NCBI GenBank assembly: GCA_903896015.1
Contig: CAITWF010000043.1
Location: 1-64,000, forward strand
Direction of reading: 5' to 3'
Origin: an uncultured Opitutia bacterium
GTDB taxonomy: Bacteria; Verrucomicrobiota; Verrucomicrobiia; Opitutales; Opitutaceae
DNA: 64,000 nucleotides
Every line of letters starts with the position of its first letter. The first letter of the stretch is position 1. Shown piece after piece: positions 1 through 64,000 of this stretch. The notes under the pieces are model-generated. The model did not search any database. It had not been told where the DNA came from and was given only the letters and a program-made list of their open reading frames with translations. The position numbers were made by a program, and so were the translations under genes.

Positions 1-44
1 CCCCGCTCTCTGGCAGCCTGCACGCTAACGCAGATCTACTCGTA

Positions 45-92
45 GTAATGGTGACCATTGCGATGTCGTAATGGTCACCATTGCGACATCGC
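45..92. repeat. Two tandem 23-bp dyad units
   Basis: Positions 45-67 and 68-90 are near-identical 23-bp units that differ at three bases. Each carries a small palindrome (aatggt-N-accatt) at 47-59 and 70-82, with the centres exactly 23 bp apart. The stretch 60-92 is also a larger near-perfect palindrome bounded by gcgatgtcg and cgacatcgc. This could be a paired protein-binding site or the remnant of a mobile-element end; the sequence does not say which. Confidence 0.6.
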
Positions 93-280
93 AGTTCTGA
101 TGATCAATCCACGAGCGGGAGGAACCGGACCGGACGCTTACGACAGAGCGGCAGGTGGTGCTGATATTTGGAGATCACCACATACGCCAGCAGTCCAGCC
201 GACGCGTAGCCACCCGCCACCGACCTCGCCACCGCCGGCGCTAAAGGGCACTGGTATGAGTCCGCGCTGATCGCGGACGA

Positions 281-313
281 AAAAAAGCCGGAGGCGTTTC
301 CGCCTCCGGCTTT
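281..313 (-). terminator. Rho-independent terminator of pnp
   Basis: A 13-bp perfect stem (284-296 with 301-313) with a four-base loop. On the minus strand it is followed by a run of Ts (the A run at 281-286). It lies about 27 bp past the pnp stop codon, so it most likely ends the rpsO-pnp transcript. Confidence 0.9.
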
Positions 314-339
314 GAATTCGTCAGGAACGATCGAGGCAC

Positions 340-2556
<2,217 letters not shown>

Positions 2557-2732
2557 TTTCTGATTCGGATCGGATTCGGACGGATGGTGTCTGCGGATGA
2601 GACGAGTGGGGTCAGCGACACACGACTGACGACAAACTCGGGGCTTCCTTGGACGGAAGCGGCGGCGGCACGGGGCAGCCGCGTTGGGGTTTCACGAAAC
2701 CCGCTCTGATCTCCTCGTTCTTTGCGCGAGAG

Positions 2733-2782
2733 ATTTCCGTTTGCCGTCTCTTGGTGGGTTCGCCTAGGCGGCAAACGGAAAT
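2733..2782 (-). promoter_or_regulatory. Long hairpin in the rpsO-pnp intergenic leader
   Basis: A perfect 14-bp inverted repeat (2733-2746 with 2769-2782) separated by 22 bases, upstream of the pnp start at 2556. A smaller hairpin (gggtttc-ac-gaaaccc, 2687-2702) lies closer to the gene. In enterobacteria a leader hairpin at this place is cut by RNase III and mediates PNPase autoregulation. A similar role here is inference from position and structure only. Confidence 0.5.
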
Positions 2783-2814
2783 GTCCCGGCTGGGATCGAG
2801 TGTCGGTAAAGACA

Positions 2815-2843
2815 ACAGGCGACCCGCGGATCGGGTCGCCTGT
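2815..2843 (-). terminator. Hairpin after rpsO, possible terminator or attenuator
   Basis: A perfect 12-bp stem (2815-2826 with 2832-2843) with a 5-base loop, just past the rpsO stop codon. On the minus strand it is followed only by tgtcttt, a weak T tract. It may therefore be a leaky terminator or an mRNA-stabilising hairpin that lets some transcription continue into pnp. Confidence 0.6.
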
Positions 2844-2855
2844 GTGATGAAAGCG

Positions 2856-3122
2856 TTACTTACGGAGATTCAGCTTCTGGAGCAGCTCGTTATACTTGGG
2901 CAGATTGTGCCGCTTCAAGTAGTCTAGGAGCTTGCGACGGCGGGAAGCCATTTGCAGAAGCCCACGGCGCGAGTGGAAGTCTTTGCGGTGCGTGCGCAAG
3001 TGCTCGGTCAAGTGATTGATCCGGGCGGTGAGCAGCGCGACTTGGACTTCGGACGAACCGGTATCCTTATCGTGAGTTTTGTATTCGGCGATGATTTCGG
3101 GTTTAACGACTGTGGTAGACAT
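2856..3122 (-). CDS. rpsO: 30S ribosomal protein S15
   Basis: Small-subunit protein that binds the central domain of 16S rRNA early in assembly. The 88-residue product has the expected length and the family signature: [20 protein letters not shown], then [20 protein letters not shown] and a basic C-terminus. The ATG start gives the normal N-terminus for the family. It is followed on the same strand by a hairpin and pnp, the conserved rpsO-pnp order. A small hairpin with a GCAA tetraloop sits about 30 bases upstream of the start and could take part in S15 autoregulation. Confidence 0.97.
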
Positions 3123-3151
3123 GGTTTATTGGTTGAGTTTCACGACTGTAG

Positions 3152-3169
3152 GGAACCCTTGCGGGCTCC
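3152..3169 (-). promoter_or_regulatory. Small hairpin in the rpsO leader
   Basis: In the minus-strand RNA, ggagccc-gcaa-ggguucc forms a 7-bp stem (one G-U pair) capped by a GNRA-type tetraloop, 30 bases before the rpsO start codon. S15 genes in several phyla carry autoregulatory leader structures. This is a candidate only, since known S15 leaders differ between lineages. Confidence 0.35.
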
Positions 3170-3348
3170 GTAACACCCGCGCACCGCGATCGAAATCGCG
3201 ATTCGCCGGCGTCACCGTTCCAATCCGGCGGAGTGCCGGACCAGTCATGGTGGCCACCCGCAACCGGCAGATGTCCACTGACGCAAGGAAGCAGAATCCA
3301 GAAACGCATCTACCCGCGCAAGTGCAAATTTTATGCCGCTCGAAGGGC

Positions 3349-3741
3349 CTAGCCCGTGCGCAAATTCAGGGATTTTACCCCCTCGCAACCCGGCAGCTGG
3401 CGGATGCGCGCAACGATCTCCTCGCGGTGGTGAAACAGTTCGTTGCGGACGACCGAATGAGCGGTGAGGACGGTGAGTTTGCTGCGCTCGATCCGCACGG
3501 GATGCGAGTAGGCGGCGCTAGCGGCACCGACGAGCTCGACCCAACTTTCGCGAATCGCCTGCTCCGGCGTCGATCGGCCGATCTGGTGCTTCACCATGAG
3601 TTCCTCGATCACGGTTGCGAGTGGCAGCGTCGCGCGCTTCTTCGATCGTGGCGGATCGTTGGGCGCGACGCCGCGGAGATCGCCGACGAGTTCCTCGGCG
3701 ATCCGGCTAAACCGGTGGGGCTGCTCAGGCGCAGGGCTCAC
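3349..3741 (-). CDS. dciA: DciA-family (DUF721) replicative helicase loader
   Basis: The 130-residue product matches the DciA/DUF721 family, the ancestral helper that loads DnaB in bacteria lacking DnaC or DnaI. The fold-defining part is RESWVELVGAASAAYSHPV followed by a hydrophobic strand, LTVLTAHSVVRNELFHHREE, and a C-terminal strand GVKSLNLRTG. A GTG at 3741 is chosen because it overlaps the upstream glycosyltransferase stop by only 17 bp. The upstream ATG at 3801 would overlap it by 77 bp and add a segment without family resemblance. The gene follows a polysaccharide glycosyltransferase, a context that says little about its role. Confidence 0.8.
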   Translation of the reverse strand: MSPAPEQPHRFSRIAEELVGDLRGVAPNDPPRSKKRATLPLATVIEELMVKHQIGRSTPEQAIRESWVELVGAASAAYSHPVRIERSKLTVLTAHSVVRNELFHHREEIVARIRQLPGCEGVKSLNLRTG

Positions 3742-4507
3742 GTTTATTTTCCGCTTCGTAAAGCCGGCTATAGCGGACGAAGGCGCCAAACGCCGTCGCA
3801 TGGGCGATGTAGAAACCCGGGTAGCCGTCGAGGAATCCCCGCTTGATCACGTAGGCGCGGAAAAAACGCCAGCACGGGCGAAAGATCGCGGTCACGACGG
3901 AGAATCTCGCCCCGCGCGCCTGCTGCTGGCGCAGAAACAGATCGGCGAAAGGATTTATTTTCGCGACGTGCGAGGCGAGCGTCGGAAACGAATAATGATA
4001 CAGATCGCCGCGCAGCGTGGCGACTGGGCCGTCGCACTCGATTTTTTCGTGGACAAACTCGTCGCCGCCCCACCGCGCGCAGTCTCGATGGATGAGCCGC
4101 AGGCTAAGATCGGGATACCAGTCTCCGTGGCTAATCCAGCGGTCGATGAACCAGACTTTGCGCGGGAACCGCGCGCCGGCAAACTGCTCGCGATCGGCGC
4201 GAGCGAAAAAGGCCGCGAGATCAGCCCGGAGCGCTGGCGAGACTTCCTCGTCGGCATCAAGTGAGAGTACCCACGGTTGCGCAGCGAGGGCGAGCGCGGC
4301 GTTCTTGGTGTCGCGAAACCCGCGCCAAGCCAAGTGTTCGACGCGCGCGCCGAATTTTTTTGCGACCGCTTCGCTGTCGTCGGTGGTATCGTTGAGCGCG
4401 ACGACGTTCTCGACGGTCCAGCCCTGCACGCTCGCGAGGCAGCGCGCGAGGTTGTGCGCTTCGTTCTTCGCGATGATGACGACGGATATGGGGAGGGTGA
4501 CCGACAT
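3725..4507 (-). CDS. Family 2 glycosyltransferase, WaaE/KdtX-like
   Basis: A 260-residue GT-A enzyme. The N-terminus PISVVIIAKNEAHNLARCL is the nucleotide-sugar-binding start of family 2. WVLSLDADEEVSP supplies the metal-binding D-x-D and the following acidic motif. FIDRWISHGDWYPDLSLRL and the later HYSF are typical of the WaaE/KdtX lipopolysaccharide-core group. No export signal; it probably acts on the inner face of the membrane. It is the last glycosyltransferase of the minus-strand set and overlaps dciA by 17 bp. The exact sugar and acceptor cannot be read from the sequence. Confidence 0.88.
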   Translation of the reverse strand: MSVTLPISVVIIAKNEAHNLARCLASVQGWTVENVVALNDTTDDSEAVAKKFGARVEHLAWRGFRDTKNAALALAAQPWVLSLDADEEVSPALRADLAAFFARADREQFAGARFPRKVWFIDRWISHGDWYPDLSLRLIHRDCARWGGDEFVHEKIECDGPVATLRGDLYHYSFPTLASHVAKINPFADLFLRQQQARGARFSVVTAIFRPCWRFFRAYVIKRGFLDGYPGFYIAHATAFGAFVRYSRLYEAENKREPCA

Positions 4508-4510
4508 TGG

Positions 4511-4561
4511 GTAGGTCGGGGTTTATCCCCGACACATTGTCGGGCGTAAAGCCCGACCTAC
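4511..4561. repeat. REP-like palindrome doublet
   Basis: Two short palindromes in opposite orientation: gtcggggtttatccccgac and gtcgggcgtaaagcccgac. The outer arms gtaggtcggg (4511-4520) and cccgacctac (4552-4561) pair with each other. The right end supplies the stop codon of the upstream glycosyltransferase. The left half is identical over 24 bases to positions 21681-21704, so this is a dispersed repeat family. No transposase or RAYT gene is in the window. Confidence 0.8.
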
Positions 4562-5496
4562 ATTTTTCCTAAAATTGAGCGCGGGATTTGGTAGAGGTAG
4601 CCGCATGAGCGCCAGGCGCGGACGAGGGCTTGTTTGGCGGCGCCCGGCTGGAAACCGATCGTGCTAATCAGGGCGAGCGACCCGAAGCCGAACGCCTTCA
4701 GGAGATTTCCCGCCAGCCGTGAAACGAAGTAGCCCGTCGCGCCCGGTTGCCCCGCGCGATCGATGACGCGGGAGCGGGCGGAGTCGAACGCGTGGCGTGA
4801 GGCGTAGCGAAACGTCGTGCGGCTCGCCGGCATCTGGTGCTGCACGGCGGCGGCGGGGGCGAACCACACCTCGAACCCCGCGGCGCGCGCGCGGCGAATC
4901 ATCTCGGAATCGCCGCCGGAAAAATAATTTCCCGCCGCGCGATCCAGAGCGGTGTGGAACGGGCCGAGTTGCGCGAACACCCACGTGGGAAACGCGAGGT
5001 TCGCGCCCATCGGCGAGTGTTTCGCGGGAATGGGCCCGAGGTCCGCGCGGAAGGCGAGGGGGGCGTGCCACTCGCGGATCCAATGGGGTAGCCCGTCTGG
5101 GAAAATCGGAATCACCTCGCCGCCGACGGCTCCGATTTTGCGCGTCGCGGCGTCGGCGATCAGTGGTACGGTCATCTGCGCGAGCCAATCGGGCTTCATC
5201 AGAATATCGTCGTCTCCGAAGACGATGATTTCGCCGCGGGCCTCGGCGATCGCGCGATTGCGCGCGTAGTCGAGGCCCTGTTTCTCCTCTCGCAAGTAGC
5301 GCGGCGCGGGCTGCGCGGCGGCGAACTCGGCGACGACGGTGGCGGTGTGGTCGGTTGAGTTGTTGTCGATGACGAGAACTTCGAAGTGGTCGCGGGGAAA
5401 TTCCTGCGCGACGAGACCGGCGAGCGTTTGCCGCAAAAAGTCGGCGCGATTGTAGGTCGGAATCGCGACGGTGACTTTAGGAGAAGCGGCGGCCAT
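4558..5496 (-). CDS. Family 2 glycosyltransferase
   Basis: A 312-residue GT-A glycosyltransferase. It begins with KVTVAIPTYNRADFLRQTL, carries the acidic motif VIDNNSTDHTA, and has GEIIVFGDDDILMKPDW as the metal-binding aspartate region. Later GGDSEMIRRARAAGFEVWF resembles the acceptor-side acidic motif. An amphipathic or membrane-associating stretch near the C-terminus (FGFGSLALISTIGF) suggests work at the inner membrane. The ATG at 5496 is chosen because the family domain begins there; the open frame upstream has no resemblance to the family. It is divergent from the methyltransferase at 5579 and followed by the REP-like doublet. Confidence 0.87.
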   Translation of the reverse strand: MAAASPKVTVAIPTYNRADFLRQTLAGLVAQEFPRDHFEVLVIDNNSTDHTATVVAEFAAAQPAPRYLREEKQGLDYARNRAIAEARGEIIVFGDDDILMKPDWLAQMTVPLIADAATRKIGAVGGEVIPIFPDGLPHWIREWHAPLAFRADLGPIPAKHSPMGANLAFPTWVFAQLGPFHTALDRAAGNYFSGGDSEMIRRARAAGFEVWFAPAAAVQHQMPASRTTFRYASRHAFDSARSRVIDRAGQPGATGYFVSRLAGNLLKAFGFGSLALISTIGFQPGAAKQALVRAWRSCGYLYQIPRSILGKM

Positions 5497-5578
5497 GCGG
5501 CCTGAGTTGATGCCTCGGTGCGGCGTGCGCGCAAAGAAAAAGCTTCCCGCGTGTCGCGTCGGCCGGTTCGCTGGAGGG

Positions 5579-6289
5579 ATGGCGTTCAAGCACTGGCCCC
5601 TCGTCCGCGATGTCCGCTTCGCGCAGAAATGCAATCGGTTCCTCCGCGGCGCGCGCAAGCGGCGGCCCGAGTTGAACTGGGAGGAATTTCACCGCATCGC
5701 GCGGCATTTTAAGACCGACGACATGGGCAGTTTCCCGGAGCGCGGCTATCTGTTTCAGCTCGCGAGCGATCAGCCGGCGGATGCGCAGGTGGTCGAGGTG
5801 GGGTCGTGGATGGGGGCCTCGACGTGTTTTATCGCGGGCGCGCTCCGAGGTGCGGGCGCGAAGATTTTCGCGGTGGATAATTTTCAGGGGCTCTCCACGT
5901 GTGGCGAGGACAGCGCGTGGTATAACCGGCATTTCCAAAAACTTGGCGCGAAGAGCACGCTGGAGATATTTCAGAAAAACTTCGCCGACCTTGGCTTCAC
6001 GTTGCGCGCAGAGCCGTTCGTGAGCGATTCACTCGCGGCGGCCCAGACCCTCGCGGCGAAGCGCGGCACGATCGATTTTATTTTCATCGACGGCGATCAT
6101 TCCTACGAGGCGTGCAAGGCGGACATCGTCGCCTGGGCGCCGTTCGTGAAGTGCGGCGGGGTGATTGCGTTCCACGATTTTGGCAGCCGGGCGGATGGCG
6201 TGACGCGTGCCATTTTCGAGGAGACGAAGGCCGGGCGCTTCGCCGAAATCATCGGCGTCGCCGGGACGATTATCGCGTTTCGGATGTAG
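5579..6289 (+). CDS. Class I SAM-dependent methyltransferase (Methyltransf_24 type)
   Basis: A 236-residue protein with a class I methyltransferase core: AQVVEVGSWMGASTCFIAGA is the glycine-rich SAM-binding motif I, KIFAVDNFQG the acidic end of strand 2, and DFIFIDGDHSYEACKADIVA the motif typical of the Methyltransf_24 group often found in glycan gene clusters. Set among glycosyltransferases, it may methylate a sugar or a nucleotide-linked precursor. The ATG at 5579 is preferred because the recognisable protein begins there; ATGs at 5495 and earlier are possible. Its 3' end overlaps the convergent glycosyltransferase by 20 bp. Confidence 0.8.
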   Translation: MAFKHWPLVRDVRFAQKCNRFLRGARKRRPELNWEEFHRIARHFKTDDMGSFPERGYLFQLASDQPADAQVVEVGSWMGASTCFIAGALRGAGAKIFAVDNFQGLSTCGEDSAWYNRHFQKLGAKSTLEIFQKNFADLGFTLRAEPFVSDSLAAAQTLAAKRGTIDFIFIDGDHSYEACKADIVAWAPFVKCGGVIAFHDFGSRADGVTRAIFEETKAGRFAEIIGVAGTIIAFRM

Positions 6290-7250
6290 GCGAGGCGAGT
6301 TGGAGGAATTTCCAGATCCAGCCGCTGGGCAGGCGGGCAAGAGGGATGCGGTGGAAGGCCTGCGCGCGCGTGAGCGTGGCGGGGGCGTCTTTGAAGCGGC
6401 TGGCGTAGGAGCGGGCCATGCGCGCGGTGTAAAAACGCGCCAGCCAGCGGCCGAGCCGCGGGCTGTGGGGGAATTCCGCGCGGGCGATTCGCAGGCGGAG
6501 CAAGTGCGCGCGACGGAGCATCTCGGGCCACGCTCGGGCGGTCCACTGGTCGTCGCTCACGCGGTAAAACGCGGCGGTGACAGGCAGCGTCTCGATGCGG
6601 CCAGCGCCGGCGAGCGCATACCAAAATGCGTAGTCGGCGATGCCGCCCTCACGCGGATCGAAGCCGCCGAGTCTGAGCGCGAGTTCGCGCGGAAACGCGA
6701 CGCCCGGAAACGGCGTCATGCTGCTTTTTAGAAACCACTGACGGGCGTAGGCGCGTGGCGGGCGATCGAGCGCGGGTGCGATGAGCGAGGGAGGTTTGTC
6801 GCTCTGCGCACAGCGTACGGCGACGGCGGCGAGCCCGGGTCGCAGCTGCGGCACAATGCTGGCGAGAAACCACGGATAGAGTGTGTCGTCCTCGTGGAGG
6901 ATTGTGACCCAGCGGCCGGTCGCAAGCGCGAGGCAGCGGTTCCAGTTTTGCACGGCGCCGAGGCGGCTGGGGTTGACGTAGAATCGTAGGCACGGCAATG
7001 CGGCCGCTTCGACCACGCGCCGAGTTTCGGCGAGTCCGCCATCGTCGCAGACGAGCACCTCAACGTCATCGCAGCCGCGCTGGGTGGCAATGCTAGCCAG
7101 CGCCTCGCGCAGCAGGTGTGGACGGTTATAGGCGGGAATCGCAATTGTGATGAGCGGCGTGCGTGCGGCGGTGCGGATGGAAGCGGGCGGGGGCGCGGCG
7201 GGTTTGGCGCGCGACGGCGGTGGTTCCAGTAAAGTGAGTGTGGCGGTCAT
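6270..7250 (-). CDS. Family 2 glycosyltransferase
   Basis: A 326-residue GT-A enzyme. After a proline/alanine-rich N-terminal tail comes PLITIAIPAYNRPHLLREAL, then DDVEVLVCDDGG, the conserved ARLGAVQN-like element (SRLGAVQNWNRCLALA) and the catalytic region VTILHEDDTLYPWF. FDPREGGIADYAFWYAL contains the late acidic residues. The enzyme is cytoplasmic, with donor and acceptor unknown. The ATG at 7250 leaves the shortest extension before the domain; an upstream ATG at 7304 is less likely. It is oriented with the following family-9 enzyme, which suggests shared surface-polysaccharide assembly. Confidence 0.85.
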   Translation of the reverse strand: MTATLTLLEPPPSRAKPAAPPPASIRTAARTPLITIAIPAYNRPHLLREALASIATQRGCDDVEVLVCDDGGLAETRRVVEAAALPCLRFYVNPSRLGAVQNWNRCLALATGRWVTILHEDDTLYPWFLASIVPQLRPGLAAVAVRCAQSDKPPSLIAPALDRPPRAYARQWFLKSSMTPFPGVAFPRELALRLGGFDPREGGIADYAFWYALAGAGRIETLPVTAAFYRVSDDQWTARAWPEMLRRAHLLRLRIARAEFPHSPRLGRWLARFYTARMARSYASRFKDAPATLTRAQAFHRIPLARLPSGWIWKFLQLASPTSETR

Positions 7251-7343
7251 GATGGCCGACTCCCACCGCGGCGGCGCTTGTGGCCTGCCCGCGTGTGGCG
7301 TCAAGGAGTGTGACGCGGCCTGCGCCCCAAAGTTCGCAGAAAA

Positions 7344-8390
7344 CTACGCGAGCGCGGCGCGCACAGCGCTCTTGACCTGCGCAGGATCGATGAGACGGAC
7401 GCAAAAATTTTTGTAGGAATCGCCGGGCACGCACTGGCCGGGGGCAACGCAGGCCGTGCAGGGCAAGGGTGGCTGTAGCAACACATGCTCCTCGCCGAGC
7501 GGACGGAACAGCGCGGCGTTTTGCGAACCGTAGAGGGCGATGACGCGCGTGCCGACGGCGGTGGCGACGTGCATCGGGCCGCTGTCGTGGCAAAGGACGG
7601 CGCTCGCTAGCCGGGCGAGCGCGGCGAAGCGGCCGATCGAAAGCGCGTCGGGCAGCTGCAACAGGTGCGTGCGCGTGTGCCGGCGGATCGCGGCAAGCGC
7701 GGCGGCGTCACCTGGCCCGCCGGTGAGCACGACCTGCGCGCCGAGTTCATCCTGCGCGAAGTCGCACACGGCAGCAAAATATTCGGCGGGCCAGAGCCGA
7801 TACGGGCTCCGGGTGCCGGGATGCACGAGGAGGATGTTGGATTTTTGATGTTGGATTTTCGATTCGCCGCCGATGAACCGGCGGACTTCCGCGAGATCGG
7901 CTGGGCGCGGTTCGAGGCGGACGTCGCGCGTGGCGATCGGCACGCCGAGCGGTTCGAGCGCGCGCAAATAATACTCGGTGATCGGGCGCGTTTCGTGCAG
8001 CTCCGTCGGATCGTGAACGACGTGAGTGTAGGCGCCGCGCAACTTGAGACGGTGGCCGCCGTGATGTAGGCCCACGCGCACCGCCGCGCCCGAAAAACGG
8101 GCGATGGCGGCGGTCTTTTCGGTGTTGTCGAAATCGAGGACGTGCGTGAAGCGCGCGCGCCGCAGGCCGCGCAAAAATCCCGGCCAGGCGGCGAGGCCCG
8201 CGGGCAGCAGCAACGGCTGCACGGCGTCAGGGTTGAGCGCGAGGACGCCGGCATAGGCGGGCTCGGTGAGCACCGAGAGCGGCGCGGCCGGCCAGTGCAG
8301 CCGCAGATTGCGGAGCAGGGAGCCGAGCAGCACGATGTCGCCGAGGTAGCGGCGGCGGATAACAAGGATGTGCGGCACGGCGGCGGACAT
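7344..8390 (-). CDS. Family 9 glycosyltransferase (heptosyltransferase-like)
   Basis: A 348-residue GT-B enzyme of the ADP-heptose:LPS heptosyltransferase family. It begins ILVIRRRYLGDIVLLGSLL, the classic R-x-x-x-x-GD-x-(V/L) start, and contains LLVHPGTRSPYRLWP and, near the donor site, CHDSGPMHVATAVGTRVIALYGS, the strongest family signature. Between the two Rossmann domains, residues SKIQHQKSNI are encoded by a 14-nt tandem repeat (7833-7864) that looks inserted. The ATG at 8390 fits the family N-terminus. It probably adds a sugar to the inner LPS core or another cell-surface glycan. Confidence 0.9.
   Translation of the reverse strand: MSAAVPHILVIRRRYLGDIVLLGSLLRNLRLHWPAAPLSVLTEPAYAGVLALNPDAVQPLLLPAGLAAWPGFLRGLRRARFTHVLDFDNTEKTAAIARFSGAAVRVGLHHGGHRLKLRGAYTHVVHDPTELHETRPITEYYLRALEPLGVPIATRDVRLEPRPADLAEVRRFIGGESKIQHQKSNILLVHPGTRSPYRLWPAEYFAAVCDFAQDELGAQVVLTGGPGDAAALAAIRRHTRTHLLQLPDALSIGRFAALARLASAVLCHDSGPMHVATAVGTRVIALYGSQNAALFRPLGEEHVLLQPPLPCTACVAPGQCVPGDSYKNFCVRLIDPAQVKSAVRAALA
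7833..7864. repeat. In-frame heptamer-type tandem repeat in a glycosyltransferase gene
   Basis: Two 14-nt units (gatgttggattttt and gatgttggattttc) plus a partial gatt. Each unit is made of two 7-mers starting with gat. This resembles the short tandemly repeated heptamers known from cyanobacteria and other bacteria. It sits inside the family-9 glycosyltransferase, between its two domains, and keeps the reading frame. Confidence 0.7.
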
Positions 8391-8598
8391 GCGCGGGTGA
8401 GTTGGCGCGACTTGGTGGGGGGCGGCAAGCCTCGCGTGCGAGCGGGGGCTACCGGACGATTGCACGGAGCGCGACGAAATGTTTTCGACGAAACTTCGGG
8501 TCCGAAGCACAGTCAGGAGAGGCGGAGGTTTCCTTTGCCGCCTGCGTAAGATTCAGCCAGCGTTGTTGTGACTCGTTTTCTTCGCGAGTTTTGAACAC

Positions 8599-10029
8599 AT
8601 GAAAATTTCTTGGCCCGTCGCTCCGGCGCTGTCGTTGGCGCTTGTCGTCGCTGCGGTCCCGGCCGCGCGGGTGGAGGCGCGCTCGGCTCCGCCGCCCAAC
8701 GTGATCATCGTGCTGCCCGATCAGTGGCGGGCGCAGGCTTTCGGATTTGCCGGCGATCCCAATGTGAAGACTCCGCACCTCGATCGGCTCGCGGCGGAGA
8801 GTGTCAACTTCGTCCACGCGGTCGCGGGCGTACCGGTGTGCAGTCCGATGCGCGCGTCGCTGTTGACCGGCCGCCGGCCGCTGACGACGGGCGTGTTTCT
8901 CAACGATGTGCCGCTCGATACCGCGGCGATCTCGCTCGCGAAGGCGCTCGGCGCGGCGGGTTACGATACCGGTTATATCGGCAAGTGGCATCTCAACGGC
9001 GGCGATCGCTCGGCGTTTATCCCGCGCGACCGACGTCAGGGCTTTGACTACTGGAAAGCCTCCGAGACGACGCACGACTACAACCACTCCACCTACTTCG
9101 CGGACGATCCGGAAAAGCGGATGTGGCCGGGCTACGATGCGATCGCGCAGACGGAGGACGCCGTCGGCTATGTGCGGGCGCACGCCCGATCGGCGAAGCC
9201 CTTTTTGCTCGTGCTGGCGTGGGGCCCACCGCATTCGCCTTACGAGACGGCGCCGGAAAAATACCGGGCGATGTATGATCGGGAGAAACTGATCCTGCGC
9301 GGCAACGTGCCGCCGGAGATCAGTCAGCCCACGCGTCTCATGCTCGCCAACTACTACGCGCATTGCTCAGCGCTGGACGACTGCATGGGCGCGCTCCGGG
9401 CGGCGCTGGCGGACGCTGATCTTGAGCAAAACACGCTGCTCGTCTTCACCTCGGATCACGGCGACCTGCTCGGCTCGCACGCGAGCCACAACAAGCAGCA
9501 ACCCTACGACGAATCGATCCGTGTGCCGCTGCTCTGGCACTGGCCGGTGGGCCTGGGAACGACTGCTCGGAAGGTGCCGGAGCCGATCAATTCCGAGGAC
9601 CTCATGCCTACGATCCTCGGGCTGTGCGGGGTGGCGAAGCCCGCGACCATCGAGGGCTTCGACTTCAGCGGATATCTGCGTGGACAAAACGATCCTTCGG
9701 ACGGCGCGGTGCTCATCAGTTGCGTGGCGCCCTTCGGTCAGTGGACGCGGCGCAACGGCGGTCGCGAGTATCGGGGCGTGCGCACGGCGCGCTACACCTA
9801 TGTGCGCGACCTCAAGGGCCCTTGGCTGCTGTTCGACGACGATGCGGACCCGGACCAGAAAAATAATCTAGTGGACCGGCCCGAGTGCACGGCGTTGCGG
9901 GCGGAGCTCGACGCCGTGTTGCAGCGCAAGCTGGCGGCGGCGCACGACACGTTTTTGCCCGGCGATGCCTACATCAAGCGGTGGGGCTATCGCGTCGATC
10001 AGGACGGCACGGTGCCCTACGGCCCGTGA
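8599..10029 (+). CDS. Secreted sulfatase (arylsulfatase family)
   Basis: A 476-residue type I sulfatase hydrolysing sulfate esters, probably of polysaccharides. A signal peptide (residues 1-28, ending near VEARSA) points to the periplasm or outside. NVIIVLPDQWRAQAFG is the first metal-binding region. VPVCSPMRASLLTGRRP holds the C-x-P-x-R sulfatase signature, with Cys81 expected to become formylglycine; this needs an anaerobic- or FGE-type modifying enzyme, which is not in the window. GYIGKWHLNG supplies the Lys/His pair and LVFTSDHGDLLGSH the second metal site. The substrate is unknown. It is divergent from the heptosyltransferase and convergent with the next gene. Confidence 0.92.
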   Translation: MKISWPVAPALSLALVVAAVPAARVEARSAPPPNVIIVLPDQWRAQAFGFAGDPNVKTPHLDRLAAESVNFVHAVAGVPVCSPMRASLLTGRRPLTTGVFLNDVPLDTAAISLAKALGAAGYDTGYIGKWHLNGGDRSAFIPRDRRQGFDYWKASETTHDYNHSTYFADDPEKRMWPGYDAIAQTEDAVGYVRAHARSAKPFLLVLAWGPPHSPYETAPEKYRAMYDREKLILRGNVPPEISQPTRLMLANYYAHCSALDDCMGALRAALADADLEQNTLLVFTSDHGDLLGSHASHNKQQPYDESIRVPLLWHWPVGLGTTARKVPEPINSEDLMPTILGLCGVAKPATIEGFDFSGYLRGQNDPSDGAVLISCVAPFGQWTRRNGGREYRGVRTARYTYVRDLKGPWLLFDDDADPDQKNNLVDRPECTALRAELDAVLQRKLAAAHDTFLPGDAYIKRWGYRVDQDGTVPYGP

Positions 10030-10035
10030 AAACCA

Positions 10036-10992
10036 TCACGGTTTCGCGGTCTGCGCGCGGGCGCGCTGGAAGGAAAAACGCAGGCTCGTGCTCACCGTGG
10101 AGATGCGACCATCGGGTCCCCACAGCGTGCGGTTGCCCACGACGAAATAGATCTGCGTGGGAGCGGTGAACGAGCGGCGCAGCGGCACCGCCACCTCCGG
10201 CAGCAGGGTGAAGTTCTGCCGCCCCGACCTGCTGATCAACTCGGTGGTCGCGATGCGCCCGGTTAGTGAAACATGCAGCCGCAGCCATTCGCGCGCGAGA
10301 CCGGTCGTGAACGCGAGCGTGTTGGAGTGAAGTTGATTGCGCCCAAAATTGGAGGGCAGGTCGGCATGTGACCGCAGGTCCGCCCCCAGACTCGCGTAGC
10401 CGAGCAACCGCCACCGCGGCACGAGCGAGCGCGTGGTCGCAAGGTAGGGCTGCAGGTGTCGGTAGCCGTCGGTGAAGATGAGCGGCGGCTGTCCGAGCGG
10501 CGTCCGAAAATCTACGCCGGCACTGAGGTCTCCACCCGCGATCGGCGGCAGCAGGTGTTCGGTTTTCACTCCGGTCGTCAGGTTCGAGATGCCGTCACCT
10601 GTCTCCGGGCCCGAGCCATAGGCGAAGTAGCTGCGCGCCTCCGCGTCGAGTTCGATGTGATCTGTGATCTTCCAGCGGACGCCGAACGGCACGGTGACGT
10701 AGCCCGCGTGAAACAGGTCGCTGAAATGGGGCTGCGCATAGACACGCACGGCCCCGTCCGGATCGAAGCCCGGCAGTCGATCGGAGAGTGCCTGCGGCAG
10801 CCGGTCGATCATCTCGCTGACACTCCATTGGTAGCCGGGACTCGCTGGCGCGGTCGCGGCGGAGCCTGACGCTTCCGTCATCGATTGGGCCAGAGCCGCC
10901 GTGTGGACAAGCAGGTAGCAAGGGACCACTCGGGCCCAACGGCCGAGCAAGCTAGCCAATGCATTTCGCACCCATGCGATGCCAGATCGCAT
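10036..10992 (-). CDS. Putative outer-membrane beta-barrel protein, function unknown
   Basis: A 318-residue protein I cannot place in a named family. The N-terminus has a signal-peptide pattern (RVVPCYLLVHTAALAQS). The rest consists of alternating hydrophobic/polar strands with aromatic girdle residues (YVTVPFGVRWKITDHIELDAEARSYF-like runs) and ends in a strand closing STSLRFSFQRARAQTAKP. This pattern is typical of outer-membrane barrels, though the terminal residue is not the usual Phe. It precedes the sulfotransferase gene by only 3 bp in reverse order, so the two are probably co-transcribed. Channel, transporter or structural barrel are all possible. Confidence 0.55.
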   Translation of the reverse strand: MRSGIAWVRNALASLLGRWARVVPCYLLVHTAALAQSMTEASGSAATAPASPGYQWSVSEMIDRLPQALSDRLPGFDPDGAVRVYAQPHFSDLFHAGYVTVPFGVRWKITDHIELDAEARSYFAYGSGPETGDGISNLTTGVKTEHLLPPIAGGDLSAGVDFRTPLGQPPLIFTDGYRHLQPYLATTRSLVPRWRLLGYASLGADLRSHADLPSNFGRNQLHSNTLAFTTGLAREWLRLHVSLTGRIATTELISRSGRQNFTLLPEVAVPLRRSFTAPTQIYFVVGNRTLWGPDGRISTVSTSLRFSFQRARAQTAKP

Positions 10993-10995
10993 CGG

Positions 10996-11811
10996 TCAGT
11001 GCGAGTTGATCGCCGAATTGGCGAGATGCGGGCCCCACCAGTGCTTGCCGGCCCGGTTGCGGCGCAACGCGTGCTCGGCGACGATCGCGGCGAACACCAC
11101 GGCCGCGAGCACGCCGGCACCAATCAGCCGTTTCGCGCGACGGTGCTGGCGTCGCCGGGCCAGTGCGGCCGCAAACGCCACCGCTGGGGCGCCGGCCGGC
11201 TCAAGCTCGGGGCCGGCAAACGTGTGGACCAACTCGGGGCGCGCGCTCGCCTTGAACGCCGCATAAAAATCCGCGTCGGAAATGTCCCGCAGCAGCCAGG
11301 CGAGCTGGCGGCGCGTGTAGTCGGCGTCGTTCACGAACCGCGGAAATTCCAAAAACGTGTGCGGGATTTCGTGCGTCGTGATCGTTTGCACGAGATCGTG
11401 AAATTTTTCCGCGAGCACCGCCTTTTGGTGTTCCGGCTGGCTCGTGCCCCAAAGTCCGCCGGGGGTCTGGCCAGTGCCGCCCACGCGGATGCGGCTCCGC
11501 GCCGCGTCCTCCAGCGAGCGCACGGGAATGATCGCGTGATCGATCACGATGCGTCCCTGGCGGAGAATCTCCAGCAGCCGGTCGCACAATTCGGGATTTT
11601 TCACGACGTAGGGCGCGCGGTGATCGTCGAGATGGTGCTCCAGGCCGGCGCAGCAATGCTCGAAGTAGTCGCGATCGCGCTCCAATGCGCCCGCCGAGTA
11701 ACCGGTGTCGAATCCCAGCCGCGTCAGCAGTTGCACAAGAAACGTGGTGCCGGCGCGACCGGTGCCGGTGATGATCAGTTTGTGCGCAGGCTCGCTGGGA
11801 CGCGGTGACAT
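10996..11811 (-). CDS. Sulfotransferase-like P-loop protein
   Basis: A 271-residue protein whose N-terminus, KLIITGTGRAGTTFL, has the 5'-phosphosulfate-binding loop of sulfotransferases (GTGRAGTT, about 16-23). YVVKNPELCDRLLEIL and IIPVRSLEDAARSR resemble the second PAPS-contacting region, including the conserved Arg/Ser. A basic segment and a hydrophobic stretch near the C-terminus (IGAGVLAAVVFAAIVAEHAL) could anchor it to the membrane, which is unusual for the family. The ATG at 11811 has a good ribosome-binding site (aagg, 8 bases upstream); the GTG at 11826 does not. It lies 3 bp before the outer-membrane-type gene. Confidence 0.7.
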   Translation of the reverse strand: MSPRPSEPAHKLIITGTGRAGTTFLVQLLTRLGFDTGYSAGALERDRDYFEHCCAGLEHHLDDHRAPYVVKNPELCDRLLEILRQGRIVIDHAIIPVRSLEDAARSRIRVGGTGQTPGGLWGTSQPEHQKAVLAEKFHDLVQTITTHEIPHTFLEFPRFVNDADYTRRQLAWLLRDISDADFYAAFKASARPELVHTFAGPELEPAGAPAVAFAAALARRRQHRRAKRLIGAGVLAAVVFAAIVAEHALRRNRAGKHWWGPHLANSAINSH

Positions 11812-11906
11812 GGTTGCTGCCTTCACCTCGCATGACGCCGAGTCGGAGGGAATGTTCTCCGCCGAGACCAGAATAAGGTTTCGCCCTAGCCGGGAGAATC
11901 GCCGCT

Positions 11907-13652
11907 TCAGACCGCGCTCATCTGCTGCCGCTCGTAAAGCGAGCGGTAGAGAGGATTCGCTTCGAAGAGCTCCGCATGCGTGCCCGTGGCCGCAATGCGG
12001 CCATGATCGAAGACGAGGATTTTCGTCGCGTCGCGGATCGTCGAGAAACGGTGCGCGATGATGAAAACGGTTTTTCCGACAACGAGTTTCTTGAGCGCGA
12101 GTTGGATCGCGGCCTCACTATCACTGTCGAGCGCGCTGGTGGCCTCATCGAGGATGAGGATCGGGGCCTTGCGGAGAAACGCCCGCGCGAGGGCGATGCG
12201 CTGCTTCTGCCCGCCGGAGACGAGCGCACCGCGCTCGCCGACGATCGTGTCGTAGCCGTGTGGAAGCTTTTGGATGAAGTCGTGTGCGAATGCGTCGCGC
12301 GCCGCCTGCTCGACTTCGGCGCGCGACGCGTCGGCGCGGCCGAGTTGGAGGTTCGCGTAGATGGTGTCGTTGAAGAGCACGGGGTCCTGCGAGACCACGG
12401 CGATGTTGCGCCGGAGATCGCCGAGGCGGAGGGCACGCACGTCATGGCCGTCGATTGTCACGCGGCCGGAGGCGACCTCGTAGAAACGCGGGACGAGATT
12501 GGCGAAGGTGGTTTTGCCCGCGCCGCTCGGGCCGACGAGCGCGCAGACGGTGCCCGCGGGAATCGCCGCGCTTACGTCGCGCAGCACGGGCTCGTTTTGC
12601 TTGTAGGCAAACGAAACCGCTTCAAACGCTACGTCGCCCCGCAGCCGCCCGACCGCCACAGGCTGCGCTGGATCGGCGATCGTGACGGGCTCATGCAGCA
12701 CGACCTCGATCCGATCGAGCGCCGCGGCGCCGCGCTTGAGCTCGTTGTTGAGCGCGCCAACTTTCTTGATCGGCTCGTAGCACATGTAGAGTGCGAGGAT
12801 GACGGAGATGAACGTCTCCAGCTGCACGCCGCGACCGTAGGCGAAAATGAGCGTGCCCGCGATGCCGACGGCGGAAAGCACTTCGATCGCCGGCGTCAGC
12901 GCCTGCGCATACTTGGCGATCTTCATCTGCGACGTGACGAGCTCACGGCACGCGGAGGCGAAACGTGAAGTCTCGCGCTCCTCAAGGCCGAACGCCCGCA
13001 CTTCTCGGGCGGCGGAAAGATTTTCCGAGAAGTGGCTCGTGACATCACCGAGCTGTGCCTGCATCCGCGCGGCGCGTTTCATGACCTTGCGTCCGACGTA
13101 GCGGACCGGAAACACCGTGAGCGGCACGGCGCCGAGCGTGATGAGCACCATCAGCACGCCTTGCTGTGTGAACGCCTGCCACATGAGAAAGCCGAGCGCG
13201 CCGAGGAGCTGCATCGGCTGCTTTACGCCGTCATTGGCGAGCAGCGTGAGCGTGAACTGGAGCTGACTGGTGTCGGCGAGCCCGCGCGAGAGCAGATCGC
13301 CGCTGGACTTGCTCTGGAGAAACGAAAGCGGGAGCACCTGTAGCTTGCGAAAGTAATCGAGCCGGATGGCCTCCAGGATGCGCACGCCGGCGAGCTGTGT
13401 GTAGTAGCTGTTGAGGTAGCCGCTGATCGCGCGCAGCAGAAACGCAAGCGGGATCGCGCCGGCGATCAGGGCGATGGTGCCGAGGGGCAGGGCGCCGTTG
13501 GTCCGGTCAAAAATCGGCGGAAAGACATACTTGATCAGGGAGGGCAGCGCCACGCCGCTGGTGGCTCCGAACAGCAGCGCATAAAAAATCGCCGCCACGA
13601 TTGGGCCGCGAACGGTGCGGAAGTATTTGAAGTAGGGACGGAGACGGCGCAT
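11907..13652 (-). CDS. ABC exporter, MsbA-like lipid/multidrug transporter
   Basis: A 581-residue half-transporter with fused membrane and ATPase domains. Six predicted membrane helices occupy roughly 15-300, with the cytoplasmic coupling region around ARMQAQLGDVTSHFSENLSA. The ATPase domain has Walker A GPSGAGKT (374-381), the Q-loop SQDPVLFND, signature VSGGQKQRIALARA (from 478), Walker B ILILDEATSALD and H-loop IIAHRFSTI. As in MsbA it would act as a homodimer, flipping lipid A-core or another lipid across the inner membrane. Its place next to glycan genes supports a lipid-linked cargo, but this is inference. It follows the peptide permease genes with a 51-bp gap. Confidence 0.9.
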   Translation of the reverse strand: MRRLRPYFKYFRTVRGPIVAAIFYALLFGATSGVALPSLIKYVFPPIFDRTNGALPLGTIALIAGAIPLAFLLRAISGYLNSYYTQLAGVRILEAIRLDYFRKLQVLPLSFLQSKSSGDLLSRGLADTSQLQFTLTLLANDGVKQPMQLLGALGFLMWQAFTQQGVLMVLITLGAVPLTVFPVRYVGRKVMKRAARMQAQLGDVTSHFSENLSAAREVRAFGLEERETSRFASACRELVTSQMKIAKYAQALTPAIEVLSAVGIAGTLIFAYGRGVQLETFISVILALYMCYEPIKKVGALNNELKRGAAALDRIEVVLHEPVTIADPAQPVAVGRLRGDVAFEAVSFAYKQNEPVLRDVSAAIPAGTVCALVGPSGAGKTTFANLVPRFYEVASGRVTIDGHDVRALRLGDLRRNIAVVSQDPVLFNDTIYANLQLGRADASRAEVEQAARDAFAHDFIQKLPHGYDTIVGERGALVSGGQKQRIALARAFLRKAPILILDEATSALDSDSEAAIQLALKKLVVGKTVFIIAHRFSTIRDATKILVFDHGRIAATGTHAELFEANPLYRSLYERQQMSAV

Positions 13653-13703
13653 CAGGGCTGGACGGGGCGACGATTGAACGCACCGCGGGCATTTCGTTCC
13701 ACC

Positions 13704-14603
13704 TCAATCTTTCGACGAGCGCACGTCGAGCGCGTCACGCAGGCCGTCGCCGAGAAAGTTGAGCGAAAACAGCGTGAGCGAAAACATTGCCCCGGGGAAA
13801 ACCAGCAGCCATGGGAACTCCTCCATCTTTTCCGCGCCGTCCTTGATCAGCACACCCCACGAACTCATCGGTGGTTGCACGCCGAGTCCAAGAAAGCTGA
13901 GAAACGCCTCCAGCAGCATCACCCCGGGAATCGTAAGCGTGGTATAGACGATGATCGGGCCGAGGACGTTCGGGAGGATGTGGCGGAAAATGATCCGGCG
14001 GCGCCCGAAGCCGAGCGAGCGCGCCGCCTCTATGAACTCCATTTTCTTGATCGCCATGACCTGGCTGCGGACGATGCGCGCCATCGTGAGCCACTCGACC
14101 GCGCCGATCGCGACGAACAGGAGGATGATGTTTCGCCCGAAGAACACCATCAGCAGAATCACGAAAATCGCGAAGGGCAGAGAATACATGATGTCGACCG
14201 CGCGCATCATCACGGCGTCGAGTTTGCCGCCGAAGAATCCGGCGACCGCTCCGTAAGTCACCCCGATCGTGAGGGCGACGAACGTCGCGCAGAGGCCAAC
14301 GGCGAGCGAGACGCGTCCGCCGTAGAGCAGGCGCACAAGGAGATCGCGGCCGAGCGTGTCTGTGCCGAGCCAGTGCGCACCGCTCGGGGCTGACGCGCCG
14401 AGATCGAGATTCTGTTCCTCGTAGCCATAGCGCATGAGCCACGGGCCCGCGACGCACAGCACGGTGATCACGATGAGCGCCCAGAGGCCGAAGACGGCGA
14501 GTTTGTTTTTCTGGAGGCGCAGCCACGCGTCGCGCCAGAGCGAGTTGCCCTGCTCGATCGGTTCCGCGAGAACGGCAGAGGGAAGTGATGAGGCAGATGC
14601 CAT
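13704..14603 (-). CDS. Oligopeptide/dipeptide ABC permease, OppC/DppC type
   Basis: A 299-residue inner-membrane permease of the binding-protein-dependent peptide importer family. It has the usual N-terminal tail (WRDAWLRLQKNKLAVFGLWAL), then GTDTLGRDLLVRLLYGGRVSL, and the EAA loop EAARSLGFGRRRIIFRHILPN that docks the ATPase. LEAFLSFLGLGVQPPMSSWG is highly characteristic of OppC. It pairs with the OppB-type gene upstream (85-bp gap containing a repeat). No OppD/OppF-type ATPase is found in this window, so the ATPase must be encoded elsewhere or shared. Confidence 0.94.
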   Translation of the reverse strand: MASASSLPSAVLAEPIEQGNSLWRDAWLRLQKNKLAVFGLWALIVITVLCVAGPWLMRYGYEEQNLDLGASAPSGAHWLGTDTLGRDLLVRLLYGGRVSLAVGLCATFVALTIGVTYGAVAGFFGGKLDAVMMRAVDIMYSLPFAIFVILLMVFFGRNIILLFVAIGAVEWLTMARIVRSQVMAIKKMEFIEAARSLGFGRRRIIFRHILPNVLGPIIVYTTLTIPGVMLLEAFLSFLGLGVQPPMSSWGVLIKDGAEKMEEFPWLLVFPGAMFSLTLFSLNFLGDGLRDALDVRSSKD

Positions 14604-14610
14604 TGGAGTT

Positions 14611-14681
14611 ACCCGCGTATTACGCGAACGGACGCGAATGACTGAGAGTTTGGATGGGCGTTCATTCGTGTGATTCGCGGG
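14611..14681. repeat. Imperfect inverted repeat between the permease genes
   Basis: The intergenic segment carries cccgcgtattacgcgaa near 14612 and, in opposite orientation, the complement of cccgcgaatcacacgaa ending near 14681. The spacer has a further gacgcgaatga. The translated look of such segments (CPRITRMNAHP, SFASVRVIRG) recurs in many unrelated genomes as a degenerate short intergenic repeat. It may act as an mRNA processing or stability element between oppB and oppC. Confidence 0.5.
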
Positions 14682-14688
14682 CAGACAA

Positions 14689-15606
14689 TCATTCGAGGCG
14701 GACTTTGGGGTTCATCCACGCCTGGGCGACGTCGACGGCGAGGTTCAGCGCCATGATGAGCGCGGCGTAAAGGATCACCGTGCCGAGTACGAGGGTGTAG
14801 TCGCGGTTGAACGCGCTGTTCACGAACTCGCGGCCGACGCCCGGCACTTGGAAGATCGTTTCGATCACGAACGATCCGGTGAGAATGCCGGCGGTTGCCG
14901 GCCCGAGAAACGAAACCACTGGCAACAATCCGCCGCGCAACGCATGCCGTGTGACGACGCGAAATTCCGAAGCCCCCTTCGCGCGCGCGGTGCGAATAAA
15001 ATCCTGATGTAAGATCTCGAGCAGCCCGCCGCGAGTAAGCCGCGAGATCGGCGCGGCATAGGCGAGGCCGAGCACGAGGCACGGCAGCACGCGATCGGCG
15101 GGCGTATACCAGCCGGAGGCATTGAACCAGCCAGCCTTGATGGCGAGCGCGAGCACGAGCAGCGGGCCGACGACAAACGTCGGGATCGAAATGCCCGTCA
15201 TGCCGAAGCCGGAGGCGACGTAATCGATCCAGGTGTTGCGGCGGATGGCGGCGAGCGTGCCGAGGCCGATGCCGAGCACGAGCGCGACGGCGAGCGACTC
15301 GGCGCCGAGTTCGGCGGAGACAGGGAGCTTATCACCGAGGATTTCGTTGACCGTGCGGTTTGGGTATTTGAACGACGGCCCGAGATCGCCGCGAGCGAGG
15401 CTGCCGAGGTAGTCGAGATATTGCCGCCAGAGCGGCTTGTTGAGGCCGTAATGCGCCTCAAGGTTCTTTAAAATTTCCGGGGTGACCGCCTTTTCTGCGG
15501 TGAACGGCCCGCCCGGCACAAACCGCACCATGAAAAACGTCGCCGTGATCACGAGGAAGAGCGCGAGGAGCGACTGCAGGAAGCGCGACGTGATGAAACG
15601 GAGCAT
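14689..15606 (-). CDS. Oligopeptide/dipeptide ABC permease, OppB/DppB type
   Basis: A 305-residue inner-membrane permease. The start LRFITSRFLQSLLALFLVIT followed by FFMVRFVPGGPFTAEKAVTPE is the standard OppB N-terminus with its conserved PGGPF. The membrane helices are followed by the EAA loop IRTARAKGASEFRVVTRHALRG that contacts the ATPase. FVIETIFQVPGVGREFVNSAFNRDY is the C-terminal family signature. It should form the heteromeric channel with the adjacent OppC-type protein and take substrate from one or more of the four binding lipoproteins upstream. A 119-bp gap separates it from the nearest binding-protein gene. Confidence 0.95.
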   Translation of the reverse strand: MLRFITSRFLQSLLALFLVITATFFMVRFVPGGPFTAEKAVTPEILKNLEAHYGLNKPLWRQYLDYLGSLARGDLGPSFKYPNRTVNEILGDKLPVSAELGAESLAVALVLGIGLGTLAAIRRNTWIDYVASGFGMTGISIPTFVVGPLLVLALAIKAGWFNASGWYTPADRVLPCLVLGLAYAAPISRLTRGGLLEILHQDFIRTARAKGASEFRVVTRHALRGGLLPVVSFLGPATAGILTGSFVIETIFQVPGVGREFVNSAFNRDYTLVLGTVILYAALIMALNLAVDVAQAWMNPKVRLE

Positions 15607-15725
15607 GTTGGCTCAAAAGACAGGACATGAGACGCGCGCGTTGGCAAGGCGCGAGGTGCGGCGTGGGAAACCAGAGGAGCAGGCGGCAGGCCGGCCGCGA
15701 TCGGGCAAACGAATCGCAGGCGGAC

Positions 15726-17348
15726 CTATTTCGGCGCGGCGAGAGACAGCGCGGTCCAGTCGATGTTTTGCAGCGCATTTTCCTGCCAGCCGACGACGCC
15801 CGGGGCGACCAGATGGGCGCGGATGGTGAAGAACACCGGTGCATACGGCGCCTCGTCGGCGATGAGTTGCTCGCAGGTGGCGATGGCGGCGCGGCGCGCG
15901 GGTTCGTCGGGGGCGTGCTGGACGGCGGCGAAGGCGACGTCGTAGCGCGGGTCGCTCCAGCCAGCGTCATTGTTCGGATCGCCGGTGACGCCCATCGCGA
16001 GCATGTCGGCGGGATCGTTGAAACCCATATTCCACGTATCGGCGGTGATTGCGAAGGACTTGGCGCGCAGGAGATCGAGCCAGACTTTGAACTCCGTGGG
16101 CGCGAGCGTGACTTTCACGCCGAGTGTTTGCTGCCACATCTGTTGAAGCGCCTGGCCAAGGATGAGCACGTCTTCGCTGCGTGAGCCCAGGGTATACTCG
16201 ATGCTCGGGAAGCCGCTGCCGTCGGGGAAGCCGGCCTCGCGGAGCAAATTTTTCGCCTCCGCCGGATCGTAGCGCGAGAACGGGGGAAAGGTGTAGCCGC
16301 CCACGCCGGGACGGACGTAGGAATAGGCCGGGTCACCGCGACCTTTCAGGACGGTGGCGGCGAGGCGCTCGCGATCGATCGCTAGCGAGAAGGCGCGGCG
16401 TACACGCGCGTCATTGAACGGCGGGCGCTGCGTGCTGAAGGTGACGAATTCAGTACGCAGCACCGGGGCGGTGACGAGCTCGGGTGCATGGCGCTGCGCA
16501 TAGGCGGCGAGCTTGTTGAACGGGAGCGTGTAGGTGACGTGCAGCTGGCCTGTGCGAAACGCATGCTCCTCGGCACCCACGTCATCGATTGGGTAAAAGC
16601 GGATTTCTTGGAGCCCGACGTGAGAGGCATTCCAGTAGCGTGGATTTTTCCGGACCACGAGGACGGTGTTGGGCTGCCAGGATTGAAGGACGAACGGGCC
16701 GTTGGAAACGAGGTTGCCGGGCTGAGTCCACTTGCCGCCGCGCTGATCGCGGCCGTTGAAGCGATCGAGGGTCGGCTGATGGACCGGCGAGAAATGGGAT
16801 TCGGTGAGGATGGTAAGAAAATAAGGCGCGCGAAAGAGAAGGCGGATGACAATCGTGCGGTTGTCGGGGGCTCGAACTCCGACCGCTGAAAAATGTTTGC
16901 TCCGGCCTTCGGCATAGTCGCGCGCGCCGACAATCGGATAAGCGATATTAACGGCTTCGCAGGCGAGCTTGGGCTCGAGAAAGCGGCGGAAGGCAGCGAG
17001 AAAATCGTCGGCGGTGACGGCATCGCCGTTGGACCACTGGGCGCCGGCGCGAAGGTGAAATGTGTAGGTTAGACCGTCAGGCGAGATTTCCCACCGTTCG
17101 GCCACGCCAGGCTGAATCGTGATGCCGTCGTTGGCGAGTCGCACCAACCGCTCAAAGAGCGCATCGCAAATCCAGCCGGTGTTCGCCGCATTGTTGGTGT
17201 GCGGATCGAGATCGGGCGGCTCGGCGGAATTGCCGACATGGAGAGTGGCCGTGCGGTAGCCGGCTTCGACCGCGGTCTCACGCCGCGTGCAGCCGGTGAT
17301 CGCGAGCGTGCCGAGGGCGAGCAGTGTGAGCGCCGCTTGCGCTCTCAT
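15726..17348 (-). CDS. Peptide-binding lipoprotein, OppA family (copy 1)
   Basis: A 540-residue solute-binding protein (SBP_bac_5 fold) of an oligopeptide importer. It begins with a lipoprotein signal (TLLALGTLAITGC, acylated Cys), so it should be a membrane-anchored periplasmic protein. Family marks include PGVAERWEISPDGLTYTFHL, WSNGDAVTADDFL, VRRAFSLAIDRERL and LLREAGFPDG. The ATG at 17348 forms an ATGA overlap with the stop of copy 2, which supports translational coupling. Compared with copies 2 and 4 it lacks the aromatic-rich C-terminal WKYV/FKYV ending, so its ligand range may differ. Confidence 0.94.
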   Translation of the reverse strand: MRAQAALTLLALGTLAITGCTRRETAVEAGYRTATLHVGNSAEPPDLDPHTNNAANTGWICDALFERLVRLANDGITIQPGVAERWEISPDGLTYTFHLRAGAQWSNGDAVTADDFLAAFRRFLEPKLACEAVNIAYPIVGARDYAEGRSKHFSAVGVRAPDNRTIVIRLLFRAPYFLTILTESHFSPVHQPTLDRFNGRDQRGGKWTQPGNLVSNGPFVLQSWQPNTVLVVRKNPRYWNASHVGLQEIRFYPIDDVGAEEHAFRTGQLHVTYTLPFNKLAAYAQRHAPELVTAPVLRTEFVTFSTQRPPFNDARVRRAFSLAIDRERLAATVLKGRGDPAYSYVRPGVGGYTFPPFSRYDPAEAKNLLREAGFPDGSGFPSIEYTLGSRSEDVLILGQALQQMWQQTLGVKVTLAPTEFKVWLDLLRAKSFAITADTWNMGFNDPADMLAMGVTGDPNNDAGWSDPRYDVAFAAVQHAPDEPARRAAIATCEQLIADEAPYAPVFFTIRAHLVAPGVVGWQENALQNIDWTALSLAAPK

Positions 17349-18979
17349 GGCGCGAGGTCCACGTATTTCCACGGGAAGTTGTCGAGCGGCGTGGTGAAGA
17401 AGTTTTTCACGCGCGGACTGACTAGGCGGTTGTAGGTGTAGAAATAGATCGGGATAACCGGCATTGCATCGAGAAAGATTTTTTCCATCCGCTGGTAGAT
17501 CGCGAAGCGGGCGGCATCATTCGGCGCCGCGAGCGCCGAGTGGAGCAGGCGGTCGTATTCGGGGTCGCCCCAGTTGGTGTCGTTGTTGCCGCCGCCGGTT
17601 TCCCAGAGATCGAAGAAGACGTGCGGATCAACGTAGTCGGCCTGCCAGCCGCCGCGCTCGAGCTGGAAATTCCGCGTGTGCTGCGCATCCATGTAAACCT
17701 TCCACTCCTGGTTGTAGAGGGTGATTTCGATGCCAAGATTTTTGCGCCACATCTGCTGGATCGCCTCGGCGATGACGCGGTGTTTCTCGAGGGTGTTGTA
17801 GAGCAGTTCGACCTTCGGGAAGTTTTTTCCATCCGGGTAGCCGGCCTCGGCGAGCAGGCGGCGCGCCTCGGTGAGGTCTTCGCGAAAATGATTCTCGCTC
17901 ACATAGCCGAGGACACCGGGTGGCACGAGCGAGGTGGCGGGCAACTCGCCGGCGCGCAGGACGTTTTTCACGATGCTCTGGCGATTGATCGCGAGGGCAA
18001 GGGCGCGGCGGACGCGGACGTCGTCGAACGGTTTTCGCGCGACGTTGAAGCGGTAGAAATAAACCGTGTCGAATGGATCGATGCGGAGCGCGGCGGGATT
18101 TTCGCGGCGGTAGACATCGATCTTGGAGAGCGGGAGCTCGTAGGTGAGGTCGAGCTGGCCGGCGCGAAACATCTTCTCCTCGGTCTCGGCGAGTTCGACC
18201 GGATAAAAATCGATCTCGTCGATCTTCACATGGGCGCGATCCCAGTAGGTGGGCGAGCGCTCGGCGACGATCAGCTGGTTGGCGCGCCAGGAGTTCAGGA
18301 TGTAAGGGCCGTTGCCGACGAAATTTTCCGGCCGGGTCCACGGGGTGTTCTTGTTTTCGAGGCCACCAAATTTTTTGATTGTGGCAATGGGGACGGGTTG
18401 CCACGCCTCGTGGTTCATCGCGTGCAGGAGAAACGGCGCGGGCTGGCGCAGCGTGATTTGGTAGGTGCGGGCGTCGAGCGCCTTGAAGCCGGTCTGCGCA
18501 AAATCGGTGAGGTTGCCCTTGTAGAAATCCTCCGCGCCGACGACGAGCCAGAGCATGTAGGCATACTCGGCGCTAAGCGCGGGCCGGAGCATGCGGTGCG
18601 CGCTCTCAAGAAAATCCGTCGCCGTGACCAGCTCGCCATTCGACCACTTGGCGTCGGCGCGCAGGTGAAATGTGTAGATGAGTCCGTCCGCCGAGATGTC
18701 CCATCTTTCGGCGACGCCCGGAATGATGTTGAGCTGCGGATCCTCGGTGACGAGGCCCTCAAAAAATGCCTGCACGAGCCGATGCTCGGGCGCGCCCGTG
18801 ACAATTTGCGGGTCGAGTTCCTGGGGTTCGGCGCCGTTGCCGTAGCGGAGAATTTTTTTTGCGGGCGCAGCGACGGAGTTTGCCGCCGTGGGCGAGGCTT
18901 CGTTCTTGGCGCAGCCGGTGAGGGCGAAGACCAAAACAACCGCGACCACGGCGGCGAACGAGAAACAGCGAAACATCAT
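17345..18979 (-). CDS. Peptide-binding lipoprotein, OppA family (copy 2)
   Basis: A 544-residue solute-binding lipoprotein. The signal peptide ends in the lipobox VFALTGCAKNE. The family body includes EPQELDPQIVTGAPEHRLVQ, AERWDISADGLIYTFHLRAD, KWSNGELVTATDFL, VRRALALAINRQSIV and RRLLAEAGYPDGKNFP; the C-terminus ends FPWKYVDLAP, shared with copy 4 (FKYVWLAP). It presumably delivers peptides to the OppB/OppC pair downstream. The next ATG after the first Met is equally possible as start. The stop overlaps the start of copy 1 by four bases. A 63-bp gap separates it from the M28 peptidase gene upstream. Confidence 0.95.
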   Translation of the reverse strand: MMFRCFSFAAVVAVVLVFALTGCAKNEASPTAANSVAAPAKKILRYGNGAEPQELDPQIVTGAPEHRLVQAFFEGLVTEDPQLNIIPGVAERWDISADGLIYTFHLRADAKWSNGELVTATDFLESAHRMLRPALSAEYAYMLWLVVGAEDFYKGNLTDFAQTGFKALDARTYQITLRQPAPFLLHAMNHEAWQPVPIATIKKFGGLENKNTPWTRPENFVGNGPYILNSWRANQLIVAERSPTYWDRAHVKIDEIDFYPVELAETEEKMFRAGQLDLTYELPLSKIDVYRRENPAALRIDPFDTVYFYRFNVARKPFDDVRVRRALALAINRQSIVKNVLRAGELPATSLVPPGVLGYVSENHFREDLTEARRLLAEAGYPDGKNFPKVELLYNTLEKHRVIAEAIQQMWRKNLGIEITLYNQEWKVYMDAQHTRNFQLERGGWQADYVDPHVFFDLWETGGGNNDTNWGDPEYDRLLHSALAAPNDAARFAIYQRMEKIFLDAMPVIPIYFYTYNRLVSPRVKNFFTTPLDNFPWKYVDLAP

Positions 18980-19042
18980 GGGAAAGAAAAAGGCGCGTGC
19001 CGGTCATCGCAAGCACGCGCCGTGCAACGACGAAGCCCACGG

Positions 19043-20719
19043 TCAGGGCTTCGACGATCCCGCAGCTTCGAGCATCGCATCGCGGCGGGCCTTGAACTCG
19101 TTGCCGGACTTCCATTCGGGCCACGACGGATCGTTCGCGACCTGCAAGCCGATCTGGAGCAGGAACTCGGTGTCCTGCGCGGCGCCCTCGAAGGTCCAAT
19201 CGGGTTTCACCTCGTCGGTGACCTGATGGTAGTCGTGCGCGATGTAGTCGTTGACCTTCTTCTCGCCATAGTCGGCGGGTTGGCCGATGTAGTTCCAACC
19301 GGCGCTCGCGTAGAACGCGGGCACGCCGACCTTGGCGAACTCGAAGTGATCGCTGCGATAGTAGCTGCCGCGCTCGGGATGGCGCTCGCGTTTCAGCTCG
19401 CGACCTTGCTTCTCCGCGACGCCGCGGGCGATGTCGTCGAGCGTCGAGGCACCGTAGCCTACCACCTCGATGTCACTCGTAGGGCCGAACTGGTTGGCGC
19501 CGTCCATGTTGATGTTCGCGACCGTCTGCGTGAGCGGGTATAGGGGGCTCTGTGCGTAGCAGCGCGTACCGAGCAACCCGCGTTCCTCGGCGGTGACGGA
19601 GAGAAACAGCACGCTGCGGCGCGGCGCGGCGGCGGCGGGCAGCGCCTTCATCGCCTGCGCGAGCTCGAGGAGCACGGCGGTGCCGGCGGCGTTGTCGGCG
19701 GCGCCGTTGAAGATTTGATCGCCCTTGAGCCTGGGATCGCGGCCGAAGGCATCCCAGTGCGCGGTATAGATGAGAAACTCGTTGCGCAGCTTCGGATCGG
19801 CGCCGGGGAGGAGGGCGGCGACGTTACGCGAGTCGACGTTGCGCAGCGTGGCCTCGACGGCAAACGACGCCCTCGCGCCGAGCGCGATCGGATGGAAGTC
19901 GCGGCTCACGGCGGACCTTTTCGCCGCGTCGAAATCGTGCCCGGCGGCGGCAAAAAGTTTTTGGGTCGCGTCGAGCGTGAGCCAGCCCTGAAACGCCACG
20001 CGGCCGGCGTTGCGATCGGCGGCGCGCACCTCGAAATTCTCACGGCTCCAACTGCTGACGACGACGCCGAATGGGTAGGCCGCTGGTCCGGTATCGTGGA
20101 CGATGAGGCACGCGGCCGCGCCCCGGGCGGCGGCGATTTCGTATTTGTAGGTCCAGCGGCCGTAGTAGGTCATCGCCGCGCCGCCGAAGATTTTCGGATC
20201 GAGCTCGCCGGTCTGCGGATCGGTGACGGGCGGATCGTTGATCAGCATGACGACGGTTTTGCCGCGGACGTCGACACCCTTGAAGTCATCCCAGCCGTAT
20301 TCCGGCGCGACGACGCCGTAGCCGACGAAGACGACGTCGCTGTCCTTCGCCTCGATGTGCGGCACGATGCGCGGCGTCATGCCGATGAAGTCATTGATCG
20401 ATTCGAGCGCGAGGGTCCGACCGCCGACGGCAAAAGAGAGCGAAGGATGTGACGTGATGCCGACGAGCGGCACCTGCTGGATGTAGGTGCCGTCGGGATT
20501 GCCCGGCGCGAGGCCGAGCTTTTTGAATTCAGCGACGAGGTAGGTGATCGTTTTTTCCTCGCCGGTCGAACCGAGCCCGCGGCCTTCGAACTCGTCCGAG
20601 GCGAGAATTTTGGTCCGCGCGAGAATGCTCGGAGCGGAAATCTGAAAAGGTGAGTCGGGCGCCGCAAGGGCCGCCACGCTCACGAGGGCCGAGGCGGCCA
20701 GCAGGTGAAAGCAACGCAT
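19043..20719 (-). CDS. Secreted M28-family aminopeptidase
   Basis: A 558-residue exported zinc exopeptidase. A signal peptide (residues 1-20) is followed by an N-terminal segment with a PA-type insert (about 90-250, including GVDVRGKTVVMLINDPP and AAARGAAACLIVHDTGPA), then the M28 catalytic domain. Metal ligands are visible in YTAHWDAFG, FNGAADNAAGTAVLLELA, TAEERGLLGT, INMDGANQFG and YYRSDHFEFAKVGVPA. It should remove N-terminal residues from peptides in the periplasm or outside. Its place between peptide-binding lipoprotein genes and close to a fucosidase fits processing of (glyco)peptides before or during uptake. Confidence 0.92.
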   Translation of the reverse strand: MRCFHLLAASALVSVAALAAPDSPFQISAPSILARTKILASDEFEGRGLGSTGEEKTITYLVAEFKKLGLAPGNPDGTYIQQVPLVGITSHPSLSFAVGGRTLALESINDFIGMTPRIVPHIEAKDSDVVFVGYGVVAPEYGWDDFKGVDVRGKTVVMLINDPPVTDPQTGELDPKIFGGAAMTYYGRWTYKYEIAAARGAAACLIVHDTGPAAYPFGVVVSSWSRENFEVRAADRNAGRVAFQGWLTLDATQKLFAAAGHDFDAAKRSAVSRDFHPIALGARASFAVEATLRNVDSRNVAALLPGADPKLRNEFLIYTAHWDAFGRDPRLKGDQIFNGAADNAAGTAVLLELAQAMKALPAAAAPRRSVLFLSVTAEERGLLGTRCYAQSPLYPLTQTVANINMDGANQFGPTSDIEVVGYGASTLDDIARGVAEKQGRELKRERHPERGSYYRSDHFEFAKVGVPAFYASAGWNYIGQPADYGEKKVNDYIAHDYHQVTDEVKPDWTFEGAAQDTEFLLQIGLQVANDPSWPEWKSGNEFKARRDAMLEAAGSSKP

Positions 20720-20764
20720 GGCGCGAGGGTGGCGGCGCGCGGCGCGTTGGCAATATCGCCGCGA

Positions 20765-21124
20765 TCAGTGCACCCGGCGAAAAAGTTGCGGCGCGGTCGA
20801 ATGCCGGATGAAGTGCGTGACCTCGCCGCGATTGTTGCGCTCGAACGAGAGCCGGTCCGGGCTCTCGCGCAGGAAAAATTCGCGATCGGAAAGCGGAAAC
20901 ATTTCCGCGCGCGGCCGATCGTCGACCTTGAGGAAAAAGTGCCCTCCACTCTGGAAAACCAGCACGGTCATATCCTCGCGCTGGTAGCGGCCGATGAAAT
21001 CCGCGAATGCCTCGGGCGCGAGCGGCACGGGAGTGCGCTCCGGCGGCGGCGCGGGCGCATCGGCCGCGGCGAGGGCGAGTCCGCACGTCAGTGCCAGCAA
21101 GGGGAGTAGAAAACTCAGGCGCAT
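20765..21124 (-). CDS. Small secreted protein with a DUF3471-like domain
   Basis: A 119-residue protein: signal peptide (SFLLPLLALTCGLALAAADA), a short proline-rich linker, and a single domain that reads EAFADFIGRYQREDMTVLVF, HFFLKVDDRPRAEMFPLSD, LSFERNNRGEVTHFIRH and ends in QLFRRVH. This strand-rich pattern matches the small lipocalin-like domain (DUF3471) normally found at the C-terminus of beta-lactamase-type peptidases. Here it stands alone. The ATG at 21124 gives a clean signal peptide; the open frame continues upstream without sense. It is in the peptide-uptake operon, between copy 3 and the M28 peptidase. Confidence 0.7.
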   Translation of the reverse strand: MRLSFLLPLLALTCGLALAAADAPAPPPERTPVPLAPEAFADFIGRYQREDMTVLVFQSGGHFFLKVDDRPRAEMFPLSDREFFLRESPDRLSFERNNRGEVTHFIRHSTAPQLFRRVH

Positions 21125-21171
21125 GGGAGCAACGTGGGCGCGCGACGCGGTTTGGCAACGGTGCAAACGCA

Positions 21172-22758
21172 TCAGGGCGGATCGATCGCGATGCCGGTGT
21201 AGTAACGAGTCCAGAGCGCGTCTTCGCGCCAGCCGTGAACGCGCGGGGATTGCAGCCACACGTGGCTGTTGAAGTAGAGCGGAGCAATCGCAGTGGCATC
21301 GAGCAGGCTCTGTTCGGCGGCGCCGAAGTCCCCCGCGGTGAGCGCGCGGTTGAAGTCCCCGCCGGCCCAGTGCGGATAGTTTTCTGTCGCACCGTCCGCG
21401 AACCGGTTCAGCAAATCCGCGGGATCGGCGACGTCGGGGATCGCGGTCATGAAGCCGATATCGTAGTCGCCCGAGCTCAGGGCGGCGAGGTGAACCTTCG
21501 CGTCGCGAACCGCGAGCCTGACATCGATGCCGAGTTCTTGCTTCCACATTTGCTGGATCGCTTCGAGGACTGGAGTCTGGGAGCGCGCCCACGCGCTGAG
21601 CTCAAGCGTAGGGAATTTATTCCCGCCAGCGAAGCCCGCCGCCGCGAGGAGTCGGCGCGCCTCGGACAGATCGGTTTTTTGTAGGTCGGGGTTTATCCCC
21701 GACATCTGGGAATTTGTCGTGGATAAACCCCGACCGACAAGAACGGAGGGCACCAGCCGTGTGGCCGGTTCCTGGCCGCCAAGAAGCACGCGCTCGACGA
21801 TTTTCCGCCGATCGATCGCGAGAGTGAGAGCGCGGCGGACGCGGGCGTCGGCGAGTGGCGGACGCTCGGTGTTGAAGGTGAGAAATCGCGTCTCGGCGAG
21901 CGGCACGCGGTGCAGCTCCGCCGGATGCTCGCGCGCATAGCCGACGAGCTTTGTGCGCGGCACATCCATCGTCACATCGACCTGCCCGGCGCGGAAGGCG
22001 TGCTCCTCCGCGTCGCCGTCGTCGAAGCGGATAAACTGGATTTCGTCGAGCCGCACGTCCGCGGCGTCGTGAAATGCGGGATTTTTTTTCACGACGATAC
22101 GCTGCTGCGGCTGCCAATCGGCGAGTGTGAACGGGCCGTTGCCGACGAAATGCTCGGGTCGCGTCCACGCGCGACCGAATTTTTCCGCGACGCGCGGATT
22201 GACGGGAATCCACGGGCCGCTGGCGGCGTAGGCGGGAAAGCGGGGATTGGGTTGGGCGAGCGTGATGACGAGCGTGCGGGCGTCAGGTGCGTGAAAACCA
22301 ACAGCCTCGAAATCGTGGATGACGCCGCGCAGAAAATCGCGCGCATTTTTTACGACGGAGAAGACGTTGGCTTTCGGCGCGGCGGTCGCGGGGGTGAGCG
22401 CGCGGCGATACGAGGTGAGAAAATCACCGGCGGTCACGGGCTCGCCGTTGGACCATTTCGTTTCGCGCAGGTGAAACGTGTAGGTCAAGCCGTCGGCCGA
22501 CACGTCGTAGCGCTCGGCTGCAGCCGGGAGCGGCGCACCGCCGTCGGGATTCGGCGCGAGCAAGCCCTCGCTCAGCGCGCGGATGACGAAGAATTCGTCC
22601 GGCAGCGTGGCGCGCGCTGGGTCGAGATCGGCGGGCTCGTTGCGCTGGCTGACGCGCAGCACGGCTGTAGCAATGGGCGGGGGCACCTTCGTGCAAGCCG
22701 TGAAGATGGCGCAGGCGATCAAGAGCCACCAACGAGATGGGGCCTGAGTGCGCGTCAC
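21172..22758 (-). CDS. Peptide-binding lipoprotein, OppA family (copy 3), carrying an in-frame REP-like insertion
   Basis: A 528-residue solute-binding lipoprotein. Its lipobox is less standard (CAIFTACTK). Body motifs match the paralogues: RYDVSADGLTYTFHLRE, KWSNGEPVTAGDFL, VRRALTLAIDRRKIVERVL and SEARRLLAAAGF. Around residues 341-361 it carries VGRGLSTTNSQMSGINPDLQ, encoded by a REP-like palindrome doublet (21685-21735). The paralogues have about ten fewer residues between the LVP and the LL-A-AG motifs. The C-terminus also differs from the other copies. A GTG start at 22758 is chosen because it overlaps the fucosidase stop as GTGA, a coupling pattern repeated in this operon. Confidence 0.9.
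   Translation of the reverse strand: MTRTQAPSRWWLLIACAIFTACTKVPPPIATAVLRVSQRNEPADLDPARATLPDEFFVIRALSEGLLAPNPDGGAPLPAAAERYDVSADGLTYTFHLRETKWSNGEPVTAGDFLTSYRRALTPATAAPKANVFSVVKNARDFLRGVIHDFEAVGFHAPDARTLVITLAQPNPRFPAYAASGPWIPVNPRVAEKFGRAWTRPEHFVGNGPFTLADWQPQQRIVVKKNPAFHDAADVRLDEIQFIRFDDGDAEEHAFRAGQVDVTMDVPRTKLVGYAREHPAELHRVPLAETRFLTFNTERPPLADARVRRALTLAIDRRKIVERVLLGGQEPATRLVPSVLVGRGLSTTNSQMSGINPDLQKTDLSEARRLLAAAGFAGGNKFPTLELSAWARSQTPVLEAIQQMWKQELGIDVRLAVRDAKVHLAALSSGDYDIGFMTAIPDVADPADLLNRFADGATENYPHWAGGDFNRALTAGDFGAAEQSLLDATAIAPLYFNSHVWLQSPRVHGWREDALWTRYYTGIAIDPP
21685..21735. repeat. REP-like palindrome doublet inside a coding region
   Basis: Arms ggtcggggtttatcc (21685-21699) and ggataaaccccgacc (21721-21735) are perfect 15-bp inverted repeats, each part of a smaller palindrome (gtcggggtttatccccgac on the left). 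The 24 bases from 21681 are identical to 4511-4534. The element lies inside the copy 3 peptide-binding gene and is read through in frame. Confidence 0.85.
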
Positions 22759-24224
22759 GGCGGTTCAGTGGCTGGTGCCAGCGCGAAGACGCTCCACTCG
22801 GCGAGCGCCGGGCTCGCGGCGGCTTCGATACGGAGACGAAGTTTTGTCGTCGCTACCGGTTCGGCGAGGCGCATGAGCCGCTGGCTGCCGACCGATGTTC
22901 CATGGGCCACCTCGCGCCACGCGCCGTCGATCCAGGCATCGAGTTGGAAGGAATCGATGCGCTGGCCGAGCGTGATCGGCTCGCGCAGGCGCACGACGTC
23001 AAACGTCGTCGCGGCCGGAAATATCAGCGTCAGCTCGGCTCTTCGCGCGTCATCGTCCGTGGCCCAGTAATGCGCAGCATCGGAGGCCAGGACGCGTTCG
23101 GGGGAATAATTGTGATCGTCGCCGCGCGTATTGGTGGCGATGGCCAATGCGCCTTCCGCAAGATTGCGGGCGAAGGTCGTGCGCAGCACGCGGCCCCACT
23201 CGCGCAGCACGGCGGCATCGCGCGGCGCGATCTGGCCGCGGCGATCGGGCGGAAGGTTGAGGTTTAGGCGCGCGCCGCGCCCGGCGGACTCGAAGTAAAT
23301 CTGGAGGAGCTGCGCGACCGACTTTACCTTCTCGTCTTCCTTCTCGTGGTAAAACCAGCCCGGACGAATCGAGACGTCCACCTCTGCTGGGATCCAAGAG
23401 GTTCCGCCGCGCGTGCCGGCATTGAGAATCTTTGGATCGGCTTTGCCGGGAAACATGCCCGTGGCATCGATCGTTGCCCAGCAGGGATCCCCGGCGAAAC
23501 CCTTTTCGTTGCCAACCCAGCGCACGTCGGGGCCTGCATCGCTGAACATCACGGCCTGCGGCTGAAGCTCGCGCACGATCGCCCAGGTCGTCGGCCAATC
23601 GTAGTAGGTTGCGTTGTCGATCTTTCGTTTCTCGCGCGCGCCGCCGTAAAAGCCGTCACCGCCGTTGGCGCCGTCGAACCAGACCTCGAAGATTGGGCCG
23701 TAGTGTGTGAGCAATTCGCGAAGCTGATTGCGGTAGTAAGTGAGATACTCGGGGCGACCGTAGTCCGCGCGGTTGCGATCCCAGGGCGAAAGATAGACGC
23801 CGAACTGGAGGCCCGCGCGGTGGCAAGCGTCGGCCAACTCGCGCACGACGTCGCCGCGGCCGCTTTTCCATGATGAGTTTTTCACGGAGTGCTCGGTAAA
23901 GGCCGAGGGCCAGAGGCAGAATCCGTCGTGGTGCTTGGCAGTGAGAATCAATCCGCTGAGGCCGGCGTCCTTCGCCGTGCGGACAATCTGATCGGCGTCA
24001 AAGTCGGTGGGGTTGAAGACCGACTCCGGTTCGTCGCCGAGGCCCCATTCGCGATCGGTGAACGTGTTGACCGTAAAGTGCACGAACGCGAAGGCCGGAT
24101 TCTCCTGCGCGATGCGCTGGCGCTCGGTGGGCAGCGCGCCGTAGGGCGCGGGCGGGGGTGCCGCGCCCCGCGCCATCGCGGCGGCGGCGACAAGCGGGAA
24201 AAGGTTACGGCGCCAGCCAAACAT
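22755..24224 (-). CDS. GH29 alpha-L-fucosidase
   Basis: A 489-residue retaining exo-alpha-L-fucosidase. An N-terminal hydrophobic stretch ending near ARGAAPPP looks like a signal peptide. The family start MHFTVNTF-like FAFVHFTVNTFTDREWG, the LTAKHHDGFCLWPS loop, and FEVWFDGANGG with the nucleophile Asp184 are all present. A C-terminal beta-sandwich (about 360-489, with SFQLDAWIDGAWREVAHG) is typical. The gene overlaps copy 4 of the peptide-binding proteins by 20 bp and copy 3 by 4 bp, so it belongs to the peptide-uptake operon. That context suggests it trims fucose from glycopeptides or oligosaccharide-peptide substrates, as inference. Confidence 0.94.
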   Translation of the reverse strand: MFGWRRNLFPLVAAAAMARGAAPPPAPYGALPTERQRIAQENPAFAFVHFTVNTFTDREWGLGDEPESVFNPTDFDADQIVRTAKDAGLSGLILTAKHHDGFCLWPSAFTEHSVKNSSWKSGRGDVVRELADACHRAGLQFGVYLSPWDRNRADYGRPEYLTYYRNQLRELLTHYGPIFEVWFDGANGGDGFYGGAREKRKIDNATYYDWPTTWAIVRELQPQAVMFSDAGPDVRWVGNEKGFAGDPCWATIDATGMFPGKADPKILNAGTRGGTSWIPAEVDVSIRPGWFYHEKEDEKVKSVAQLLQIYFESAGRGARLNLNLPPDRRGQIAPRDAAVLREWGRVLRTTFARNLAEGALAIATNTRGDDHNYSPERVLASDAAHYWATDDDARRAELTLIFPAATTFDVVRLREPITLGQRIDSFQLDAWIDGAWREVAHGTSVGSQRLMRLAEPVATTKLRLRIEAAASPALAEWSVFALAPATEPP

Positions 24225-25824
24225 ACTTGAAGTCGATGTGATCCATCGGCGTGGGCTGCCAGTCTTTCAAGGACGGATGGAGCAGATAGACGTGGGTGTT
24301 GAAATAGATCGGGATCATCGGCGCAGCGTTGAGGACGATCGATTCTTCCTGTGCGAGGAGCGCAGCGCGGGCCGCGGGATCGACGGTGGCGTCGGCGCGC
24401 GTGGCGAGTGCGTCATAGGCGGGATCGGACCAGCCGGTGTAATTGTTGCCGGAGTCGTGGCGCCAGAGATCGAGGAAGGTCGTCGCGTCCAGGTAGTCGG
24501 CGGTCCAGTCGCCCAAGAGAATTTGGAAATCGCCGGCGCGCCGGGCGGCCATGACGACCTTATATTCCTGGTTGACGATCCGCGCGTCGATGCCGAGGTC
24601 GCGATGCCACATCTGCTGGATAGCCTCGGCGACGGAGCGGAGGATTTCGGAATTGTTGTAGAGAATCTCGACTGGCGGGAGACCCGCGCCGCCGGCGTGA
24701 CCAGCGTTGGCGAGAAGTTGCCGCGCCGCCGCGAGATCGTAGGCGGTGTAGGCGGGCGGGGTATAGCCTTTCAGAAAGGTCGGCACGAGCGATGACGCGG
24801 GCACACGACCGCCGGGGAGAATTTTTTCGGCGATCGTCTGGCGATCGATCGAGAGCGCGAAAGCGCGGCGGATGCGCTCGTCGTCGAAGGGCGGCTTACG
24901 GGTGTTGAGGCGGAAAAAATAGGTCTGCAACGTGGGATCGATGCGGAGGGCCGGGGATTTATCGCGCTGCAGCGGGAGGACTTTCGAGAGCGAAAGCGCC
25001 CATGTGACATGAAGCTGGCCGGCGCGGAAGGCGCGCTCCTCGGCATCGATGTTGTCGATCGGGTAGAAACGGATGGCGTTGAGCCGGACGTGCGCTCGGT
25101 CCCAGTAGGTGGGGGATTTTTCGACGAGGATGTGCTGGTGGGCGTTCCACTCCTTCAACACGAACGGCCCGCTCGAAACGAGGCGCCCCGGGCTGGTCCA
25201 CGGCGTGCCGCGTTGGTAAGCGTCGCCGATCGCGGCGATGCTGCGGACGTTGACCGGGCGCCACGGCGAGTTGAGCAGGACTTGGAGAAAATAGGGCGCG
25301 GGGTGCGTGAGCGTGACGACGAGCGTGCGGGCGTCGGTTGCGACGACACCGACCGTCGAGAAGTCCTTCGTCCGGCCCTTGTGAAACGCCTCGGCGCCGC
25401 GCAGCAGGTAGAACCAATCGGCGTAGGGCGCGGCCAGCGAAGGTGTGAGGATGCGGTGCCATGAGTCGACGCAGTCCTGTGCGGTGATCGTTTCGCGATT
25501 GCTCCACTTGGCATCGGCTCGGAAGTGAAACGTGTAGGTCAGGCCGTCCGTGGAAATTTCCCAGCGCTCGGCGAGCGCGGGTTTGGGCGCGAGCGTGCCC
25601 GGCTCGAAAGTAACCAGCGGCTCGAAGAGCGCGGCCATGACTTTAGAATCGGCGAGCGCTACGACGATGTGCGGATCGAGATCGCTGGGCTCGGAGCCGA
25701 TGCTGTAGTGCAGGACGCCTTCGCGGTTGCCGCGCTCGACGGCGGTCTCGCGTTTTGCGCAGCCGGCAAAAAGCACGAGGAGGCAGTAGGCGGGAGGCAG
25801 GAAGCGGAGGAGTAAACGCAACAT
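24205..25824 (-). CDS. Peptide-binding lipoprotein, OppA family (copy 4)
   Basis: A 539-residue solute-binding lipoprotein. The signal peptide ends in the lipobox LLVLFAGCAKRE. It carries SEPSDLDPHIVVALADSKVM, AERWEISTDGLTYTFHFRAD, KWSNRETITAQDCVDSWHRI, IRRAFALSIDRQTIAEKIL and QLLANAGHAGG. It ends HIDFKYVWLAP like copy 2, which suggests the two are closer relatives. It is the first transport gene in transcription order, 20 bp after ispF, and overlaps the fucosidase start by 20 bp. It probably binds short peptides for the shared OppB/OppC channel. Confidence 0.95.
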   Translation of the reverse strand: MLRLLLRFLPPAYCLLVLFAGCAKRETAVERGNREGVLHYSIGSEPSDLDPHIVVALADSKVMAALFEPLVTFEPGTLAPKPALAERWEISTDGLTYTFHFRADAKWSNRETITAQDCVDSWHRILTPSLAAPYADWFYLLRGAEAFHKGRTKDFSTVGVVATDARTLVVTLTHPAPYFLQVLLNSPWRPVNVRSIAAIGDAYQRGTPWTSPGRLVSSGPFVLKEWNAHQHILVEKSPTYWDRAHVRLNAIRFYPIDNIDAEERAFRAGQLHVTWALSLSKVLPLQRDKSPALRIDPTLQTYFFRLNTRKPPFDDERIRRAFALSIDRQTIAEKILPGGRVPASSLVPTFLKGYTPPAYTAYDLAAARQLLANAGHAGGAGLPPVEILYNNSEILRSVAEAIQQMWHRDLGIDARIVNQEYKVVMAARRAGDFQILLGDWTADYLDATTFLDLWRHDSGNNYTGWSDPAYDALATRADATVDPAARAALLAQEESIVLNAAPMIPIYFNTHVYLLHPSLKDWQPTPMDHIDFKYVWLAP

Positions 25825-25844
25825 GCGCGGGTTGAAAGCGGTGA

Positions 25845-26327
25845 TTAAAGTTTCTCGATCAACGCGACCGCATGCGCGGCGATCGCGACGCCGCGGCCGA
25901 GATCGCCGACGCCCTCGTTGGTCGTGGCCTTGAGGCCGATCGCCTCGGTGCTCAGGCCGGTGGAGGCGGCGAGGGCGGATTTGATTTCTCCGAGGCGCGG
26001 ATAGATTTTCGGTTTTTCCGCGATCAACGTGGCGTCGATATTCGAGGGCGCGTAGCCACGCGTCTGGAGTTCGGCGACAACCCGGCGCAGAAGGATCTGC
26101 GAATCGATGTTTTTGAACTGCGGGTCGGTGTTAGGGAAAAAGATGCCGATGTCGGGCAGGCCGGCGGCGCCGAGGAGCGCATCGCAAATCGCGTGGGTGA
26201 GGCAATCGGCGTCGGAGTGGCCGTCGAGGCCGAAGTCGGTGTCGAACGTCACTCCACCGAGCACGAGCGGCCGGCCGACGACGATGCGGTGAATATCGTA
26301 ACCGTGGCCGATGCGAAAGGAAGCCAT
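25845..26327 (-). CDS. ispF: 2-C-methyl-D-erythritol 2,4-cyclodiphosphate synthase
   Basis: Fifth enzyme of the MEP isoprenoid pathway; it closes the cyclodiphosphate from CDP-ME-2-phosphate. The 160-residue product has the expected length and begins FRIGHGYDIHRIVVG, giving the zinc ligands Asp and His. GHSDADCLTHAICDALLGAA and DIGIFFPNTDPQF are family signatures, and the tail KATTNEGVGDLGRGVAIAAH carries the substrate-binding T-T-x-E. The ATG at 26327 is chosen from this N-terminus; it starts 10 bp after the ispD stop. Together with ispD and pyrF it forms a minus-strand operon that runs on into the peptide-binding genes. Confidence 0.97.
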   Translation of the reverse strand: MASFRIGHGYDIHRIVVGRPLVLGGVTFDTDFGLDGHSDADCLTHAICDALLGAAGLPDIGIFFPNTDPQFKNIDSQILLRRVVAELQTRGYAPSNIDATLIAEKPKIYPRLGEIKSALAASTGLSTEAIGLKATTNEGVGDLGRGVAIAAHAVALIEKL

Positions 26328-26337
26328 GAGCGGAAAA

Positions 26338-27036
26338 TCAGTCGTTGAACTCTTGGGCGGGGACGGAAGTCTGCAGGAGAAATTCGACGTAGGCGAGATC
26401 GGCGGGCGTGGTGAGCTTCGGGTTGGGGTGTGCGTTTTCGAGTAGCGCGACGGGATGGCCGAGTTGTTCGACGGCCTGCGCATCGTCGGTGATGCGCAGC
26501 TTTTTCTCCGCGACGCGCGCGTAGGCGCGCTCGATGAGGGCGCGGGAGAAAACTTGCGGCGTCTCCATCGCCCAGAGGCGCGCGCGATCGAGCGTGCGGA
26601 GGCGGGCGTCGTCGTGATGCTGCTTGATGGTGTCGGTGACGCGATGCGCGAGGACGACGGCGCCTTCGCGGCGTACGATCTTGTGCAGGCCGACGAGTTG
26701 ATCGGCGCGGACGAGCGGGCGCGCGCAATCGTGGATGAAGACGTGCGCGATGTCAGGTGGAAGCGCGGCGAGGGCGTTGGCGACCGAGTCCTGCCGCTCG
26801 CGGCCGCCCTTCACGAGGACCGAGGGCGTCGGCGCGTAAGCGGAAAGCTCCATCATTTGCCGCTGATCGCGGTAGACGACGACGTAGAGATCGGCGACCT
26901 GGCTTTGGAGAAATGCGGCTGCGGAGTGCGCGAACACCGGGCGGCCCGCGAGGGGCGCGAGGACTTTGTCGGCGACGGCGCCGTTCATGCGAGAGCCGCT
27001 GCCAGCGGCGAGGAGGATGACGGCCGTGCGGCTCAT
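26338..27036 (-). CDS. ispD: 2-C-methyl-D-erythritol 4-phosphate cytidylyltransferase
   Basis: Third step of the MEP pathway: attaches CMP to methylerythritol phosphate. The 232-residue protein opens AVILLAAGSGSRMNGAVADK, the CTP-binding glycine/serine loop with the catalytic Arg and Lys. It continues with GGRERQDSVANALAALP and VFIHDCARPLVRADQL, the D-x-x-R-P family block; VTDTIKQ and WAMETPQVFSRALIERAY are the later substrate contacts. The start overlaps the pyrF stop as ATGA, indicating coupled translation. ispF follows within 10 bp, a common arrangement in which the two products act two steps apart. Confidence 0.97.
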   Translation of the reverse strand: MSRTAVILLAAGSGSRMNGAVADKVLAPLAGRPVFAHSAAAFLQSQVADLYVVVYRDQRQMMELSAYAPTPSVLVKGGRERQDSVANALAALPPDIAHVFIHDCARPLVRADQLVGLHKIVRREGAVVLAHRVTDTIKQHHDDARLRTLDRARLWAMETPQVFSRALIERAYARVAEKKLRITDDAQAVEQLGHPVALLENAHPNPKLTTPADLAYVEFLLQTSVPAQEFND

Positions 27037-27725
27037 GCAGTGAGCTCAGCAAGAATCGCGCGCGCCGCGGCGACAGGATCGGGGGCCTTGAAGATCGGGC
27101 GACCGACGACGATGAAACTCGCACCGACGTGCGCGGCCTCGGCCGGCGTCATGATGCGCGTTTGGTCGCCGGAATCGGCGCCGCGCGGGCGGATGCCGGG
27201 GGTAACGAGCGCGACGTCGTGCGGGAGGGCGGCGCGTAGCGGGGAAATTTCGAGCGGCGAACACACGAGCCCACGCAGCCCGGAATCGATCGCGAGCCGG
27301 CCGAGGCGGACGACTTGCTTTTCCGGCGAATCGGCGACGCCGGTTTCGGCTAGTCCGGCTGCACTCATCGAAGTAAGCACGGTCACGCCGAGAAGTAGCA
27401 AATGCGGGGCGTGCTCGCGTTGGGCCTTCGCGGCCCACTGCATCATTTCGCGGCCACCGCTGGTGTGCAGCGTGAGCATTTTGATCGGGAGTTTCGCAGC
27501 GGACTCGACGGCTTTCGCGACGGTGTTAGGGATGTCGTGCAGCTTGAGGTCGAGGAAGACGTCAAATCCGAGGCCGGCGATTTCACGCACGGCGTCGGGG
27601 CCGCAGGCGGTGAACATTTCGAGGCCGACTTTGACGGTGCGCACAGTGCCTTGGAGCTGGCGCAGTGCGGGCGTGACATCGCGGGGTGATTGGGCGTCGA
27701 GGACGAGGATCAGGTCGCAGGCCAT
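27033..27725 (-). CDS. pyrF: Orotidine 5'-phosphate decarboxylase
   Basis: Last step of de novo UMP synthesis. The 230-residue TIM-barrel protein starts ACDLILVLDAQSPRDV; VRTVKVGLEMFTACGP supplies the phosphate-side Lys and FLDLKLHDIPNTVAKAV is the unmistakable D-x-K-x-x-D active-site motif. The C-terminal VTPGIRPRGADSGDQTRIMT and SFIVVGRPIFKAPDP bind the phosphate. The ATG at 27725 is chosen because the domain starts there; the longer open frame adds 37 unrelated residues. It lies divergent from ispE with 55 bp between the starts and is coupled to ispD by a 4-bp overlap. Confidence 0.97.
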   Translation of the reverse strand: MACDLILVLDAQSPRDVTPALRQLQGTVRTVKVGLEMFTACGPDAVREIAGLGFDVFLDLKLHDIPNTVAKAVESAAKLPIKMLTLHTSGGREMMQWAAKAQREHAPHLLLLGVTVLTSMSAAGLAETGVADSPEKQVVRLGRLAIDSGLRGLVCSPLEISPLRAALPHDVALVTPGIRPRGADSGDQTRIMTPAEAAHVGASFIVVGRPIFKAPDPVAAARAILAELTA

Positions 27726-27780
27726 GGGCGTGGAAAAAGGCTGACGGGCGGGGCGCGCCACCGCCAATGTTTTCTTCGCG

Positions 27781-28659
27781 TTGAAAACCGTCGTCCTTCC
27801 TGCGCCCGCGAAGCTTAATCTCTTCCTTGCCGTCACCGGCCGGCGGGCGGACGGATTTCACGATGTGGTGTCACTCGTGTCACAAGTCAGCTTCGGCGAC
27901 ACGCTGCGCGCCGAGCCGGCGGACAAGTTTTCGGTCACGTGCGACGATCCAGCCGTGCCGATCGACGAAAGCAATCTGGTGCTGCGCGCCGCAAATGCGT
28001 TTGTCGCCGCCGCCGGCTGGAAAGGCGGCGTAAAATTTTCACTCGAAAAACGCATCCCTATGGGCGCGGGTCTTGGCGGCGGCAGCAGCAACGCCGTTGC
28101 TGCGTTGCGCGCGCTGAACCTCCTCGCCGGCGCCCCGCTCGCGCCTGCCGAGCTGGCCGCGCTTGCGGCGGGACTCGGATCGGATTGCGCGCTGTTTCTC
28201 CACGAGGGGCCCGTCGTGATGCGCGGACGCGGCGAGCGGATCGAGGGGTTGCCCAGCGCCGCCGCAGCCCGCTTGCGCGACCGGCGTGTGCTGATTTTTA
28301 AGCCGGGCTTTGGCATCGCGACTCCGTGGGCCTACGCGCGGATGGCCGCGCGGCCATCGACCTATCTCGCTGCTCCGGCCGCTGAGGCTCAGCTCGCGGC
28401 CTGGTTGGCCGATACCGACACGCGTGCGGAAAAACTTCTGTTCAACAACATGGAGTCGGTCGCGTTCGGAAAATTCATCGCGCTGCCGACGCTGCTCGAT
28501 CAACTCCGCGCCGAATTCGGCCTGGCACCGCGGATGAGCGGCAGCGGCAGCGCGTGTTTCACACTTTTGTCCGATGGAATGTCGGCGGAACCGATCGTGG
28601 ATGCCATTCGCGCGGCGTGGGGTGAATCGGCTTTTGTCTTCGAAACTACGCTGGCGTGA
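27781..28659 (+). CDS. ispE: 4-diphosphocytidyl-2-C-methyl-D-erythritol kinase
   Basis: Fourth step of the MEP pathway, a GHMP-family kinase. The 292-residue product opens VVLPAPAKLNLFLAVTGRRA with the conserved A-K-x-N-L substrate loop. It has the ATP-binding PMGAGLGGGSSNAVAALRAL, the LGSDCALFLHEGPVVMRGRG block with the catalytic Asp, and ends with the third motif RMSGSGSACFTLL. The start is a TTG at 27781, because no ATG or GTG fits the conserved N-terminus. With ispD and ispF on the other side of pyrF, three consecutive MEP enzymes are encoded within 3 kb. Confidence 0.95.
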   Translation: MKTVVLPAPAKLNLFLAVTGRRADGFHDVVSLVSQVSFGDTLRAEPADKFSVTCDDPAVPIDESNLVLRAANAFVAAAGWKGGVKFSLEKRIPMGAGLGGGSSNAVAALRALNLLAGAPLAPAELAALAAGLGSDCALFLHEGPVVMRGRGERIEGLPSAAAARLRDRRVLIFKPGFGIATPWAYARMAARPSTYLAAPAAEAQLAAWLADTDTRAEKLLFNNMESVAFGKFIALPTLLDQLRAEFGLAPRMSGSGSACFTLLSDGMSAEPIVDAIRAAWGESAFVFETTLA

Positions 28660-28774
28660 TATTGCGCGAAACTGCGCCGCGCGGTGAAATCCGCATTGAC
28701 CCGCCCGGCGGCGGGTCGCGTTATCGTTTTGCGCCGCCCGCGTCACCCCGCGCGAGTAGTGCCACTTCGCCCAC

Positions 28775-30538
28775 ATGGATCCGCGCGCCAAAATTGAACT
28801 CACTGTGCAAGGCATCTCCGCCTCGCCCGGGATCGCGTATGGCCAAATCTTCGTCTACATCCAGAGCGACGTGGAGGTGCCGAGTTATCTCGTCGATGTT
28901 GAGAAACGCATTGACGAAGTCGCGCGCTTCGATCGCGCGCTGGTCACGACGCGGCAGCAAATCACCAAGATTAAGAACGAGGTCGAAAAAAACATCGGCC
29001 CGGAGGAGGCGCTGATCTTCGACGCGCACCTCATGGTGCTTGAGGATCAGGCGCTCATCGGCGAGACGATCCGCGAGTTCGAGGCGAGCGGGCGCAATAT
29101 CGAGACGTGTTTCAACCAGGCCTCGGGCCGCTACATCAAAGCGTTCGCCGAGATCGACGACGCTTACCTGCGTGAGCGCGCGGGCGACATCCGCGACGTC
29201 GCGCAACGCGTCCTGCAAAATCTCCTTGGTCAGGCGGAAAACGCCCTCAGCCGCCTCGCCGAAAAGCGCATCGTCGTCGCCAACGATCTTTCGCCGTCGG
29301 ACTCCGCGAGCATCGATCGCAGCGCGGCACTCGCGCTCGTGACGGACTCGGGCAGCAAAACCAGCCACGCGGTGATCGTCGCGCGGTCGATGAAAGTAGC
29401 CGCCGTTGTCGGCGTGCGTAATCTCACGCAGCGGGTGAAGAACGGCGATTGGGCGATCGTCGACGGTTACGACGGCGTTGTGATCCTCAATCCCTCGGAG
29501 AGCACACTCTTCCGTTACGGGAAGATTCAAGAGCGGAAAAAATCCTTCGAGACGCGCCTGATCGACGCGAACCGCCTGCCTGCGGTCACACTCGATGGCG
29601 TCGAGGTTTCGCTGATGGCGAACATCGAAAAGGTTGAGGAGGTGGCACAGGTGAAGGAGAATTTCGCGCAGGGCGTCGGCCTCTACCGGACAGAATACTT
29701 GTTTCTCAACGCCGCGCGCATTCCCACCGAGCAGGAACAGTTTCTCGCCTACAAAGCCGTGGCCGAGCAGCTCGCGCCGCAGCCGGTGATTATCCGCACG
29801 CTCGATCTTGGTGGGGACAAGCCGATGGCGGGCAACTCCGATTTGTTTCCGAAGGAGAACAATCCGTTCATGGGGTTCCGCGCGATTAGGTTTTGCCTCG
29901 AGCACACGGACATTTTCAAGGACCAGCTCCGGGCGATTCTGATGGCGAGTGCGCATGGCAAGGTGCGCGTGATGTATCCCATGATCAGCGGCAGCGAGGA
30001 GCTCGTGCGCGCCAACGCCGTGCTCGCGGAGTGCAAGGCGGAGTTGAAGCAGCGCGGCGTGCCATTCGACGATAACATCCCTGTCGGCGCGATGATCGAG
30101 ATTCCGAGTGCGGCGCAGACGACCGATTTGCTGGCAAAGGACTGCTCGTTTTTCAGTGTCGGAACCAACGATCTCATCCAATACCTCCTCGCGATCGATC
30201 GGGTGAACGACCGCATCGCCCACCTCTATGAGCCGACGCATCCGGCGGTCGTTCGCACGCTCAAGCACATTGTCGACGAGGCGCACCGCGAGCAGGTGCC
30301 GGTGAGTGTGTGCGGCGAGATGGCCGGCGATCCAGTGTTCGCACCGCTGTTGCTTGGACTCGGGATCGACGGTCTCAGCATGGCGCCGGCGTGGCTGCCG
30401 TCGGTGAAATACCTGGTGCGCGCGATGAAGATGGCTGATGCGCGGGCGCTCGCGGCGGAGGCGCTCACGATGAGTTCGCCGAAGGAAATTTACGCGCGGT
30501 GCGATGCGTTTTACCGCGCGCGGGTAAAGATGGATTGA
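28775..30538 (+). CDS. ptsI: Phosphoenolpyruvate-protein phosphotransferase (PTS enzyme I)
   Basis: First phosphoryl carrier of the sugar phosphotransferase system; takes phosphate from PEP and passes it to HPr. The 587-residue protein has the expected length. The N-terminal domain holds the active His198 in SKTSHAVIVARSMKVAAVVG. The PEP-binding barrel carries GVGLYRTEYLFLN, DLGGDKPM, NPFMGFRAIRF, GAMIEIPSAAQ, FFSVGTNDLIQYLLAIDR and the proton-donor Cys in SVCGEMAGDP. No HPr, HPr kinase or EII gene is nearby, so the rest of the phosphorelay must lie elsewhere. It could serve regulation rather than sugar uptake. Confidence 0.96.
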   Translation: MDPRAKIELTVQGISASPGIAYGQIFVYIQSDVEVPSYLVDVEKRIDEVARFDRALVTTRQQITKIKNEVEKNIGPEEALIFDAHLMVLEDQALIGETIREFEASGRNIETCFNQASGRYIKAFAEIDDAYLRERAGDIRDVAQRVLQNLLGQAENALSRLAEKRIVVANDLSPSDSASIDRSAALALVTDSGSKTSHAVIVARSMKVAAVVGVRNLTQRVKNGDWAIVDGYDGVVILNPSESTLFRYGKIQERKKSFETRLIDANRLPAVTLDGVEVSLMANIEKVEEVAQVKENFAQGVGLYRTEYLFLNAARIPTEQEQFLAYKAVAEQLAPQPVIIRTLDLGGDKPMAGNSDLFPKENNPFMGFRAIRFCLEHTDIFKDQLRAILMASAHGKVRVMYPMISGSEELVRANAVLAECKAELKQRGVPFDDNIPVGAMIEIPSAAQTTDLLAKDCSFFSVGTNDLIQYLLAIDRVNDRIAHLYEPTHPAVVRTLKHIVDEAHREQVPVSVCGEMAGDPVFAPLLLGLGIDGLSMAPAWLPSVKYLVRAMKMADARALAAEALTMSSPKEIYARCDAFYRARVKMD

Positions 30539-30627
30539 GCTTGGTGGTCAGGGAGGCGGTAACGTTTCCGTTACTCGTCTCGGGTTGCGAAAATTGCCCG
30601 CTTCATTATGCCCATCGACGAAACCTG

Positions 30628-31275
30628 ATGAAAATTTCCGGGCGCTATTTTCTTTCCTGGGCGAAGGCGGGCGTGATCGCCGCCGGATTGTTGTTCGGAG
30701 GCTGTCGGGACATGTTTGTGCCGAAGCAAAGGGTGCTCGTCGACGCGATCGCGGCGCCGGGGCTCGCGAAACCCGCAGGCCAGTCCTATCGCCTCGTGGC
30801 GCGCAAGTCGGTCGTCACGAGCCAAAACGTCCAGTTGCCGGTGATCGCGGCGTGTCTCAACGCGGCGCTGCCGATGGCCGGGATGTTCGAGGCGCCACCG
30901 AATGTCCCGTCGGATGTTTTCATAGAGGTTAGCTACGGGATGGATTTGTCCGGCCGCGTCGACCCCGCGACGCGCGAAAGTTTTCTCCAGCTTTCCGCGC
31001 GGGCGAACAAGAGGCACTCGATCGATGCGACCCGGGAGGAGGAAATCTGGGATGTGCGTGTGGCCGTGGCGGGCATCGCAGGCCGACTCGAAAGCGCCAT
31101 GCCGCTGCTCTCGCAGGTCGCCGCGGCCTACGTCGGTACCGACACGCGGATCGAGACCACCGTCGAGGTGCTGCGAAATTCCCCCGCCGTCGCGGCCGTC
31201 CGCGAGGGTGCGCTCAAGATTCTCGATGCGAAGGCGAAAGAGGGTGTGATCCCTCAGCCGATCGAGACGAAGTGA
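30628..31275 (+). CDS. Putative lipoprotein, function unknown
   Basis: A 215-residue protein with a lipoprotein signal (WAKAGVIAAGLLFGGCRDMF, Cys26). The mature part reads SYRLVARKSVVTSQNVQLPV and IEVSYGMDLSGRVDPATRES, an alpha/beta pattern vaguely like small periplasmic DUF4136-type lipoproteins, though I cannot assign it. The ATG at 30628 is the natural start because the signal peptide begins there; the upstream frame overlaps ptsI and has no export signal. It ends exactly next to the stop of the convergent gene. Confidence 0.7.
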   Translation: MKISGRYFLSWAKAGVIAAGLLFGGCRDMFVPKQRVLVDAIAAPGLAKPAGQSYRLVARKSVVTSQNVQLPVIAACLNAALPMAGMFEAPPNVPSDVFIEVSYGMDLSGRVDPATRESFLQLSARANKRHSIDATREEEIWDVRVAVAGIAGRLESAMPLLSQVAAAYVGTDTRIETTVEVLRNSPAVAAVREGALKILDAKAKEGVIPQPIETK

Positions 31276-31854
31276 TCAGGTTTTTTTCGCGGGCGGAGGC
31301 GCCTCGGCAAAGCTTTCCCTGACGAGCTTCAGCGCGGTTTGGAATTCCGTCGAGGCGGTGTCGTTGCTCAGCACCGTGAACACGAGCAACCAGCCGCGCA
31401 AAACCTTCACGCCAGTGGTGACATGGAGGAATTCGCCGGGCGGGACCGGCAGGCGGTTGATCAGGGTGGCGTCGGTGAACGAACAGTAGGTGCCGCTGCC
31501 TTCCCGCGGCGTGAGGGCTTTGAACTCGTAGCCTTTTTCGACGGAGGTCTCGACGTATTGCCGGCAGATGTTGGCGAGAAAGTCCATCTGCTGCGCCTCG
31601 GTGCCGAGGTGGCTGTCGGGATCAAGCTGGAACCGCACCTGAAGATCGATTTTTTCGCGGATGTCGGCGACCTTGGCCATGAGCGATCCCTGATCGTCGC
31701 GACCGCTGGAGAACACGAAGCCCTCGGGCACGGTGATCGTCACCCGATGGGTGTCGAGGAGGAGGGTTTCCTCGTGCGCCTTTTCCTTGGCGGATGCCAG
31801 GCTGCCGGCGGCGAGCGCAAGCAGGAGGACGAAGCATTTTCGAGGGGAACGCAT
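31276..31854 (-). CDS. Small exported protein, function unknown
   Basis: A 192-residue protein with a signal peptide (KCFVLLLALAAGSLASAKEK). The mature domain looks like a single mixed alpha/beta fold: LLLDTHRVTITVPEGFVFSS, DLQVRFQLDPDSHLGTEAQQ, GTYCSFTDATLINRLPVPPG, HVTTGVKVLRGWLLVFTVLS, ending TALKLVRESFAEAPPP. The pattern (amphipathic strand, then a protective-stability-type TVLS/SND and a final helix) recalls small exported stress or secretion-accessory proteins, but I do not recognise a named family. It is convergent with the lipoprotein gene, sharing adjacent stops. Confidence 0.65.
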   Translation of the reverse strand: MRSPRKCFVLLLALAAGSLASAKEKAHEETLLLDTHRVTITVPEGFVFSSGRDDQGSLMAKVADIREKIDLQVRFQLDPDSHLGTEAQQMDFLANICRQYVETSVEKGYEFKALTPREGSGTYCSFTDATLINRLPVPPGEFLHVTTGVKVLRGWLLVFTVLSNDTASTEFQTALKLVRESFAEAPPPAKKT

Positions 31855-31919
31855 GGGGCGCGCTGCGAAGGACGTAACGGTAGCGAAGGAGTTACGCCGC
31901 GCAACTGGCAAGTGCAGCC

Positions 31920-32852
31920 TCACCCCTTTACGCCGCTCGCGAGCAGCGTCTCGAAATGCGGCTCATCCGTTTCGCGGGCGACGGCCGTGACCTCGACTTT
32001 CGTGAGGCCGGCTTTTTTGAGGAAACCGTGCAATGCGCTCTCCCGGAAACCGAGCCAGACGTCGGCGTAAAGCTCCCGCGCTTTGGCGAACGCATGCTCG
32101 TTGAGATCGAGGATGAGCAGCTGGCCACCCGGACGCAGGATGCGTGCGGCCTCGTTGACGGCCGTCTGCGGGTGCGAGGCATGGTGCAGAGCCTGACTGA
32201 GGATCGCGAGATCGACGGAGCCGTCGGGCAGGGGGACGTTTTCGATGTCGCCGAGTTTGTAGACGAGATTGTGCAGGTTGTTTTTCTTCGCGAGCTCGGT
32301 GCCGACCTCGACCATGCGGGGAGAATTGTCGATGCACCAAACCTGCCGGGCGCGGTGTGCAAGCAGCTGCGAAACGAGGCCCTCGCCCGCACCGAGATCG
32401 GCGATGTCGATCGCGGGGGTGAGCCGGAGTGCAAGGTGGCCAATCGCCTCCCACGAGCGGCCGGGGCAGTGGTTTTTCCCGAGGCGGCCGGCGATGAGGT
32501 TGAAATACTGCTCCGATACGCGCCGGCGCTTCTGCAAAATTCGATTGAGGCTCTCGCGATCTTCGCCGAGAGCAGGGAGCGTGGCGACGGAGTCGATTGC
32601 GGCGCGGAGGAGGGCGAGCGTTTTTTCGGCGAGTCCGGCGCGCAGCGAGTAGAACGCCTTTTTCCCCTCACGCCGATCGCTGACGAGGTTGGCCTGGCGG
32701 AGCAGCGCGAGCTGCGACGAGATGCGCGACTGGCCCATGCCGAGGATTTCCTGGAGCTCGGCGACGGACAGTTCCTCCCGCAGGAGCAACGCGAGCAGTC
32801 GCACGCGCGTTGGGTCGGAGAGCGTTTTCAGGATGTCCCAGGAGGCGTTCAC
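31920..32852 (-). CDS. ArsR-family regulator fused to a SAM-dependent methyltransferase
   Basis: A 310-residue two-domain protein. The N-terminal part is a winged helix of the ArsR type (ILKTLSDPTRVRLLALLLRE, then ELSVAELQEILGMGQSRISS and LVSDRREGKKAFYSL). The C-terminal part (about 150-300) is a class I methyltransferase: IADLGAGEGLVSQLLAHRAR for SAM, WCIDNSPRMVEVG, and PLPDGSVDLAILSQALHHAS. Such fusions are known in several phyla and may couple SAM-dependent methylation to metal or metabolic sensing. The effector is unknown; no Cys pair typical of arsenite sensors is visible in the DNA-binding part. The GTG at 32852 matches the family N-terminus; another GTG lies at 32918. Confidence 0.85.
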   Translation of the reverse strand: MNASWDILKTLSDPTRVRLLALLLREELSVAELQEILGMGQSRISSQLALLRQANLVSDRREGKKAFYSLRAGLAEKTLALLRAAIDSVATLPALGEDRESLNRILQKRRRVSEQYFNLIAGRLGKNHCPGRSWEAIGHLALRLTPAIDIADLGAGEGLVSQLLAHRARQVWCIDNSPRMVEVGTELAKKNNLHNLVYKLGDIENVPLPDGSVDLAILSQALHHASHPQTAVNEAARILRPGGQLLILDLNEHAFAKARELYADVWLGFRESALHGFLKKAGLTKVEVTAVARETDEPHFETLLASGVKG

Positions 32853-32881
32853 GCGGGCGCGAGGCTGGGAAAACCCGCGGC

Positions 32882-33505
32882 TCAACGCAACGACCGAAGC
32901 AGCGCGGCGAGTTGCCACGCGCCGAAGCCAATAATGACGAGGCCGGAGAGGACGTTGAGCGTGCGCAGTCCGCCGTGCTCAAGCCGGTGGCCGAGCCAGC
33001 CGGCGGCGCTGCTGAGGAGCAGCCACCACGACGCGGAGCCGATAAAGACGCCGAGCACGAGCGCGCCTGGGGCCCATGCGCCGTCACGTTGTGCGCCGAC
33101 ACCGAGCCCGGCGAAAATTCCGACGAAGGAGAGAATCGTAATCGGGTTCGCGAGCGTGAGCGCAAAGATGGAGAAATACGCCGAGCGCAGGCTGGTTGGC
33201 GCGGCGGCGTGCGCCGCTACGCCGGTCGGCGTCGCGCGGAGTGTGGCGGCGCCGAGGTAGACGAGAAACACGCCGCCGCCGAGTTGCAGCCACGACTGAT
33301 GCGTGAGCAATTCGCGGGTGATCGCGGTGAGACCGAGCGCCGCGATCAGGCCGTAAACGGTATCGGCCGTCGCCGCCCCAAGACCGGAAACAAACCCGGC
33401 TACACGTCCGTCGGTGAGCGATTGTCGAATGCACAGCAACCCGATCGGGCCGACCGGGGCGGCGATCGAGAAGCCGATCGCGAGGCCTTGAAGGAAAGGT
33501 TGCAT
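32882..33505 (-). CDS. LysE/RhtB-family amino-acid exporter
   Basis: A 207-residue inner-membrane protein with about six predicted helices and the LysE family marks: FLQGLAIGFSIAAPVGPIGL at the start, GFVSGLGAATADTVYGLIAA, and LANPITILSFVGIFAGLG in the middle. It probably exports an amino acid or related small metabolite; the substrate is not readable. It follows the greA terminator and precedes the ArsR-methyltransferase by 29 bp, so the two may be co-transcribed, which would fit a regulated efflux unit. Confidence 0.88.
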   Translation of the reverse strand: MQPFLQGLAIGFSIAAPVGPIGLLCIRQSLTDGRVAGFVSGLGAATADTVYGLIAALGLTAITRELLTHQSWLQLGGGVFLVYLGAATLRATPTGVAAHAAAPTSLRSAYFSIFALTLANPITILSFVGIFAGLGVGAQRDGAWAPGALVLGVFIGSASWWLLLSSAAGWLGHRLEHGGLRTLNVLSGLVIIGFGAWQLAALLRSLR

Positions 33506-33508
33506 GAC

Positions 33509-33540
33509 GAAAAAAAAGCGCCGCTCGGGGGAGCGGCGCT
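33509..33540 (-). terminator. Rho-independent terminator of greA
   Basis: A 10-bp stem (33517-33526 with 33531-33540) and a four-base loop, followed on the minus strand by a run of eight Ts. It lies about 22 bp past the greA stop and just before the lysE start codon. Confidence 0.92.
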
Positions 33541-33562
33541 GAAAGTAGGGAGGGAGGCTTCC

Positions 33563-35404
33563 TCAGACCGTGTCCGCGTAACGGCCAATGCTCACAATGG
33601 TGTAATTGTCCTCGCTCGTGCCGGTCTTCACCTTGACGGTGTCGCCGACTTTCTTACCCAGCAGCGCGGCGCCGAGGGCGGTCTTGTAGGAGATAATGTT
33701 GTTGTCGGGATCGCCGTCCCACGCACCGAGGATGGTGTAGCGGGTGGCCTTGTCGGCGGCGTTCTTCACTTCGACGATCGTGCCGGCGCTCACCTGATCG
33801 ATGGAGGCGTCTTTGAAGTCGGTCACGCGCGCGCGGCCGAGATCCTTTTCGAGGAGGGTCTTCTGGGCCATGAGGACGGATTGGTCCTGCTTGGCCATCT
33901 TGTATTCGGAGTTTTCCTTGAGATCGCCGTGTTCGCGGGCGGTGGCGATGGCTTTGGAGTTTTCGGGGATCTTCTTCGAGACGATGGTTTCGTATTCCTC
34001 GCGCTTGCGCTCGTAGGAGGCCTTCGAAACGAGGAGTTGCTCTTCCTTGCTCTCGGCATCGGCGGCCACGAGGGACTGGATCTTCGGGAAGATTTTGATG
34101 AAGCGAGCGAGGAGCGACTTTTTGGTCAGTTCCTCGAAGCCCTGGTTCAACATCAGCGTGTTCGCGAGATCGCGGGCCGTCTCGGGATCGGCGGTCGAGA
34201 GCAGATCGGAGATGAGATCGGTGTCCTCCGACAGGATGTCGGCGAGCGGGATGCGACGGGCGCTGGCGGCCTGGAGGGCCTCGTAATCAATTGCGAAAAA
34301 GATCGAGCTGAGGAGGCGCGGCGTGATCAGGTCGTTAAGGAGCTTCGCGAATTTCTTCGAGTGGCGGTTCTTGACGACCCAGAGAAGGACGGGCGCGCGG
34401 AGGTTTTGCTCGGTCTGCCAACGCTTCAGCGTGGCGGCGAGTTCGTCGGAGTGATCGTTTTCGACGAGGAAGTTGATGCACTCGGTGGTGAATTTGCCCT
34501 GCGAGGTCTTGAGCAGCGTGAAGAGGATGTCGCGGCACTCGATCGGATGGGTTTCCTTGATGAGTTCAAGGAAACGCGACTGGAAGTGCACCGGGATCTT
34601 TTCCGCGATGGCGGGGAGATCGCGGACCGTGGCGATGAGCGAGGCTTGGGTGGGCTCGAAGCTCGCCTCGGAGCTCACGTGCTTCGCAAGATCGTCGCGC
34701 ACGGCGGCGCCGTAGAGGCGCTCGGAGGCGTCGAGCTGGTTGCTGGATTTCACGGCGTCGGCCACGCCGGCGAGAATGGTAGAAAGGTCGGTCTTGAGAT
34801 CCTTTTTCGCCGTGGCGGAGATCAGTTCCTCGGCGAGGGCAATGCGGCGGCGGGCGGAGCGGGTGCCGTTGAACTGCTCAAGAATCTCATCCTCGGCCGA
34901 AACGGGCGTCTCGCGGAGAATGTAACACTCGGTCTTCTTTTCCGGGACGGACACGCGCGGATCTTTCGCGACCGCTTTCTTGGCGGCGGACCACCATTTC
35001 TTGAATTTGTCCTCGCCGATGACTTGCGCGAGCGTGATCTCCATTTCGATCACAGTGGCGGCGTTGTTCGGGTAGGATTGGAGCGCCTCGACGACGAGTT
35101 GGGCGGGATTTTCGGCGACGAGCTCGGCGATCTTCTTCGGTTCGGTCTCCTTGCGGACGAGCAGGTGGTTGGCGGGCAGCACGTCCATCGTCGTGATGCA
35201 GAAGGCCGGGTCCATCGGGTGCTTTTTCTTGTCCTTGAAATCGATGAGCAGCTTCTGGGTGCCCTCGTCGTAGCTCTTGATTTGGCCAAAGCCCCAACTG
35301 CGATGCACCACGTAGGCGCCGGCCTCCATGGCCTCGAGTTTGGCTTTGTGCGCTTTGAGCGGCGGGTTTTTGGCGACGAGCGCGGAAACAGCTTCGGAAT
35401 TCAT
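33563..35404 (-). CDS. greA: Transcription elongation factor GreA with a large N-terminal extension
   Basis: A 613-residue protein, about four times the usual 158-residue GreA. The C-terminal part (about 455-613) is GreA-like: a coiled coil with the catalytic tip AREHGDLKENSEYKMAKQDQ (about 489-508; the Asp and Glu that bind Mg2+ in RNA polymerase are kept), then the FKBP-like domain from ARVTDFKDASIDQVSAG. The extension starts with GAYVVHRSWGFGQIKSYDEG, which resembles the small Tudor/CarD-like barrels that bind RNA polymerase, followed by a long alpha-helical repeat region. Chlamydial GreA is also about 700 residues, so this architecture seems shared across the PVC group. It rescues backtracked polymerase; the role of the extension is unknown. 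Confidence 0.92.
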   Translation of the reverse strand: MNSEAVSALVAKNPPLKAHKAKLEAMEAGAYVVHRSWGFGQIKSYDEGTQKLLIDFKDKKKHPMDPAFCITTMDVLPANHLLVRKETEPKKIAELVAENPAQLVVEALQSYPNNAATVIEMEITLAQVIGEDKFKKWWSAAKKAVAKDPRVSVPEKKTECYILRETPVSAEDEILEQFNGTRSARRRIALAEELISATAKKDLKTDLSTILAGVADAVKSSNQLDASERLYGAAVRDDLAKHVSSEASFEPTQASLIATVRDLPAIAEKIPVHFQSRFLELIKETHPIECRDILFTLLKTSQGKFTTECINFLVENDHSDELAATLKRWQTEQNLRAPVLLWVVKNRHSKKFAKLLNDLITPRLLSSIFFAIDYEALQAASARRIPLADILSEDTDLISDLLSTADPETARDLANTLMLNQGFEELTKKSLLARFIKIFPKIQSLVAADAESKEEQLLVSKASYERKREEYETIVSKKIPENSKAIATAREHGDLKENSEYKMAKQDQSVLMAQKTLLEKDLGRARVTDFKDASIDQVSAGTIVEVKNAADKATRYTILGAWDGDPDNNIISYKTALGAALLGKKVGDTVKVKTGTSEDNYTIVSIGRYADTV

Positions 35405-35495
35405 GGTTGCGTGTGGGCGGGCGTGAACCGGAGAGTTGAGCGGACAATGACTCGCCTTGTCAAACTGTGTGTCATCACGACACGAAAAGCTCAAT

Positions 35496-36794
35496 ATGCC
35501 TGCCGCAACTGACGCTATGCGCCCCGGGGCCTGGCCGTTGGCCGCCCGACTCATTGGCCGCTGGCTGGAGCGCCATGAACGGCTCGACGCCCTGCTCGAA
35601 ACGCTCCCGGCCAACCTGGCCGGCGCGGAGCGAGCCCGGTGCCAGCACCTGGTTTTTGGCGTGGTCCGCCACTTTGGCCGACTTGAGGCAGCGCTGCTGC
35701 GGCTGGTTGCGAATCCCCCGCGCTATGCGACGCAGGGCGTGCTGCTCATCGCCGGTTTCGAACTGATCGATGCGCGGGAAAAGATGATTGCGGACGGGAT
35801 CGTCGCGAAAATTGTCCACCACGCGGTCGAGCAGGCGAAGACGCTCGCAAGCCCGGCCGAGGCGCGGCTCGTCAACGCCGTCGTCCGAAAACTCGCCGCC
35901 GCGCTTGATTCGCTGCCGCCCGCCGCGCCGCCGACCGAGGTGCTCGCGGAATATTTCTCCCACCCCGAATGGCTCGTGCGCGCTTGGCTCGCACAGTTTG
36001 GCGCGGAGTCGACGCGCGCGCTGCTCGAATGGAACCAGCAGCCGGCGATCGTTTATGCGCGCTGGCGGGCGGCGGATGAAGTGCCGCCGACGTTTCTGAC
36101 CCCGACGAAGTGGCCAGGGTTTTTCGCGGTCGAGTCCGGCCACTGGGCGGAGATCGATCCCTTGCTCAAGGGCGGGAAACTTTATCTGCAAGATCCGGGC
36201 ACGCGGCTCGCGGTTGAGGTGCTCGCGCCGCAGGCCGGGGAATCCGTGCTCGATCTCTGTGCGGCGCCGGGCGGGAAAAGCCTGTTGATCGCGGATGCGA
36301 TGAAGACGGGAAAACTCGTCTCAATGGATTTGCCCAACGCGCGCATCGATCGGTTGAAGGAGAATCTCTCGCGCGTGAGCGGCGTCGAGGTCGCGCTCGT
36401 GCAGGCGGATGTCGGCGATGGCGCGGTGGCGGCGTTGCGCGAGCACAAGCTGCCGGAAGCCTACGATGCCGTGCTGATCGATGTGCCGTGCTCCAACACC
36501 GGCGTGATGCGGCACCGCGCCGACGTGAAATGGCGGCTTCAGGCCGGGGATTTCAAAAAGCACCCGAAGCAACAGCTCGCATTGCTGCACGCGGCGGCAC
36601 GCCTCGTGGCGCCGGGCGGCCGGCTGGTTTACTCAACGTGTTCGATCGACAATGAGGAGAACGAGGCGGTCGTGAAGGAGTTCTTCAACAGCCGCGCGGG
36701 CGGGCCGTTCAAACTGGAGAAGAGCGTGCAGAGTCTTCCATGGGTGACGGGGCACGATGGAGCGGCGGCGTTTCTGCTCCGGCGAAGCGGATAA
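35496..36794 (+). CDS. rsmB: RsmB/NOP-family rRNA (cytosine-C5) methyltransferase
   Basis: A 432-residue SAM-dependent m5C methyltransferase. The N-terminal part has a NusB-like helical region (RARCQHLVFGVVRHFGRLEA, LIAGFELIDAREKM). The catalytic domain carries ESVLDLCAAPGGKSLLIADA for SAM, DAVLIDVPCSNTGVMRHRAD with the first catalytic Cys, and LVYSTCSIDNEENEAVVKEF with the second. It probably modifies 16S rRNA. The ATG at 35496 is chosen over an upstream TTG because the family N-terminus begins near it; 35517 is also possible. It is divergent from greA, with about 90 bp between the two starts. Confidence 0.88.
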   Translation: MPAATDAMRPGAWPLAARLIGRWLERHERLDALLETLPANLAGAERARCQHLVFGVVRHFGRLEAALLRLVANPPRYATQGVLLIAGFELIDAREKMIADGIVAKIVHHAVEQAKTLASPAEARLVNAVVRKLAAALDSLPPAAPPTEVLAEYFSHPEWLVRAWLAQFGAESTRALLEWNQQPAIVYARWRAADEVPPTFLTPTKWPGFFAVESGHWAEIDPLLKGGKLYLQDPGTRLAVEVLAPQAGESVLDLCAAPGGKSLLIADAMKTGKLVSMDLPNARIDRLKENLSRVSGVEVALVQADVGDGAVAALREHKLPEAYDAVLIDVPCSNTGVMRHRADVKWRLQAGDFKKHPKQQLALLHAAARLVAPGGRLVYSTCSIDNEENEAVVKEFFNSRAGGPFKLEKSVQSLPWVTGHDGAAAFLLRRSG

Positions 36795-36891
36795 AGAAGT
36801 CGGTGCGTCGGCGCAGCGCACTGCGGGTCGCTCGTTTCTCGACAGAGCAGCAACTTGCCTCCAATGCCTGTTTGTAAGCTCGCTCAACCTC

Positions 36892-37848
36892 ATGCGCTCT
36901 TCGCTCTGCCTCGCGCTTTTGGCGCTTTCGCTTTCGGCGCCGGTCTTTGCTCAGGATTATCCGCGCCTCATCGGCGAGGCCACGGCGCTCACCCAGGGGA
37001 AAGATTATCAGAAGTCAGTGGCTGCATTCGAGTCGGCATTCAAACTCGATGCGACACACGCGAATGATTTCTACAACGGTGCCTGCGCGGCCGCGCTCGC
37101 GGGCAATCCTGCGTTGGCGTTCGACTGGCTCGCCAAGGCTTCGGAACTCGGTTGGGCCAACCCACAGCATCTCCAGACCGACCCTGACTTGATTTCGCTG
37201 CACGATTTGCCGCGGTGGCAACCCGTCGTAGCCGCCATGAAGCAGGCCCGCAAAGCGCTCGACGCCAACATCGACAAACCGCTGCGCGCCGAATTGCGCG
37301 CCGTGCTCGACGACGATCAGAAATACCGCAAGCAGATCGACAGCGTCGAAAAGACCAACGGCCGCGATTCACCGCAGATGCACGGGCTATGGAAAATTAT
37401 TCAACAGAAAGATGCGGAAAATCTCGCGAAGGTGACGGCGATTCTCGACCAGCGCGGCTGGCTCGGCCCCGACATTGTGGGCAACGATGGAGCCAGCGCG
37501 CTGTTCCTCGCGATTCAGCACGCTGATTTGGAAACGCAGGTAAAATATCTCCCGCTCATGCGCGCCGCCGTGAAGGAGAAGAAAGCGCAAGGCGGCAGCC
37601 TCGCGCTCCTGGAAGATCGCGTCGCCCTTCGCGAAGGTCGTCGCCAGATCTATGGCAGCCAGATCGGATTCAATCCGAAGACCAAAAAATATTATGTTTT
37701 ACCGCTCGACGATCCAGACGCGGTTGATGTCCGGCGCGCAAGTGTCGGGCTGCAATCGCTCGCCGACTACGTGAAGCACTGGGAAATTGTTTGGGACGCG
37801 AACGAGTATAAAAAAATCCTTCCTGAACTGGAGAAGATCGAGCGCTGA
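36892..37848 (+). CDS. Exported DUF6624-type protein with a TPR-like N-terminal part
   Basis: A 318-residue protein. The signal peptide is RSSLCLALLALSLSAPVFAQ. Residues 22-110 resemble two or three TPR-like helical hairpins (QKSVAAFESAFKLDATHAND, AFDWLAKASELGWANPQ). The rest (about 133-295) reads AELRAVLDDDQKYRKQIDSV, GWLGPDIVGNDGASALFLAI, LMRAAVKEKKAQGGSLALLE and RQIYGSQIG, which matches DUF6624-type domains of unknown function. Such proteins occur in Bacteroidota and Verrucomicrobiota. The ATG at 36892 begins the signal peptide. No partner gene gives a clue to its role. Confidence 0.75.
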   Translation: MRSSLCLALLALSLSAPVFAQDYPRLIGEATALTQGKDYQKSVAAFESAFKLDATHANDFYNGACAAALAGNPALAFDWLAKASELGWANPQHLQTDPDLISLHDLPRWQPVVAAMKQARKALDANIDKPLRAELRAVLDDDQKYRKQIDSVEKTNGRDSPQMHGLWKIIQQKDAENLAKVTAILDQRGWLGPDIVGNDGASALFLAIQHADLETQVKYLPLMRAAVKEKKAQGGSLALLEDRVALREGRRQIYGSQIGFNPKTKKYYVLPLDDPDAVDVRRASVGLQSLADYVKHWEIVWDANEYKKILPELEKIER

Positions 37849-37864
37849 CCCGCCGAGGCTGATC

Positions 37865-39079
37865 CTATGGCACGAGCTCGAAGATGCTGATCTTTTTCTC
37901 CGACTCGGCGGTGCCGTTCAGGAAGGTGAACGCGATCGCGTCGGCGGTGACGACGAGTTGATCGTAGCGGGTGAGATCCCATTTTGCGACGGGTTCGCCG
38001 TTGATGCGCGTGACGAGATCGCCGGGTTGCACGCCGCCGGTGGCGGCGGGCGAGTCGGGCACGACGCCGGCGATGCGCCAGTAGGCGGGCGTCTTGGTGA
38101 AGCTCACGCCGGCGCTGCGGCGCGAGGGCGAGAGGACGGGTGCGTGGGTGTCGCGATCAAAGATCACGCGGCTGCGAGTCGGATCGAACGTGACGGAGAA
38201 TTTTTGAAGAATTTCGCCGCCGACGGCGGAGAGTTCGTCGGTGAGATCGACGATCGGGCGCGGGAGAGTGAAGTCGCCGATAGTGAGCGTGTCGGCGAGG
38301 CGACCTACTTGTTGCGGGCGATCGCCGGTAAGCGTGCCGACGGTCGCTCCGGGGCGCGGGCCGCTGACGAAGCGCGGGTCGATGCCGACGGGGTTGAGGC
38401 TGAGCGGCGAGTCGCTACCGGAGTCGATCAGCGCGACGAGGTTGTGATCGCCGAGGCGGACGTGAATGAGCGGGGTCTTGTTGGAGTCATCGAGCAATAG
38501 CGCGGTGCCGGGCAGGAGTGCGGTGGAGTTGGCGGGGCGAAGAACGATGCGGTTGCGCGGGTAGTCGAGCGTGAGGAGCGTCTCGCCGAAGAGCGGAAAC
38601 CCGAGCACGCCGTCGATCTTGACGCCGAGGTGCGCGGAGAGCGCGGCGCAGTCGTAAAGCAGCACGGGCACGTCGTCGAAGCGGGCGTCGCCGAGTTCGA
38701 GCCGGCGGATCATCGCGGAGGGCAGTTCGGTGATTTCGCCGGTGGCGGATTTTACGCGGACGTGCGGGGCTTCGTCGGTGGGAGCGTTTGACGATGGGTA
38801 GCGTTTCGCGAATGCCGGCGTGACGAGCGTGACCGAGGAGCCGGTGTCGACTAGGAAATGGTAGGGCCCCGAGCGATCCCAGCGCGCCTCGACGATCAGG
38901 TAATGATCGATAGTCTGTGCTGGGACGAGGGCGAGCGGGGAGGCGAAGGTCGTGCGTCCCGGCCGCGGTGGGGCGCGGTGAAACGGAGCCGAGAGGGTCG
39001 CGCAGCCGCCGAGCAAGAGCGCGAGCGCGACGGCGAGCGGGCGCACGGGAGCAATCGGGAGAAAGGCGGCGAGAGACAC
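37865..39079 (-). CDS. Lipoprotein aspartic protease (retropepsin-like) with a PDZ domain
   Basis: A 404-residue protein. The lipobox ALLLGGCATLS (Cys26) makes it a predicted lipoprotein. Two retropepsin-like halves follow: DTGSSVTLVT (Asp78) and later ALIDSGSDSPLSL (Asp219), each with the flanking hydrophobic-glycine pattern of the second motif (KIDGVLGFPLF, GGEILQKFSV). The C-terminus is a PDZ domain (ITGVVPDSPAATGGVQPGDLVTRINGEPV-like run). Similar proteins are common in Bacteroidota and Verrucomicrobiota and may degrade or process periplasmic or extracellular proteins. No obvious partner gene. Confidence 0.85.
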   Translation of the reverse strand: MSLAAFLPIAPVRPLAVALALLLGGCATLSAPFHRAPPRPGRTTFASPLALVPAQTIDHYLIVEARWDRSGPYHFLVDTGSSVTLVTPAFAKRYPSSNAPTDEAPHVRVKSATGEITELPSAMIRRLELGDARFDDVPVLLYDCAALSAHLGVKIDGVLGFPLFGETLLTLDYPRNRIVLRPANSTALLPGTALLLDDSNKTPLIHVRLGDHNLVALIDSGSDSPLSLNPVGIDPRFVSGPRPGATVGTLTGDRPQQVGRLADTLTIGDFTLPRPIVDLTDELSAVGGEILQKFSVTFDPTRSRVIFDRDTHAPVLSPSRRSAGVSFTKTPAYWRIAGVVPDSPAATGGVQPGDLVTRINGEPVAKWDLTRYDQLVVTADAIAFTFLNGTAESEKKISIFELVP

Positions 39080-39214
39080 GGGAAAGTTAGATAAAAAAAC
39101 TTTCTGTGCGAGACGCCAAGCCGCAAAGAAAGGTTTCCCCGCGAACGGGCGCAGCGCACTTGCTTGCGTAGTTCCTTCCCGATGCGGGAATGGGGAGGCG
39201 CCCCCGGCGCGGAT

Positions 39215-39562
39215 CTAGCGGAGCGTGGCATGGATCTTTTTCGGGAGTTTCGCGACGATCAGGTCGTAGCTGCGGCGGAGGCGGCGTTCGAATTCCTCTC
39301 GGGGCAGCGCGTCGAAATCGGCGACGTTGATCCAATGGCGCTTCGCGCAATACGGCGCCTGTGCGATGCCGTCGATTTCGGTGAGCGCTTTGAACTCGTC
39401 TGGCTAGCACTTGAAGGTCGAGCTTTCGGCGAGCGCGCCGTCGAGGGCGACGATGAGAAACATTTTGCCGGCGACCTTAAATACGAGGTGTTCGCTCCAC
39501 TGCTGGACGACGGTGGCGTGTGGTTGCTAGAGGGCGAAGGCGCGGAGCGAGTCGAGGCGCAC
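39215..39562 (-). pseudogene. Broken MmcQ/YjbR-type gene with two in-frame TAG stops
   Basis: Reading the minus strand from a GTG at 39562 to the TAG at 39215 gives an almost complete YjbR/MmcQ-family protein (115 codons) with two in-frame TAG codons, at 39527-39529 and 39404-39406. The parts between them are intact: VRLDSLRAFAL, then QWSEHLVFKVAGKMFLIVAL, and ESSTFKC, then PDEFKALTEIDGIAQAPYCA, ending RSYDLIVAKLPKKIHATLR. Both TAGs fall where relatives often have serine, so each could come from TCG by one change. Other genes here end normally in TAG, which argues against recoding. The family may bind DNA; its role is uncertain. Confidence 0.75.
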
Positions 39563-39564
39563 GT

Positions 39565-42192
39565 TCAGCCGAGCAACTCGCGGAGCTTCTGCTCGAGCTC
39601 GGGGCGCTTGAAGGGTTTGTGCAGAAAGCGGAATGGGCCTGGATCTTTCGCGAGGCGCTGCATGACATCGCTCTCGCCGAATCCGCTGATGATGAGCACG
39701 CGTTGCTCCGGGCAGATCGTGCGGATGATTTCGAGCGTTTGCTCGCCGGTGAGACCAGGCATGAGGAGGTCGAGGAGGAGCACGTCGAAGGCGTCGGGCT
39801 TTTCGCGAAGCAGATCGAGGCCGCTCTGGCCATCGGGCACGGTGCGCACGGCGAAGCCGAAGGATTTCAGCATGGCGGTCGCGACGAGCCGCACCGGTTC
39901 ATCGTCGTCCACGACGAGCGCAGTGCCGGTGTGTCGCCAAGCGGTGGCAGTGGGCGGCGGTGCGGGCGGGGCGACTTTCGCGCCGGCGGCGACGGGCAGC
40001 AACAGCCGGAAACACGAGCCGCTGCCGGGCGCGCTGGTGACACCCAGTGCTCCCTTGTGGCCGCGCACGATGCCAAGCACCGCGGCGAGCCCGAGCCCGC
40101 GACCGGCAAATTTCGTGGTGAAAAACGGATCGAAGATCCGGGCGCGCACCTCGGAGGTCATGCCGGAGCCGTTGTCGCGCACCTCAAGAAAAACGTAGTC
40201 GCCCTCGTCGAGCGCGGCACCGGCGACGGCGGCATCGAGCGTGGCGCGCGTTGCGGCAATCTGACCGGTGGTGAGATGAATTTCGCCGCGGCCCTCGGTG
40301 ACGGCATCGACGGCATTGAGCACGAGATTCATCACGATCTGGCGGACTTGGGTGGCGTCGACGCGCACGGCAGGCAGCGCGCGATCGAGCGCGAGCCGGA
40401 GCCTGGCCTTGCGCGCGATCGAGATTTCCAGAAGGGGAACGAGGCCCTCGGTCAACGCGGTGAGATCGACGGGTTCGACGACGAAGCGGCCCTTGCCGGC
40501 GTAAGCGAGCATCTGTTTGCAGAGTTCGGCTGCGCGGGTGGCGCCCGTCTCGATCGCGGCGAGTTCGGCATCGACGGCGGTGTCGGCGGGGAGCGCGAGG
40601 CGCGCAATGCCGGCGTTGCCGAGGATGCTCGTGAGGAGGTTGTTGAAATCATGGGCGATGCCGCCGGCGAGCAGTCCGAGGCTCTCGAGTTTCTGGCCTT
40701 CGAGGAGTTTGCGCTCGAGCGCGAGGCGCTCGGCTTCGGCGTTTTTCTGGGCGGTGACGTCGATAATGAGGCCCTCGACGAATTCGAGTGCGCCGCCTGC
40801 GGCGTAGATGCCGAGGCCGCGGGAGAGCAGCCAGCGCTCGGTGCCGTCGCGGGCGTGGATCCGGTATTCAATCTCGAAGGGGGTATGATTGGTTAGCCCG
40901 GCGCCGAGCGCATCTCGGCTGCGCGCGAGATCGTCGGGATGCACGAGGTCGCGCAAGTGAACGCGTGCAGACATGAACTCCTCCGCCGTCCAGCCGGAAA
41001 GCGCCAGCGCGCCCTCGCTGGCATAGAGCACGTGCAGCCGGCCCTCGCTGAAACGCGCCCGAAACGCCATGCCCGGTAGCGTATGCATGAGGCTGGCGAG
41101 TTGCCGGCGGCTCTCTGCGAGTTCGGCGGTGCGATCGGCGACTTCGCGCTCGACGATCCGCGTGTGGCGGAGGGCACCGTTGAGGTAGGCCGCGAGCAGG
41201 CCGGTGCCGCCCAGCCCGAGCGCGGGAAACACCAGCGGCAGGCGCGAGGAGGCGAGGGTCGGTGCACTGGCCCGATAATGGACCGACCACTCGCGGCCGC
41301 CGATTTTCAACGGAAGACTCTGGAGTTCGCGCGCGCGAAACTCGGCCTCAGTTGGCACCGGGCGCGTGGCATCCTGCTGGAAGCAATAGAGCACGCGGCG
41401 ATCCGGGCGCGTAGCCGACTCGTCGACAAACATCACGTCGAGCGTGGTTGTGGGCGTGAAGCGCCACGGCTGGGTGAACAAATCCTTCACCCGGAAAATC
41501 CCGAGAAGAAATCCGCGAAAGGCAGGGGTCGGGTCGGCCTTTGTCTGGGCGAAGACGGGATCTATGATCACGATGCCGTCGTCGCGCCGGGTTTCGTAGA
41601 CGAGCTTAAGCAGACCGCTGAACAGAATCTGTCGGCGGTCGCGGGCGCGCTGGAAATCTCCGCGCATCGGACTCGCGGCGGCGTCGGAGCCGAGCACGGC
41701 GCGATTGGCCGCGATCGGCTCGGCGAAGATGATCGGGAAATATTCCGGCCGGTCTCCGGCCGGCTGGTCGCCCGTGCCCGGCACGCGTTCCATGATGCGG
41801 AGCGGCTCGGCGAGTTCGCCCGAGGTGATCTGTTCCCATGTGCTACGCTCCGCGCGCGGCACGAGCGGGGCCCATTGCAAACCGAGCACGCCGGGGTAGC
41901 GAGCGAGGAGGGCCCCCGCGGCGCGCTGAAACTCACGCCGGTTCACTCGCTCATCCACCGTGAAAACCAAGCTCAGGCTGAAGAGCGTCTCCTCGTAGCT
42001 TTGGAGCGTCTCCTGAATCAGCGCGTGGCGCGATTGAATTTGCCGCTCATAAGACTGGGCCGAGTCGCGCGCGATCCGGTCGTGGGAGTAGTAGAAGAGT
42101 GCGATCGAAGCCGCGATGCCGGAGGCGACGACAAGGACGAGGGCCAGCACCCCGCGCTGAGTTTTGGTGGAGGGCGGGGCGGAGTGGGGCAT
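39565..42192 (-). CDS. Hybrid sensor histidine kinase (CHASE-PAS-HisKA-HATPase-REC)
   Basis: An 875-residue inner-membrane sensor. Residues 13-35 and about 318-342 are membrane segments. Between them lies an extracytoplasmic CHASE-type sensing domain (RYPGVLGLQWAPLVPRAERS, GILLGIFRV-like GFLLGIFRVKDLF). Then a PAS domain (about 370-480), HisKA with the phosphorylated His514 in GGIAHDFNNLL, an ATPase domain with MNLVLNAVDAV and VRDNGSGMTSEV, and a C-terminal receiver whose Asp808 (VLLLDLLMPG) completes a hybrid phosphorelay. It probably passes phosphate on to an unlinked Hpt or regulator. The signal is unknown, though CHASE domains elsewhere sense small ligands. It lies next to the broken YjbR gene. 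Confidence 0.93.
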   Translation of the reverse strand: MPHSAPPSTKTQRGVLALVLVVASGIAASIALFYYSHDRIARDSAQSYERQIQSRHALIQETLQSYEETLFSLSLVFTVDERVNRREFQRAAGALLARYPGVLGLQWAPLVPRAERSTWEQITSGELAEPLRIMERVPGTGDQPAGDRPEYFPIIFAEPIAANRAVLGSDAAASPMRGDFQRARDRRQILFSGLLKLVYETRRDDGIVIIDPVFAQTKADPTPAFRGFLLGIFRVKDLFTQPWRFTPTTTLDVMFVDESATRPDRRVLYCFQQDATRPVPTEAEFRARELQSLPLKIGGREWSVHYRASAPTLASSRLPLVFPALGLGGTGLLAAYLNGALRHTRIVEREVADRTAELAESRRQLASLMHTLPGMAFRARFSEGRLHVLYASEGALALSGWTAEEFMSARVHLRDLVHPDDLARSRDALGAGLTNHTPFEIEYRIHARDGTERWLLSRGLGIYAAGGALEFVEGLIIDVTAQKNAEAERLALERKLLEGQKLESLGLLAGGIAHDFNNLLTSILGNAGIARLALPADTAVDAELAAIETGATRAAELCKQMLAYAGKGRFVVEPVDLTALTEGLVPLLEISIARKARLRLALDRALPAVRVDATQVRQIVMNLVLNAVDAVTEGRGEIHLTTGQIAATRATLDAAVAGAALDEGDYVFLEVRDNGSGMTSEVRARIFDPFFTTKFAGRGLGLAAVLGIVRGHKGALGVTSAPGSGSCFRLLLPVAAGAKVAPPAPPPTATAWRHTGTALVVDDDEPVRLVATAMLKSFGFAVRTVPDGQSGLDLLREKPDAFDVLLLDLLMPGLTGEQTLEIIRTICPEQRVLIISGFGESDVMQRLAKDPGPFRFLHKPFKRPELEQKLRELLG

Positions 42193-42217
42193 TGCGGGCG
42201 GCGCGGGGCGGCGCCGT

Positions 42218-43483
42218 TTACGCGTGATACGGCAGCGGGTGGCGCGCCGAAAGCGCGGCGACGCGCACCTTCACAGCCTCAAGCGCCGCAGCCTCGCCGG
42301 GCGATCCGATCGCGGCGAGCACGGTGTCGATGCACCCGGCAACCTCGGCCATCTCGGACTCGACGAAACCGCGCGTGGTGATCGCGGGAGTGCCGAGGCG
42401 GATGCCGGAAGCTTGGAAGGGACTGCGCGTCTCAAACGGCACGGTATTTTTGTTACACGTGATGTGCGCGAGATCGAGCGTTTCCTGCGCGCGTTTCGCG
42501 GTTAGTTCGGGGAACTTTGTGCGCAGATCGATCATGAAGAGGTGGTTGTCGGTGCCGCCGGAGACGATCTTATAACCTTTGGCAAGAAATGCGGCGGCGA
42601 GCGCACGGGAGTTCTTCACGATCTGCTCGGAGTAAGTCTTGAACTCGGGCTTGAGGCACTCGCCGAAGCAGATGGCCTTCGCGGCGATCACATGCATGAG
42701 CGGGCCACCCTGCGTGCCGGGAAATACGGCGGAATCGATCGCCTTCGCGTGCTGCGCGCGGCAGAGGATGAGTCCGCCGCGCGGGCCGCGCAGCGTCTTG
42801 TGCGTGGTCGTCGTGACAAAATCGGCGTGGGGCACGGGCGACGGATGCGCGCCGGTGGCAACGAGTCCCGCGATGTGCGCGATGTCGGCGAACAGCAGCG
42901 CGCCGACCGAGCGCGCGATCTCGCCCATCTTTGCGAAGTCGATCACGCGTGAGTAGGCGCTGGCGCCGACGGTGATCATCTTCGGTTTCTCACGCTGCGC
43001 GACCGCGGCGAGCTCGTCGTAATCGATTAGGCCGGAGTCCTCGCGGACACCGTATTGCACGAACTGGTAGAGCTTGCCGGAAAAGTTGGCGGGGTTGCCA
43101 TGCGTGAGGTGGCCGCCGTGGCTGAGGTTCATGCCAAGCAGCTTGTCGCCGGGTTGCAGGACGGAGGCGTAGACGGCGGTGTTGGCCTGGGCGCCGGAGT
43201 GCGGCTGGACGTTGGCGTGCTCGGCGCCGAAGAGCTGCTTCGCCCGATCGATCGCGAGCTGCTCGATTTTGTCGACCTGCTCACAGCCGCCATACCAGCG
43301 TTTGCCGGGATAGCCCTCCGCATATTTGTTCGTGAGCACACTGCCCTGCGCTTCGAGAATGGCAGGGATGACGAAATTTTCGGAGGCAATGAGCTCGATG
43401 TGGCTCTGCTGGCGGGCGAGTTCGCCGGCAATGGCGGAGGCAACAGCGGGATCGAGTTGGGCGAGAGGAGCGGGATTCAGCAT
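42218..43483 (-). CDS. glyA: Serine hydroxymethyltransferase
   Basis: PLP enzyme that interconverts serine and glycine and feeds one-carbon units into folate. The 421-residue product matches the family throughout: [40 protein letters not shown], and the PLP-lysine region [20 protein letters not shown]. The ATG at 43483 gives the standard N-terminus. It stands alone on the minus strand between the sensor kinase and the phosphatase. Confidence 0.98.
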
Positions 43484-43534
43484 GGCGAAAGTCGGAAGGC
43501 TCTCCCTTCACCGCGCAGACGCAAAGAATTTTTC

Positions 43535-44047
43535 TCAGGCCCGCGGAGCGAGGTGTGTCTTAATGAATTCCACGAGCGACGGGATGGCCTCGACCATCTC
43601 GTCGCGCGCGGCCTCGTAGACTTTCAGCGGACCGCCATAAGGATCGCCGATTTCCTTGTCGCCGCGCTGCGGCATGAACTCGCGGAAGAGAAAAATGTTT
43701 TTTGGCGGCGGCTCGGCCTGAAACCGGATCATGGCGCGGTGCGACTCGGTCATGCAGAGTACGAGCGCGGCCTCATCGAGCATCTCTTGCGTGAGCGGCT
43801 GACTGACGTGATCGGCGATATCGAGGCCGACTTTTTTCAGCGCAACGACAGAGTTCTCTGACACCGGATCGCCACCACGGGCGGCGACGCCAGCCGAGAT
43901 CACCTCAAGCGAGCGGAGGGGCGCGGGTTGAGCGGCAAGCGCGTGCTGGAGGAGGGCCGCGGCCATCGGGCTGCGGCAAATGTTGGCCGTGCAAACGGTG
44001 ATGATTTTTCCGGGTGCGGGCATCGGTTGGGCGCAGGGAAAGGACAT
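43535..44047 (-). CDS. Low-molecular-weight protein tyrosine phosphatase-like enzyme
   Basis: A 170-residue protein with the LMW-PTP signature: IITVCTANICRSPMAAALLQ holds the C-x5-R-S loop, and the downstream acidic residue sits in GDPYGGPLKVYEAARDEM. MTESHRAMIRF and VLCM are the remaining family marks. Such enzymes often reverse tyrosine kinase action on exopolysaccharide-assembly proteins or serve arsenate resistance; nothing nearby decides. The ATG at 44047 is used; 44023 is an alternative and neither has a clear ribosome-binding site. Confidence 0.85.
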   Translation of the reverse strand: MSFPCAQPMPAPGKIITVCTANICRSPMAAALLQHALAAQPAPLRSLEVISAGVAARGGDPVSENSVVALKKVGLDIADHVSQPLTQEMLDEAALVLCMTESHRAMIRFQAEPPPKNIFLFREFMPQRGDKEIGDPYGGPLKVYEAARDEMVEAIPSLVEFIKTHLAPRA

Positions 44048-44146
44048 GCTTTCGCGCGAAAGGCAAAACTCGATTCGCTGGTCTGGCGGACGGGGCGCGC
44101 CGGTCTGGGTCGAGTTTGACCCGACGTGACGGGCATAAGGCGCGAC

Positions 44147-44803
44147 CTAGAGCTTCTTCAAAGCGAGCAGCGTGCGGTGGAGTTGCACGGCGCGCTGAAG
44201 GGCGAGGTCGACGGGCGGCAGCGATGGCTTGGGTTTGCCCGGGTCATCGGTCGCCGCCGCAGGGGCGGGATCATCCTGCGCGACGGCTGCATCGGGCTGG
44301 GCCGTGCGATCCTTGGCGAGTTTGGCTTCGTCGTTGCGCGGCTTGTCGGAGGGCTCGGCAATCAGCGAGTCAGCGGTAGCGCCGTGGTCGAAGGCGTCGT
44401 AAGCGCGGCGCTCGGCGTCGGCGGAAACTTTCATTGCGATGTCGGGCGTGAAATGCGCAGCCGAGTCGCCGAGCACGATGATGCTTCCGTTGCGCGGCGT
44501 GAGGACAGCGAGGAGCGCGTCGGTGGTATCGGCATTGACGATGACGAAGACCGGCGTGCGCGCGGTCGCGTGGAATTTCAGCCAAGCGGCAAGCGCGGTG
44601 GCTTCGTCCGCTCCGCCGGCCACATAACGCAGATCGAGGATGGAGGGCTGGCGGCGTGTGTCTTCCGCGGTCGGCAGATCGGCGGGCAGTTGGTGCACGC
44701 GGTGGTAAGCGAGGCCCTGGCCGAGGTTGCGCGTGATGGGCGCGGCAGACAGCGCCACGGCGAACGCGAGCGATAGGATGAGAAGGAGAAAAAGTTTTTT
44801 CAT
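44147..44803 (-). CDS. Exported protein, function unknown
   Basis: A 218-residue protein with a signal peptide (KLFLLLILSLAFAVALSAAP). The mature part has a Rossmann-like pattern (PSILDLRYVAGG, LAAWLKFHATARTPVFVIVN, GSIIVLGDSAAHFTPDIAMK) and a low-complexity acidic tail (DPAPAAATDDPGKPKPSLPP). I do not recognise a family. The start forms an ATGA overlap with the end of purD, so the two are translated together despite having unrelated roles; the signal peptide rules out a shared cytoplasmic function. Confidence 0.65.
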   Translation of the reverse strand: MKKLFLLLILSLAFAVALSAAPITRNLGQGLAYHRVHQLPADLPTAEDTRRQPSILDLRYVAGGADEATALAAWLKFHATARTPVFVIVNADTTDALLAVLTPRNGSIIVLGDSAAHFTPDIAMKVSADAERRAYDAFDHGATADSLIAEPSDKPRNDEAKLAKDRTAQPDAAVAQDDPAPAAATDDPGKPKPSLPPVDLALQRAVQLHRTLLALKKL

Positions 44804-46101
44804 GCGCGGTTCAACTGGCGCGCGCCGATATCGCGGCGAAAATATTTGGAGACACATTCGATCTGGTCGCAAGCGGTGTAGGCGCGATCAGCGGCAGCAC
44901 GGAGAGTGGGGGCGAGCGCGGTGACGCCGAGCACGCGGCCACCGGCGGTGACGACTTGGCCGGAGGAGTTTTGCGCCGTGCCGGCGTGAAAAACGGTGAC
45001 GCCATCGGGCAATATTTTGGGAAACCTGATCGGATCACCTTTCGCATAGTTGTCGGGGTAGCCTTGCGCGGCGATCACCACGCACAGGGCGGAGTCGGGC
45101 TTGACGGCGAGTTGAAAGCCGGCGAGTTCGCCACGCGCCGCGGCCCAAAGCAGCGCGAGCACGTCGGTCGTGAGTCGCGGGAGCACGACCTGCGTCTCGG
45201 GATCTCCGAAGCGGGTGTTGTATTCCAATACACTCGGGCCCTCGGCAGTCAGCATAATGCCGATAAAAAGGGTGCCGCGAAACGCAATGCCCTCCGCCGC
45301 GATCGCGTCGACGGAGGGACGGACAATCTCACGATCGATGCGGGCGAGGAGCGCGGGAGTGACGACGTCGGCGGGTGAATAGGTGCCCATGCCGCCGGTG
45401 TTTGGACCGGTGTCGCGATCGCCGATGCGTTTGTGATCCTGCGAGGTCGGAAGGATCACGTAATCGCGGCCGGAGACGACGACGAGCAGCGAGGTTTCTT
45501 CGCCGACAAGGCAGTCTTCGATTAAAATTTGCGCGCTGGCGGCGCCGAATTTTCCGCCGGCGAGCATGTCGCGCACGGCACCCTCGGCTTCCGCGAACGT
45601 CAGCGCGACGACGACGCCTTTGCCAGCCGCGAGCCCGTCGGCCTTAATCACGATCGGCGCACCGCGCGAACGAAGATAGGCGATCGCGGGTTCGACTTCG
45701 CGGAAGAACCCTGCGGGCGCGGTGGGGATTTTGTTCTTCAGGAGGAGTTGCTTGGTGAAAATTTTCGAGGCCTCAAGCCGGGCCCCATCGGCCGTTGGGC
45801 CGTAGGCGGGCACGCCGATTTTTTCGAGTGCGTCGACGAGTCCCAGTGAGAGCGGCACCTCGGGGCCGACGACGACGAACTCAATTTTTTCGCGTTGCAC
45901 GAGCACGACGAGCGAGGCGATGTCGTCCGCAGCGACGGGCACACAGGTCACGTCCTGCGCGATGCCCGCGTTGCCGGGTGCGCAGACGATGCGGGGCATT
46001 GCCGGCGAGGCGAGCAGCGCGCGGACCAGCGCGTGTTCGCGGCCGCCGCCGCCGACGACGAGGATGGAACGAGGAAGCGCAGAAACCACATCGCGAAGCA
46101 C
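44800..46101 (-). CDS. purD: Phosphoribosylamine-glycine ligase (GAR synthetase)
   Basis: Second committed step of purine synthesis; joins phosphoribosylamine and glycine using ATP. The 433-residue ATP-grasp protein starts ILVVGGGGREHALVRALLAS and has PIVIKADGLAAGKGVVVALT (ATP-grasp lysine loop), GPNTGGMGTYSPADVVTPAL, and VLEYNTRFGDPETQVVLPRL (metal ligands). The GTG at 46101 is the furthest start; a second GTG at 46086 is possible. The stop overlaps the next gene as ATGA. Confidence 0.96.
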   Translation of the reverse strand: MLRDVVSALPRSILVVGGGGREHALVRALLASPAMPRIVCAPGNAGIAQDVTCVPVAADDIASLVVLVQREKIEFVVVGPEVPLSLGLVDALEKIGVPAYGPTADGARLEASKIFTKQLLLKNKIPTAPAGFFREVEPAIAYLRSRGAPIVIKADGLAAGKGVVVALTFAEAEGAVRDMLAGGKFGAASAQILIEDCLVGEETSLLVVVSGRDYVILPTSQDHKRIGDRDTGPNTGGMGTYSPADVVTPALLARIDREIVRPSVDAIAAEGIAFRGTLFIGIMLTAEGPSVLEYNTRFGDPETQVVLPRLTTDVLALLWAAARGELAGFQLAVKPDSALCVVIAAQGYPDNYAKGDPIRFPKILPDGVTVFHAGTAQNSSGQVVTAGGRVLGVTALAPTLRAAADRAYTACDQIECVSKYFRRDIGARQLNRA

Positions 46102-46131
46102 TCAGAGCCGCGCGCGCGTGGCAAGGCCGGG

Positions 46132-47043
46132 TTACGGCAGAAAGTAAACTTCAATGAGCGCTTCGCCGCCGGCGTCACCGGCCGCGGTGACGCACACGAT
46201 GGTGTAGGCGCTGGGATTCAGGCGGACGGCGTCGACGACGTCTTTCGAGCATGTGATCAGGGGAAACACGCCAGTGAGGGTGGGTTGAAAATTTTGCTAA
46301 AGGCCGCTTCGGCAGCGGCATCGGGTGGCGCCGACGCGAGGCTGTCGGGCGGGACGCCCCCGTCGGCGTAGTGGGCTTCTGCGACGGCGGCGGGCGTATT
46401 GCCGCGATCGAGGAGAAAATCGGGATCCACCCACGTGCCCGTCAGGCCAAGTGGGGCGAGCGACGGACCGACCACGCGGACGAGGACTTCGCGTTGCTGG
46501 ACGCCGGCGGGCGGCACAAAAATGTTGGGCGCGGTTGCGGAGGCGTCGCCGGGCACGACGAAGCCGACGATCAGCGGATGACTTTCGGTGACGCGGCCGC
46601 GCGTCGAAATGTTGGTGGCAGGCGTAGACTGTGCGAAGGCGAGGTCGGAGAATGAAAAGGCGAAAGTGCCGTCCGAGCCGCCGTCGGCGCTCGTAAACAT
46701 TAGGAGCAAATTCTCCTTCGTGCCGTCGTCGAGATTCAGGCTGATGGTGGCGGTGGCGTCGGTGGTTCTTGCGTAGAAATAGGTGCCGTCGGCGTAGGGG
46801 CGCGGTGAGAAAAATCTTGAAGGGAGCGGTGAGGACGAGGGCGTTGCCCGAACCCGATTTCAGGTAGGTGAAGCGACCGTCCGCGCCGAAGACCTTGGTC
46901 TTTTCCTCGGAGGTGCGGGCGCTGGCGATGATGAAAGATTCGAGGTAGACTTTGCCGGCGTACGAGTCGGGTGCCGTGGGGGCGAAGACGCGCGCAGCCA
47001 CGAGCAGCGCGGTGAGCGAAAGAAGCGCGCGGAGCGTTTTCGT
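46132..47043 (-). pseudogene. Decayed gene for a secreted repeat-tailed protein
   Basis: Three frames together encode one recognisable protein. The N-terminal piece reads LRALLSLTALLVAARVFAPT, a signal peptide, but its expected ATG is ACG (47041-47043). A T5 run (46810-46814) then shifts the frame; the second piece reads DGTYFYARTTDATATISLNL and ISTRGRVTESHPLIVGFVVP. Around 46270-46290 a further shift occurs, after which the third piece ends NPSAYTIVCVTAAGDAGGEA and LIEVYFLP before the stop at 46132-46134. That C-terminal module (gain of YT, VALVEVY) recurs in many Opitutae secreted proteins. So at least three lesions are present; homopolymer errors in the assembly could explain the shifts but not the lost start. 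Confidence 0.7.
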
Positions 47044-47250
47044 CGTTCGGGGGAGTGCTCCCGCGGTGGCTACTTCTCCATGGGGTGTTATCGGGCCGGA
47101 ATGCGGCAGGTAGCTGCACGTCGGTTCGGGCTAACGTGGTTTTGAGAGCGAGCGTGACGTCTGCTGTAATCGGAAGAACGTCGAGCCCAGACAAAATCCG
47201 AGCGATTTCCCTCACTTGCTGGCCGATTGCGCCGATAGGGGCGGCAAGTG

Positions 47251-47751
47251 ATGCGCTCCCCATCTCTCAAGTCCTGCCGTGGCTACACGCTCATCGAGCT
47301 GATGATCGTGACCTCGATTATCAGCATCGTGACGATGGGTGTCCGGAGTGGCTTTCAGCGGATCACGGCTCGCAGTGGGGCGACGGCGTTTTGGAACGAC
47401 GGCCGGGTCTTTTCGGAGGCGTTTTCCCGGTATGCGCAGGAGAAGGGTAGCTACCCGGCGGATCAGACGGTGGCGCGGACCGTGCCGGCGGGCATGGGCG
47501 ACTACCTTCGGCAGACTGCTTGGCTGCGCACTACACCGCTGGGCGGCACCTATGATTGGGACAACAAGGATGCCCACAACAGTCTCGGGGTGACATTCAA
47601 CGCAGCGATCAAGGTGACCGGTTGCACGTGGTCGCTCGAGAATCTGCAGTTGCTCGATCAATGGTTTGACGACGGCAATCTGGCGACGGGCAACATCCGG
47701 GTCACCGATGCGGGCAGCACCGTGTTTCTGGTCATCGAAAACGCACCATGA
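47251..47751 (+). CDS. Type IV pilin-like / pseudopilin protein
   Basis: A 166-residue prepilin. The leader SLKSCRG is followed by the cleavage and methylation region YTLIELMIVTSIISIVTM, with Glu5 of the mature protein and a hydrophobic helix, as in type II secretion pseudopilins and type IV pilins. The rest is a mixed domain (GSYPADQTVARTVPAGMGDY, WSLENLQLLDQWFDDG) with one Cys. The ATG at 47251 is preferred over GTG 47248. The stop overlaps the next gene as ATGA. No pilin assembly genes are nearby, so it probably serves a secretion or pilus system elsewhere. Confidence 0.85.
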   Translation: MRSPSLKSCRGYTLIELMIVTSIISIVTMGVRSGFQRITARSGATAFWNDGRVFSEAFSRYAQEKGSYPADQTVARTVPAGMGDYLRQTAWLRTTPLGGTYDWDNKDAHNSLGVTFNAAIKVTGCTWSLENLQLLDQWFDDGNLATGNIRVTDAGSTVFLVIENAP

Positions 47752-48539
47752 GTGAGCGTCGCGACATTTCGCTGGAGATCTCCACGCTGAATCTGAGCGC
47801 GGACTGCGTGCGAATTCAGCCCGGCGAACGAGGACCGGTGACCAGCGTCTCGATCGATGCTGCGCTCTCGGCGCTGCGGGCGTTCGCGAAGGTCTCGGCG
47901 ATGGCACTGATCGACGTGGAAGCGAAAATTTATCTCGCCGGCCCGCGCGGGAAGATTGCGGTGCAGAATGTCGGCGGCAAACTCTTCGCGGCCGCCGTGC
48001 CCGAGGCCATCAATCCGGCCACCGAACACACGCCCGAGCAAACGGTGGCGCGTTTGGTGGGGGACGACGCGCCGGGATTTTCCGCGGAGGCGGACGTCGC
48101 GGCGCAGTGGGAGGCCGAGGCGCTGGCGGCGGTGAAGCGGGGGACAGGCGGCTGGCGAGCCGCGTTGAGTTCGCCATGGGCCCTTGCGATCCTGATGCCG
48201 ATCGCGGCGGCAATGGCATATTTTTCGTTCGGGCCGACGGTGGCTGATGGCATCGAGATTGTTCGCGATCCCGGGCGCATCGCGACCCTGCACACCAAGT
48301 TCAACGGACGTTACGGCGATCCCGCGGCGACCGTCCTGATCCTCGCCTCAGGGAAACTCGCGGGCAAGCGTGCTGCTCCGACCGGCGGGGGTGAAGAGAC
48401 GATGTTTGAACGGAGCTATCGCTTTGGCCTGAGAGGTGACGAAGTCGTGCTCGTGGTCGACAACGGTGCGGTCCTGGATGCGCAGCCCAACCGCAGTCTC
48501 GTGTTTCTTTCGAGCAACTACCCTCGTCTGGAAAAGTAG
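47748..48539 (+). CDS. Single-pass membrane protein, function unknown, coupled to the pseudopilin
   Basis: A 263-residue protein with a cytoplasmic N-terminal half (RRDISLEISTLNLSADCVRI, VSIDAALSALRAFAKVSAMA), a single membrane helix (SSPWALAILMPIAAAMAYFS) and a periplasmic C-terminal domain that ends SLVFLSSNYPRLEK. I do not recognise the family. It overlaps the pseudopilin stop by four bases, so the two are translated together. Such a bitopic layout is seen in pilus-assembly or secretion accessory proteins, but this is context only. Confidence 0.7.
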   Translation: MSERRDISLEISTLNLSADCVRIQPGERGPVTSVSIDAALSALRAFAKVSAMALIDVEAKIYLAGPRGKIAVQNVGGKLFAAAVPEAINPATEHTPEQTVARLVGDDAPGFSAEADVAAQWEAEALAAVKRGTGGWRAALSSPWALAILMPIAAAMAYFSFGPTVADGIEIVRDPGRIATLHTKFNGRYGDPAATVLILASGKLAGKRAAPTGGGEETMFERSYRFGLRGDEVVLVVDNGAVLDAQPNRSLVFLSSNYPRLEK

Positions 48540-48548
48540 CCGTAGTCA

Positions 48549-48594
48549 GGCGCAATTCCTCAGGGTCGGATGCGCCGAGTTCCGAAATTGCGCC
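48549..48594. repeat. Inverted repeat between convergent genes
   Basis: A 9-bp perfect inverted repeat, ggcgcaatt (48549-48557) and aattgcgcc (48586-48594), with an inner cgga/tccg pair. It lies between the convergent 47748-48539 and 48613-50520 genes. No T run, so it may be a bidirectional transcript-end hairpin or nothing functional. Confidence 0.4.
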
Positions 48595-48612
48595 GGCGCA
48601 GCCGAGATCTCG

Positions 48613-50520
48613 TCAGAGCACCTGCAATTTTTTCCGGTAGAATGCCACGACTTCGTCCGGGTCGTCGGTAAAGAGAATGTAGTCGAGAATCCACGCTGGG
48701 GCGCGCTTTGTGCGGACCATGTGCGTGACCTGTTTGCGGAGGTCGCCCCAGAACTTGGCGTTGAAGAAAATATAGGGGACGCGCGGCCGGATGCCGAGCT
48801 TGAGGTTGCACATTTCGATGCCGATTTCCTCGAGCGTGCCGACGCCGCCGACATTGAAGATGCAGAAATCCGCTGCCTCGAACCATTTTTGGCGGAAGTG
48901 GCGCGATGATTCCTGGAACGTGTTGAAGAAATCCACGCCGAGTTCGGGCGGCTGGGCTTCGAGTTCTAGGAAGCACGCGCCAGTGAGCGCACCTTTGCCG
49001 CGCGCCTGATCGGTGGCGAGGCGCATGACGCCGCCGCCGCCGCCGGTGAGCACGCCGAGGTTGGAACCGATGAAGCTAGTGAGCTTTTCGACGAGGGAGG
49101 AGATGCGTGCCGTGTCGGCGTCATCGAGGCCGACGGCCGAGCCATAGAAAGCGAGGATGGTGGCTTCTTGAAATTTGCGGGCCATCTCCTCGCGCACGAA
49201 GAAGCCGTGCTCCTTCTTGTAGGTGTGCGTGTAGAGATCTTTGGTGAGCTCGTCATACCAGTGGATCTGAAGGCCGACGGCGTCGAACATGTCGAGGCGC
49301 GCGTGCGCGTTGCTAGAAAGGAAGTAGCCGTGCGTGCGCGATGCTTTGCGAAAAATCAGGCGCTTCAACTTCATGTCGCCCATGCGAGTGACCAGCTCGA
49401 TGTGCTCGAGCAGATCGGGGAAGTAGTCGAGGATGAGGGTGTCGGCGTTGTCGGGTGCGGCGTCGAGTGCTTGAATCATCGTCCGGGAACCGATGGGGCA
49501 GATTTCGCCCTCAAGGACTTTTTTCAGATCCTCGTTGGCGCGGACGACCACGGCGCGGTTTTCCATCGTCGCGCTCTGGCCTTTGACGGTGATCTTGGTG
49601 CGCGGGCGGGCCTCGCCGGCGTCGCGCGCGGGATTTCCGTCGAGGCACTTGTAGAGATCGGCGGCGGTGGTGAGGAGGCGGGTGCGCTTTTTTGTGAGCG
49701 ACTTGAACTCCGGATCGCTGGGCTCGGGCGCGCGGAAGAGTTCGACGGAGACGACGGGATTTACGACCGGCTGGTCGCCGGTGTTGTAGATTTCGAGCAT
49801 GACGTTCGTGCCGAACGTCTTGATCGGGTCGAGTACCACGGCGCTGGTGTGGATGCCGAAGTTACCCTCGCCCTGGTTGAGCACGACAAAGTGCTCCTTG
49901 AGATACATGGAGCAGCTGGTGAGGATGCCGGAGCGCGGCGGGACGGTGAGCGGCGCGGCATCGTGGCGGACTTGCACGCGATCGAGGTAGCCGCGGCCGG
50001 CGCCGCCGCTGACGACGCGTTCGAAGTTCGGGCGCTGGAGCTTCGGGTTGAGCGTGTAGCTGACCTGATGCGGCGTAAGAAACACGCGTCCGAGCCGGTC
50101 GATGCTGATGGTGTTGGGAAGCTTGATCCGATTTTCCGTGATCGCGGTCCAGATTTCCGCAGTGGTGAGCTTCGCGGCGGCAGGCGCGTAAAAGAGCCGG
50201 CCCACCGGTGAGCCGACGCGAAGGAGCTTTTTCCAGTAAGGGGCGTTGGGAAAACTCGTGTCGTAGATGAAGGCGTCGGCCTCGAGTTCGAAGCGGTTGC
50301 CTTCGACGCGGACTCCGCCGTGGACGAGCATCTCGATGCCGATGCGGGCCATCGAACTGCGCTCGGTGAATTTCAGCGCCGGGAGCTGGGCTTTGAGCGA
50401 TTCGAATTCCGCCGGATTGCGCGGCCAGAACGCGAGCGTCAGCGTAACCGTGCGCTCGTCCTTGTTTTTGACGGTGAGGATTTGGCCATCCTGTGAGGTC
50501 CAGAATTGATCGGGGCTCAT
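48613..50520 (-). CDS. Large fusion protein with a C-terminal LOG/lysine-decarboxylase-like Rossmann domain
   Basis: A 635-residue protein. The C-terminal part (about 450-635) is a Rossmann domain of the LOG/TIGR00730 type: TILAFYGSAVGLDDADTARI, then GVLTGGGGGVMRLATDQARG, HFRQKWFEAADFCIFNVGGV and GTLEEIGIEMCNLKLG. LOG enzymes release bases from nucleoside monophosphates. The usual PGG-x-GT is VGGVGT here (Val557); the R-K region and the two Glu remain. The N-terminal ~440 residues are unlike LOG: a beta-rich region (TNVMLEIYNTGDQPVVNPVV) and a helical part I cannot assign. The ATG at 50520 is the start. It is divergent from the FKBP gene. Confidence 0.75.
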   Translation of the reverse strand: MSPDQFWTSQDGQILTVKNKDERTVTLTLAFWPRNPAEFESLKAQLPALKFTERSSMARIGIEMLVHGGVRVEGNRFELEADAFIYDTSFPNAPYWKKLLRVGSPVGRLFYAPAAAKLTTAEIWTAITENRIKLPNTISIDRLGRVFLTPHQVSYTLNPKLQRPNFERVVSGGAGRGYLDRVQVRHDAAPLTVPPRSGILTSCSMYLKEHFVVLNQGEGNFGIHTSAVVLDPIKTFGTNVMLEIYNTGDQPVVNPVVSVELFRAPEPSDPEFKSLTKKRTRLLTTAADLYKCLDGNPARDAGEARPRTKITVKGQSATMENRAVVVRANEDLKKVLEGEICPIGSRTMIQALDAAPDNADTLILDYFPDLLEHIELVTRMGDMKLKRLIFRKASRTHGYFLSSNAHARLDMFDAVGLQIHWYDELTKDLYTHTYKKEHGFFVREEMARKFQEATILAFYGSAVGLDDADTARISSLVEKLTSFIGSNLGVLTGGGGGVMRLATDQARGKGALTGACFLELEAQPPELGVDFFNTFQESSRHFRQKWFEAADFCIFNVGGVGTLEEIGIEMCNLKLGIRPRVPYIFFNAKFWGDLRKQVTHMVRTKRAPAWILDYILFTDDPDEVVAFYRKKLQVL

Positions 50521-50669
50521 TTGTAGGACGGGGAGGAATGACGGTTCGCACGGTGCGACACAAGCGGGGAGTAATTGATTGCATTCGACCGGGCCGGCTG
50601 GCAGACCCGACAACTTTTACGGCACAAACCTCCCTGCGCCGTGACTGTCGTCACACCAAAATTCATCGC

Positions 50670-51473
50670 ATGAAACTAAAACACGTCCTCCCGATTTGCC
50701 TGCTCCCGCTCGGCTTCGCCGTGGCGAGCGCCCAGGAAGTCAAACTCAACATCCCGGGCCAGACTCCCGCGCCCGCCGCTGCGATGCCCGCAGCCGCCGC
50801 CCCTGCGGCTCCCGCGCCGTCGTTCACCGATGCGCAGCTCGTCGAGGAATTCGGCTGGTTCGTCGGCAAGCGCGTCGGCCTCGCCGAGCTGGCCTTCACG
50901 CCCGCTGAAGTCGAAGCGCTGGTCAAGGGTCTCTCCACCGCCGCTGCGGGCAAGGATTCGCCCTTCGTGCTCGATCAGATTGGGCCCAAGATGGACGAGT
51001 TCATGCAAAAGAAACAGGCTGCCTACATGGCGAAGGTGAAGCAGCAGAGCCTCGCGGCCAACACGGCGTTTTTCGCGAAGCTCAAGGACAATAAGAACAT
51101 CATCGAACTGCCGGATGGCCTCCGCTACGAAATCATCAAGCCGGGTGAAGGCGCGTTCCCGAAGCCGACCGACACCGTGAAGGTGCACTACCACGGCACG
51201 CTCGTCGACGGCACCGTCTTCGACAGCTCCGTGCAGCGCGGCGAGCCCGCCGAGTTTCCCCTCGACGGCGTGATCCCCGGTTGGACTGAAGGTCTCCAGA
51301 AGATCAACAAGGGCGGCAAAATCAAACTCTACGTCCCACCGCAGCTCGCCTACGGTGACGACGGCAAGGGTGGCATCCCGCCCGGATCGACGCTGATTTT
51401 CGAAGTCGAGTTGCTCGACATCAAGGCCCCCTCCGCCGCGCCGGCTGCTCCCGCGGCACCCGTCGCCAAGTAA
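50670..51473 (+). CDS. FKBP-type peptidyl-prolyl isomerase, exported
   Basis: A 267-residue folding helper of the periplasm. The signal peptide (HVLPICLLPLGFAVASAQEV) is followed by an alanine/proline linker, an N-terminal helical dimerisation region (about 50-155, SFTDAQLVEEFGWFVGKRVG) and a C-terminal FKBP domain: DTVKVHYHGTLVDGTVFDSS, EFPLDGVIPGWTEGLQKINK, KIKLYVPPQLAYGDDGKGG and STLIFEVELLDI, all family signatures. The layout resembles FkpA/MIP. A proline-rich C-terminal tail follows. The gene is followed by a terminator and is divergent from the LOG-like fusion gene. Confidence 0.95.
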   Translation: MKLKHVLPICLLPLGFAVASAQEVKLNIPGQTPAPAAAMPAAAAPAAPAPSFTDAQLVEEFGWFVGKRVGLAELAFTPAEVEALVKGLSTAAAGKDSPFVLDQIGPKMDEFMQKKQAAYMAKVKQQSLAANTAFFAKLKDNKNIIELPDGLRYEIIKPGEGAFPKPTDTVKVHYHGTLVDGTVFDSSVQRGEPAEFPLDGVIPGWTEGLQKINKGGKIKLYVPPQLAYGDDGKGGIPPGSTLIFEVELLDIKAPSAAPAAPAAPVAK

Positions 51474-51503
51474 TTTCTGGTCGCGAAAAATTTCGCGCTT
51501 TCG

Positions 51504-51538
51504 AAGCCCCCGGTTAACGCCGAGGGCTTTTTGTTTTT
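51504..51538 (+). terminator. Terminator of the FKBP gene, overlapping the end of the next coding region
   Basis: A G/C-rich stem, agcccccgg with ccgagggct (51505-51527 region, one bulge), followed by a run of Ts (ctttttgtttttt). A smaller palindrome, cgcgaaa-aa-tttcgcg (51482-51497), precedes it. The hairpin also encodes the last residues of the convergent threonine-aldolase-type gene, whose stop is at 51514. Confidence 0.8.
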
Positions 51539-52581
51539 TGCACCTCTCGGGCGTCGCGAAGGAACGCCGCGATATCCTCGTCGCGCGTTTCCCACGAGCA
51601 CATCAGCCGGTAGCCGTGCGCGCCGACGAATTTGTAGAAATGCCAGCCGTGCGATTCGAGCGCTCGGGAAATCTTCGGCGGTAACTCGACGAACACGCCA
51701 TTGGCCTCGACGGGAGCGAGCAAGGTGAAGTCAAGGGCGCGCAGGCCCTTCGCGAGTTTCCGCGCCTGGGCGTTGGCGTGGTGCGCGTGCCGGATCCAAG
51801 CGCCGTCCTTCAGGATCGCGACCCATTGGGCGGCGGCGAAGCGCATCTTCGACGCTAGCTGACCGGACTGCTTAACGCGGTAGTCGAACTCGCGCGCGAG
51901 CTCGCGGTTAAAGAAAACGACCGCCTCGGTGCCAAGCAGGCCGTTCTTCGTGCCGCCGAAACACAGCACGTCGACGCCGGCGCGCCACGTGAGATCGGCA
52001 GGCGACTCGCCGCGCAGGCCGGCGGCCGCGGCGGCGTTGGCAAAGCGTGCGCCGTCGACATGCACATGGAGCCCGTGCGCGTGCGACCACGCGGCGAGTT
52101 CGCCGAGTTCGGCCGCGGTGTATCGGGTGCCGAGTTCGGTCGATTGCGTGAGCGAGACGGCGCGGATTTTCGGGAAATGCACGCCGTGCCCGCGGTGTAG
52201 CGCAGGCGCGAGTTCCGCGGGCCGGAGCTTCGCGTGCGGGGCGTCGAGCGGAAGGATTTTCGCGCCGCCGGTGAAAAATTCGGGCGCGCCGCACTCATCG
52301 GTCTCGATATGCGACATCGCGTGACACAGCACGGCGTGATAGCGTTGGCAGAGCGCGGCGAGCACGAGCGCGTTGGCTGCGGTGCCATTGAACACGAAAA
52401 AAACGTTGCACGGCATCTCGAAGACCTCGGCGAAAAGTTTTTTCGCGCGCGCGGTGTGGGCGTCGTCGCCGTAGCTCGGCGCGCGGCCCGCATTGGCCTC
52501 CGTGATCGCGGCGAGTGCCTCGGGGCAGACACCGGCGGTGTTGTCGGAGGCGAAGGCGTAGTTGGCGCGCGAAGCGGTCAT
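51514..52581 (-). CDS. Threonine aldolase-type PLP enzyme
   Basis: A 355-residue fold-type I PLP enzyme, likely cleaving L- or D-threonine/allothreonine-type beta-hydroxy amino acids. Family marks include DNTAGVCPEALAAITEANAG, NVFFVFNGTAANALVLAALC, HETDECGAPEFFTGG-like HIETDECGAPEFF, and the PLP Lys in VLCFGGTKNGLLGTEAVVFF. HVHVDGARFANAAAA holds the Asp that contacts the pyridine. The ATG at 52581 gives the usual N-terminus; a TTG at 52602 is possible. Its last codons are inside the FKBP terminator hairpin. It is divergent from aroK, with 56 bp between the starts. Confidence 0.9.
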   Translation of the reverse strand: MTASRANYAFASDNTAGVCPEALAAITEANAGRAPSYGDDAHTARAKKLFAEVFEMPCNVFFVFNGTAANALVLAALCQRYHAVLCHAMSHIETDECGAPEFFTGGAKILPLDAPHAKLRPAELAPALHRGHGVHFPKIRAVSLTQSTELGTRYTAAELGELAAWSHAHGLHVHVDGARFANAAAAAGLRGESPADLTWRAGVDVLCFGGTKNGLLGTEAVVFFNRELAREFDYRVKQSGQLASKMRFAAAQWVAILKDGAWIRHAHHANAQARKLAKGLRALDFTLLAPVEANGVFVELPPKISRALESHGWHFYKFVGAHGYRLMCSWETRDEDIAAFLRDAREVQKTKSPRR

Positions 52582-52637
52582 GATGATTTTCGAGTTTGGC
52601 AAAACGCGCGCGGGCGCGTTGCGTGAGAGCGCACGCG

Positions 52638-53183
52638 ATGAACGCCGCGGACGTCAACCTCTACCTCGTCGGTTTTATGGGCACGGGCAAAAGCACCGTG
52701 GGCCGCGCCGTCGCGCAGAAACTGGGCTTTGCGCTCCTCGACAGCGACCACGAGATCGAGCGCCAGCAGAACAATACCATTCCGGAGATTTTCGCGAGCG
52801 AGGGCGAGCCGGCGTTTCGCGCGATGGAGCGGAAGTTTGTCGAGGGCGGGCATCCGGCGGAGCACACGGTCGTCTCCTGCGGCGGGGGGCTCGTGGTGCA
52901 GCCGGGGATGCTGCCGCTGTTAAAAACGAAGGGCGTGGTCGTCTGCCTTCACGCATCGGTCGAGACAATCCTAGCGCGTACGGCGCGTCATCAGCACCGG
53001 CCGCTGCTCGTCGCGGAGAACCCCGAGGAACGCATCCGCACGCTCTACGCCGCACGCGAGCCGATCTATAAACAGTCGGGCACGTTGATTCTCACAGACT
53101 CGCGGCCGCTGCACGACATCGTGAATCACGTGATGCGGGCTTGGCGCCGCGATGCGGTGGATTTTGCGCGGGCGAAAAAATGA
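52638..53183 (+). CDS. aroK: Shikimate kinase
   Basis: Fifth step of the shikimate pathway, phosphorylating shikimate at O3. The 181-residue protein has NLYLVGFMGTGKSTVGRAVA with Walker A (12-20), FALLDSDHEIERQQNNTIPE with the Mg/shikimate Asp residues, GEPAFRAMERKFVEG with the substrate Arg, TVVSCGGGLVV and the lid arginines in RHQHRPLL and AAREPIYKQS. The ATG at 52638 begins the conserved domain. The stop overlaps queG as ATGA, so the two are coupled. Confidence 0.95.
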   Translation: MNAADVNLYLVGFMGTGKSTVGRAVAQKLGFALLDSDHEIERQQNNTIPEIFASEGEPAFRAMERKFVEGGHPAEHTVVSCGGGLVVQPGMLPLLKTKGVVVCLHASVETILARTARHQHRPLLVAENPEERIRTLYAAREPIYKQSGTLILTDSRPLHDIVNHVMRAWRRDAVDFARAKK

Positions 53184-54331
53184 GCCGCGGGCAGCAGGAC
53201 GCTTGGCTGGCGCGGATTGGCGAACTGGGGTTTGATGCCGTGCGCGTGGCGCGTGTGGACGCGAAATTAGCGGACGGCTTGCGGTCGTGGCTGGCGGCCG
53301 GCCACCACGCCGACATGGCGTGGATGGAGCGCACCGCAGAGAAGCGCGCGAACCCGCAACTTGTTCTACCCGGAGCCAAATCGATCGTGATGCTCGGCGT
53401 GAACTATGGGTCGCCGCCGGACAAGGGAGCTGGGGCGAAAACCAAGAATCCGGTGTGGGCCCGCTACGCGTTGCACGAGGACTACCACGACACGATCAAA
53501 GCCGGTCTCGTGGCGGCGGGACGTGCGCTCGAGGAAATCTGCGGGGTGGGCGCAAAGGACTATCGCTACTACGTGGACACCGGCCCCGTGCTCGAACGCG
53601 AGTGGGCCGCGCGCAGCGGGCTCGGTTTCACCGGAAAAAATGCCATGCTCATCTCGCGCACGCACGGCAACTGGCTCCTCCTAGCGGCGATTCTCACGAC
53701 AGTCGAACTCGATCCGGACGAAGCCATACGGAAGAAAATACCGACTCCAGCATCCAAAGCCGGAAATTCGATCGGCTTGTTGTGCGGGAACTGCACGCGG
53801 TGTCTCGATGCTTGCCCGACGGACGCGTTTGCCGCGCCGGGGGTGGTCGATGCGCGGCGCTGCATTTCCTATCAGACGATCGAGAACAAAGGAGTAATCC
53901 CGCGCGAACTGCGGGCCGGGATCGGGGCGCGCGTTTTCGGCTGCGATGTGTGTTTGGAGGTGTGCCCGTGGAACCGTTTCGCACACGAGGGGCGGCGCGT
54001 TTTGCTGACGGTGCGTGGCGAGATCGCGGAGGTGACGTTGCGCGAGTTGCTGGAGCTGACGCCGGTGCGGTTCGCGGAGATTTTCCGGCGCACACCGATC
54101 AAGCGACTGAAACTAACAGGACTGCTGCGGAACGCGTGCGTGGTGGCGGGGAATTCCGGCGACGCGTCGCTCTTGCCTCAGCTCGTGCACTTGGGTTTGA
54201 CGCACGAGTCGGCGCTGGTGCGGGCGCACGCGGTTTGGGCGGTGTTTCGCCTCGGTGGCGGCGCACAGCTGACCGAGTCGCGCGTGACCGATACGGATCC
54301 GATCGTGCGCGCGGAATACGCGGCGGAGTAG
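53180..54331 (+). CDS. queG: Epoxyqueuosine reductase
   Basis: Last step of queuosine tRNA modification; a cobalamin- and iron-sulfur-dependent reductase. The 383-residue protein has an N-terminal cobalamin-binding part (ANPQLVLPGAKSIVMLGVNY, ALHEDYHDTIKAGLVAAGR) and DTGPVLEREWAARSGLGFTG. Two 4Fe-4S motifs follow: LLCGNCTRCLDACPTDAF and GCDVCLEVCPWNRF. A HEAT-like C-terminal part (about 300-383) is present as in full-length QueG. The ATG at 53180 overlaps the aroK stop by four bases. Confidence 0.95.
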   Translation: MSRGQQDAWLARIGELGFDAVRVARVDAKLADGLRSWLAAGHHADMAWMERTAEKRANPQLVLPGAKSIVMLGVNYGSPPDKGAGAKTKNPVWARYALHEDYHDTIKAGLVAAGRALEEICGVGAKDYRYYVDTGPVLEREWAARSGLGFTGKNAMLISRTHGNWLLLAAILTTVELDPDEAIRKKIPTPASKAGNSIGLLCGNCTRCLDACPTDAFAAPGVVDARRCISYQTIENKGVIPRELRAGIGARVFGCDVCLEVCPWNRFAHEGRRVLLTVRGEIAEVTLRELLELTPVRFAEIFRRTPIKRLKLTGLLRNACVVAGNSGDASLLPQLVHLGLTHESALVRAHAVWAVFRLGGGAQLTESRVTDTDPIVRAEYAAE

Positions 54332-54337
54332 GGCGTG

Positions 54338-54742
54338 CTAGGCCGCGAACACAGCGGCCATTTTGGCGACGAAGGCCGGCGGCGGGCGGGTGGGCTTGCC
54401 TTTGGTGTCACAGAACGCGTGGGCGCTTTGGCCGGTGGCGAGGAGTTCTTCGCCGCGAAATACCTCGTAGTCGATGCGGATGCGCAGGAGCGGCTTCTCG
54501 CGGATGGTGGCGACGACCGTCAGTGTGTCGTCGTAGAGGGCGGGCCGGATAAATTTCGCCCCGACTTCGAGCACAGGGATACGATAGCCGTCGGCCTCAA
54601 GTTGGCGGTAGGGGAAGCCCTGCTCGCGGAGGAGTTGGGTGCGGGCGACTTCAAACCACGGAAGATAGTTCGCGTGGTAAACGATCCCCATCATGTCGGT
54701 CTCGGCGTAACGGACCGTAACCTGCGCGCGCGACTGAATCAT
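54338..54742 (-). CDS. Acyl-CoA/acyl-ACP thioesterase, YbgC/4-HBT hotdog family
   Basis: A 134-residue single-hotdog thioesterase. VRYAETDMMGIVYHANYLPW contains the catalytic Asp16 and the Y-x-N of the family, followed by FEVARTQLLREQGFPYRQLE. It hydrolyses acyl-CoA or acyl-ACP. The ATG at 54742 overlaps the stop of the upstream glycosyltransferase as ATGA. Because it is divergent from an ACP-dehydratase/ketosynthase operon, it may release or edit acyl chains for that pathway; this is inference, as YbgC-type enzymes are also general housekeeping. Confidence 0.85.
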   Translation of the reverse strand: MIQSRAQVTVRYAETDMMGIVYHANYLPWFEVARTQLLREQGFPYRQLEADGYRIPVLEVGAKFIRPALYDDTLTVVATIREKPLLRIRIDYEVFRGEELLATGQSAHAFCDTKGKPTRPPPAFVAKMAAVFAA

Positions 54743-55917
54743 GCGACGTCGACGGCGCCGCTGCGGAAGAGCGCCTCGGCGGATTCCTTCCAGCAGTTCC
54801 GCGCGGCCCAGGCGCGCCCGGCGGTGCCGAGCCGATGGCGCAGCGGCGCATCGTGAATGAGTTTCTCGAAGGCGGCGGCAAGTTGCGCGGGGCGATGCGG
54901 CGGCACGAGCAGGCCCGTCTGCCCGTCGATCACGGCTTCGGAAACGCCGCCGACATCGTGCGCTACGACCGGTAGGCTGTGCGCCGCGGCTTCGAGGTAA
55001 ACCAGCCCGAAGCCCTCGATGCTGTGACCGTGATTGATGCTGGTCATCGCGAAGATATCGGCGCGATCGTAGAGGGCGGAGAGTTCGTCGTCGGGGATGT
55101 TGCCAAAAAACTTCACCGCGAGATCGGGGCATTCGGCGGCGGACGTGCGGAGGGTGGTTTCGTAGTTGGATTTGCTCTGGCCGCCGACGATCCAGTATTC
55201 GAGTCGGGCGCGGACGTCGGGGGCGAGCGACTGCAACGCCTGGAGGGTGAGAAGCTGGCCCTTGCGCGGGTGGAGCCTGCCAACGGTGAGGACGATAATC
55301 TTGTCTTTCGTTTTTGCTGGCTTGGGGGGCACCACCGCGAAGTCGGAACGGAGTGCGCCAGGGGTGAGGAAAATTTTCTCGGACGCCTCAGGAAAGTGGC
55401 TGAGGAGCAGTTCCTGCGTGTAGTTGCTGAGCGTGCTGATGCGCGTCGCGTGCCCGATGAGGCGACGCGCGAGCATCCGGCGGAGTGGGCTATCGGAGAA
55501 TTTCAGGATTTCCGACCCGTGAAAGGTCAGCACCAACCGGCGAGGCCGAAAGGCCTGGAAGAACTGCAGCAACATCATCGTCATCATCGGCCCCGGCTCA
55601 GGGAGATAGACGGTGGCGTGCCGAAGGTCGCGGCGGTGGCGGATGAGTTCCCGGGCGAGGCGGACTTGGCAGAGCAGGTCGTGCGAGCCTTTGAGCGGCA
55701 GGCGGCGAAGTCGAAACGGCCAGTCGGTCTTTTCCGCGGCCGGCGAGGCGGATTGCGCCCAAACCTCGACGTTATAGCCGAGATCGGCAGTCGCGCGGGC
55801 GATTTCCTCCGTAAACGTCGCGATTCCTCCCCGCACGGGGTAAAATTCGTGGGTGATCAGGAAGATCGGTGGTGAAGCTGACGACAGGGAGGAGGCGCTC
55901 ATGCGCGAAAGAGACAT
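54739..55917 (-). CDS. Family 4 glycosyltransferase
   Basis: A 392-residue GT-B enzyme. The N-terminus IFLITHEFYPVRGGIATFTE is the acceptor-side glycine loop of GT4; the C-terminal half has IIVLTVGRLHPRKGQLLTLQ and the donor-binding E-x7-E region in SINHGHSIEGFGLVYLEAAA, followed by SLPVVAHDVGGVSEAVIDGQ. Cytoplasmic, retaining, donor unknown. The start is uncertain: ATG at 55917 is used, 55902 is equally plausible and neither has a clear ribosome-binding site. It is coupled to the thioesterase gene and divergent from the lipid-type operon that follows. Confidence 0.87.
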   Translation of the reverse strand: MSLSRMSASSLSSASPPIFLITHEFYPVRGGIATFTEEIARATADLGYNVEVWAQSASPAAEKTDWPFRLRRLPLKGSHDLLCQVRLARELIRHRRDLRHATVYLPEPGPMMTMMLLQFFQAFRPRRLVLTFHGSEILKFSDSPLRRMLARRLIGHATRISTLSNYTQELLLSHFPEASEKIFLTPGALRSDFAVVPPKPAKTKDKIIVLTVGRLHPRKGQLLTLQALQSLAPDVRARLEYWIVGGQSKSNYETTLRTSAAECPDLAVKFFGNIPDDELSALYDRADIFAMTSINHGHSIEGFGLVYLEAAAHSLPVVAHDVGGVSEAVIDGQTGLLVPPHRPAQLAAAFEKLIHDAPLRHRLGTAGRAWAARNCWKESAEALFRSGAVDVA

Positions 55918-56137
55918 CGAGTGGCGCGCATCGGCGCTTCGAGGATGACGCCCGTTAACGTGGCAGGTAACACGTTTCTGGCAAGCCCGCTCCACCGCAG
56001 CGGATTGTGAAAATTCCTGAAACTCCGGAACCTATCTACGCGTCATCGTTCCATCTGCCGGCCTCGATCTGCCGTCGACCTGGGCCCGAACTTCAAGGTT
56101 TACTTTGGCCGGCCCCGTAACATACATCCCGCAAACC

Positions 56138-57118
56138 ATGCCAGACGCCGCTCATCCCAGTTCGGGCACCTCCAAGCCGTTTCCGACGGCACCCAAGCCG
56201 TTTGCGCCCGAGGACGAGTCGGCCCTGCGTGAGGCGTTGAAACGCTGCTCGCCTTCCACTTTCGAGGCAGCGGTGCAGTTCCGCAAGACGGGCAACGCCG
56301 AACACGTCCCTGCTGTCGTCATCGGCGTCATTGAGCGCTTCGTCGAGCCCGATCTGCGCATTAAACTGAAGGACGCCGACGATGACCTTCGCCTGATCGA
56401 GGATCTTGGGATCGATTCGCTGACGATGATGGAAATCGTCATTCTGGTGGAGGAAGTCCTGACGATGACCATCAACAACGACGAGCTGCGCAACCTGCGC
56501 ACCGTCGGCGACGTGAAAACCTTTATCGACTGCAAGATTCGCGGCCTGCCCCTCCCGAAGCCGACGAAGTTCATCCCGATCGAGCACATCGGTGCAGTCA
56601 TGCCGATCCAGCCGCCGTTCCTCTTTCTAAACGAAGCCTCCGTCAGCTCCACCGCGGCCAACGGCAAATACAAGATTACGGGCCAGGAATTTTTCCTTCA
56701 GGGCCACTTCAAGGATAACCCCGTGATGCCCGCTTCGATCATGCTGGAGGCGCTCGGCCAGCTCGCGGTGCTCTACCTGCTCGAAGGCGCGCCCACCGAG
56801 CCCGGCAAGATGGTCAGCTCCCAGATGATCTTTTTCACGGGGTGCGAAGGCGTCCGGGCGCACCGGATCTGCAAGCCTGGTGATATTCTCACCCTTTCGA
56901 TCAAGCCGAAGCGCATGAAGATGCCGCTGGCCACGTTTGAGGGGGCCATCCGCGTCGGGCAGGAAAAGGCTGTCATCGTGGAAGAGATCACGCTCACGTT
57001 CGGTTTCGTCGATGCGGCCAACCAGCCCGTGCCGATCAATGGCACGGAGCACGGCGGGTCGGTCAACGGTGCCGAAGCCTCCGCTGCCACGCCGCCGCTG
57101 CGCGTGGCGAACGGCTGA
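56138..57118 (+). CDS. Acyl carrier protein fused to a FabZ/FabA-like dehydratase
   Basis: A 326-residue two-domain protein. Residues about 55-135 form an acyl carrier protein: LRLIEDLGIDSLTMMEIVIL holds the phosphopantetheine Ser94. After a short basic linker, residues about 150-310 form a hotdog domain of the 3-hydroxyacyl-ACP dehydratase type: IQPPFLFLNEASVS, FFLQGHFKDNPVMPASIMLE with the catalytic His190, and EALGQLAVLYLLEG with Glu204. So the carrier and the dehydratase act on the same chain. It opens an operon with a ketosynthase and a ketoreductase, giving a small fatty-acid- or polyketide-like set. A terminator follows 32 bp after the stop, so the rest may be partly separately expressed. 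Confidence 0.88.
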   Translation: MPDAAHPSSGTSKPFPTAPKPFAPEDESALREALKRCSPSTFEAAVQFRKTGNAEHVPAVVIGVIERFVEPDLRIKLKDADDDLRLIEDLGIDSLTMMEIVILVEEVLTMTINNDELRNLRTVGDVKTFIDCKIRGLPLPKPTKFIPIEHIGAVMPIQPPFLFLNEASVSSTAANGKYKITGQEFFLQGHFKDNPVMPASIMLEALGQLAVLYLLEGAPTEPGKMVSSQMIFFTGCEGVRAHRICKPGDILTLSIKPKRMKMPLATFEGAIRVGQEKAVIVEEITLTFGFVDAANQPVPINGTEHGGSVNGAEASAATPPLRVANG

Positions 57119-57150
57119 TCGCCGCTGCTCCACGCCCCTCGTGATTTTTC

Positions 57151-57178
57151 GGCGGCCGATTTCGGCCGCCCTTTTTTT
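57151..57178 (+). terminator. Terminator-like hairpin after the ACP-dehydratase gene
   Basis: An 8- to 9-bp stem, ggcggccga with tcggccgcc (57151-57159 and 57162-57170), followed by ctttttttgc. It lies inside the putative operon, so expression of the ACP-dehydratase may exceed that of the genes behind it. Confidence 0.8.
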
Positions 57179-57290
57179 GCGTGCATTCCTCTCCTCCCGC
57201 GTTGACCGGTAGTGGGTAACCGCCTTCACTTTGTCTTCTTATCTTGCGCACGTCCGCTTTGCGGCTGTGTCCAACGCCGCCCTTCCACGC

Positions 57291-58556
57291 ATGCCTCGAG
57301 TTTTTATCACCGGCCTCGGCTTCGTCACCAGCATCGGCAACGACGCCGCGACTGTAACGCGAAACCTTCGGGAGCTGCGCCATGGCTTCGAGCTCTACCC
57401 ACCGTTTCAAAAGTCCGACATCCCGTGTAAAGTGGTCGGCACGATCAAGGACTTCACGGCCGACTCGACCGATCAGGAGGACTGGACGTTTCCGACGCGC
57501 TACAAAATCAAACGCGAACTGCTGCGCTCGATGGCGCCCAACGGCCTTTTTGCCCACTGCGCGATGATTCAGGCGATCGAGGATGCTAAGCTCACCGAGC
57601 CCGATATTTCGAATCCTGACACCGGCCTCTACGCCGCCTCCGGCGGTTCACCGATGCTCACGCACTACCACCACGAGCGGCTGAACAAACTCGGCGTGAT
57701 GCGCTGCTCACCCCTCGGAATCGTTTCCGCAATCGTCGGCACGCTGAACTTCAACCTAGTCGCCGCGTTCAAGATTTTTGGGTCATCGTGCGGCTTCTCG
57801 TCGGCGTGCGCGTCGTCCGCACACGGGTTGGGCTACGCCTTCGACGATCTGTCGCTCGGGCGGCAAAAGCGGATGTTTGTCGTTGGTGCCGAAGACGGCA
57901 ACGTCGACGCCATCCTGCCTTTCGCCGGCATGCGCACGCTTTCGCTCCAAAATGATCCGAATCTCGCTTCGCGGCCGTTCGACGCCGCCCGCGATGGTTT
58001 CGTTGGGACGGGCGGCGCGACGGTGCTCGTGCTGGAAACGGAAGACGAAGTCGCGCGCCGTGGCGTGAGACCTTACGCGGAACTCCTCGGTTGGGGCCAG
58101 GCGTCCGATGGTTGGAACGTCGCGATCTCGCACCCCGAGGGCAGCGGCTCCGCGGCGGCGATGACGCGCGGATTGCGCGCTGCAGGCGTCGCGCCCGAGC
58201 AGGTCGACTACGTCAATGCCCATGCGACCTCGACGCTTATCGGCGATATCTCCGAGGCGCGCGCGCTCCGGAGTGTGTTTAAGGATTCCGCCGCACGCCC
58301 GCTCGTCAGCAGCACGAAGGCGCTCACCGGCCACGGGCTTTCGCTCGCGGGAGCGATGGAGACCGGTTTCTGTGCGCTCGCGTTGCGCGACGGTTTCATT
58401 CCCGGTAACGCGCACCTCACGAAGCTCGAACCCGAATGCGCCGGCCTCAATATTCCGCTGAAGACCCTCGAGCAACCGGCCAACATCGTCGTGAAAAATA
58501 GCAGCGGGTTTGGCGGCGCCAACGTCGCCCTCGTGCTCCAGCGCACCGCGGCCTAG
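57291..58556 (+). CDS. Beta-ketoacyl-ACP synthase, KAS II-like
   Basis: A 421-residue condensing enzyme. VFITGLGFVTSIGNDAATVT is the family start. The catalytic triad is visible: Cys173 in SSACASSAHGLGYAF, His311 in VNAHATSTLIGDI (HAT instead of the usual HGT), and His348 in STKALTGHGLSLAG with Lys343. It should elongate an ACP-bound acyl chain, presumably on the ACP domain encoded just upstream. The ATG at 57291 starts the conserved domain; TTG 57231 is less likely. The next gene, a reductase, begins 9 bp later. Confidence 0.92.
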   Translation: MPRVFITGLGFVTSIGNDAATVTRNLRELRHGFELYPPFQKSDIPCKVVGTIKDFTADSTDQEDWTFPTRYKIKRELLRSMAPNGLFAHCAMIQAIEDAKLTEPDISNPDTGLYAASGGSPMLTHYHHERLNKLGVMRCSPLGIVSAIVGTLNFNLVAAFKIFGSSCGFSSACASSAHGLGYAFDDLSLGRQKRMFVVGAEDGNVDAILPFAGMRTLSLQNDPNLASRPFDAARDGFVGTGGATVLVLETEDEVARRGVRPYAELLGWGQASDGWNVAISHPEGSGSAAAMTRGLRAAGVAPEQVDYVNAHATSTLIGDISEARALRSVFKDSAARPLVSSTKALTGHGLSLAGAMETGFCALALRDGFIPGNAHLTKLEPECAGLNIPLKTLEQPANIVVKNSSGFGGANVALVLQRTAA

Positions 58557-58565
58557 CCCAACATC

Positions 58566-59402
58566 GTGCCCGCCGCCCGCGTCTCCGATCTCTACCGCGC
58601 CGCGCTCGTCACGGGTGCGAGCACCGGACTCGGTCGCGCCTTCGCGGAGATGCTGCTCGCCGACGGGGTCCGCGTTTGGGGCACCTCGCGCGACCCGGTG
58701 CGTCTCGACTCGCTCACGGCATCGAAGCCCGAGCTGTTCACGCCGGTTGCGCTTGATCTGCGTAACGGCGCGCACGCCGAGGCCGTGTTTCGTGAAGCCG
58801 ACGCCGAAGCCGGCGGCTTCGATCTCGTGATCAACAATGCAGGCTACGGTGTCTTCGCTGAGTTCACTGCCGCGGAATTCTCCGTGTGGCAGGAGCAACT
58901 TGAGGTGATGCTCGTCAACACCGCGCGGCTCTCGCATGCCGCGCTGCGCGGCATGCGAGAGCGAAATCACGGCGCACTCGTCAACATTTCCTCCCTTGCC
59001 GCGGAATTTCCGCTGCCGTTTCAGAGCGCTTACAACATCGCGAAGGCCGGCCTCACCGCGCTCAACGAAAGCCTCTTGCTTGAGACCGCCGGCACTGGCG
59101 TCGTGATCCTCGATGTGCGGCCGGGCGACTATCGCACCGAATTTGAAGGCGCAGTGTTGCGGCCGGTCGGGAGCGATTCGCCGCGGCTGGCGCGCGCGTG
59201 GGCGGCTTTCGCGGCGATGATGAAAAGCGGCCCGCCGCCCGCGCACGCGGCCGCGGCGCTGCGGCACGCGCTGCTGCGCCAATGGAGTGGCACGGTCCGC
59301 ACGGGCCGTTTCTTTCAGGCGATCGTCGCGCCCTTTATCTCGCGTTTCGGATCGCTGGCCTTGCGACGGCGCATTCAGTCGAAGTATTTTCACGTCGACT
59401 AA
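58566..59402 (+). CDS. Short-chain dehydrogenase/reductase
   Basis: A 278-residue classical SDR. ALVTGASTGLGRAFAEMLLA binds the cofactor; LVINNAGYGVF, LVNISSLAAEFP with the catalytic Ser and SAYNIAKAGLTALNESLLLE with Tyr156 and Lys160 complete the active site. Following a ketosynthase and an ACP-dehydratase, the likely role is reduction of a beta-keto acyl-ACP; a 3-ketosphinganine-type substrate is also possible given the alpha-oxoamine synthase gene nearby. Start is a GTG at 58566, 9 bp after the ketosynthase stop. A C-terminal extension (RFGSLALRRRIQSKYFHVD) is longer than in FabG. Confidence 0.88.
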   Translation: MPAARVSDLYRAALVTGASTGLGRAFAEMLLADGVRVWGTSRDPVRLDSLTASKPELFTPVALDLRNGAHAEAVFREADAEAGGFDLVINNAGYGVFAEFTAAEFSVWQEQLEVMLVNTARLSHAALRGMRERNHGALVNISSLAAEFPLPFQSAYNIAKAGLTALNESLLLETAGTGVVILDVRPGDYRTEFEGAVLRPVGSDSPRLARAWAAFAAMMKSGPPPAHAAAALRHALLRQWSGTVRTGRFFQAIVAPFISRFGSLALRRRIQSKYFHVD

Positions 59403-59408
59403 CCGCGC

Positions 59409-60638
59409 ATGTCCCGAATCCGCATCCTCGTTCTCACGTCCAGCACCGGCGGCGGCCACGATGCGCGCGCGGAGGCTTTTGCCGAGTGGTGCTTTCAGCT
59501 CTATCGTCACGATGTGGACGTGCGGATTGAGCAAATGCTCGAGAAATCCTCCGCCGTAAACCGCACCGGCGTGAATCTCTATAACCGCATCCAGCGCAGC
59601 GCGCCGTGGGTGCACAAGCTTTTCTACGCTGTCATCGAGGTGCTCAGCTGGCTCAACAGCAGCGACGTCACCTTCGGCTCGGGCTACTATTTGAAAGTGC
59701 TGAAGGACTATCAGCCGCATCTCATCTTCAGTGTGCACGACTGCCTTAACCGCGGTTACTTCCAACTCGCGCGCAAGACCCTCGGCCCCGACCAAGTCCG
59801 CTGCGCGACCTACTGCGGCGAGTTTTCCGGCGGCTGGGGCTACTCGCGCAACTGGATCGAACCCTCGGTGGATCTTTATTTTTCGCGCACGCCAACGGCG
59901 AGCGACTACGCGATTAAGTGCGGAATCGCACCGGAAAAGGCACGCGTGCGCGGCTATCTCATGCGACCGCGGCAGCTCCTCGAAGTTCTCACGCCGGTCG
60001 ATCGCCGTGTGTTTCAGGCAAAACGCCTCGGCCTCGATCCGGAGAAATTCACCGTCTTCCTTGCGACTGGCGGCAATGGCGCGAACAACCACTTCGATCT
60101 CCTGCCCGCGCTCGTGGCCCACGCCGCGCGCGTCCAGGCGATCGTGATCTGCGGGCGCAACAAGGAGACCTACAACGAACTCATGCACTGGCGCGCGCTG
60201 CATCCCGAGTTCGACTGCCACATTGAGGGCTACTCTGACATCGTGCACCTCTACATGCAGGCGAGCGACGTGATCGTTACGCGTGGCGGCACCACGACCT
60301 GTGCGAAGGCGCTGCACTTCAGGTGTCCGATCATTTTCAACGCGTTTGGCGGCATCATGCCGCAGGAGGAGCTCACGTGGAAATTTTTCCGCAACGGCGC
60401 CGCCTCGAAGAAAATCGAATCGGCGGGCGACTTCGCCCACCTGATTGACGCGTGGATGGCCAATCCTGCCCTCTACGAAGCCGTCCGCGTGAATTTCCTC
60501 AAGCTCCGCTACGAGGAGGATCCGACGATCCTGATCGATGAACTCGTTGAACTCGCGAATGAGGCCGCGGGAAGCCGTCCGTTGCGCCGCCAGCCGTTTC
60601 CGCCGCCGACGAACGGCCACGCCACGCCGGCGAAGTGA
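59409..60638 (+). CDS. MGDG synthase-like (GT28) glycosyltransferase
   Basis: A 409-residue GT-B glycosyltransferase. IRILVLTSSTGGGHDARAEA is the MGDG-synthase-type N-terminus that binds a lipid acceptor; HLIFSVHDCLNRGYF and RCATYCGEFSGGWGYSRNWI are the acceptor-side motifs. The donor side carries VFLATGGNGANNHFDLLPAL and SDVIVTRGGTTTCAKALHFR. Such enzymes add sugar to diacylglycerol or to other membrane lipids. In this operon it may glycosylate the product of the ACP/ketosynthase pathway. The stop overlaps the next gene as GTGA. Confidence 0.88.
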   Translation: MSRIRILVLTSSTGGGHDARAEAFAEWCFQLYRHDVDVRIEQMLEKSSAVNRTGVNLYNRIQRSAPWVHKLFYAVIEVLSWLNSSDVTFGSGYYLKVLKDYQPHLIFSVHDCLNRGYFQLARKTLGPDQVRCATYCGEFSGGWGYSRNWIEPSVDLYFSRTPTASDYAIKCGIAPEKARVRGYLMRPRQLLEVLTPVDRRVFQAKRLGLDPEKFTVFLATGGNGANNHFDLLPALVAHAARVQAIVICGRNKETYNELMHWRALHPEFDCHIEGYSDIVHLYMQASDVIVTRGGTTTCAKALHFRCPIIFNAFGGIMPQEELTWKFFRNGAASKKIESAGDFAHLIDAWMANPALYEAVRVNFLKLRYEEDPTILIDELVELANEAAGSRPLRRQPFPPPTNGHATPAK

Positions 60639-61900
60639 CACGTCTTCCGCGTTGCCCGGCGCCGCGCGAGTCCCACACTGGTGCGATCTTGTCGAAGCCC
60701 GCGCCCGTCATCGCTTACCTCTTCACCACGTTTCCCAAGAACACGGAGACGTTTCTCCAGCGCGAAGTAATCGCTATGCGCGCGCAGGGCGCAGAGCTGC
60801 GGATCTATTCGCTCTGGGGCGGTGGCGGCTCGTTTCGCGGACTTCCCGTCGCGCGCTTCAACAAATGGCGGCTGCTCACCTTGCTCTGGCTCATCCCGGC
60901 CGAATCGTGGCGGCGCCCTGAGGTGCTGAAACAGTTGCTCAAGGGGTTGCTCACGCGCCGCGCGCCGTCGTGGCTGAATTTCTGGGAAAACATGCTTGGC
61001 GCCGGCTTCGCGTGTGTGGAGCTGGGCGCATTTCGCAAAAACCCGCCCGCGTTGATTCACGCGGCGTGGGGCGGCGGACCGGCGACCGCGGCATGGCTGT
61101 TTTGGCGCGTGGATGGCCACAAATTCAGCGCGGCCGCGCATGCCTACGACATCTACGAGCATGGCGGCGATTGGTGGCTCAACGACAAGCTGCAACACGC
61201 CGCATTCATTCATACCTCGACGGAGATGGCGCGGCGCGCGTTAATCGCGCGCGGCCTCGCGGCCGAGAAAATTTTTTGCATCCGCCGCGGCCTCGATCGG
61301 TTGCCGGCCTTGAAGCCGTTGCGCGCCTCGCGCGCTCCGCTGCACCTCGTCTGCGTCGCGCGGCTCGTGGAAAAAAAGGGCCTCGATCACCAGCTGCGGA
61401 TTTACGCGGCGCTCCGCGCGTCCGGTGTGGCGTTTGATGCGCGGATCGTGGGCGACGGGCCGCTGCGGTTTGAGTTGGAGAAACTTGCCGGCCATCTCGG
61501 CATCGCGGCGGATGTCACGTTCACCGGCCATCTCGCGCAGCACGAGGTCTGGAATCAACTCGCATGGGCCGACGTGCTGCTGCACACGGGCGTCGTCGCC
61601 CCGAGTGGCGATCGCGACGGGTTGCCCAACGTGATCCCCGAGGCGCTGTCCGTCGGGGTGCTTGTGATCACCTCGGCCGCCGCGGCCACGACCGAAGCGG
61701 TGACGCATGGCGTGACGGGCCTGATCGCCGCAGTCGATGCCGCACAGGACTGGGTGAGCGCACTGCGCCGACTCGGCTCGGACGACGCGTTCGCGGAAAA
61801 ACTCCGGGCGGCCGGCCGGACTTGGGTCGAGGAAAACTACGACGCGCACAAGAACGCCGCGCGTCTCCGCGCGCACATGGATCGCGCGCTCGCGCCATGA
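60635..61900 (+). CDS. Family 4 glycosyltransferase
   Basis: A 421-residue GT-B enzyme. Acceptor half: IAYLFTTFPKNTETFLQREV, then AAHAYDIYEHGGDWWLNDKL. Donor half: LHLVCVARLVEKKGLDHQLR, ARIVGDGPLRFELEKLAGHL and, at the nucleotide-sugar site, SGDRDGLPNVIPEALSVGVL. It resembles enzymes that extend exopolysaccharide or glycolipid glycans. A GTG at 60635 overlaps the preceding stop; a TTG at 60689 would start nearer the domain. The stop overlaps the next gene as ATGA. Confidence 0.87.
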   Translation: MTRLPRCPAPRESHTGAILSKPAPVIAYLFTTFPKNTETFLQREVIAMRAQGAELRIYSLWGGGGSFRGLPVARFNKWRLLTLLWLIPAESWRRPEVLKQLLKGLLTRRAPSWLNFWENMLGAGFACVELGAFRKNPPALIHAAWGGGPATAAWLFWRVDGHKFSAAAHAYDIYEHGGDWWLNDKLQHAAFIHTSTEMARRALIARGLAAEKIFCIRRGLDRLPALKPLRASRAPLHLVCVARLVEKKGLDHQLRIYAALRASGVAFDARIVGDGPLRFELEKLAGHLGIAADVTFTGHLAQHEVWNQLAWADVLLHTGVVAPSGDRDGLPNVIPEALSVGVLVITSAAAATTEAVTHGVTGLIAAVDAAQDWVSALRRLGSDDAFAEKLRAAGRTWVEENYDAHKNAARLRAHMDRALAP

Positions 61901-62913
61901 TCTACTTTGATGTCACCAAAGCGGGCGCGTCCGGGCATCGCTCAGGCCTGATGCGCGTGAGCGCGCGGCTGGCACAGGGCCTGGGTGCGGTCTCTTCCGA
62001 GGTGCGTTGGCCAGAGTGGAAACGCATCGTGACGCCGAACGACTGGTTTCTCACGGGAGAACTTTTTTCCGACGAGGAGCGGCCGGGATTTTCGGAGTTT
62101 CTCGCCGTGCCGCCATGCCGGCTCGCCGCGATCTTTCACGATGCGATTCCCCTGAAGGTTCCGCACGTCACGTGGCCGCAGAGCGTCGCGCGCCATCCGG
62201 GTTACATGAAACTGCTCGCGCGTTTTGATCGGGTGTGGGCGGTGTCCAAGGCGAGCCGCGCAGAACTGATTGGCTTTTGGAAATGGCAGGGCCTTGAGAA
62301 AACACCGCCGGTCGAGGTGCTGGCGCTTGGCGCTGATTTCTCCGGCGCGCCGCGCGTGCTCGCGCGAGCGGCGGCGTCGAAACCGAGTTTGCTGTGCGTG
62401 GGCATCGTCGAGCCGCGCAAGAACCAGGCGTTCCTGCTCGACGTGTGCGAAGAGTTGTGGAGCGGTGGGCTCGCGTTCGATCTGCACGTCGTCGGCCGGG
62501 TGAATCCGCACTTCGGCGTGCCAATCGCCGCTCGCATCAAGGCACTCGCGAAACGATTTCCCGGGCTGCATTTTCACGAGGCGGCAGACGATACGACGCT
62601 CGCGCGACTCTACGCTACCGCTCGCGCGACGGTGCTTCCCACGATTGCGGAGGGCTGCGGGCTGCCGTTGCTGGAGTCGCTGTGGATGGGCGTGCCGTGC
62701 GTTTGCAGCGATTTGCCCGTGCTGCATGAAAATGCGGAGGGCGGCGGTTGCGTGCCCGTCGCGCTCAACGATCGCGCGGCGTGGCGCAACGCGCTGCGGC
62801 GCGTGCTGACGGATGGTGCATGGCACGCGCGGCTCACACAGGAGGCGATGACGCGGGCGTTGCCGACGTGGTATGGCGCAGCCGAGACGATCCGGCGCGC
62901 GCTGGGCGCGTAA
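61897..62913 (+). CDS. Family 4 glycosyltransferase
   Basis: A 338-residue GT-B enzyme. YFDVTKAGASGHRSGLMRVS starts the protein; AIFHDAIPLKVPHVTWPQSV and FDRVWAVSKASRAELIGFWK are the acceptor-side marks, and LLCVGIVEPRKNQAFLLDVC, LYATARATVLPTIAEGCGLP and LLESLWMGVPCVCSDLPVLH the donor side with the E-x7-E motif. It is the last gene of the operon; its ATG overlaps the preceding stop. It ends 6 bp from the convergent alpha-oxoamine synthase. Confidence 0.87.
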   Translation: MIYFDVTKAGASGHRSGLMRVSARLAQGLGAVSSEVRWPEWKRIVTPNDWFLTGELFSDEERPGFSEFLAVPPCRLAAIFHDAIPLKVPHVTWPQSVARHPGYMKLLARFDRVWAVSKASRAELIGFWKWQGLEKTPPVEVLALGADFSGAPRVLARAAASKPSLLCVGIVEPRKNQAFLLDVCEELWSGGLAFDLHVVGRVNPHFGVPIAARIKALAKRFPGLHFHEAADDTTLARLYATARATVLPTIAEGCGLPLLESLWMGVPCVCSDLPVLHENAEGGGCVPVALNDRAAWRNALRRVLTDGAWHARLTQEAMTRALPTWYGAAETIRRALGA

Positions 62914-62919
62914 CGGCCT

Positions 62920-64000
62920 TCAGAGTTTCTTCATCGCGTAGGCAAGGGCCTCGGCGATTTTTTCGAGCTGCTCGTCGGTGTGCATCGCCGAGATCGCGGT
63001 GCGGATGAGATCCTTGCCGGCGGGGACTGCGGGCGCGATCGACATGACGGTGAAGACACCGCGATCGAGAAGCGTTTTCCAGAACGGGTAGACGCGCTCC
63101 TTCGAGCCGAGCACGATCGGGACGGCGGGCGTTTCGCTTTCCCAGGTGTCGAGGCCGAGATTCTTGAGAATGGCTTTGTATTTCCGCGTGTTGGCCCAGA
63201 GACGCTCAAGGTGCTGCGGCTCGGTCTGCATGACTTCAAGCGCGGCCATCGACGCGGCGGCCTGCGCGGGGCTGAGCGCGGCGGAGAACGTCGTCTGCTT
63301 CGAGTGCGAGCGCAGATAGTCGATCACCTCCTGCGAGGCGGCGACGAAGCCGCCGATACTTGCGAGTGATTTCGACATGCTGCCGCAGATGACATCGACC
63401 TTGTCGTTCAGGCCGAAGCTGTCGGCCGTGCCGCGGCCTTGGCGACCGAGCACGCCGAAGCCGTGCGCGTCATCCAGCACCGAGAAGAGGCCGTTTTCCT
63501 CGGCGATCTCCGCGATTTCCGGGAGACGGGCGATGTGGCCTTCCATCGAGTAGACACCCTCGACCACAAGCATTTTCGGGGCGTCGGTGCCGGTTTGCGC
63601 GATGACGGTGCGAAGATCGTCGGGGTTGTTGTGCGAGAAGCGCTCGACCGTCGCCATTGACAGACGGATGCCGTCCCAGAGGCACGAATGGATGTTTTTG
63701 TCGGCAAAGATCACATCGCCCTTTTGGGCGAATGACGCGACGGCCGACATGCACGAGAGGTAGCCGGCGGCGTGGACGTGGCAGGCCTCGCGGCCGAGGA
63801 AGGCGGCGAGTTTCTCCTCAAGCTCAAGATGAAATCGGCGCGACCCGTTGGAGATGCGTGCACCGTTCGTGCTCGTGCCCCACTTGAGCAGGGCCGCGCG
63901 TGCGGCTTCCACAACCTTGGGGTGGAACGACAGGCCAAGATAGTCATTGCTCGACAGCATGATGACGTCGCGTCCGTGGAGCTGCACACACGTGCCCTTC
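62920..64000 (-). CDS. Alpha-oxoamine synthase (serine palmitoyltransferase-like), 5' end cut by the window
   Basis: PLP enzyme of the SPT/KBL/BioF/ALAS family, condensing an amino acid with an acyl thioester. The reading frame continues to the window edge without a start, so about 30-50 N-terminal residues lie outside. Visible marks: DVIMLSSNDYLGLSFHPKVV, GTSTNGARISNGSRRFHLEL, AGYLSCMSAVASFAQKGDVI, SVLDDAHGFGVLGRQGRGTA, and the PLP-lysine region VICGSMSKSLASIGGFVAAS. The SKSLASIGG form is closer to serine palmitoyltransferase and related sphingolipid-type enzymes than to KBL or BioF. It is convergent with the glycosyltransferase operon, so joint function is inference. Confidence 0.9.
   Translation of the reverse strand, partial: KGTCVQLHGRDVIMLSSNDYLGLSFHPKVVEAARAALLKWGTSTNGARISNGSRRFHLELEEKLAAFLGREACHVHAAGYLSCMSAVASFAQKGDVIFADKNIHSCLWDGIRLSMATVERFSHNNPDDLRTVIAQTGTDAPKMLVVEGVYSMEGHIARLPEIAEIAEENGLFSVLDDAHGFGVLGRQGRGTADSFGLNDKVDVICGSMSKSLASIGGFVAASQEVIDYLRSHSKQTTFSAALSPAQAAASMAALEVMQTEPQHLERLWANTRKYKAILKNLGLDTWESETPAVPIVLGSKERVYPFWKTLLDRGVFTVMSIAPAVPAGKDLIRTAISAMHTDEQLEKIAEALAYAMKKL

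Follow-up and report, generated by a model that had tools for sequence, protein, structure and literature searches.

A candidate glycosphingolipid locus that includes a putative type II acyl-chain builder in an Opitutaceae bacterium

Introduction

The 64,000-nucleotide stretch of DNA analysed here (the window), from an uncultured member of the Opitutaceae, ends in nine genes that combine acyl-chain synthesis, glycosyl transfer and a serine-palmitoyltransferase (SPT)-like enzyme, and the question is which lipid such a locus would make. An earlier note proposed a dedicated pathway for a glycosylated long-chain lipid or a polyene. The literature we found on sphingolipids in Verrucomicrobiota amounts to one study, which in the parts available offers no more than SPT-like genes from 22 metagenome-assembled genomes (PMC11334938). 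We found little on Opitutaceae lipids or on SPT together with a ketosynthase, and no description of an ACPDH-KAS-GT28-SPT arrangement in the open-licence literature. The results below lead us to favour, as the probable answer, a route to glycosphingolipids that includes a dedicated type II (discrete-enzyme) system for building acyl chains.

Results

Organization of the locus

Pfam and NCBIfam profiles recovered all nine genes with the domains assigned to them in the earlier note, including four glycosyltransferases, one of which is of the MGDG-synthase type (Table 1). The order is TE-GTa on the minus strand, ACPDH-KAS-SDR-GT28-GTb-GTc on the plus strand and SPT on the minus strand. SPT, which extends past the window into the rest of the 164,283-bp contig, lies outside the plus-strand operon because it is on the minus strand and convergent with GTc, 6 bp away. 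The tight coupling claimed from KAS onward was borne out for KAS-SDR (9 bp), SDR-GT28 (6 bp) and GTb-GTc (−4 bp), but the 4-bp overlap of GT28 and GTb exists only if GTb starts at the GTG codon; otherwise 50 bp separate GT28 from the TTG codon. Neither an acyl ligase nor an acyltransferase was identified among the nine locus genes and the 10 of the 46 other called window genes that were profiled, and to that extent the earlier statement that the window holds none is upheld. Sugar genes seem abundant beyond SPT, as read from the sequence.

Table 1. Positions and assignments of the features of the locus.
Feature	Position	Strand	Assignment	Basis
TE	54338..54742	-	YbgC/FadM-type 4HBT thioesterase; membership doubtful	Pfam/NCBIfam
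GTa	54739..55902	-	GT4 glycosyltransferase	Pfam/NCBIfam
ACPDH	56138..57118	+	helical N-terminal region, acyl carrier domain and FabZ-like hot-dog dehydratase in a single protein	
Hairpin	57151..57170	+	terminator-like; between ACPDH and KAS	
KAS	57291..58556	+	dedicated beta-ketoacyl-ACP synthase, Cys-His-His	Pfam/NCBIfam, trees
SDR	58566..59402	+	classical SDR; probable 3-ketosphinganine (ketoceramide) reductase	
GT28	59409..60638	+	MGDG-synthase/UgtP-like lipid glycosyltransferase; probable sphingolipid glycosyltransferase	
GTb	60635..61900	+	GT4 glycosyltransferase; start GTG 60635 or TTG 60689	
GTc	61897..62913	+	GT4 glycosyltransferase	Pfam/NCBIfam
SPT	62920..64000, on to contig position 64116	-	serine-palmitoyltransferase-like alpha-oxoamine synthase	

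The 172-bp gap between ACPDH and KAS contains a strong terminator-like hairpin with eight G-C pairs and a T7 tail. It headed the list of terminator-like sites, of which the 10 kb held 14, compared with 10.8 in shuffled sequences. This hairpin, which separates ACPDH from KAS, was counted against the glycosphingolipid reading of the locus.

Gene order in relatives

For the synteny counts, 80 of 297 KAS loci were kept, and each denominator is the number of relatives with enough flanking sequence. ACPDH preceded KAS in 72 of 74 loci and GT28 followed it in 60 of 63; GTa was found before KAS in 61 of 67 and SDR after it in 57 of 75, being absent beside KAS in the other 18, and GTb and GTc were retained in 40 of 56 and 36 of 52 loci, respectively. 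SPT was within 9 kb of KAS in 29 of 49 loci and farther away in 20. The synteny around KAS exceeds chance. In some distant families GTa adjoins ACPDH or SDR, and in G163 (family f37) and G092 (f38) SPT and ACPDH-KAS share a strand, with SPT immediately upstream and adjoining ACPDH; G235 (f35) has the same arrangement, but its SPT is in three pieces. Four genomes of genera g16 and g18 carry SDR-GT28-GTb-GTc-SPT as one locus, apart from TE-GTa-ACPDH-KAS. Among cultured bacteria, Ereboglobus (locus L066) carries ACPDH-KAS-SDR-GT28, and SPT is present in genome G069, whose KAS is identical. TE was present in 58 of 65 loci; since it is tied to an AroK-QueG neighbourhood and occurred in only 6 of 40 further loci, all six in the home family, it may not be part of the pathway.

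Identity of the ketosynthase

KAS has the full Cys-His-His set that had been ascribed to it (ACASS, NAHATST and KALTGH), but the label "KAS II-like" proved loose: the NCBIfam scores for FabF (311 bits) and FabB (300 bits) were both below cut-off, which for the housekeeping FabF model TIGR03150 is 493.75, and the closest solved relatives are KAS I enzymes. In phylogenetic trees, KAS and its counterparts formed a clade apart from FabF (support 100/100), on the FabB side and on a long branch of its own. The first tree held the window and 35 loci with no FabB row; in the second (the window and 19 loci, with E. coli FabB added and the very long rows C61 and C113 of the same genome omitted) the clade persisted, and it shifted to the FabB side once FabB was added.

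The home genome has separate FabF-like genes on C11 and C80, and another FabZ-type gene, within a 448-aa frame, on C71. Every protein of the locus comes from a large housekeeping-type superfamily, as would be the case if these were ordinary fatty-acid and lipopolysaccharide (LPS) genes; however, the KAS trees and the separate FabF and FabZ genes led us to reject housekeeping fatty-acid synthesis, the long branch of KAS and the patchy distribution described below also speak against such a role, and we give it practically no credence. The earlier note had named scattering in relatives, or grouping with housekeeping genes, as evidence against its proposal of a dedicated pathway for a glycosylated long-chain lipid. 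We observed neither, because the genes are syntenic in relatives and KAS falls outside housekeeping FabF, and that part of the proposal stands.

The closest KAS paralogues in the genome are on C7 and C24 (56% each), and the C7 copy belongs to an aryl-polyene-like set comprising ACP, KAS, ACP, KS-like protein, acyltransferase and AMP-binding enzyme. Aryl-polyene clusters carry a ketosynthase with a second KS partner, an AMP ligase and an acyltransferase. With these clusters the locus shares the gene types ACP, dehydratase, ketosynthase, thioesterase and SDR, which together with the C7 paralogue would fit an aryl-polyene or other polyene pigment. Its nine genes, however, include a single active KAS; a second KS, an AMP ligase and an acyltransferase are missing from them and are on C7, and the locus has SPT and GT28 instead; given the strong tie to SPT as well, the polyene option was abandoned as extremely improbable.

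Identity of the SPT-like enzyme

The best solved relative of the SPT-like protein is an SPT (321.8 bits), compared with 265.3 bits for the best AONS/KBL. A tree was built from the window, 5 KAS loci and 22 SPT-clade genomes (of 50 besides the home genome); in this midpoint-rooted tree, which has long branches, the 28 rows formed one clade (100/100), which lay beside characterised SPTs and apart from the BioF and KBL rows. By this placement the PLP enzyme is a member of the SPT clade; serine is its putative amino-acid substrate. Alpha-oxoamine synthases are close relatives of one another, and a cysteate acyltransferase also matches (200.2 bits), so the use of alanine, glycine or cysteate, giving a deoxysphingolipid or a sulfonolipid, has to be considered; but the far higher score of the nearest SPT structure and the grouping of the clade with SPTs make this quite improbable.

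Co-inheritance across the class

Among 286 genomes of the class, SPT and ACPDH occurred together in 48, SPT alone in 3, ACPDH alone in 6 and neither in 229. The corresponding counts were 50, 1, 5 and 230 for SPT and GT28, and 52, 2, 3 and 229 for ACPDH and GT28. Of the 51 SPT genomes, 47 had SDR (E≤1e-30), as did 11 of the remaining 235; the four SPT genomes in which it was not found among the best few candidates scored per genome are G042, G061, G064 and G154. The search scored the best few candidates throughout, and absences are therefore no proof. SPT was counted at ≥400 bits, so that G182 (a contig-edge fragment) and G235 (three pieces) were scored without SPT; G246, G122 and G213, in which ACP and dehydratase are separate genes, were scored without the fusion. 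The Fisher tests of co-occurrence ignore shared ancestry.

The distribution is patchy: SPT, ACPDH and GT28 are all missing in 2 of 30 home-family genomes, and they turn up together in 1 of 13 genomes of f14 and 1 of 10 of f37, families that otherwise lack them. SPT and ACPDH were on the same contig in 29 of the 48 genomes that have both, and within 20 kb in 25 of these 29; SPT and GT28 were within 20 kb in 28 of 50, in one case (G160) by way of a second GT28 copy. SPT, ACPDH, GT28 and SDR track one another genome-wide even when unlinked. The earlier note had regarded SPT as the gene that fitted least with the others, a view that the survey reverses, since SPT is at the centre and ACPDH, GT28 and SDR track its clade. 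This tracking also argues against the alternative that the product is a glycoglycerolipid or an LPS-type lipid bearing special acyl chains, with SPT as a mere neighbour in a polysaccharide region; the resemblance of GT28 to MGDG synthase and UgtP and the apparently sugar-gene-rich region past SPT favour that alternative, yet we regard it as very unlikely.

Several genomes depart from the pattern. In genus g23 of family f5 (G122 and G213, with the separate genes, and G169), ACP, dehydratase and KAS are kept without SPT, GT28 and SDR, and the chain builder is therefore able to serve something else. G281 (f7) has KAS and a dehydratase without SPT, GT28 and SDR, and G113 (f4), a genome rated 100% complete, has ACPDH, KAS, GT28 and SDR with no SPT match.

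The carrier-dehydratase fusion

Comparison with L009 indicates that ACPDH probably starts at the ATG given in Table 1. The carrier serine (Ser105) and the dehydratase residues His201 and Glu215, numbered in the 337-aa ORF beginning at 56105, are invariant across 44 sequences. An AlphaFold2 model had a mean pLDDT of 76.1, with values below 50 in the stretch 200-203 that includes His201, and its hot-dog portion matched FabZ structures in Foldseek. The model confirmed the FabZ-like domain and nothing further.

SDR and the ceramide-synthase step

In all seven genomes of family f15 examined, SDR homologues (36-43% identity) lie 1.9-3.2 kb from a homologue of bacterial ceramide synthase (bCerS), and an SPT-like gene is also present in five of these seven stretches. 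Since SDR homologues are near ceramide-synthase genes in another family, SDR is probably a 3-ketosphinganine (ketoceramide) reductase. An acyl-ACP ketoreductase is disfavoured by these bCerS-linked homologues and by the separate SDR-GT28-GTb-GTc-SPT locus.

A bCerS/YghO-type ceramide synthase had no match in the home genome at E≤1e-8, and no other N-acyltransferase was identified. bCerS matched in 4 of the 51 genomes that carry this SPT clade, compared with all 15 genomes that have other SPT-like genes passing E≤1e-90, a set outside which the f15 genes (~35% identity) fall. bCerS was counted for 54 of 59 matching genomes, the five omitted matches being weaker than 1e-20 and none of them in an SPT-clade genome. 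We also considered a 264-aa SCP2-like protein that adjoins GT28 as the universal missing step; it was rejected, being present in only 11 of 286 genomes and absent here.

Discussion

In the glycosphingolipid pathway that we favour, KAS would elongate acyl groups carried by the ACP domain within ACPDH, the FabZ-like part of that protein would dehydrate them, and housekeeping FabG and FabI would complete or skip the reductions. The acyl-ACP would then be passed to SPT and condensed with serine to a 3-keto-sphingoid base, the ketone of which SDR would reduce. N-acylation, for which no gene was identified, would also have to take place. GT28 would put the first sugar on the lipid, and GTa, GTb and GTc would lengthen the head group.

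KAS and ACPDH might instead build the N-acyl or another chain of a glycosphingolipid, with SPT drawing on ordinary acyl-CoA or acyl-AcpP. The co-occurrence fits this equally well, and the SPT-ACPDH-KAS order is silent on which chain is built; but no N-acyltransferase gene lies beside ACPDH-KAS in the locus, and the known special ACP beside spt feeds SPT itself, according to the available parts of the report (PMC9386255). We therefore think this assignment unlikely, though it deserves some weight. If ACPDH does supply SPT, a more speculative suggestion, to which we would give only a small chance, is that the fusion of dehydratase and carrier lets SPT directly capture the resulting trans-2-enoyl-ACP, whose condensation with serine would place a C4-C5 double bond in sphingosine-type (4E-unsaturated) bases with no desaturase. 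Enoyl capture, if true, would be a third, type II way to feed SPT, and the sphingoid double bond of the mammalian type could then arise independently of oxygen.

Published lipid data were counted against the glycosphingolipid reading. In the parts available of one paper, the polar lipids tabulated for two Opitutaceae species, one of Rariglobus and one of Nibricoccus, are PE, PG and DPG, with no sphingolipid, other listed genera are given as "nd", and ceramide is unmentioned in the text for a sister-family isolate analysed by UHPLC-HRMS (PMC13274419); these data were taken by species, without regard to locus carriage.

Two systems in which SPT has a dedicated supply are known to us from partly available reports. 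In the rhodobacterial locus acpR, aasR, spt, epi, aca (Caulobacter, E. coli BL21), SPT takes its acyl group from a special ACP that an acyl-ACP synthetase loads with ready-made fatty acids (PMC9386255, which also names AcpXL). Both loci link their SPT to a dedicated ACP and include a reductase, in our case a candidate. No AasR-type synthetase was identified among the nine genes of our locus. Here, by contrast, there is an ACP-dehydratase fusion with its own KAS; the YghO/aca ceramide synthase is missing from the home genome, the reductase candidate is a classical SDR, and GT28 accompanies SPT in 50 of 51 genomes. In Pseudomonas fluorescens MYb115, the polyketide synthase (PKS) of SgaA-SgaB, with the SDR SgaC, supplies SPT for sphinganine (PMC12134224). 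As we propose for our locus, that system feeds SPT through a dedicated chain-building enzyme, and it has a KDSR-like SDR as proposed reductase, but the enzyme is one iterative type I PKS and the products are phosphoglycerol sphingolipids, as far as that report is available. The domain calls for our locus gave no such PKS beside SPT, only a discrete ACP-DH protein and a single-domain KAS, together with glycosyltransferases.

This Verrucomicrobiota group probably carries a gene set for sugar-decorated sphingolipids with its own ACP, ketosynthase and dehydratase as possible builders of the lipid chain, a finding which points to glycosphingolipids in the phylum and to a discrete-enzyme chain builder attached to sphingolipid synthesis. 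Two sphingolipid systems would then exist in one class, SPT with YghO-type bCerS and SPT with ACPDH-KAS-GT28; since they are mostly not found together, ACPDH plus GT28 could be used to recognise the second in genomes.

The rhizobial very-long-chain acyl set acpXL-fabZ-fabF-lpxXL resembles our locus in devoting an ACP, a dehydratase and ketosynthases to one special lipid; it differs in serving lipid A through an acyltransferase and in having no SPT.

Layout of the locus

The locus (see table) lies on a contig of 164,283 bp, whose first 64 kb make up the window. The gap between the genes for the carrier-dehydratase fusion (ACPDH) and the ketosynthase (KAS) holds a strong terminator-like hairpin. 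Cys-His-His is retained in KAS, and the carrier Ser105 and dehydratase His201 and Glu215 of ACPDH were invariant in an alignment of 44 ACPDH proteins. The AlphaFold2 model of ACPDH (mean pLDDT 76.1) showed helices through residue 146 and a hot-dog-like part thereafter, and the best 50 Foldseek rows obtained with it were all FabZ structures. Judged from sequence, the genes past SPT, the serine-palmitoyltransferase-like gene, seem to encode more glycosyltransferases, membrane proteins and nucleotide-sugar enzymes. On the left side of the window, a lipooligosaccharide region is suggested by glycosyltransferase-like genes together with a GT9 heptosyltransferase and an ABC exporter whose layout is MsbA-like.

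Positions of the locus genes and of other features (L, fetched loci; C, home-genome contigs)
Feature	Position	Strand and placement
TE, YbgC-type thioesterase	from 54338	minus
GTa, GT4		minus, beside TE
ACPDH, ACP-FabZ fusion		plus
KAS, ketosynthase		plus, after ACPDH
SDR		plus, after KAS
GT28, MGDG-type glycosyltransferase		plus, after SDR
GTb and GTc, both GT4		plus, after GT28
SPT-like gene	to 64116, past window edge	convergent with GTc
Suggested lipooligosaccharide region	3725-8390, 11907-13652	
Second ACP and KAS pair, C24	L091:7972-14609	
Aryl-polyene-like cluster, C7	L092:3354-14657	
Stand-alone ACP, C110	L093:8674-9120	
Exporter loci beside SPT	L163:1559-7160, L185:1457-7508, L122:1411-6663, L180:2382-6004	
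GT28-SCP2-like-HemL-like loci	L113:2882-4905, L169:8403-10523, L165:12250-14276	

Relationships of SPT, KAS, GT28 and SDR

The best solved relative of the locus SPT was itself an SPT (8guh/3a2b, 321.8 bits; 3a2b is presumably the Sphingobacterium enzyme), followed by AONS/KBL (265.3 bits) and the SPT 2jgt (237.6), which we take to be that of Sphingomonas. In a tree of 43 rows, all 28 rows of the locus SPT clade formed one group (100/100), which grouped with SPTs from E. coli BL21 and nine further Verrucomicrobiota and with 2jgt and 3a2b, and the three BioF/KBL-type rows lay outside the SPT group (100/97; long branches, midpoint root). At E<=1e-15 the home genome yielded a single further alpha-oxoamine synthase. 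In the first KAS tree, the KAS rows and the home paralogues on C7 and C24 formed a clade (100/99) separate from the FabF-like proteins of the home genome and from E. coli FabF; after E. coli FabB was added, the KAS clade (100/100) fell on the FabB side. The only solved relatives of GT28 at E<=0.01 were MGDG synthase 1 and a processive diacylglycerol glucosyltransferase.

By profile, SDR is a generic SDR, and the KDSR model (97.3 bits) was one of many that matched. An SDR homologue lay 1.9-3.2 kb from a homologue of the bCerS/YghO-type ceramide synthase in all seven genomes examined of family f15, and an SPT-like gene was present in 5/7 of the fetched f15 stretches, one of which (partly profiled) carries consecutive fatty-acid hydroxylase, SPT-like, CDP-alcohol transferase and GNAT genes. 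Because its homologues lie near bCerS and SPT-like genes in f15, this SDR lineage, we argue, probably acts on a keto-sphingoid base or ketoceramide.

Conservation and linkage

From 297 confirmed loci found with the KAS query we took 80, from Opitutaceae (by inference, the home family f1 of the genome survey) and relatives; only loci with enough flank served as denominators. ACPDH preceded KAS in 72/74 loci, GTa in 61/67 and TE in 58/65, while SDR followed in 57/75, GT28 in 60/63, GTb in 40/56 and GTc in 36/52; SPT was found <=9 kb from KAS in 29/49.

Of 48 genomes with both SPT and ACPDH, 25 have them <=20 kb apart, 4 on the same contig but farther and 19 on separate contigs; the <=20 kb pairs number 28/50 for SPT-GT28 and 36/52 for ACPDH-GT28. 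In G092 (f38) and G163 (f37), ACPDH-KAS directly follows SPT and GT28-SDR runs on the opposite strand; G235 (f35) repeats this order with a broken SPT. Four home-family genomes of genera g16/g18 have two sites, GTa-ACPDH-KAS (with TE) versus SDR-GT28-GTb-GTc-SPT. Given this linkage and these gene orders, including the split set, SDR and GT28 travel with SPT, and the whole set is retained in the genome even if unlinked.

Co-inheritance across the class

Among 286 genomes of the class, searched with cut-offs of >=400 bits for the SPT clade and E<=1e-30 for GT28 and SDR, 54 carried the full ACPDH fusion, 51 the SPT clade and 55 GT28. Three genomes had SPT but no full ACPDH (G061, G160, G246) and six the reverse (G034, G045, G113, G169, G182, G235); SPT and GT28 occurred together in 50, SPT without GT28 in G061, and GT28 without SPT in five (G034, G113, G182, G187, G235). 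Among these exceptions are several incomplete genomes or broken genes: completeness is rated at 85% for G034 and 74% for G045, SPT is a fragment at a contig edge in G182 and in three pieces in G235, and the ACP and dehydratase are split in G246. The real exceptions belong to genus g23 of f5 (G122, G169, G213), with ACP, dehydratase and KAS but without SPT clade, GT28 and SDR; G281 (f7) resembles them, and in G113 (f4) SPT is the sole missing part. Fisher values for co-occurrence ignore shared ancestry, but the pattern is patchy, SPT, ACPDH and GT28 all being present in 1/13 f14 and 1/10 f37 genomes, with none in the rest, and all three missing from 2/30 home-family genomes.

SDR was detected in 58 genomes, including 47 of the 51 with SPT (all except G042, G061, G064 and G154); the others were G034, G113, G187, G232 and seven of f15. 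Both G042 and G064, of the home family, have a YghO homologue, compared with only 2/26 of the remaining SPT-positive home-family genomes, possibly a replacement or chance.

YghO/bCerS was found neither in the home genome (G000) nor in 47/51 SPT-clade genomes, and four genomes have both the locus SPT clade and a YghO homologue. bCerS was present in 15/15 genomes with other SPT-like genes (E<=1e-90, ~40% identity), in 8 of them <=2.2 kb from that gene. Two systems thus seem to be present in the class: a canonical SPT-bCerS one and an ACPDH-KAS-GT28-type SPT one.

Proposed mechanism and precedents

Gene presence, active residues, phylogeny and co-inheritance are the observed base of the mechanism that we propose. 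KAS and the fused dehydratase would build or elongate an acyl-ACP, from which SPT would accept the acyl chain; SDR would then carry out a reduction, and GT28 and the GT4 enzymes would perform glycosylation. One study describes Rhodobacteria SPTs as favouring an acyl chain carried on a special ACP (PMC9386255), and another a Pseudomonas SPT, SgaB, supplied by a type I PKS, with a KDSR-like SDR proposed as the following step (PMC12134224). Our search of the open-licence literature found no account of an SPT accompanied by discrete ACP-dehydratase and ketosynthase proteins, and we file the locus as a variant of bacterial sphingolipid biosynthesis outside the AcpR/AasR and SgaAB systems. Counting against the sphingolipid reading are lipid data in PMC13274419, from strains that may or may not carry the locus: in its table, two Opitutaceae species have PE, PG and DPG as polar lipids and the remaining genera are marked 'nd', and its passage on an HRMS-analysed sister-family isolate does not mention ceramide. 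SPT-like genes are noted in 22 Verrucomicrobiota MAGs from the Black Sea (PMC11334938).

Other clusters

The second ACP and KAS pair, on C24, whose KAS is 56% identical to the locus KAS, neighbours alpha/beta hydrolase-like, HAD-like, class III aminotransferase and FemAB-like GNAT genes and a pair of small membrane proteins that are EamA-like, one of them profiled; it is a putative lipid or metabolite cluster. The aryl-polyene-like cluster on C7 comprises methyltransferase-like, ACP, KAS, ACP, KS-like and acyltransferase genes, with GT2-like, exporter-like and AMP-binding enzyme genes (some read from sequence only). On C110, the stand-alone ACP, 60% identical to the ACPDH carrier part, adjoins a methyltransferase-like gene.

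A full or partial tripartite system (TolC-type outer-membrane proteins, MFP, LolCE/MacB-like permease, LolD-like ATPase) adjoins SPT in several families and is a candidate sphingolipid exporter; similar permease or ATPase genes occur within f15 loci that have bCerS and SDR. In some genomes, genes for an SCP2-like protein and for a class III aminotransferase of HemL-like type come after GT28; the former family occurs in 11/286 genomes, all 11 with GT28.
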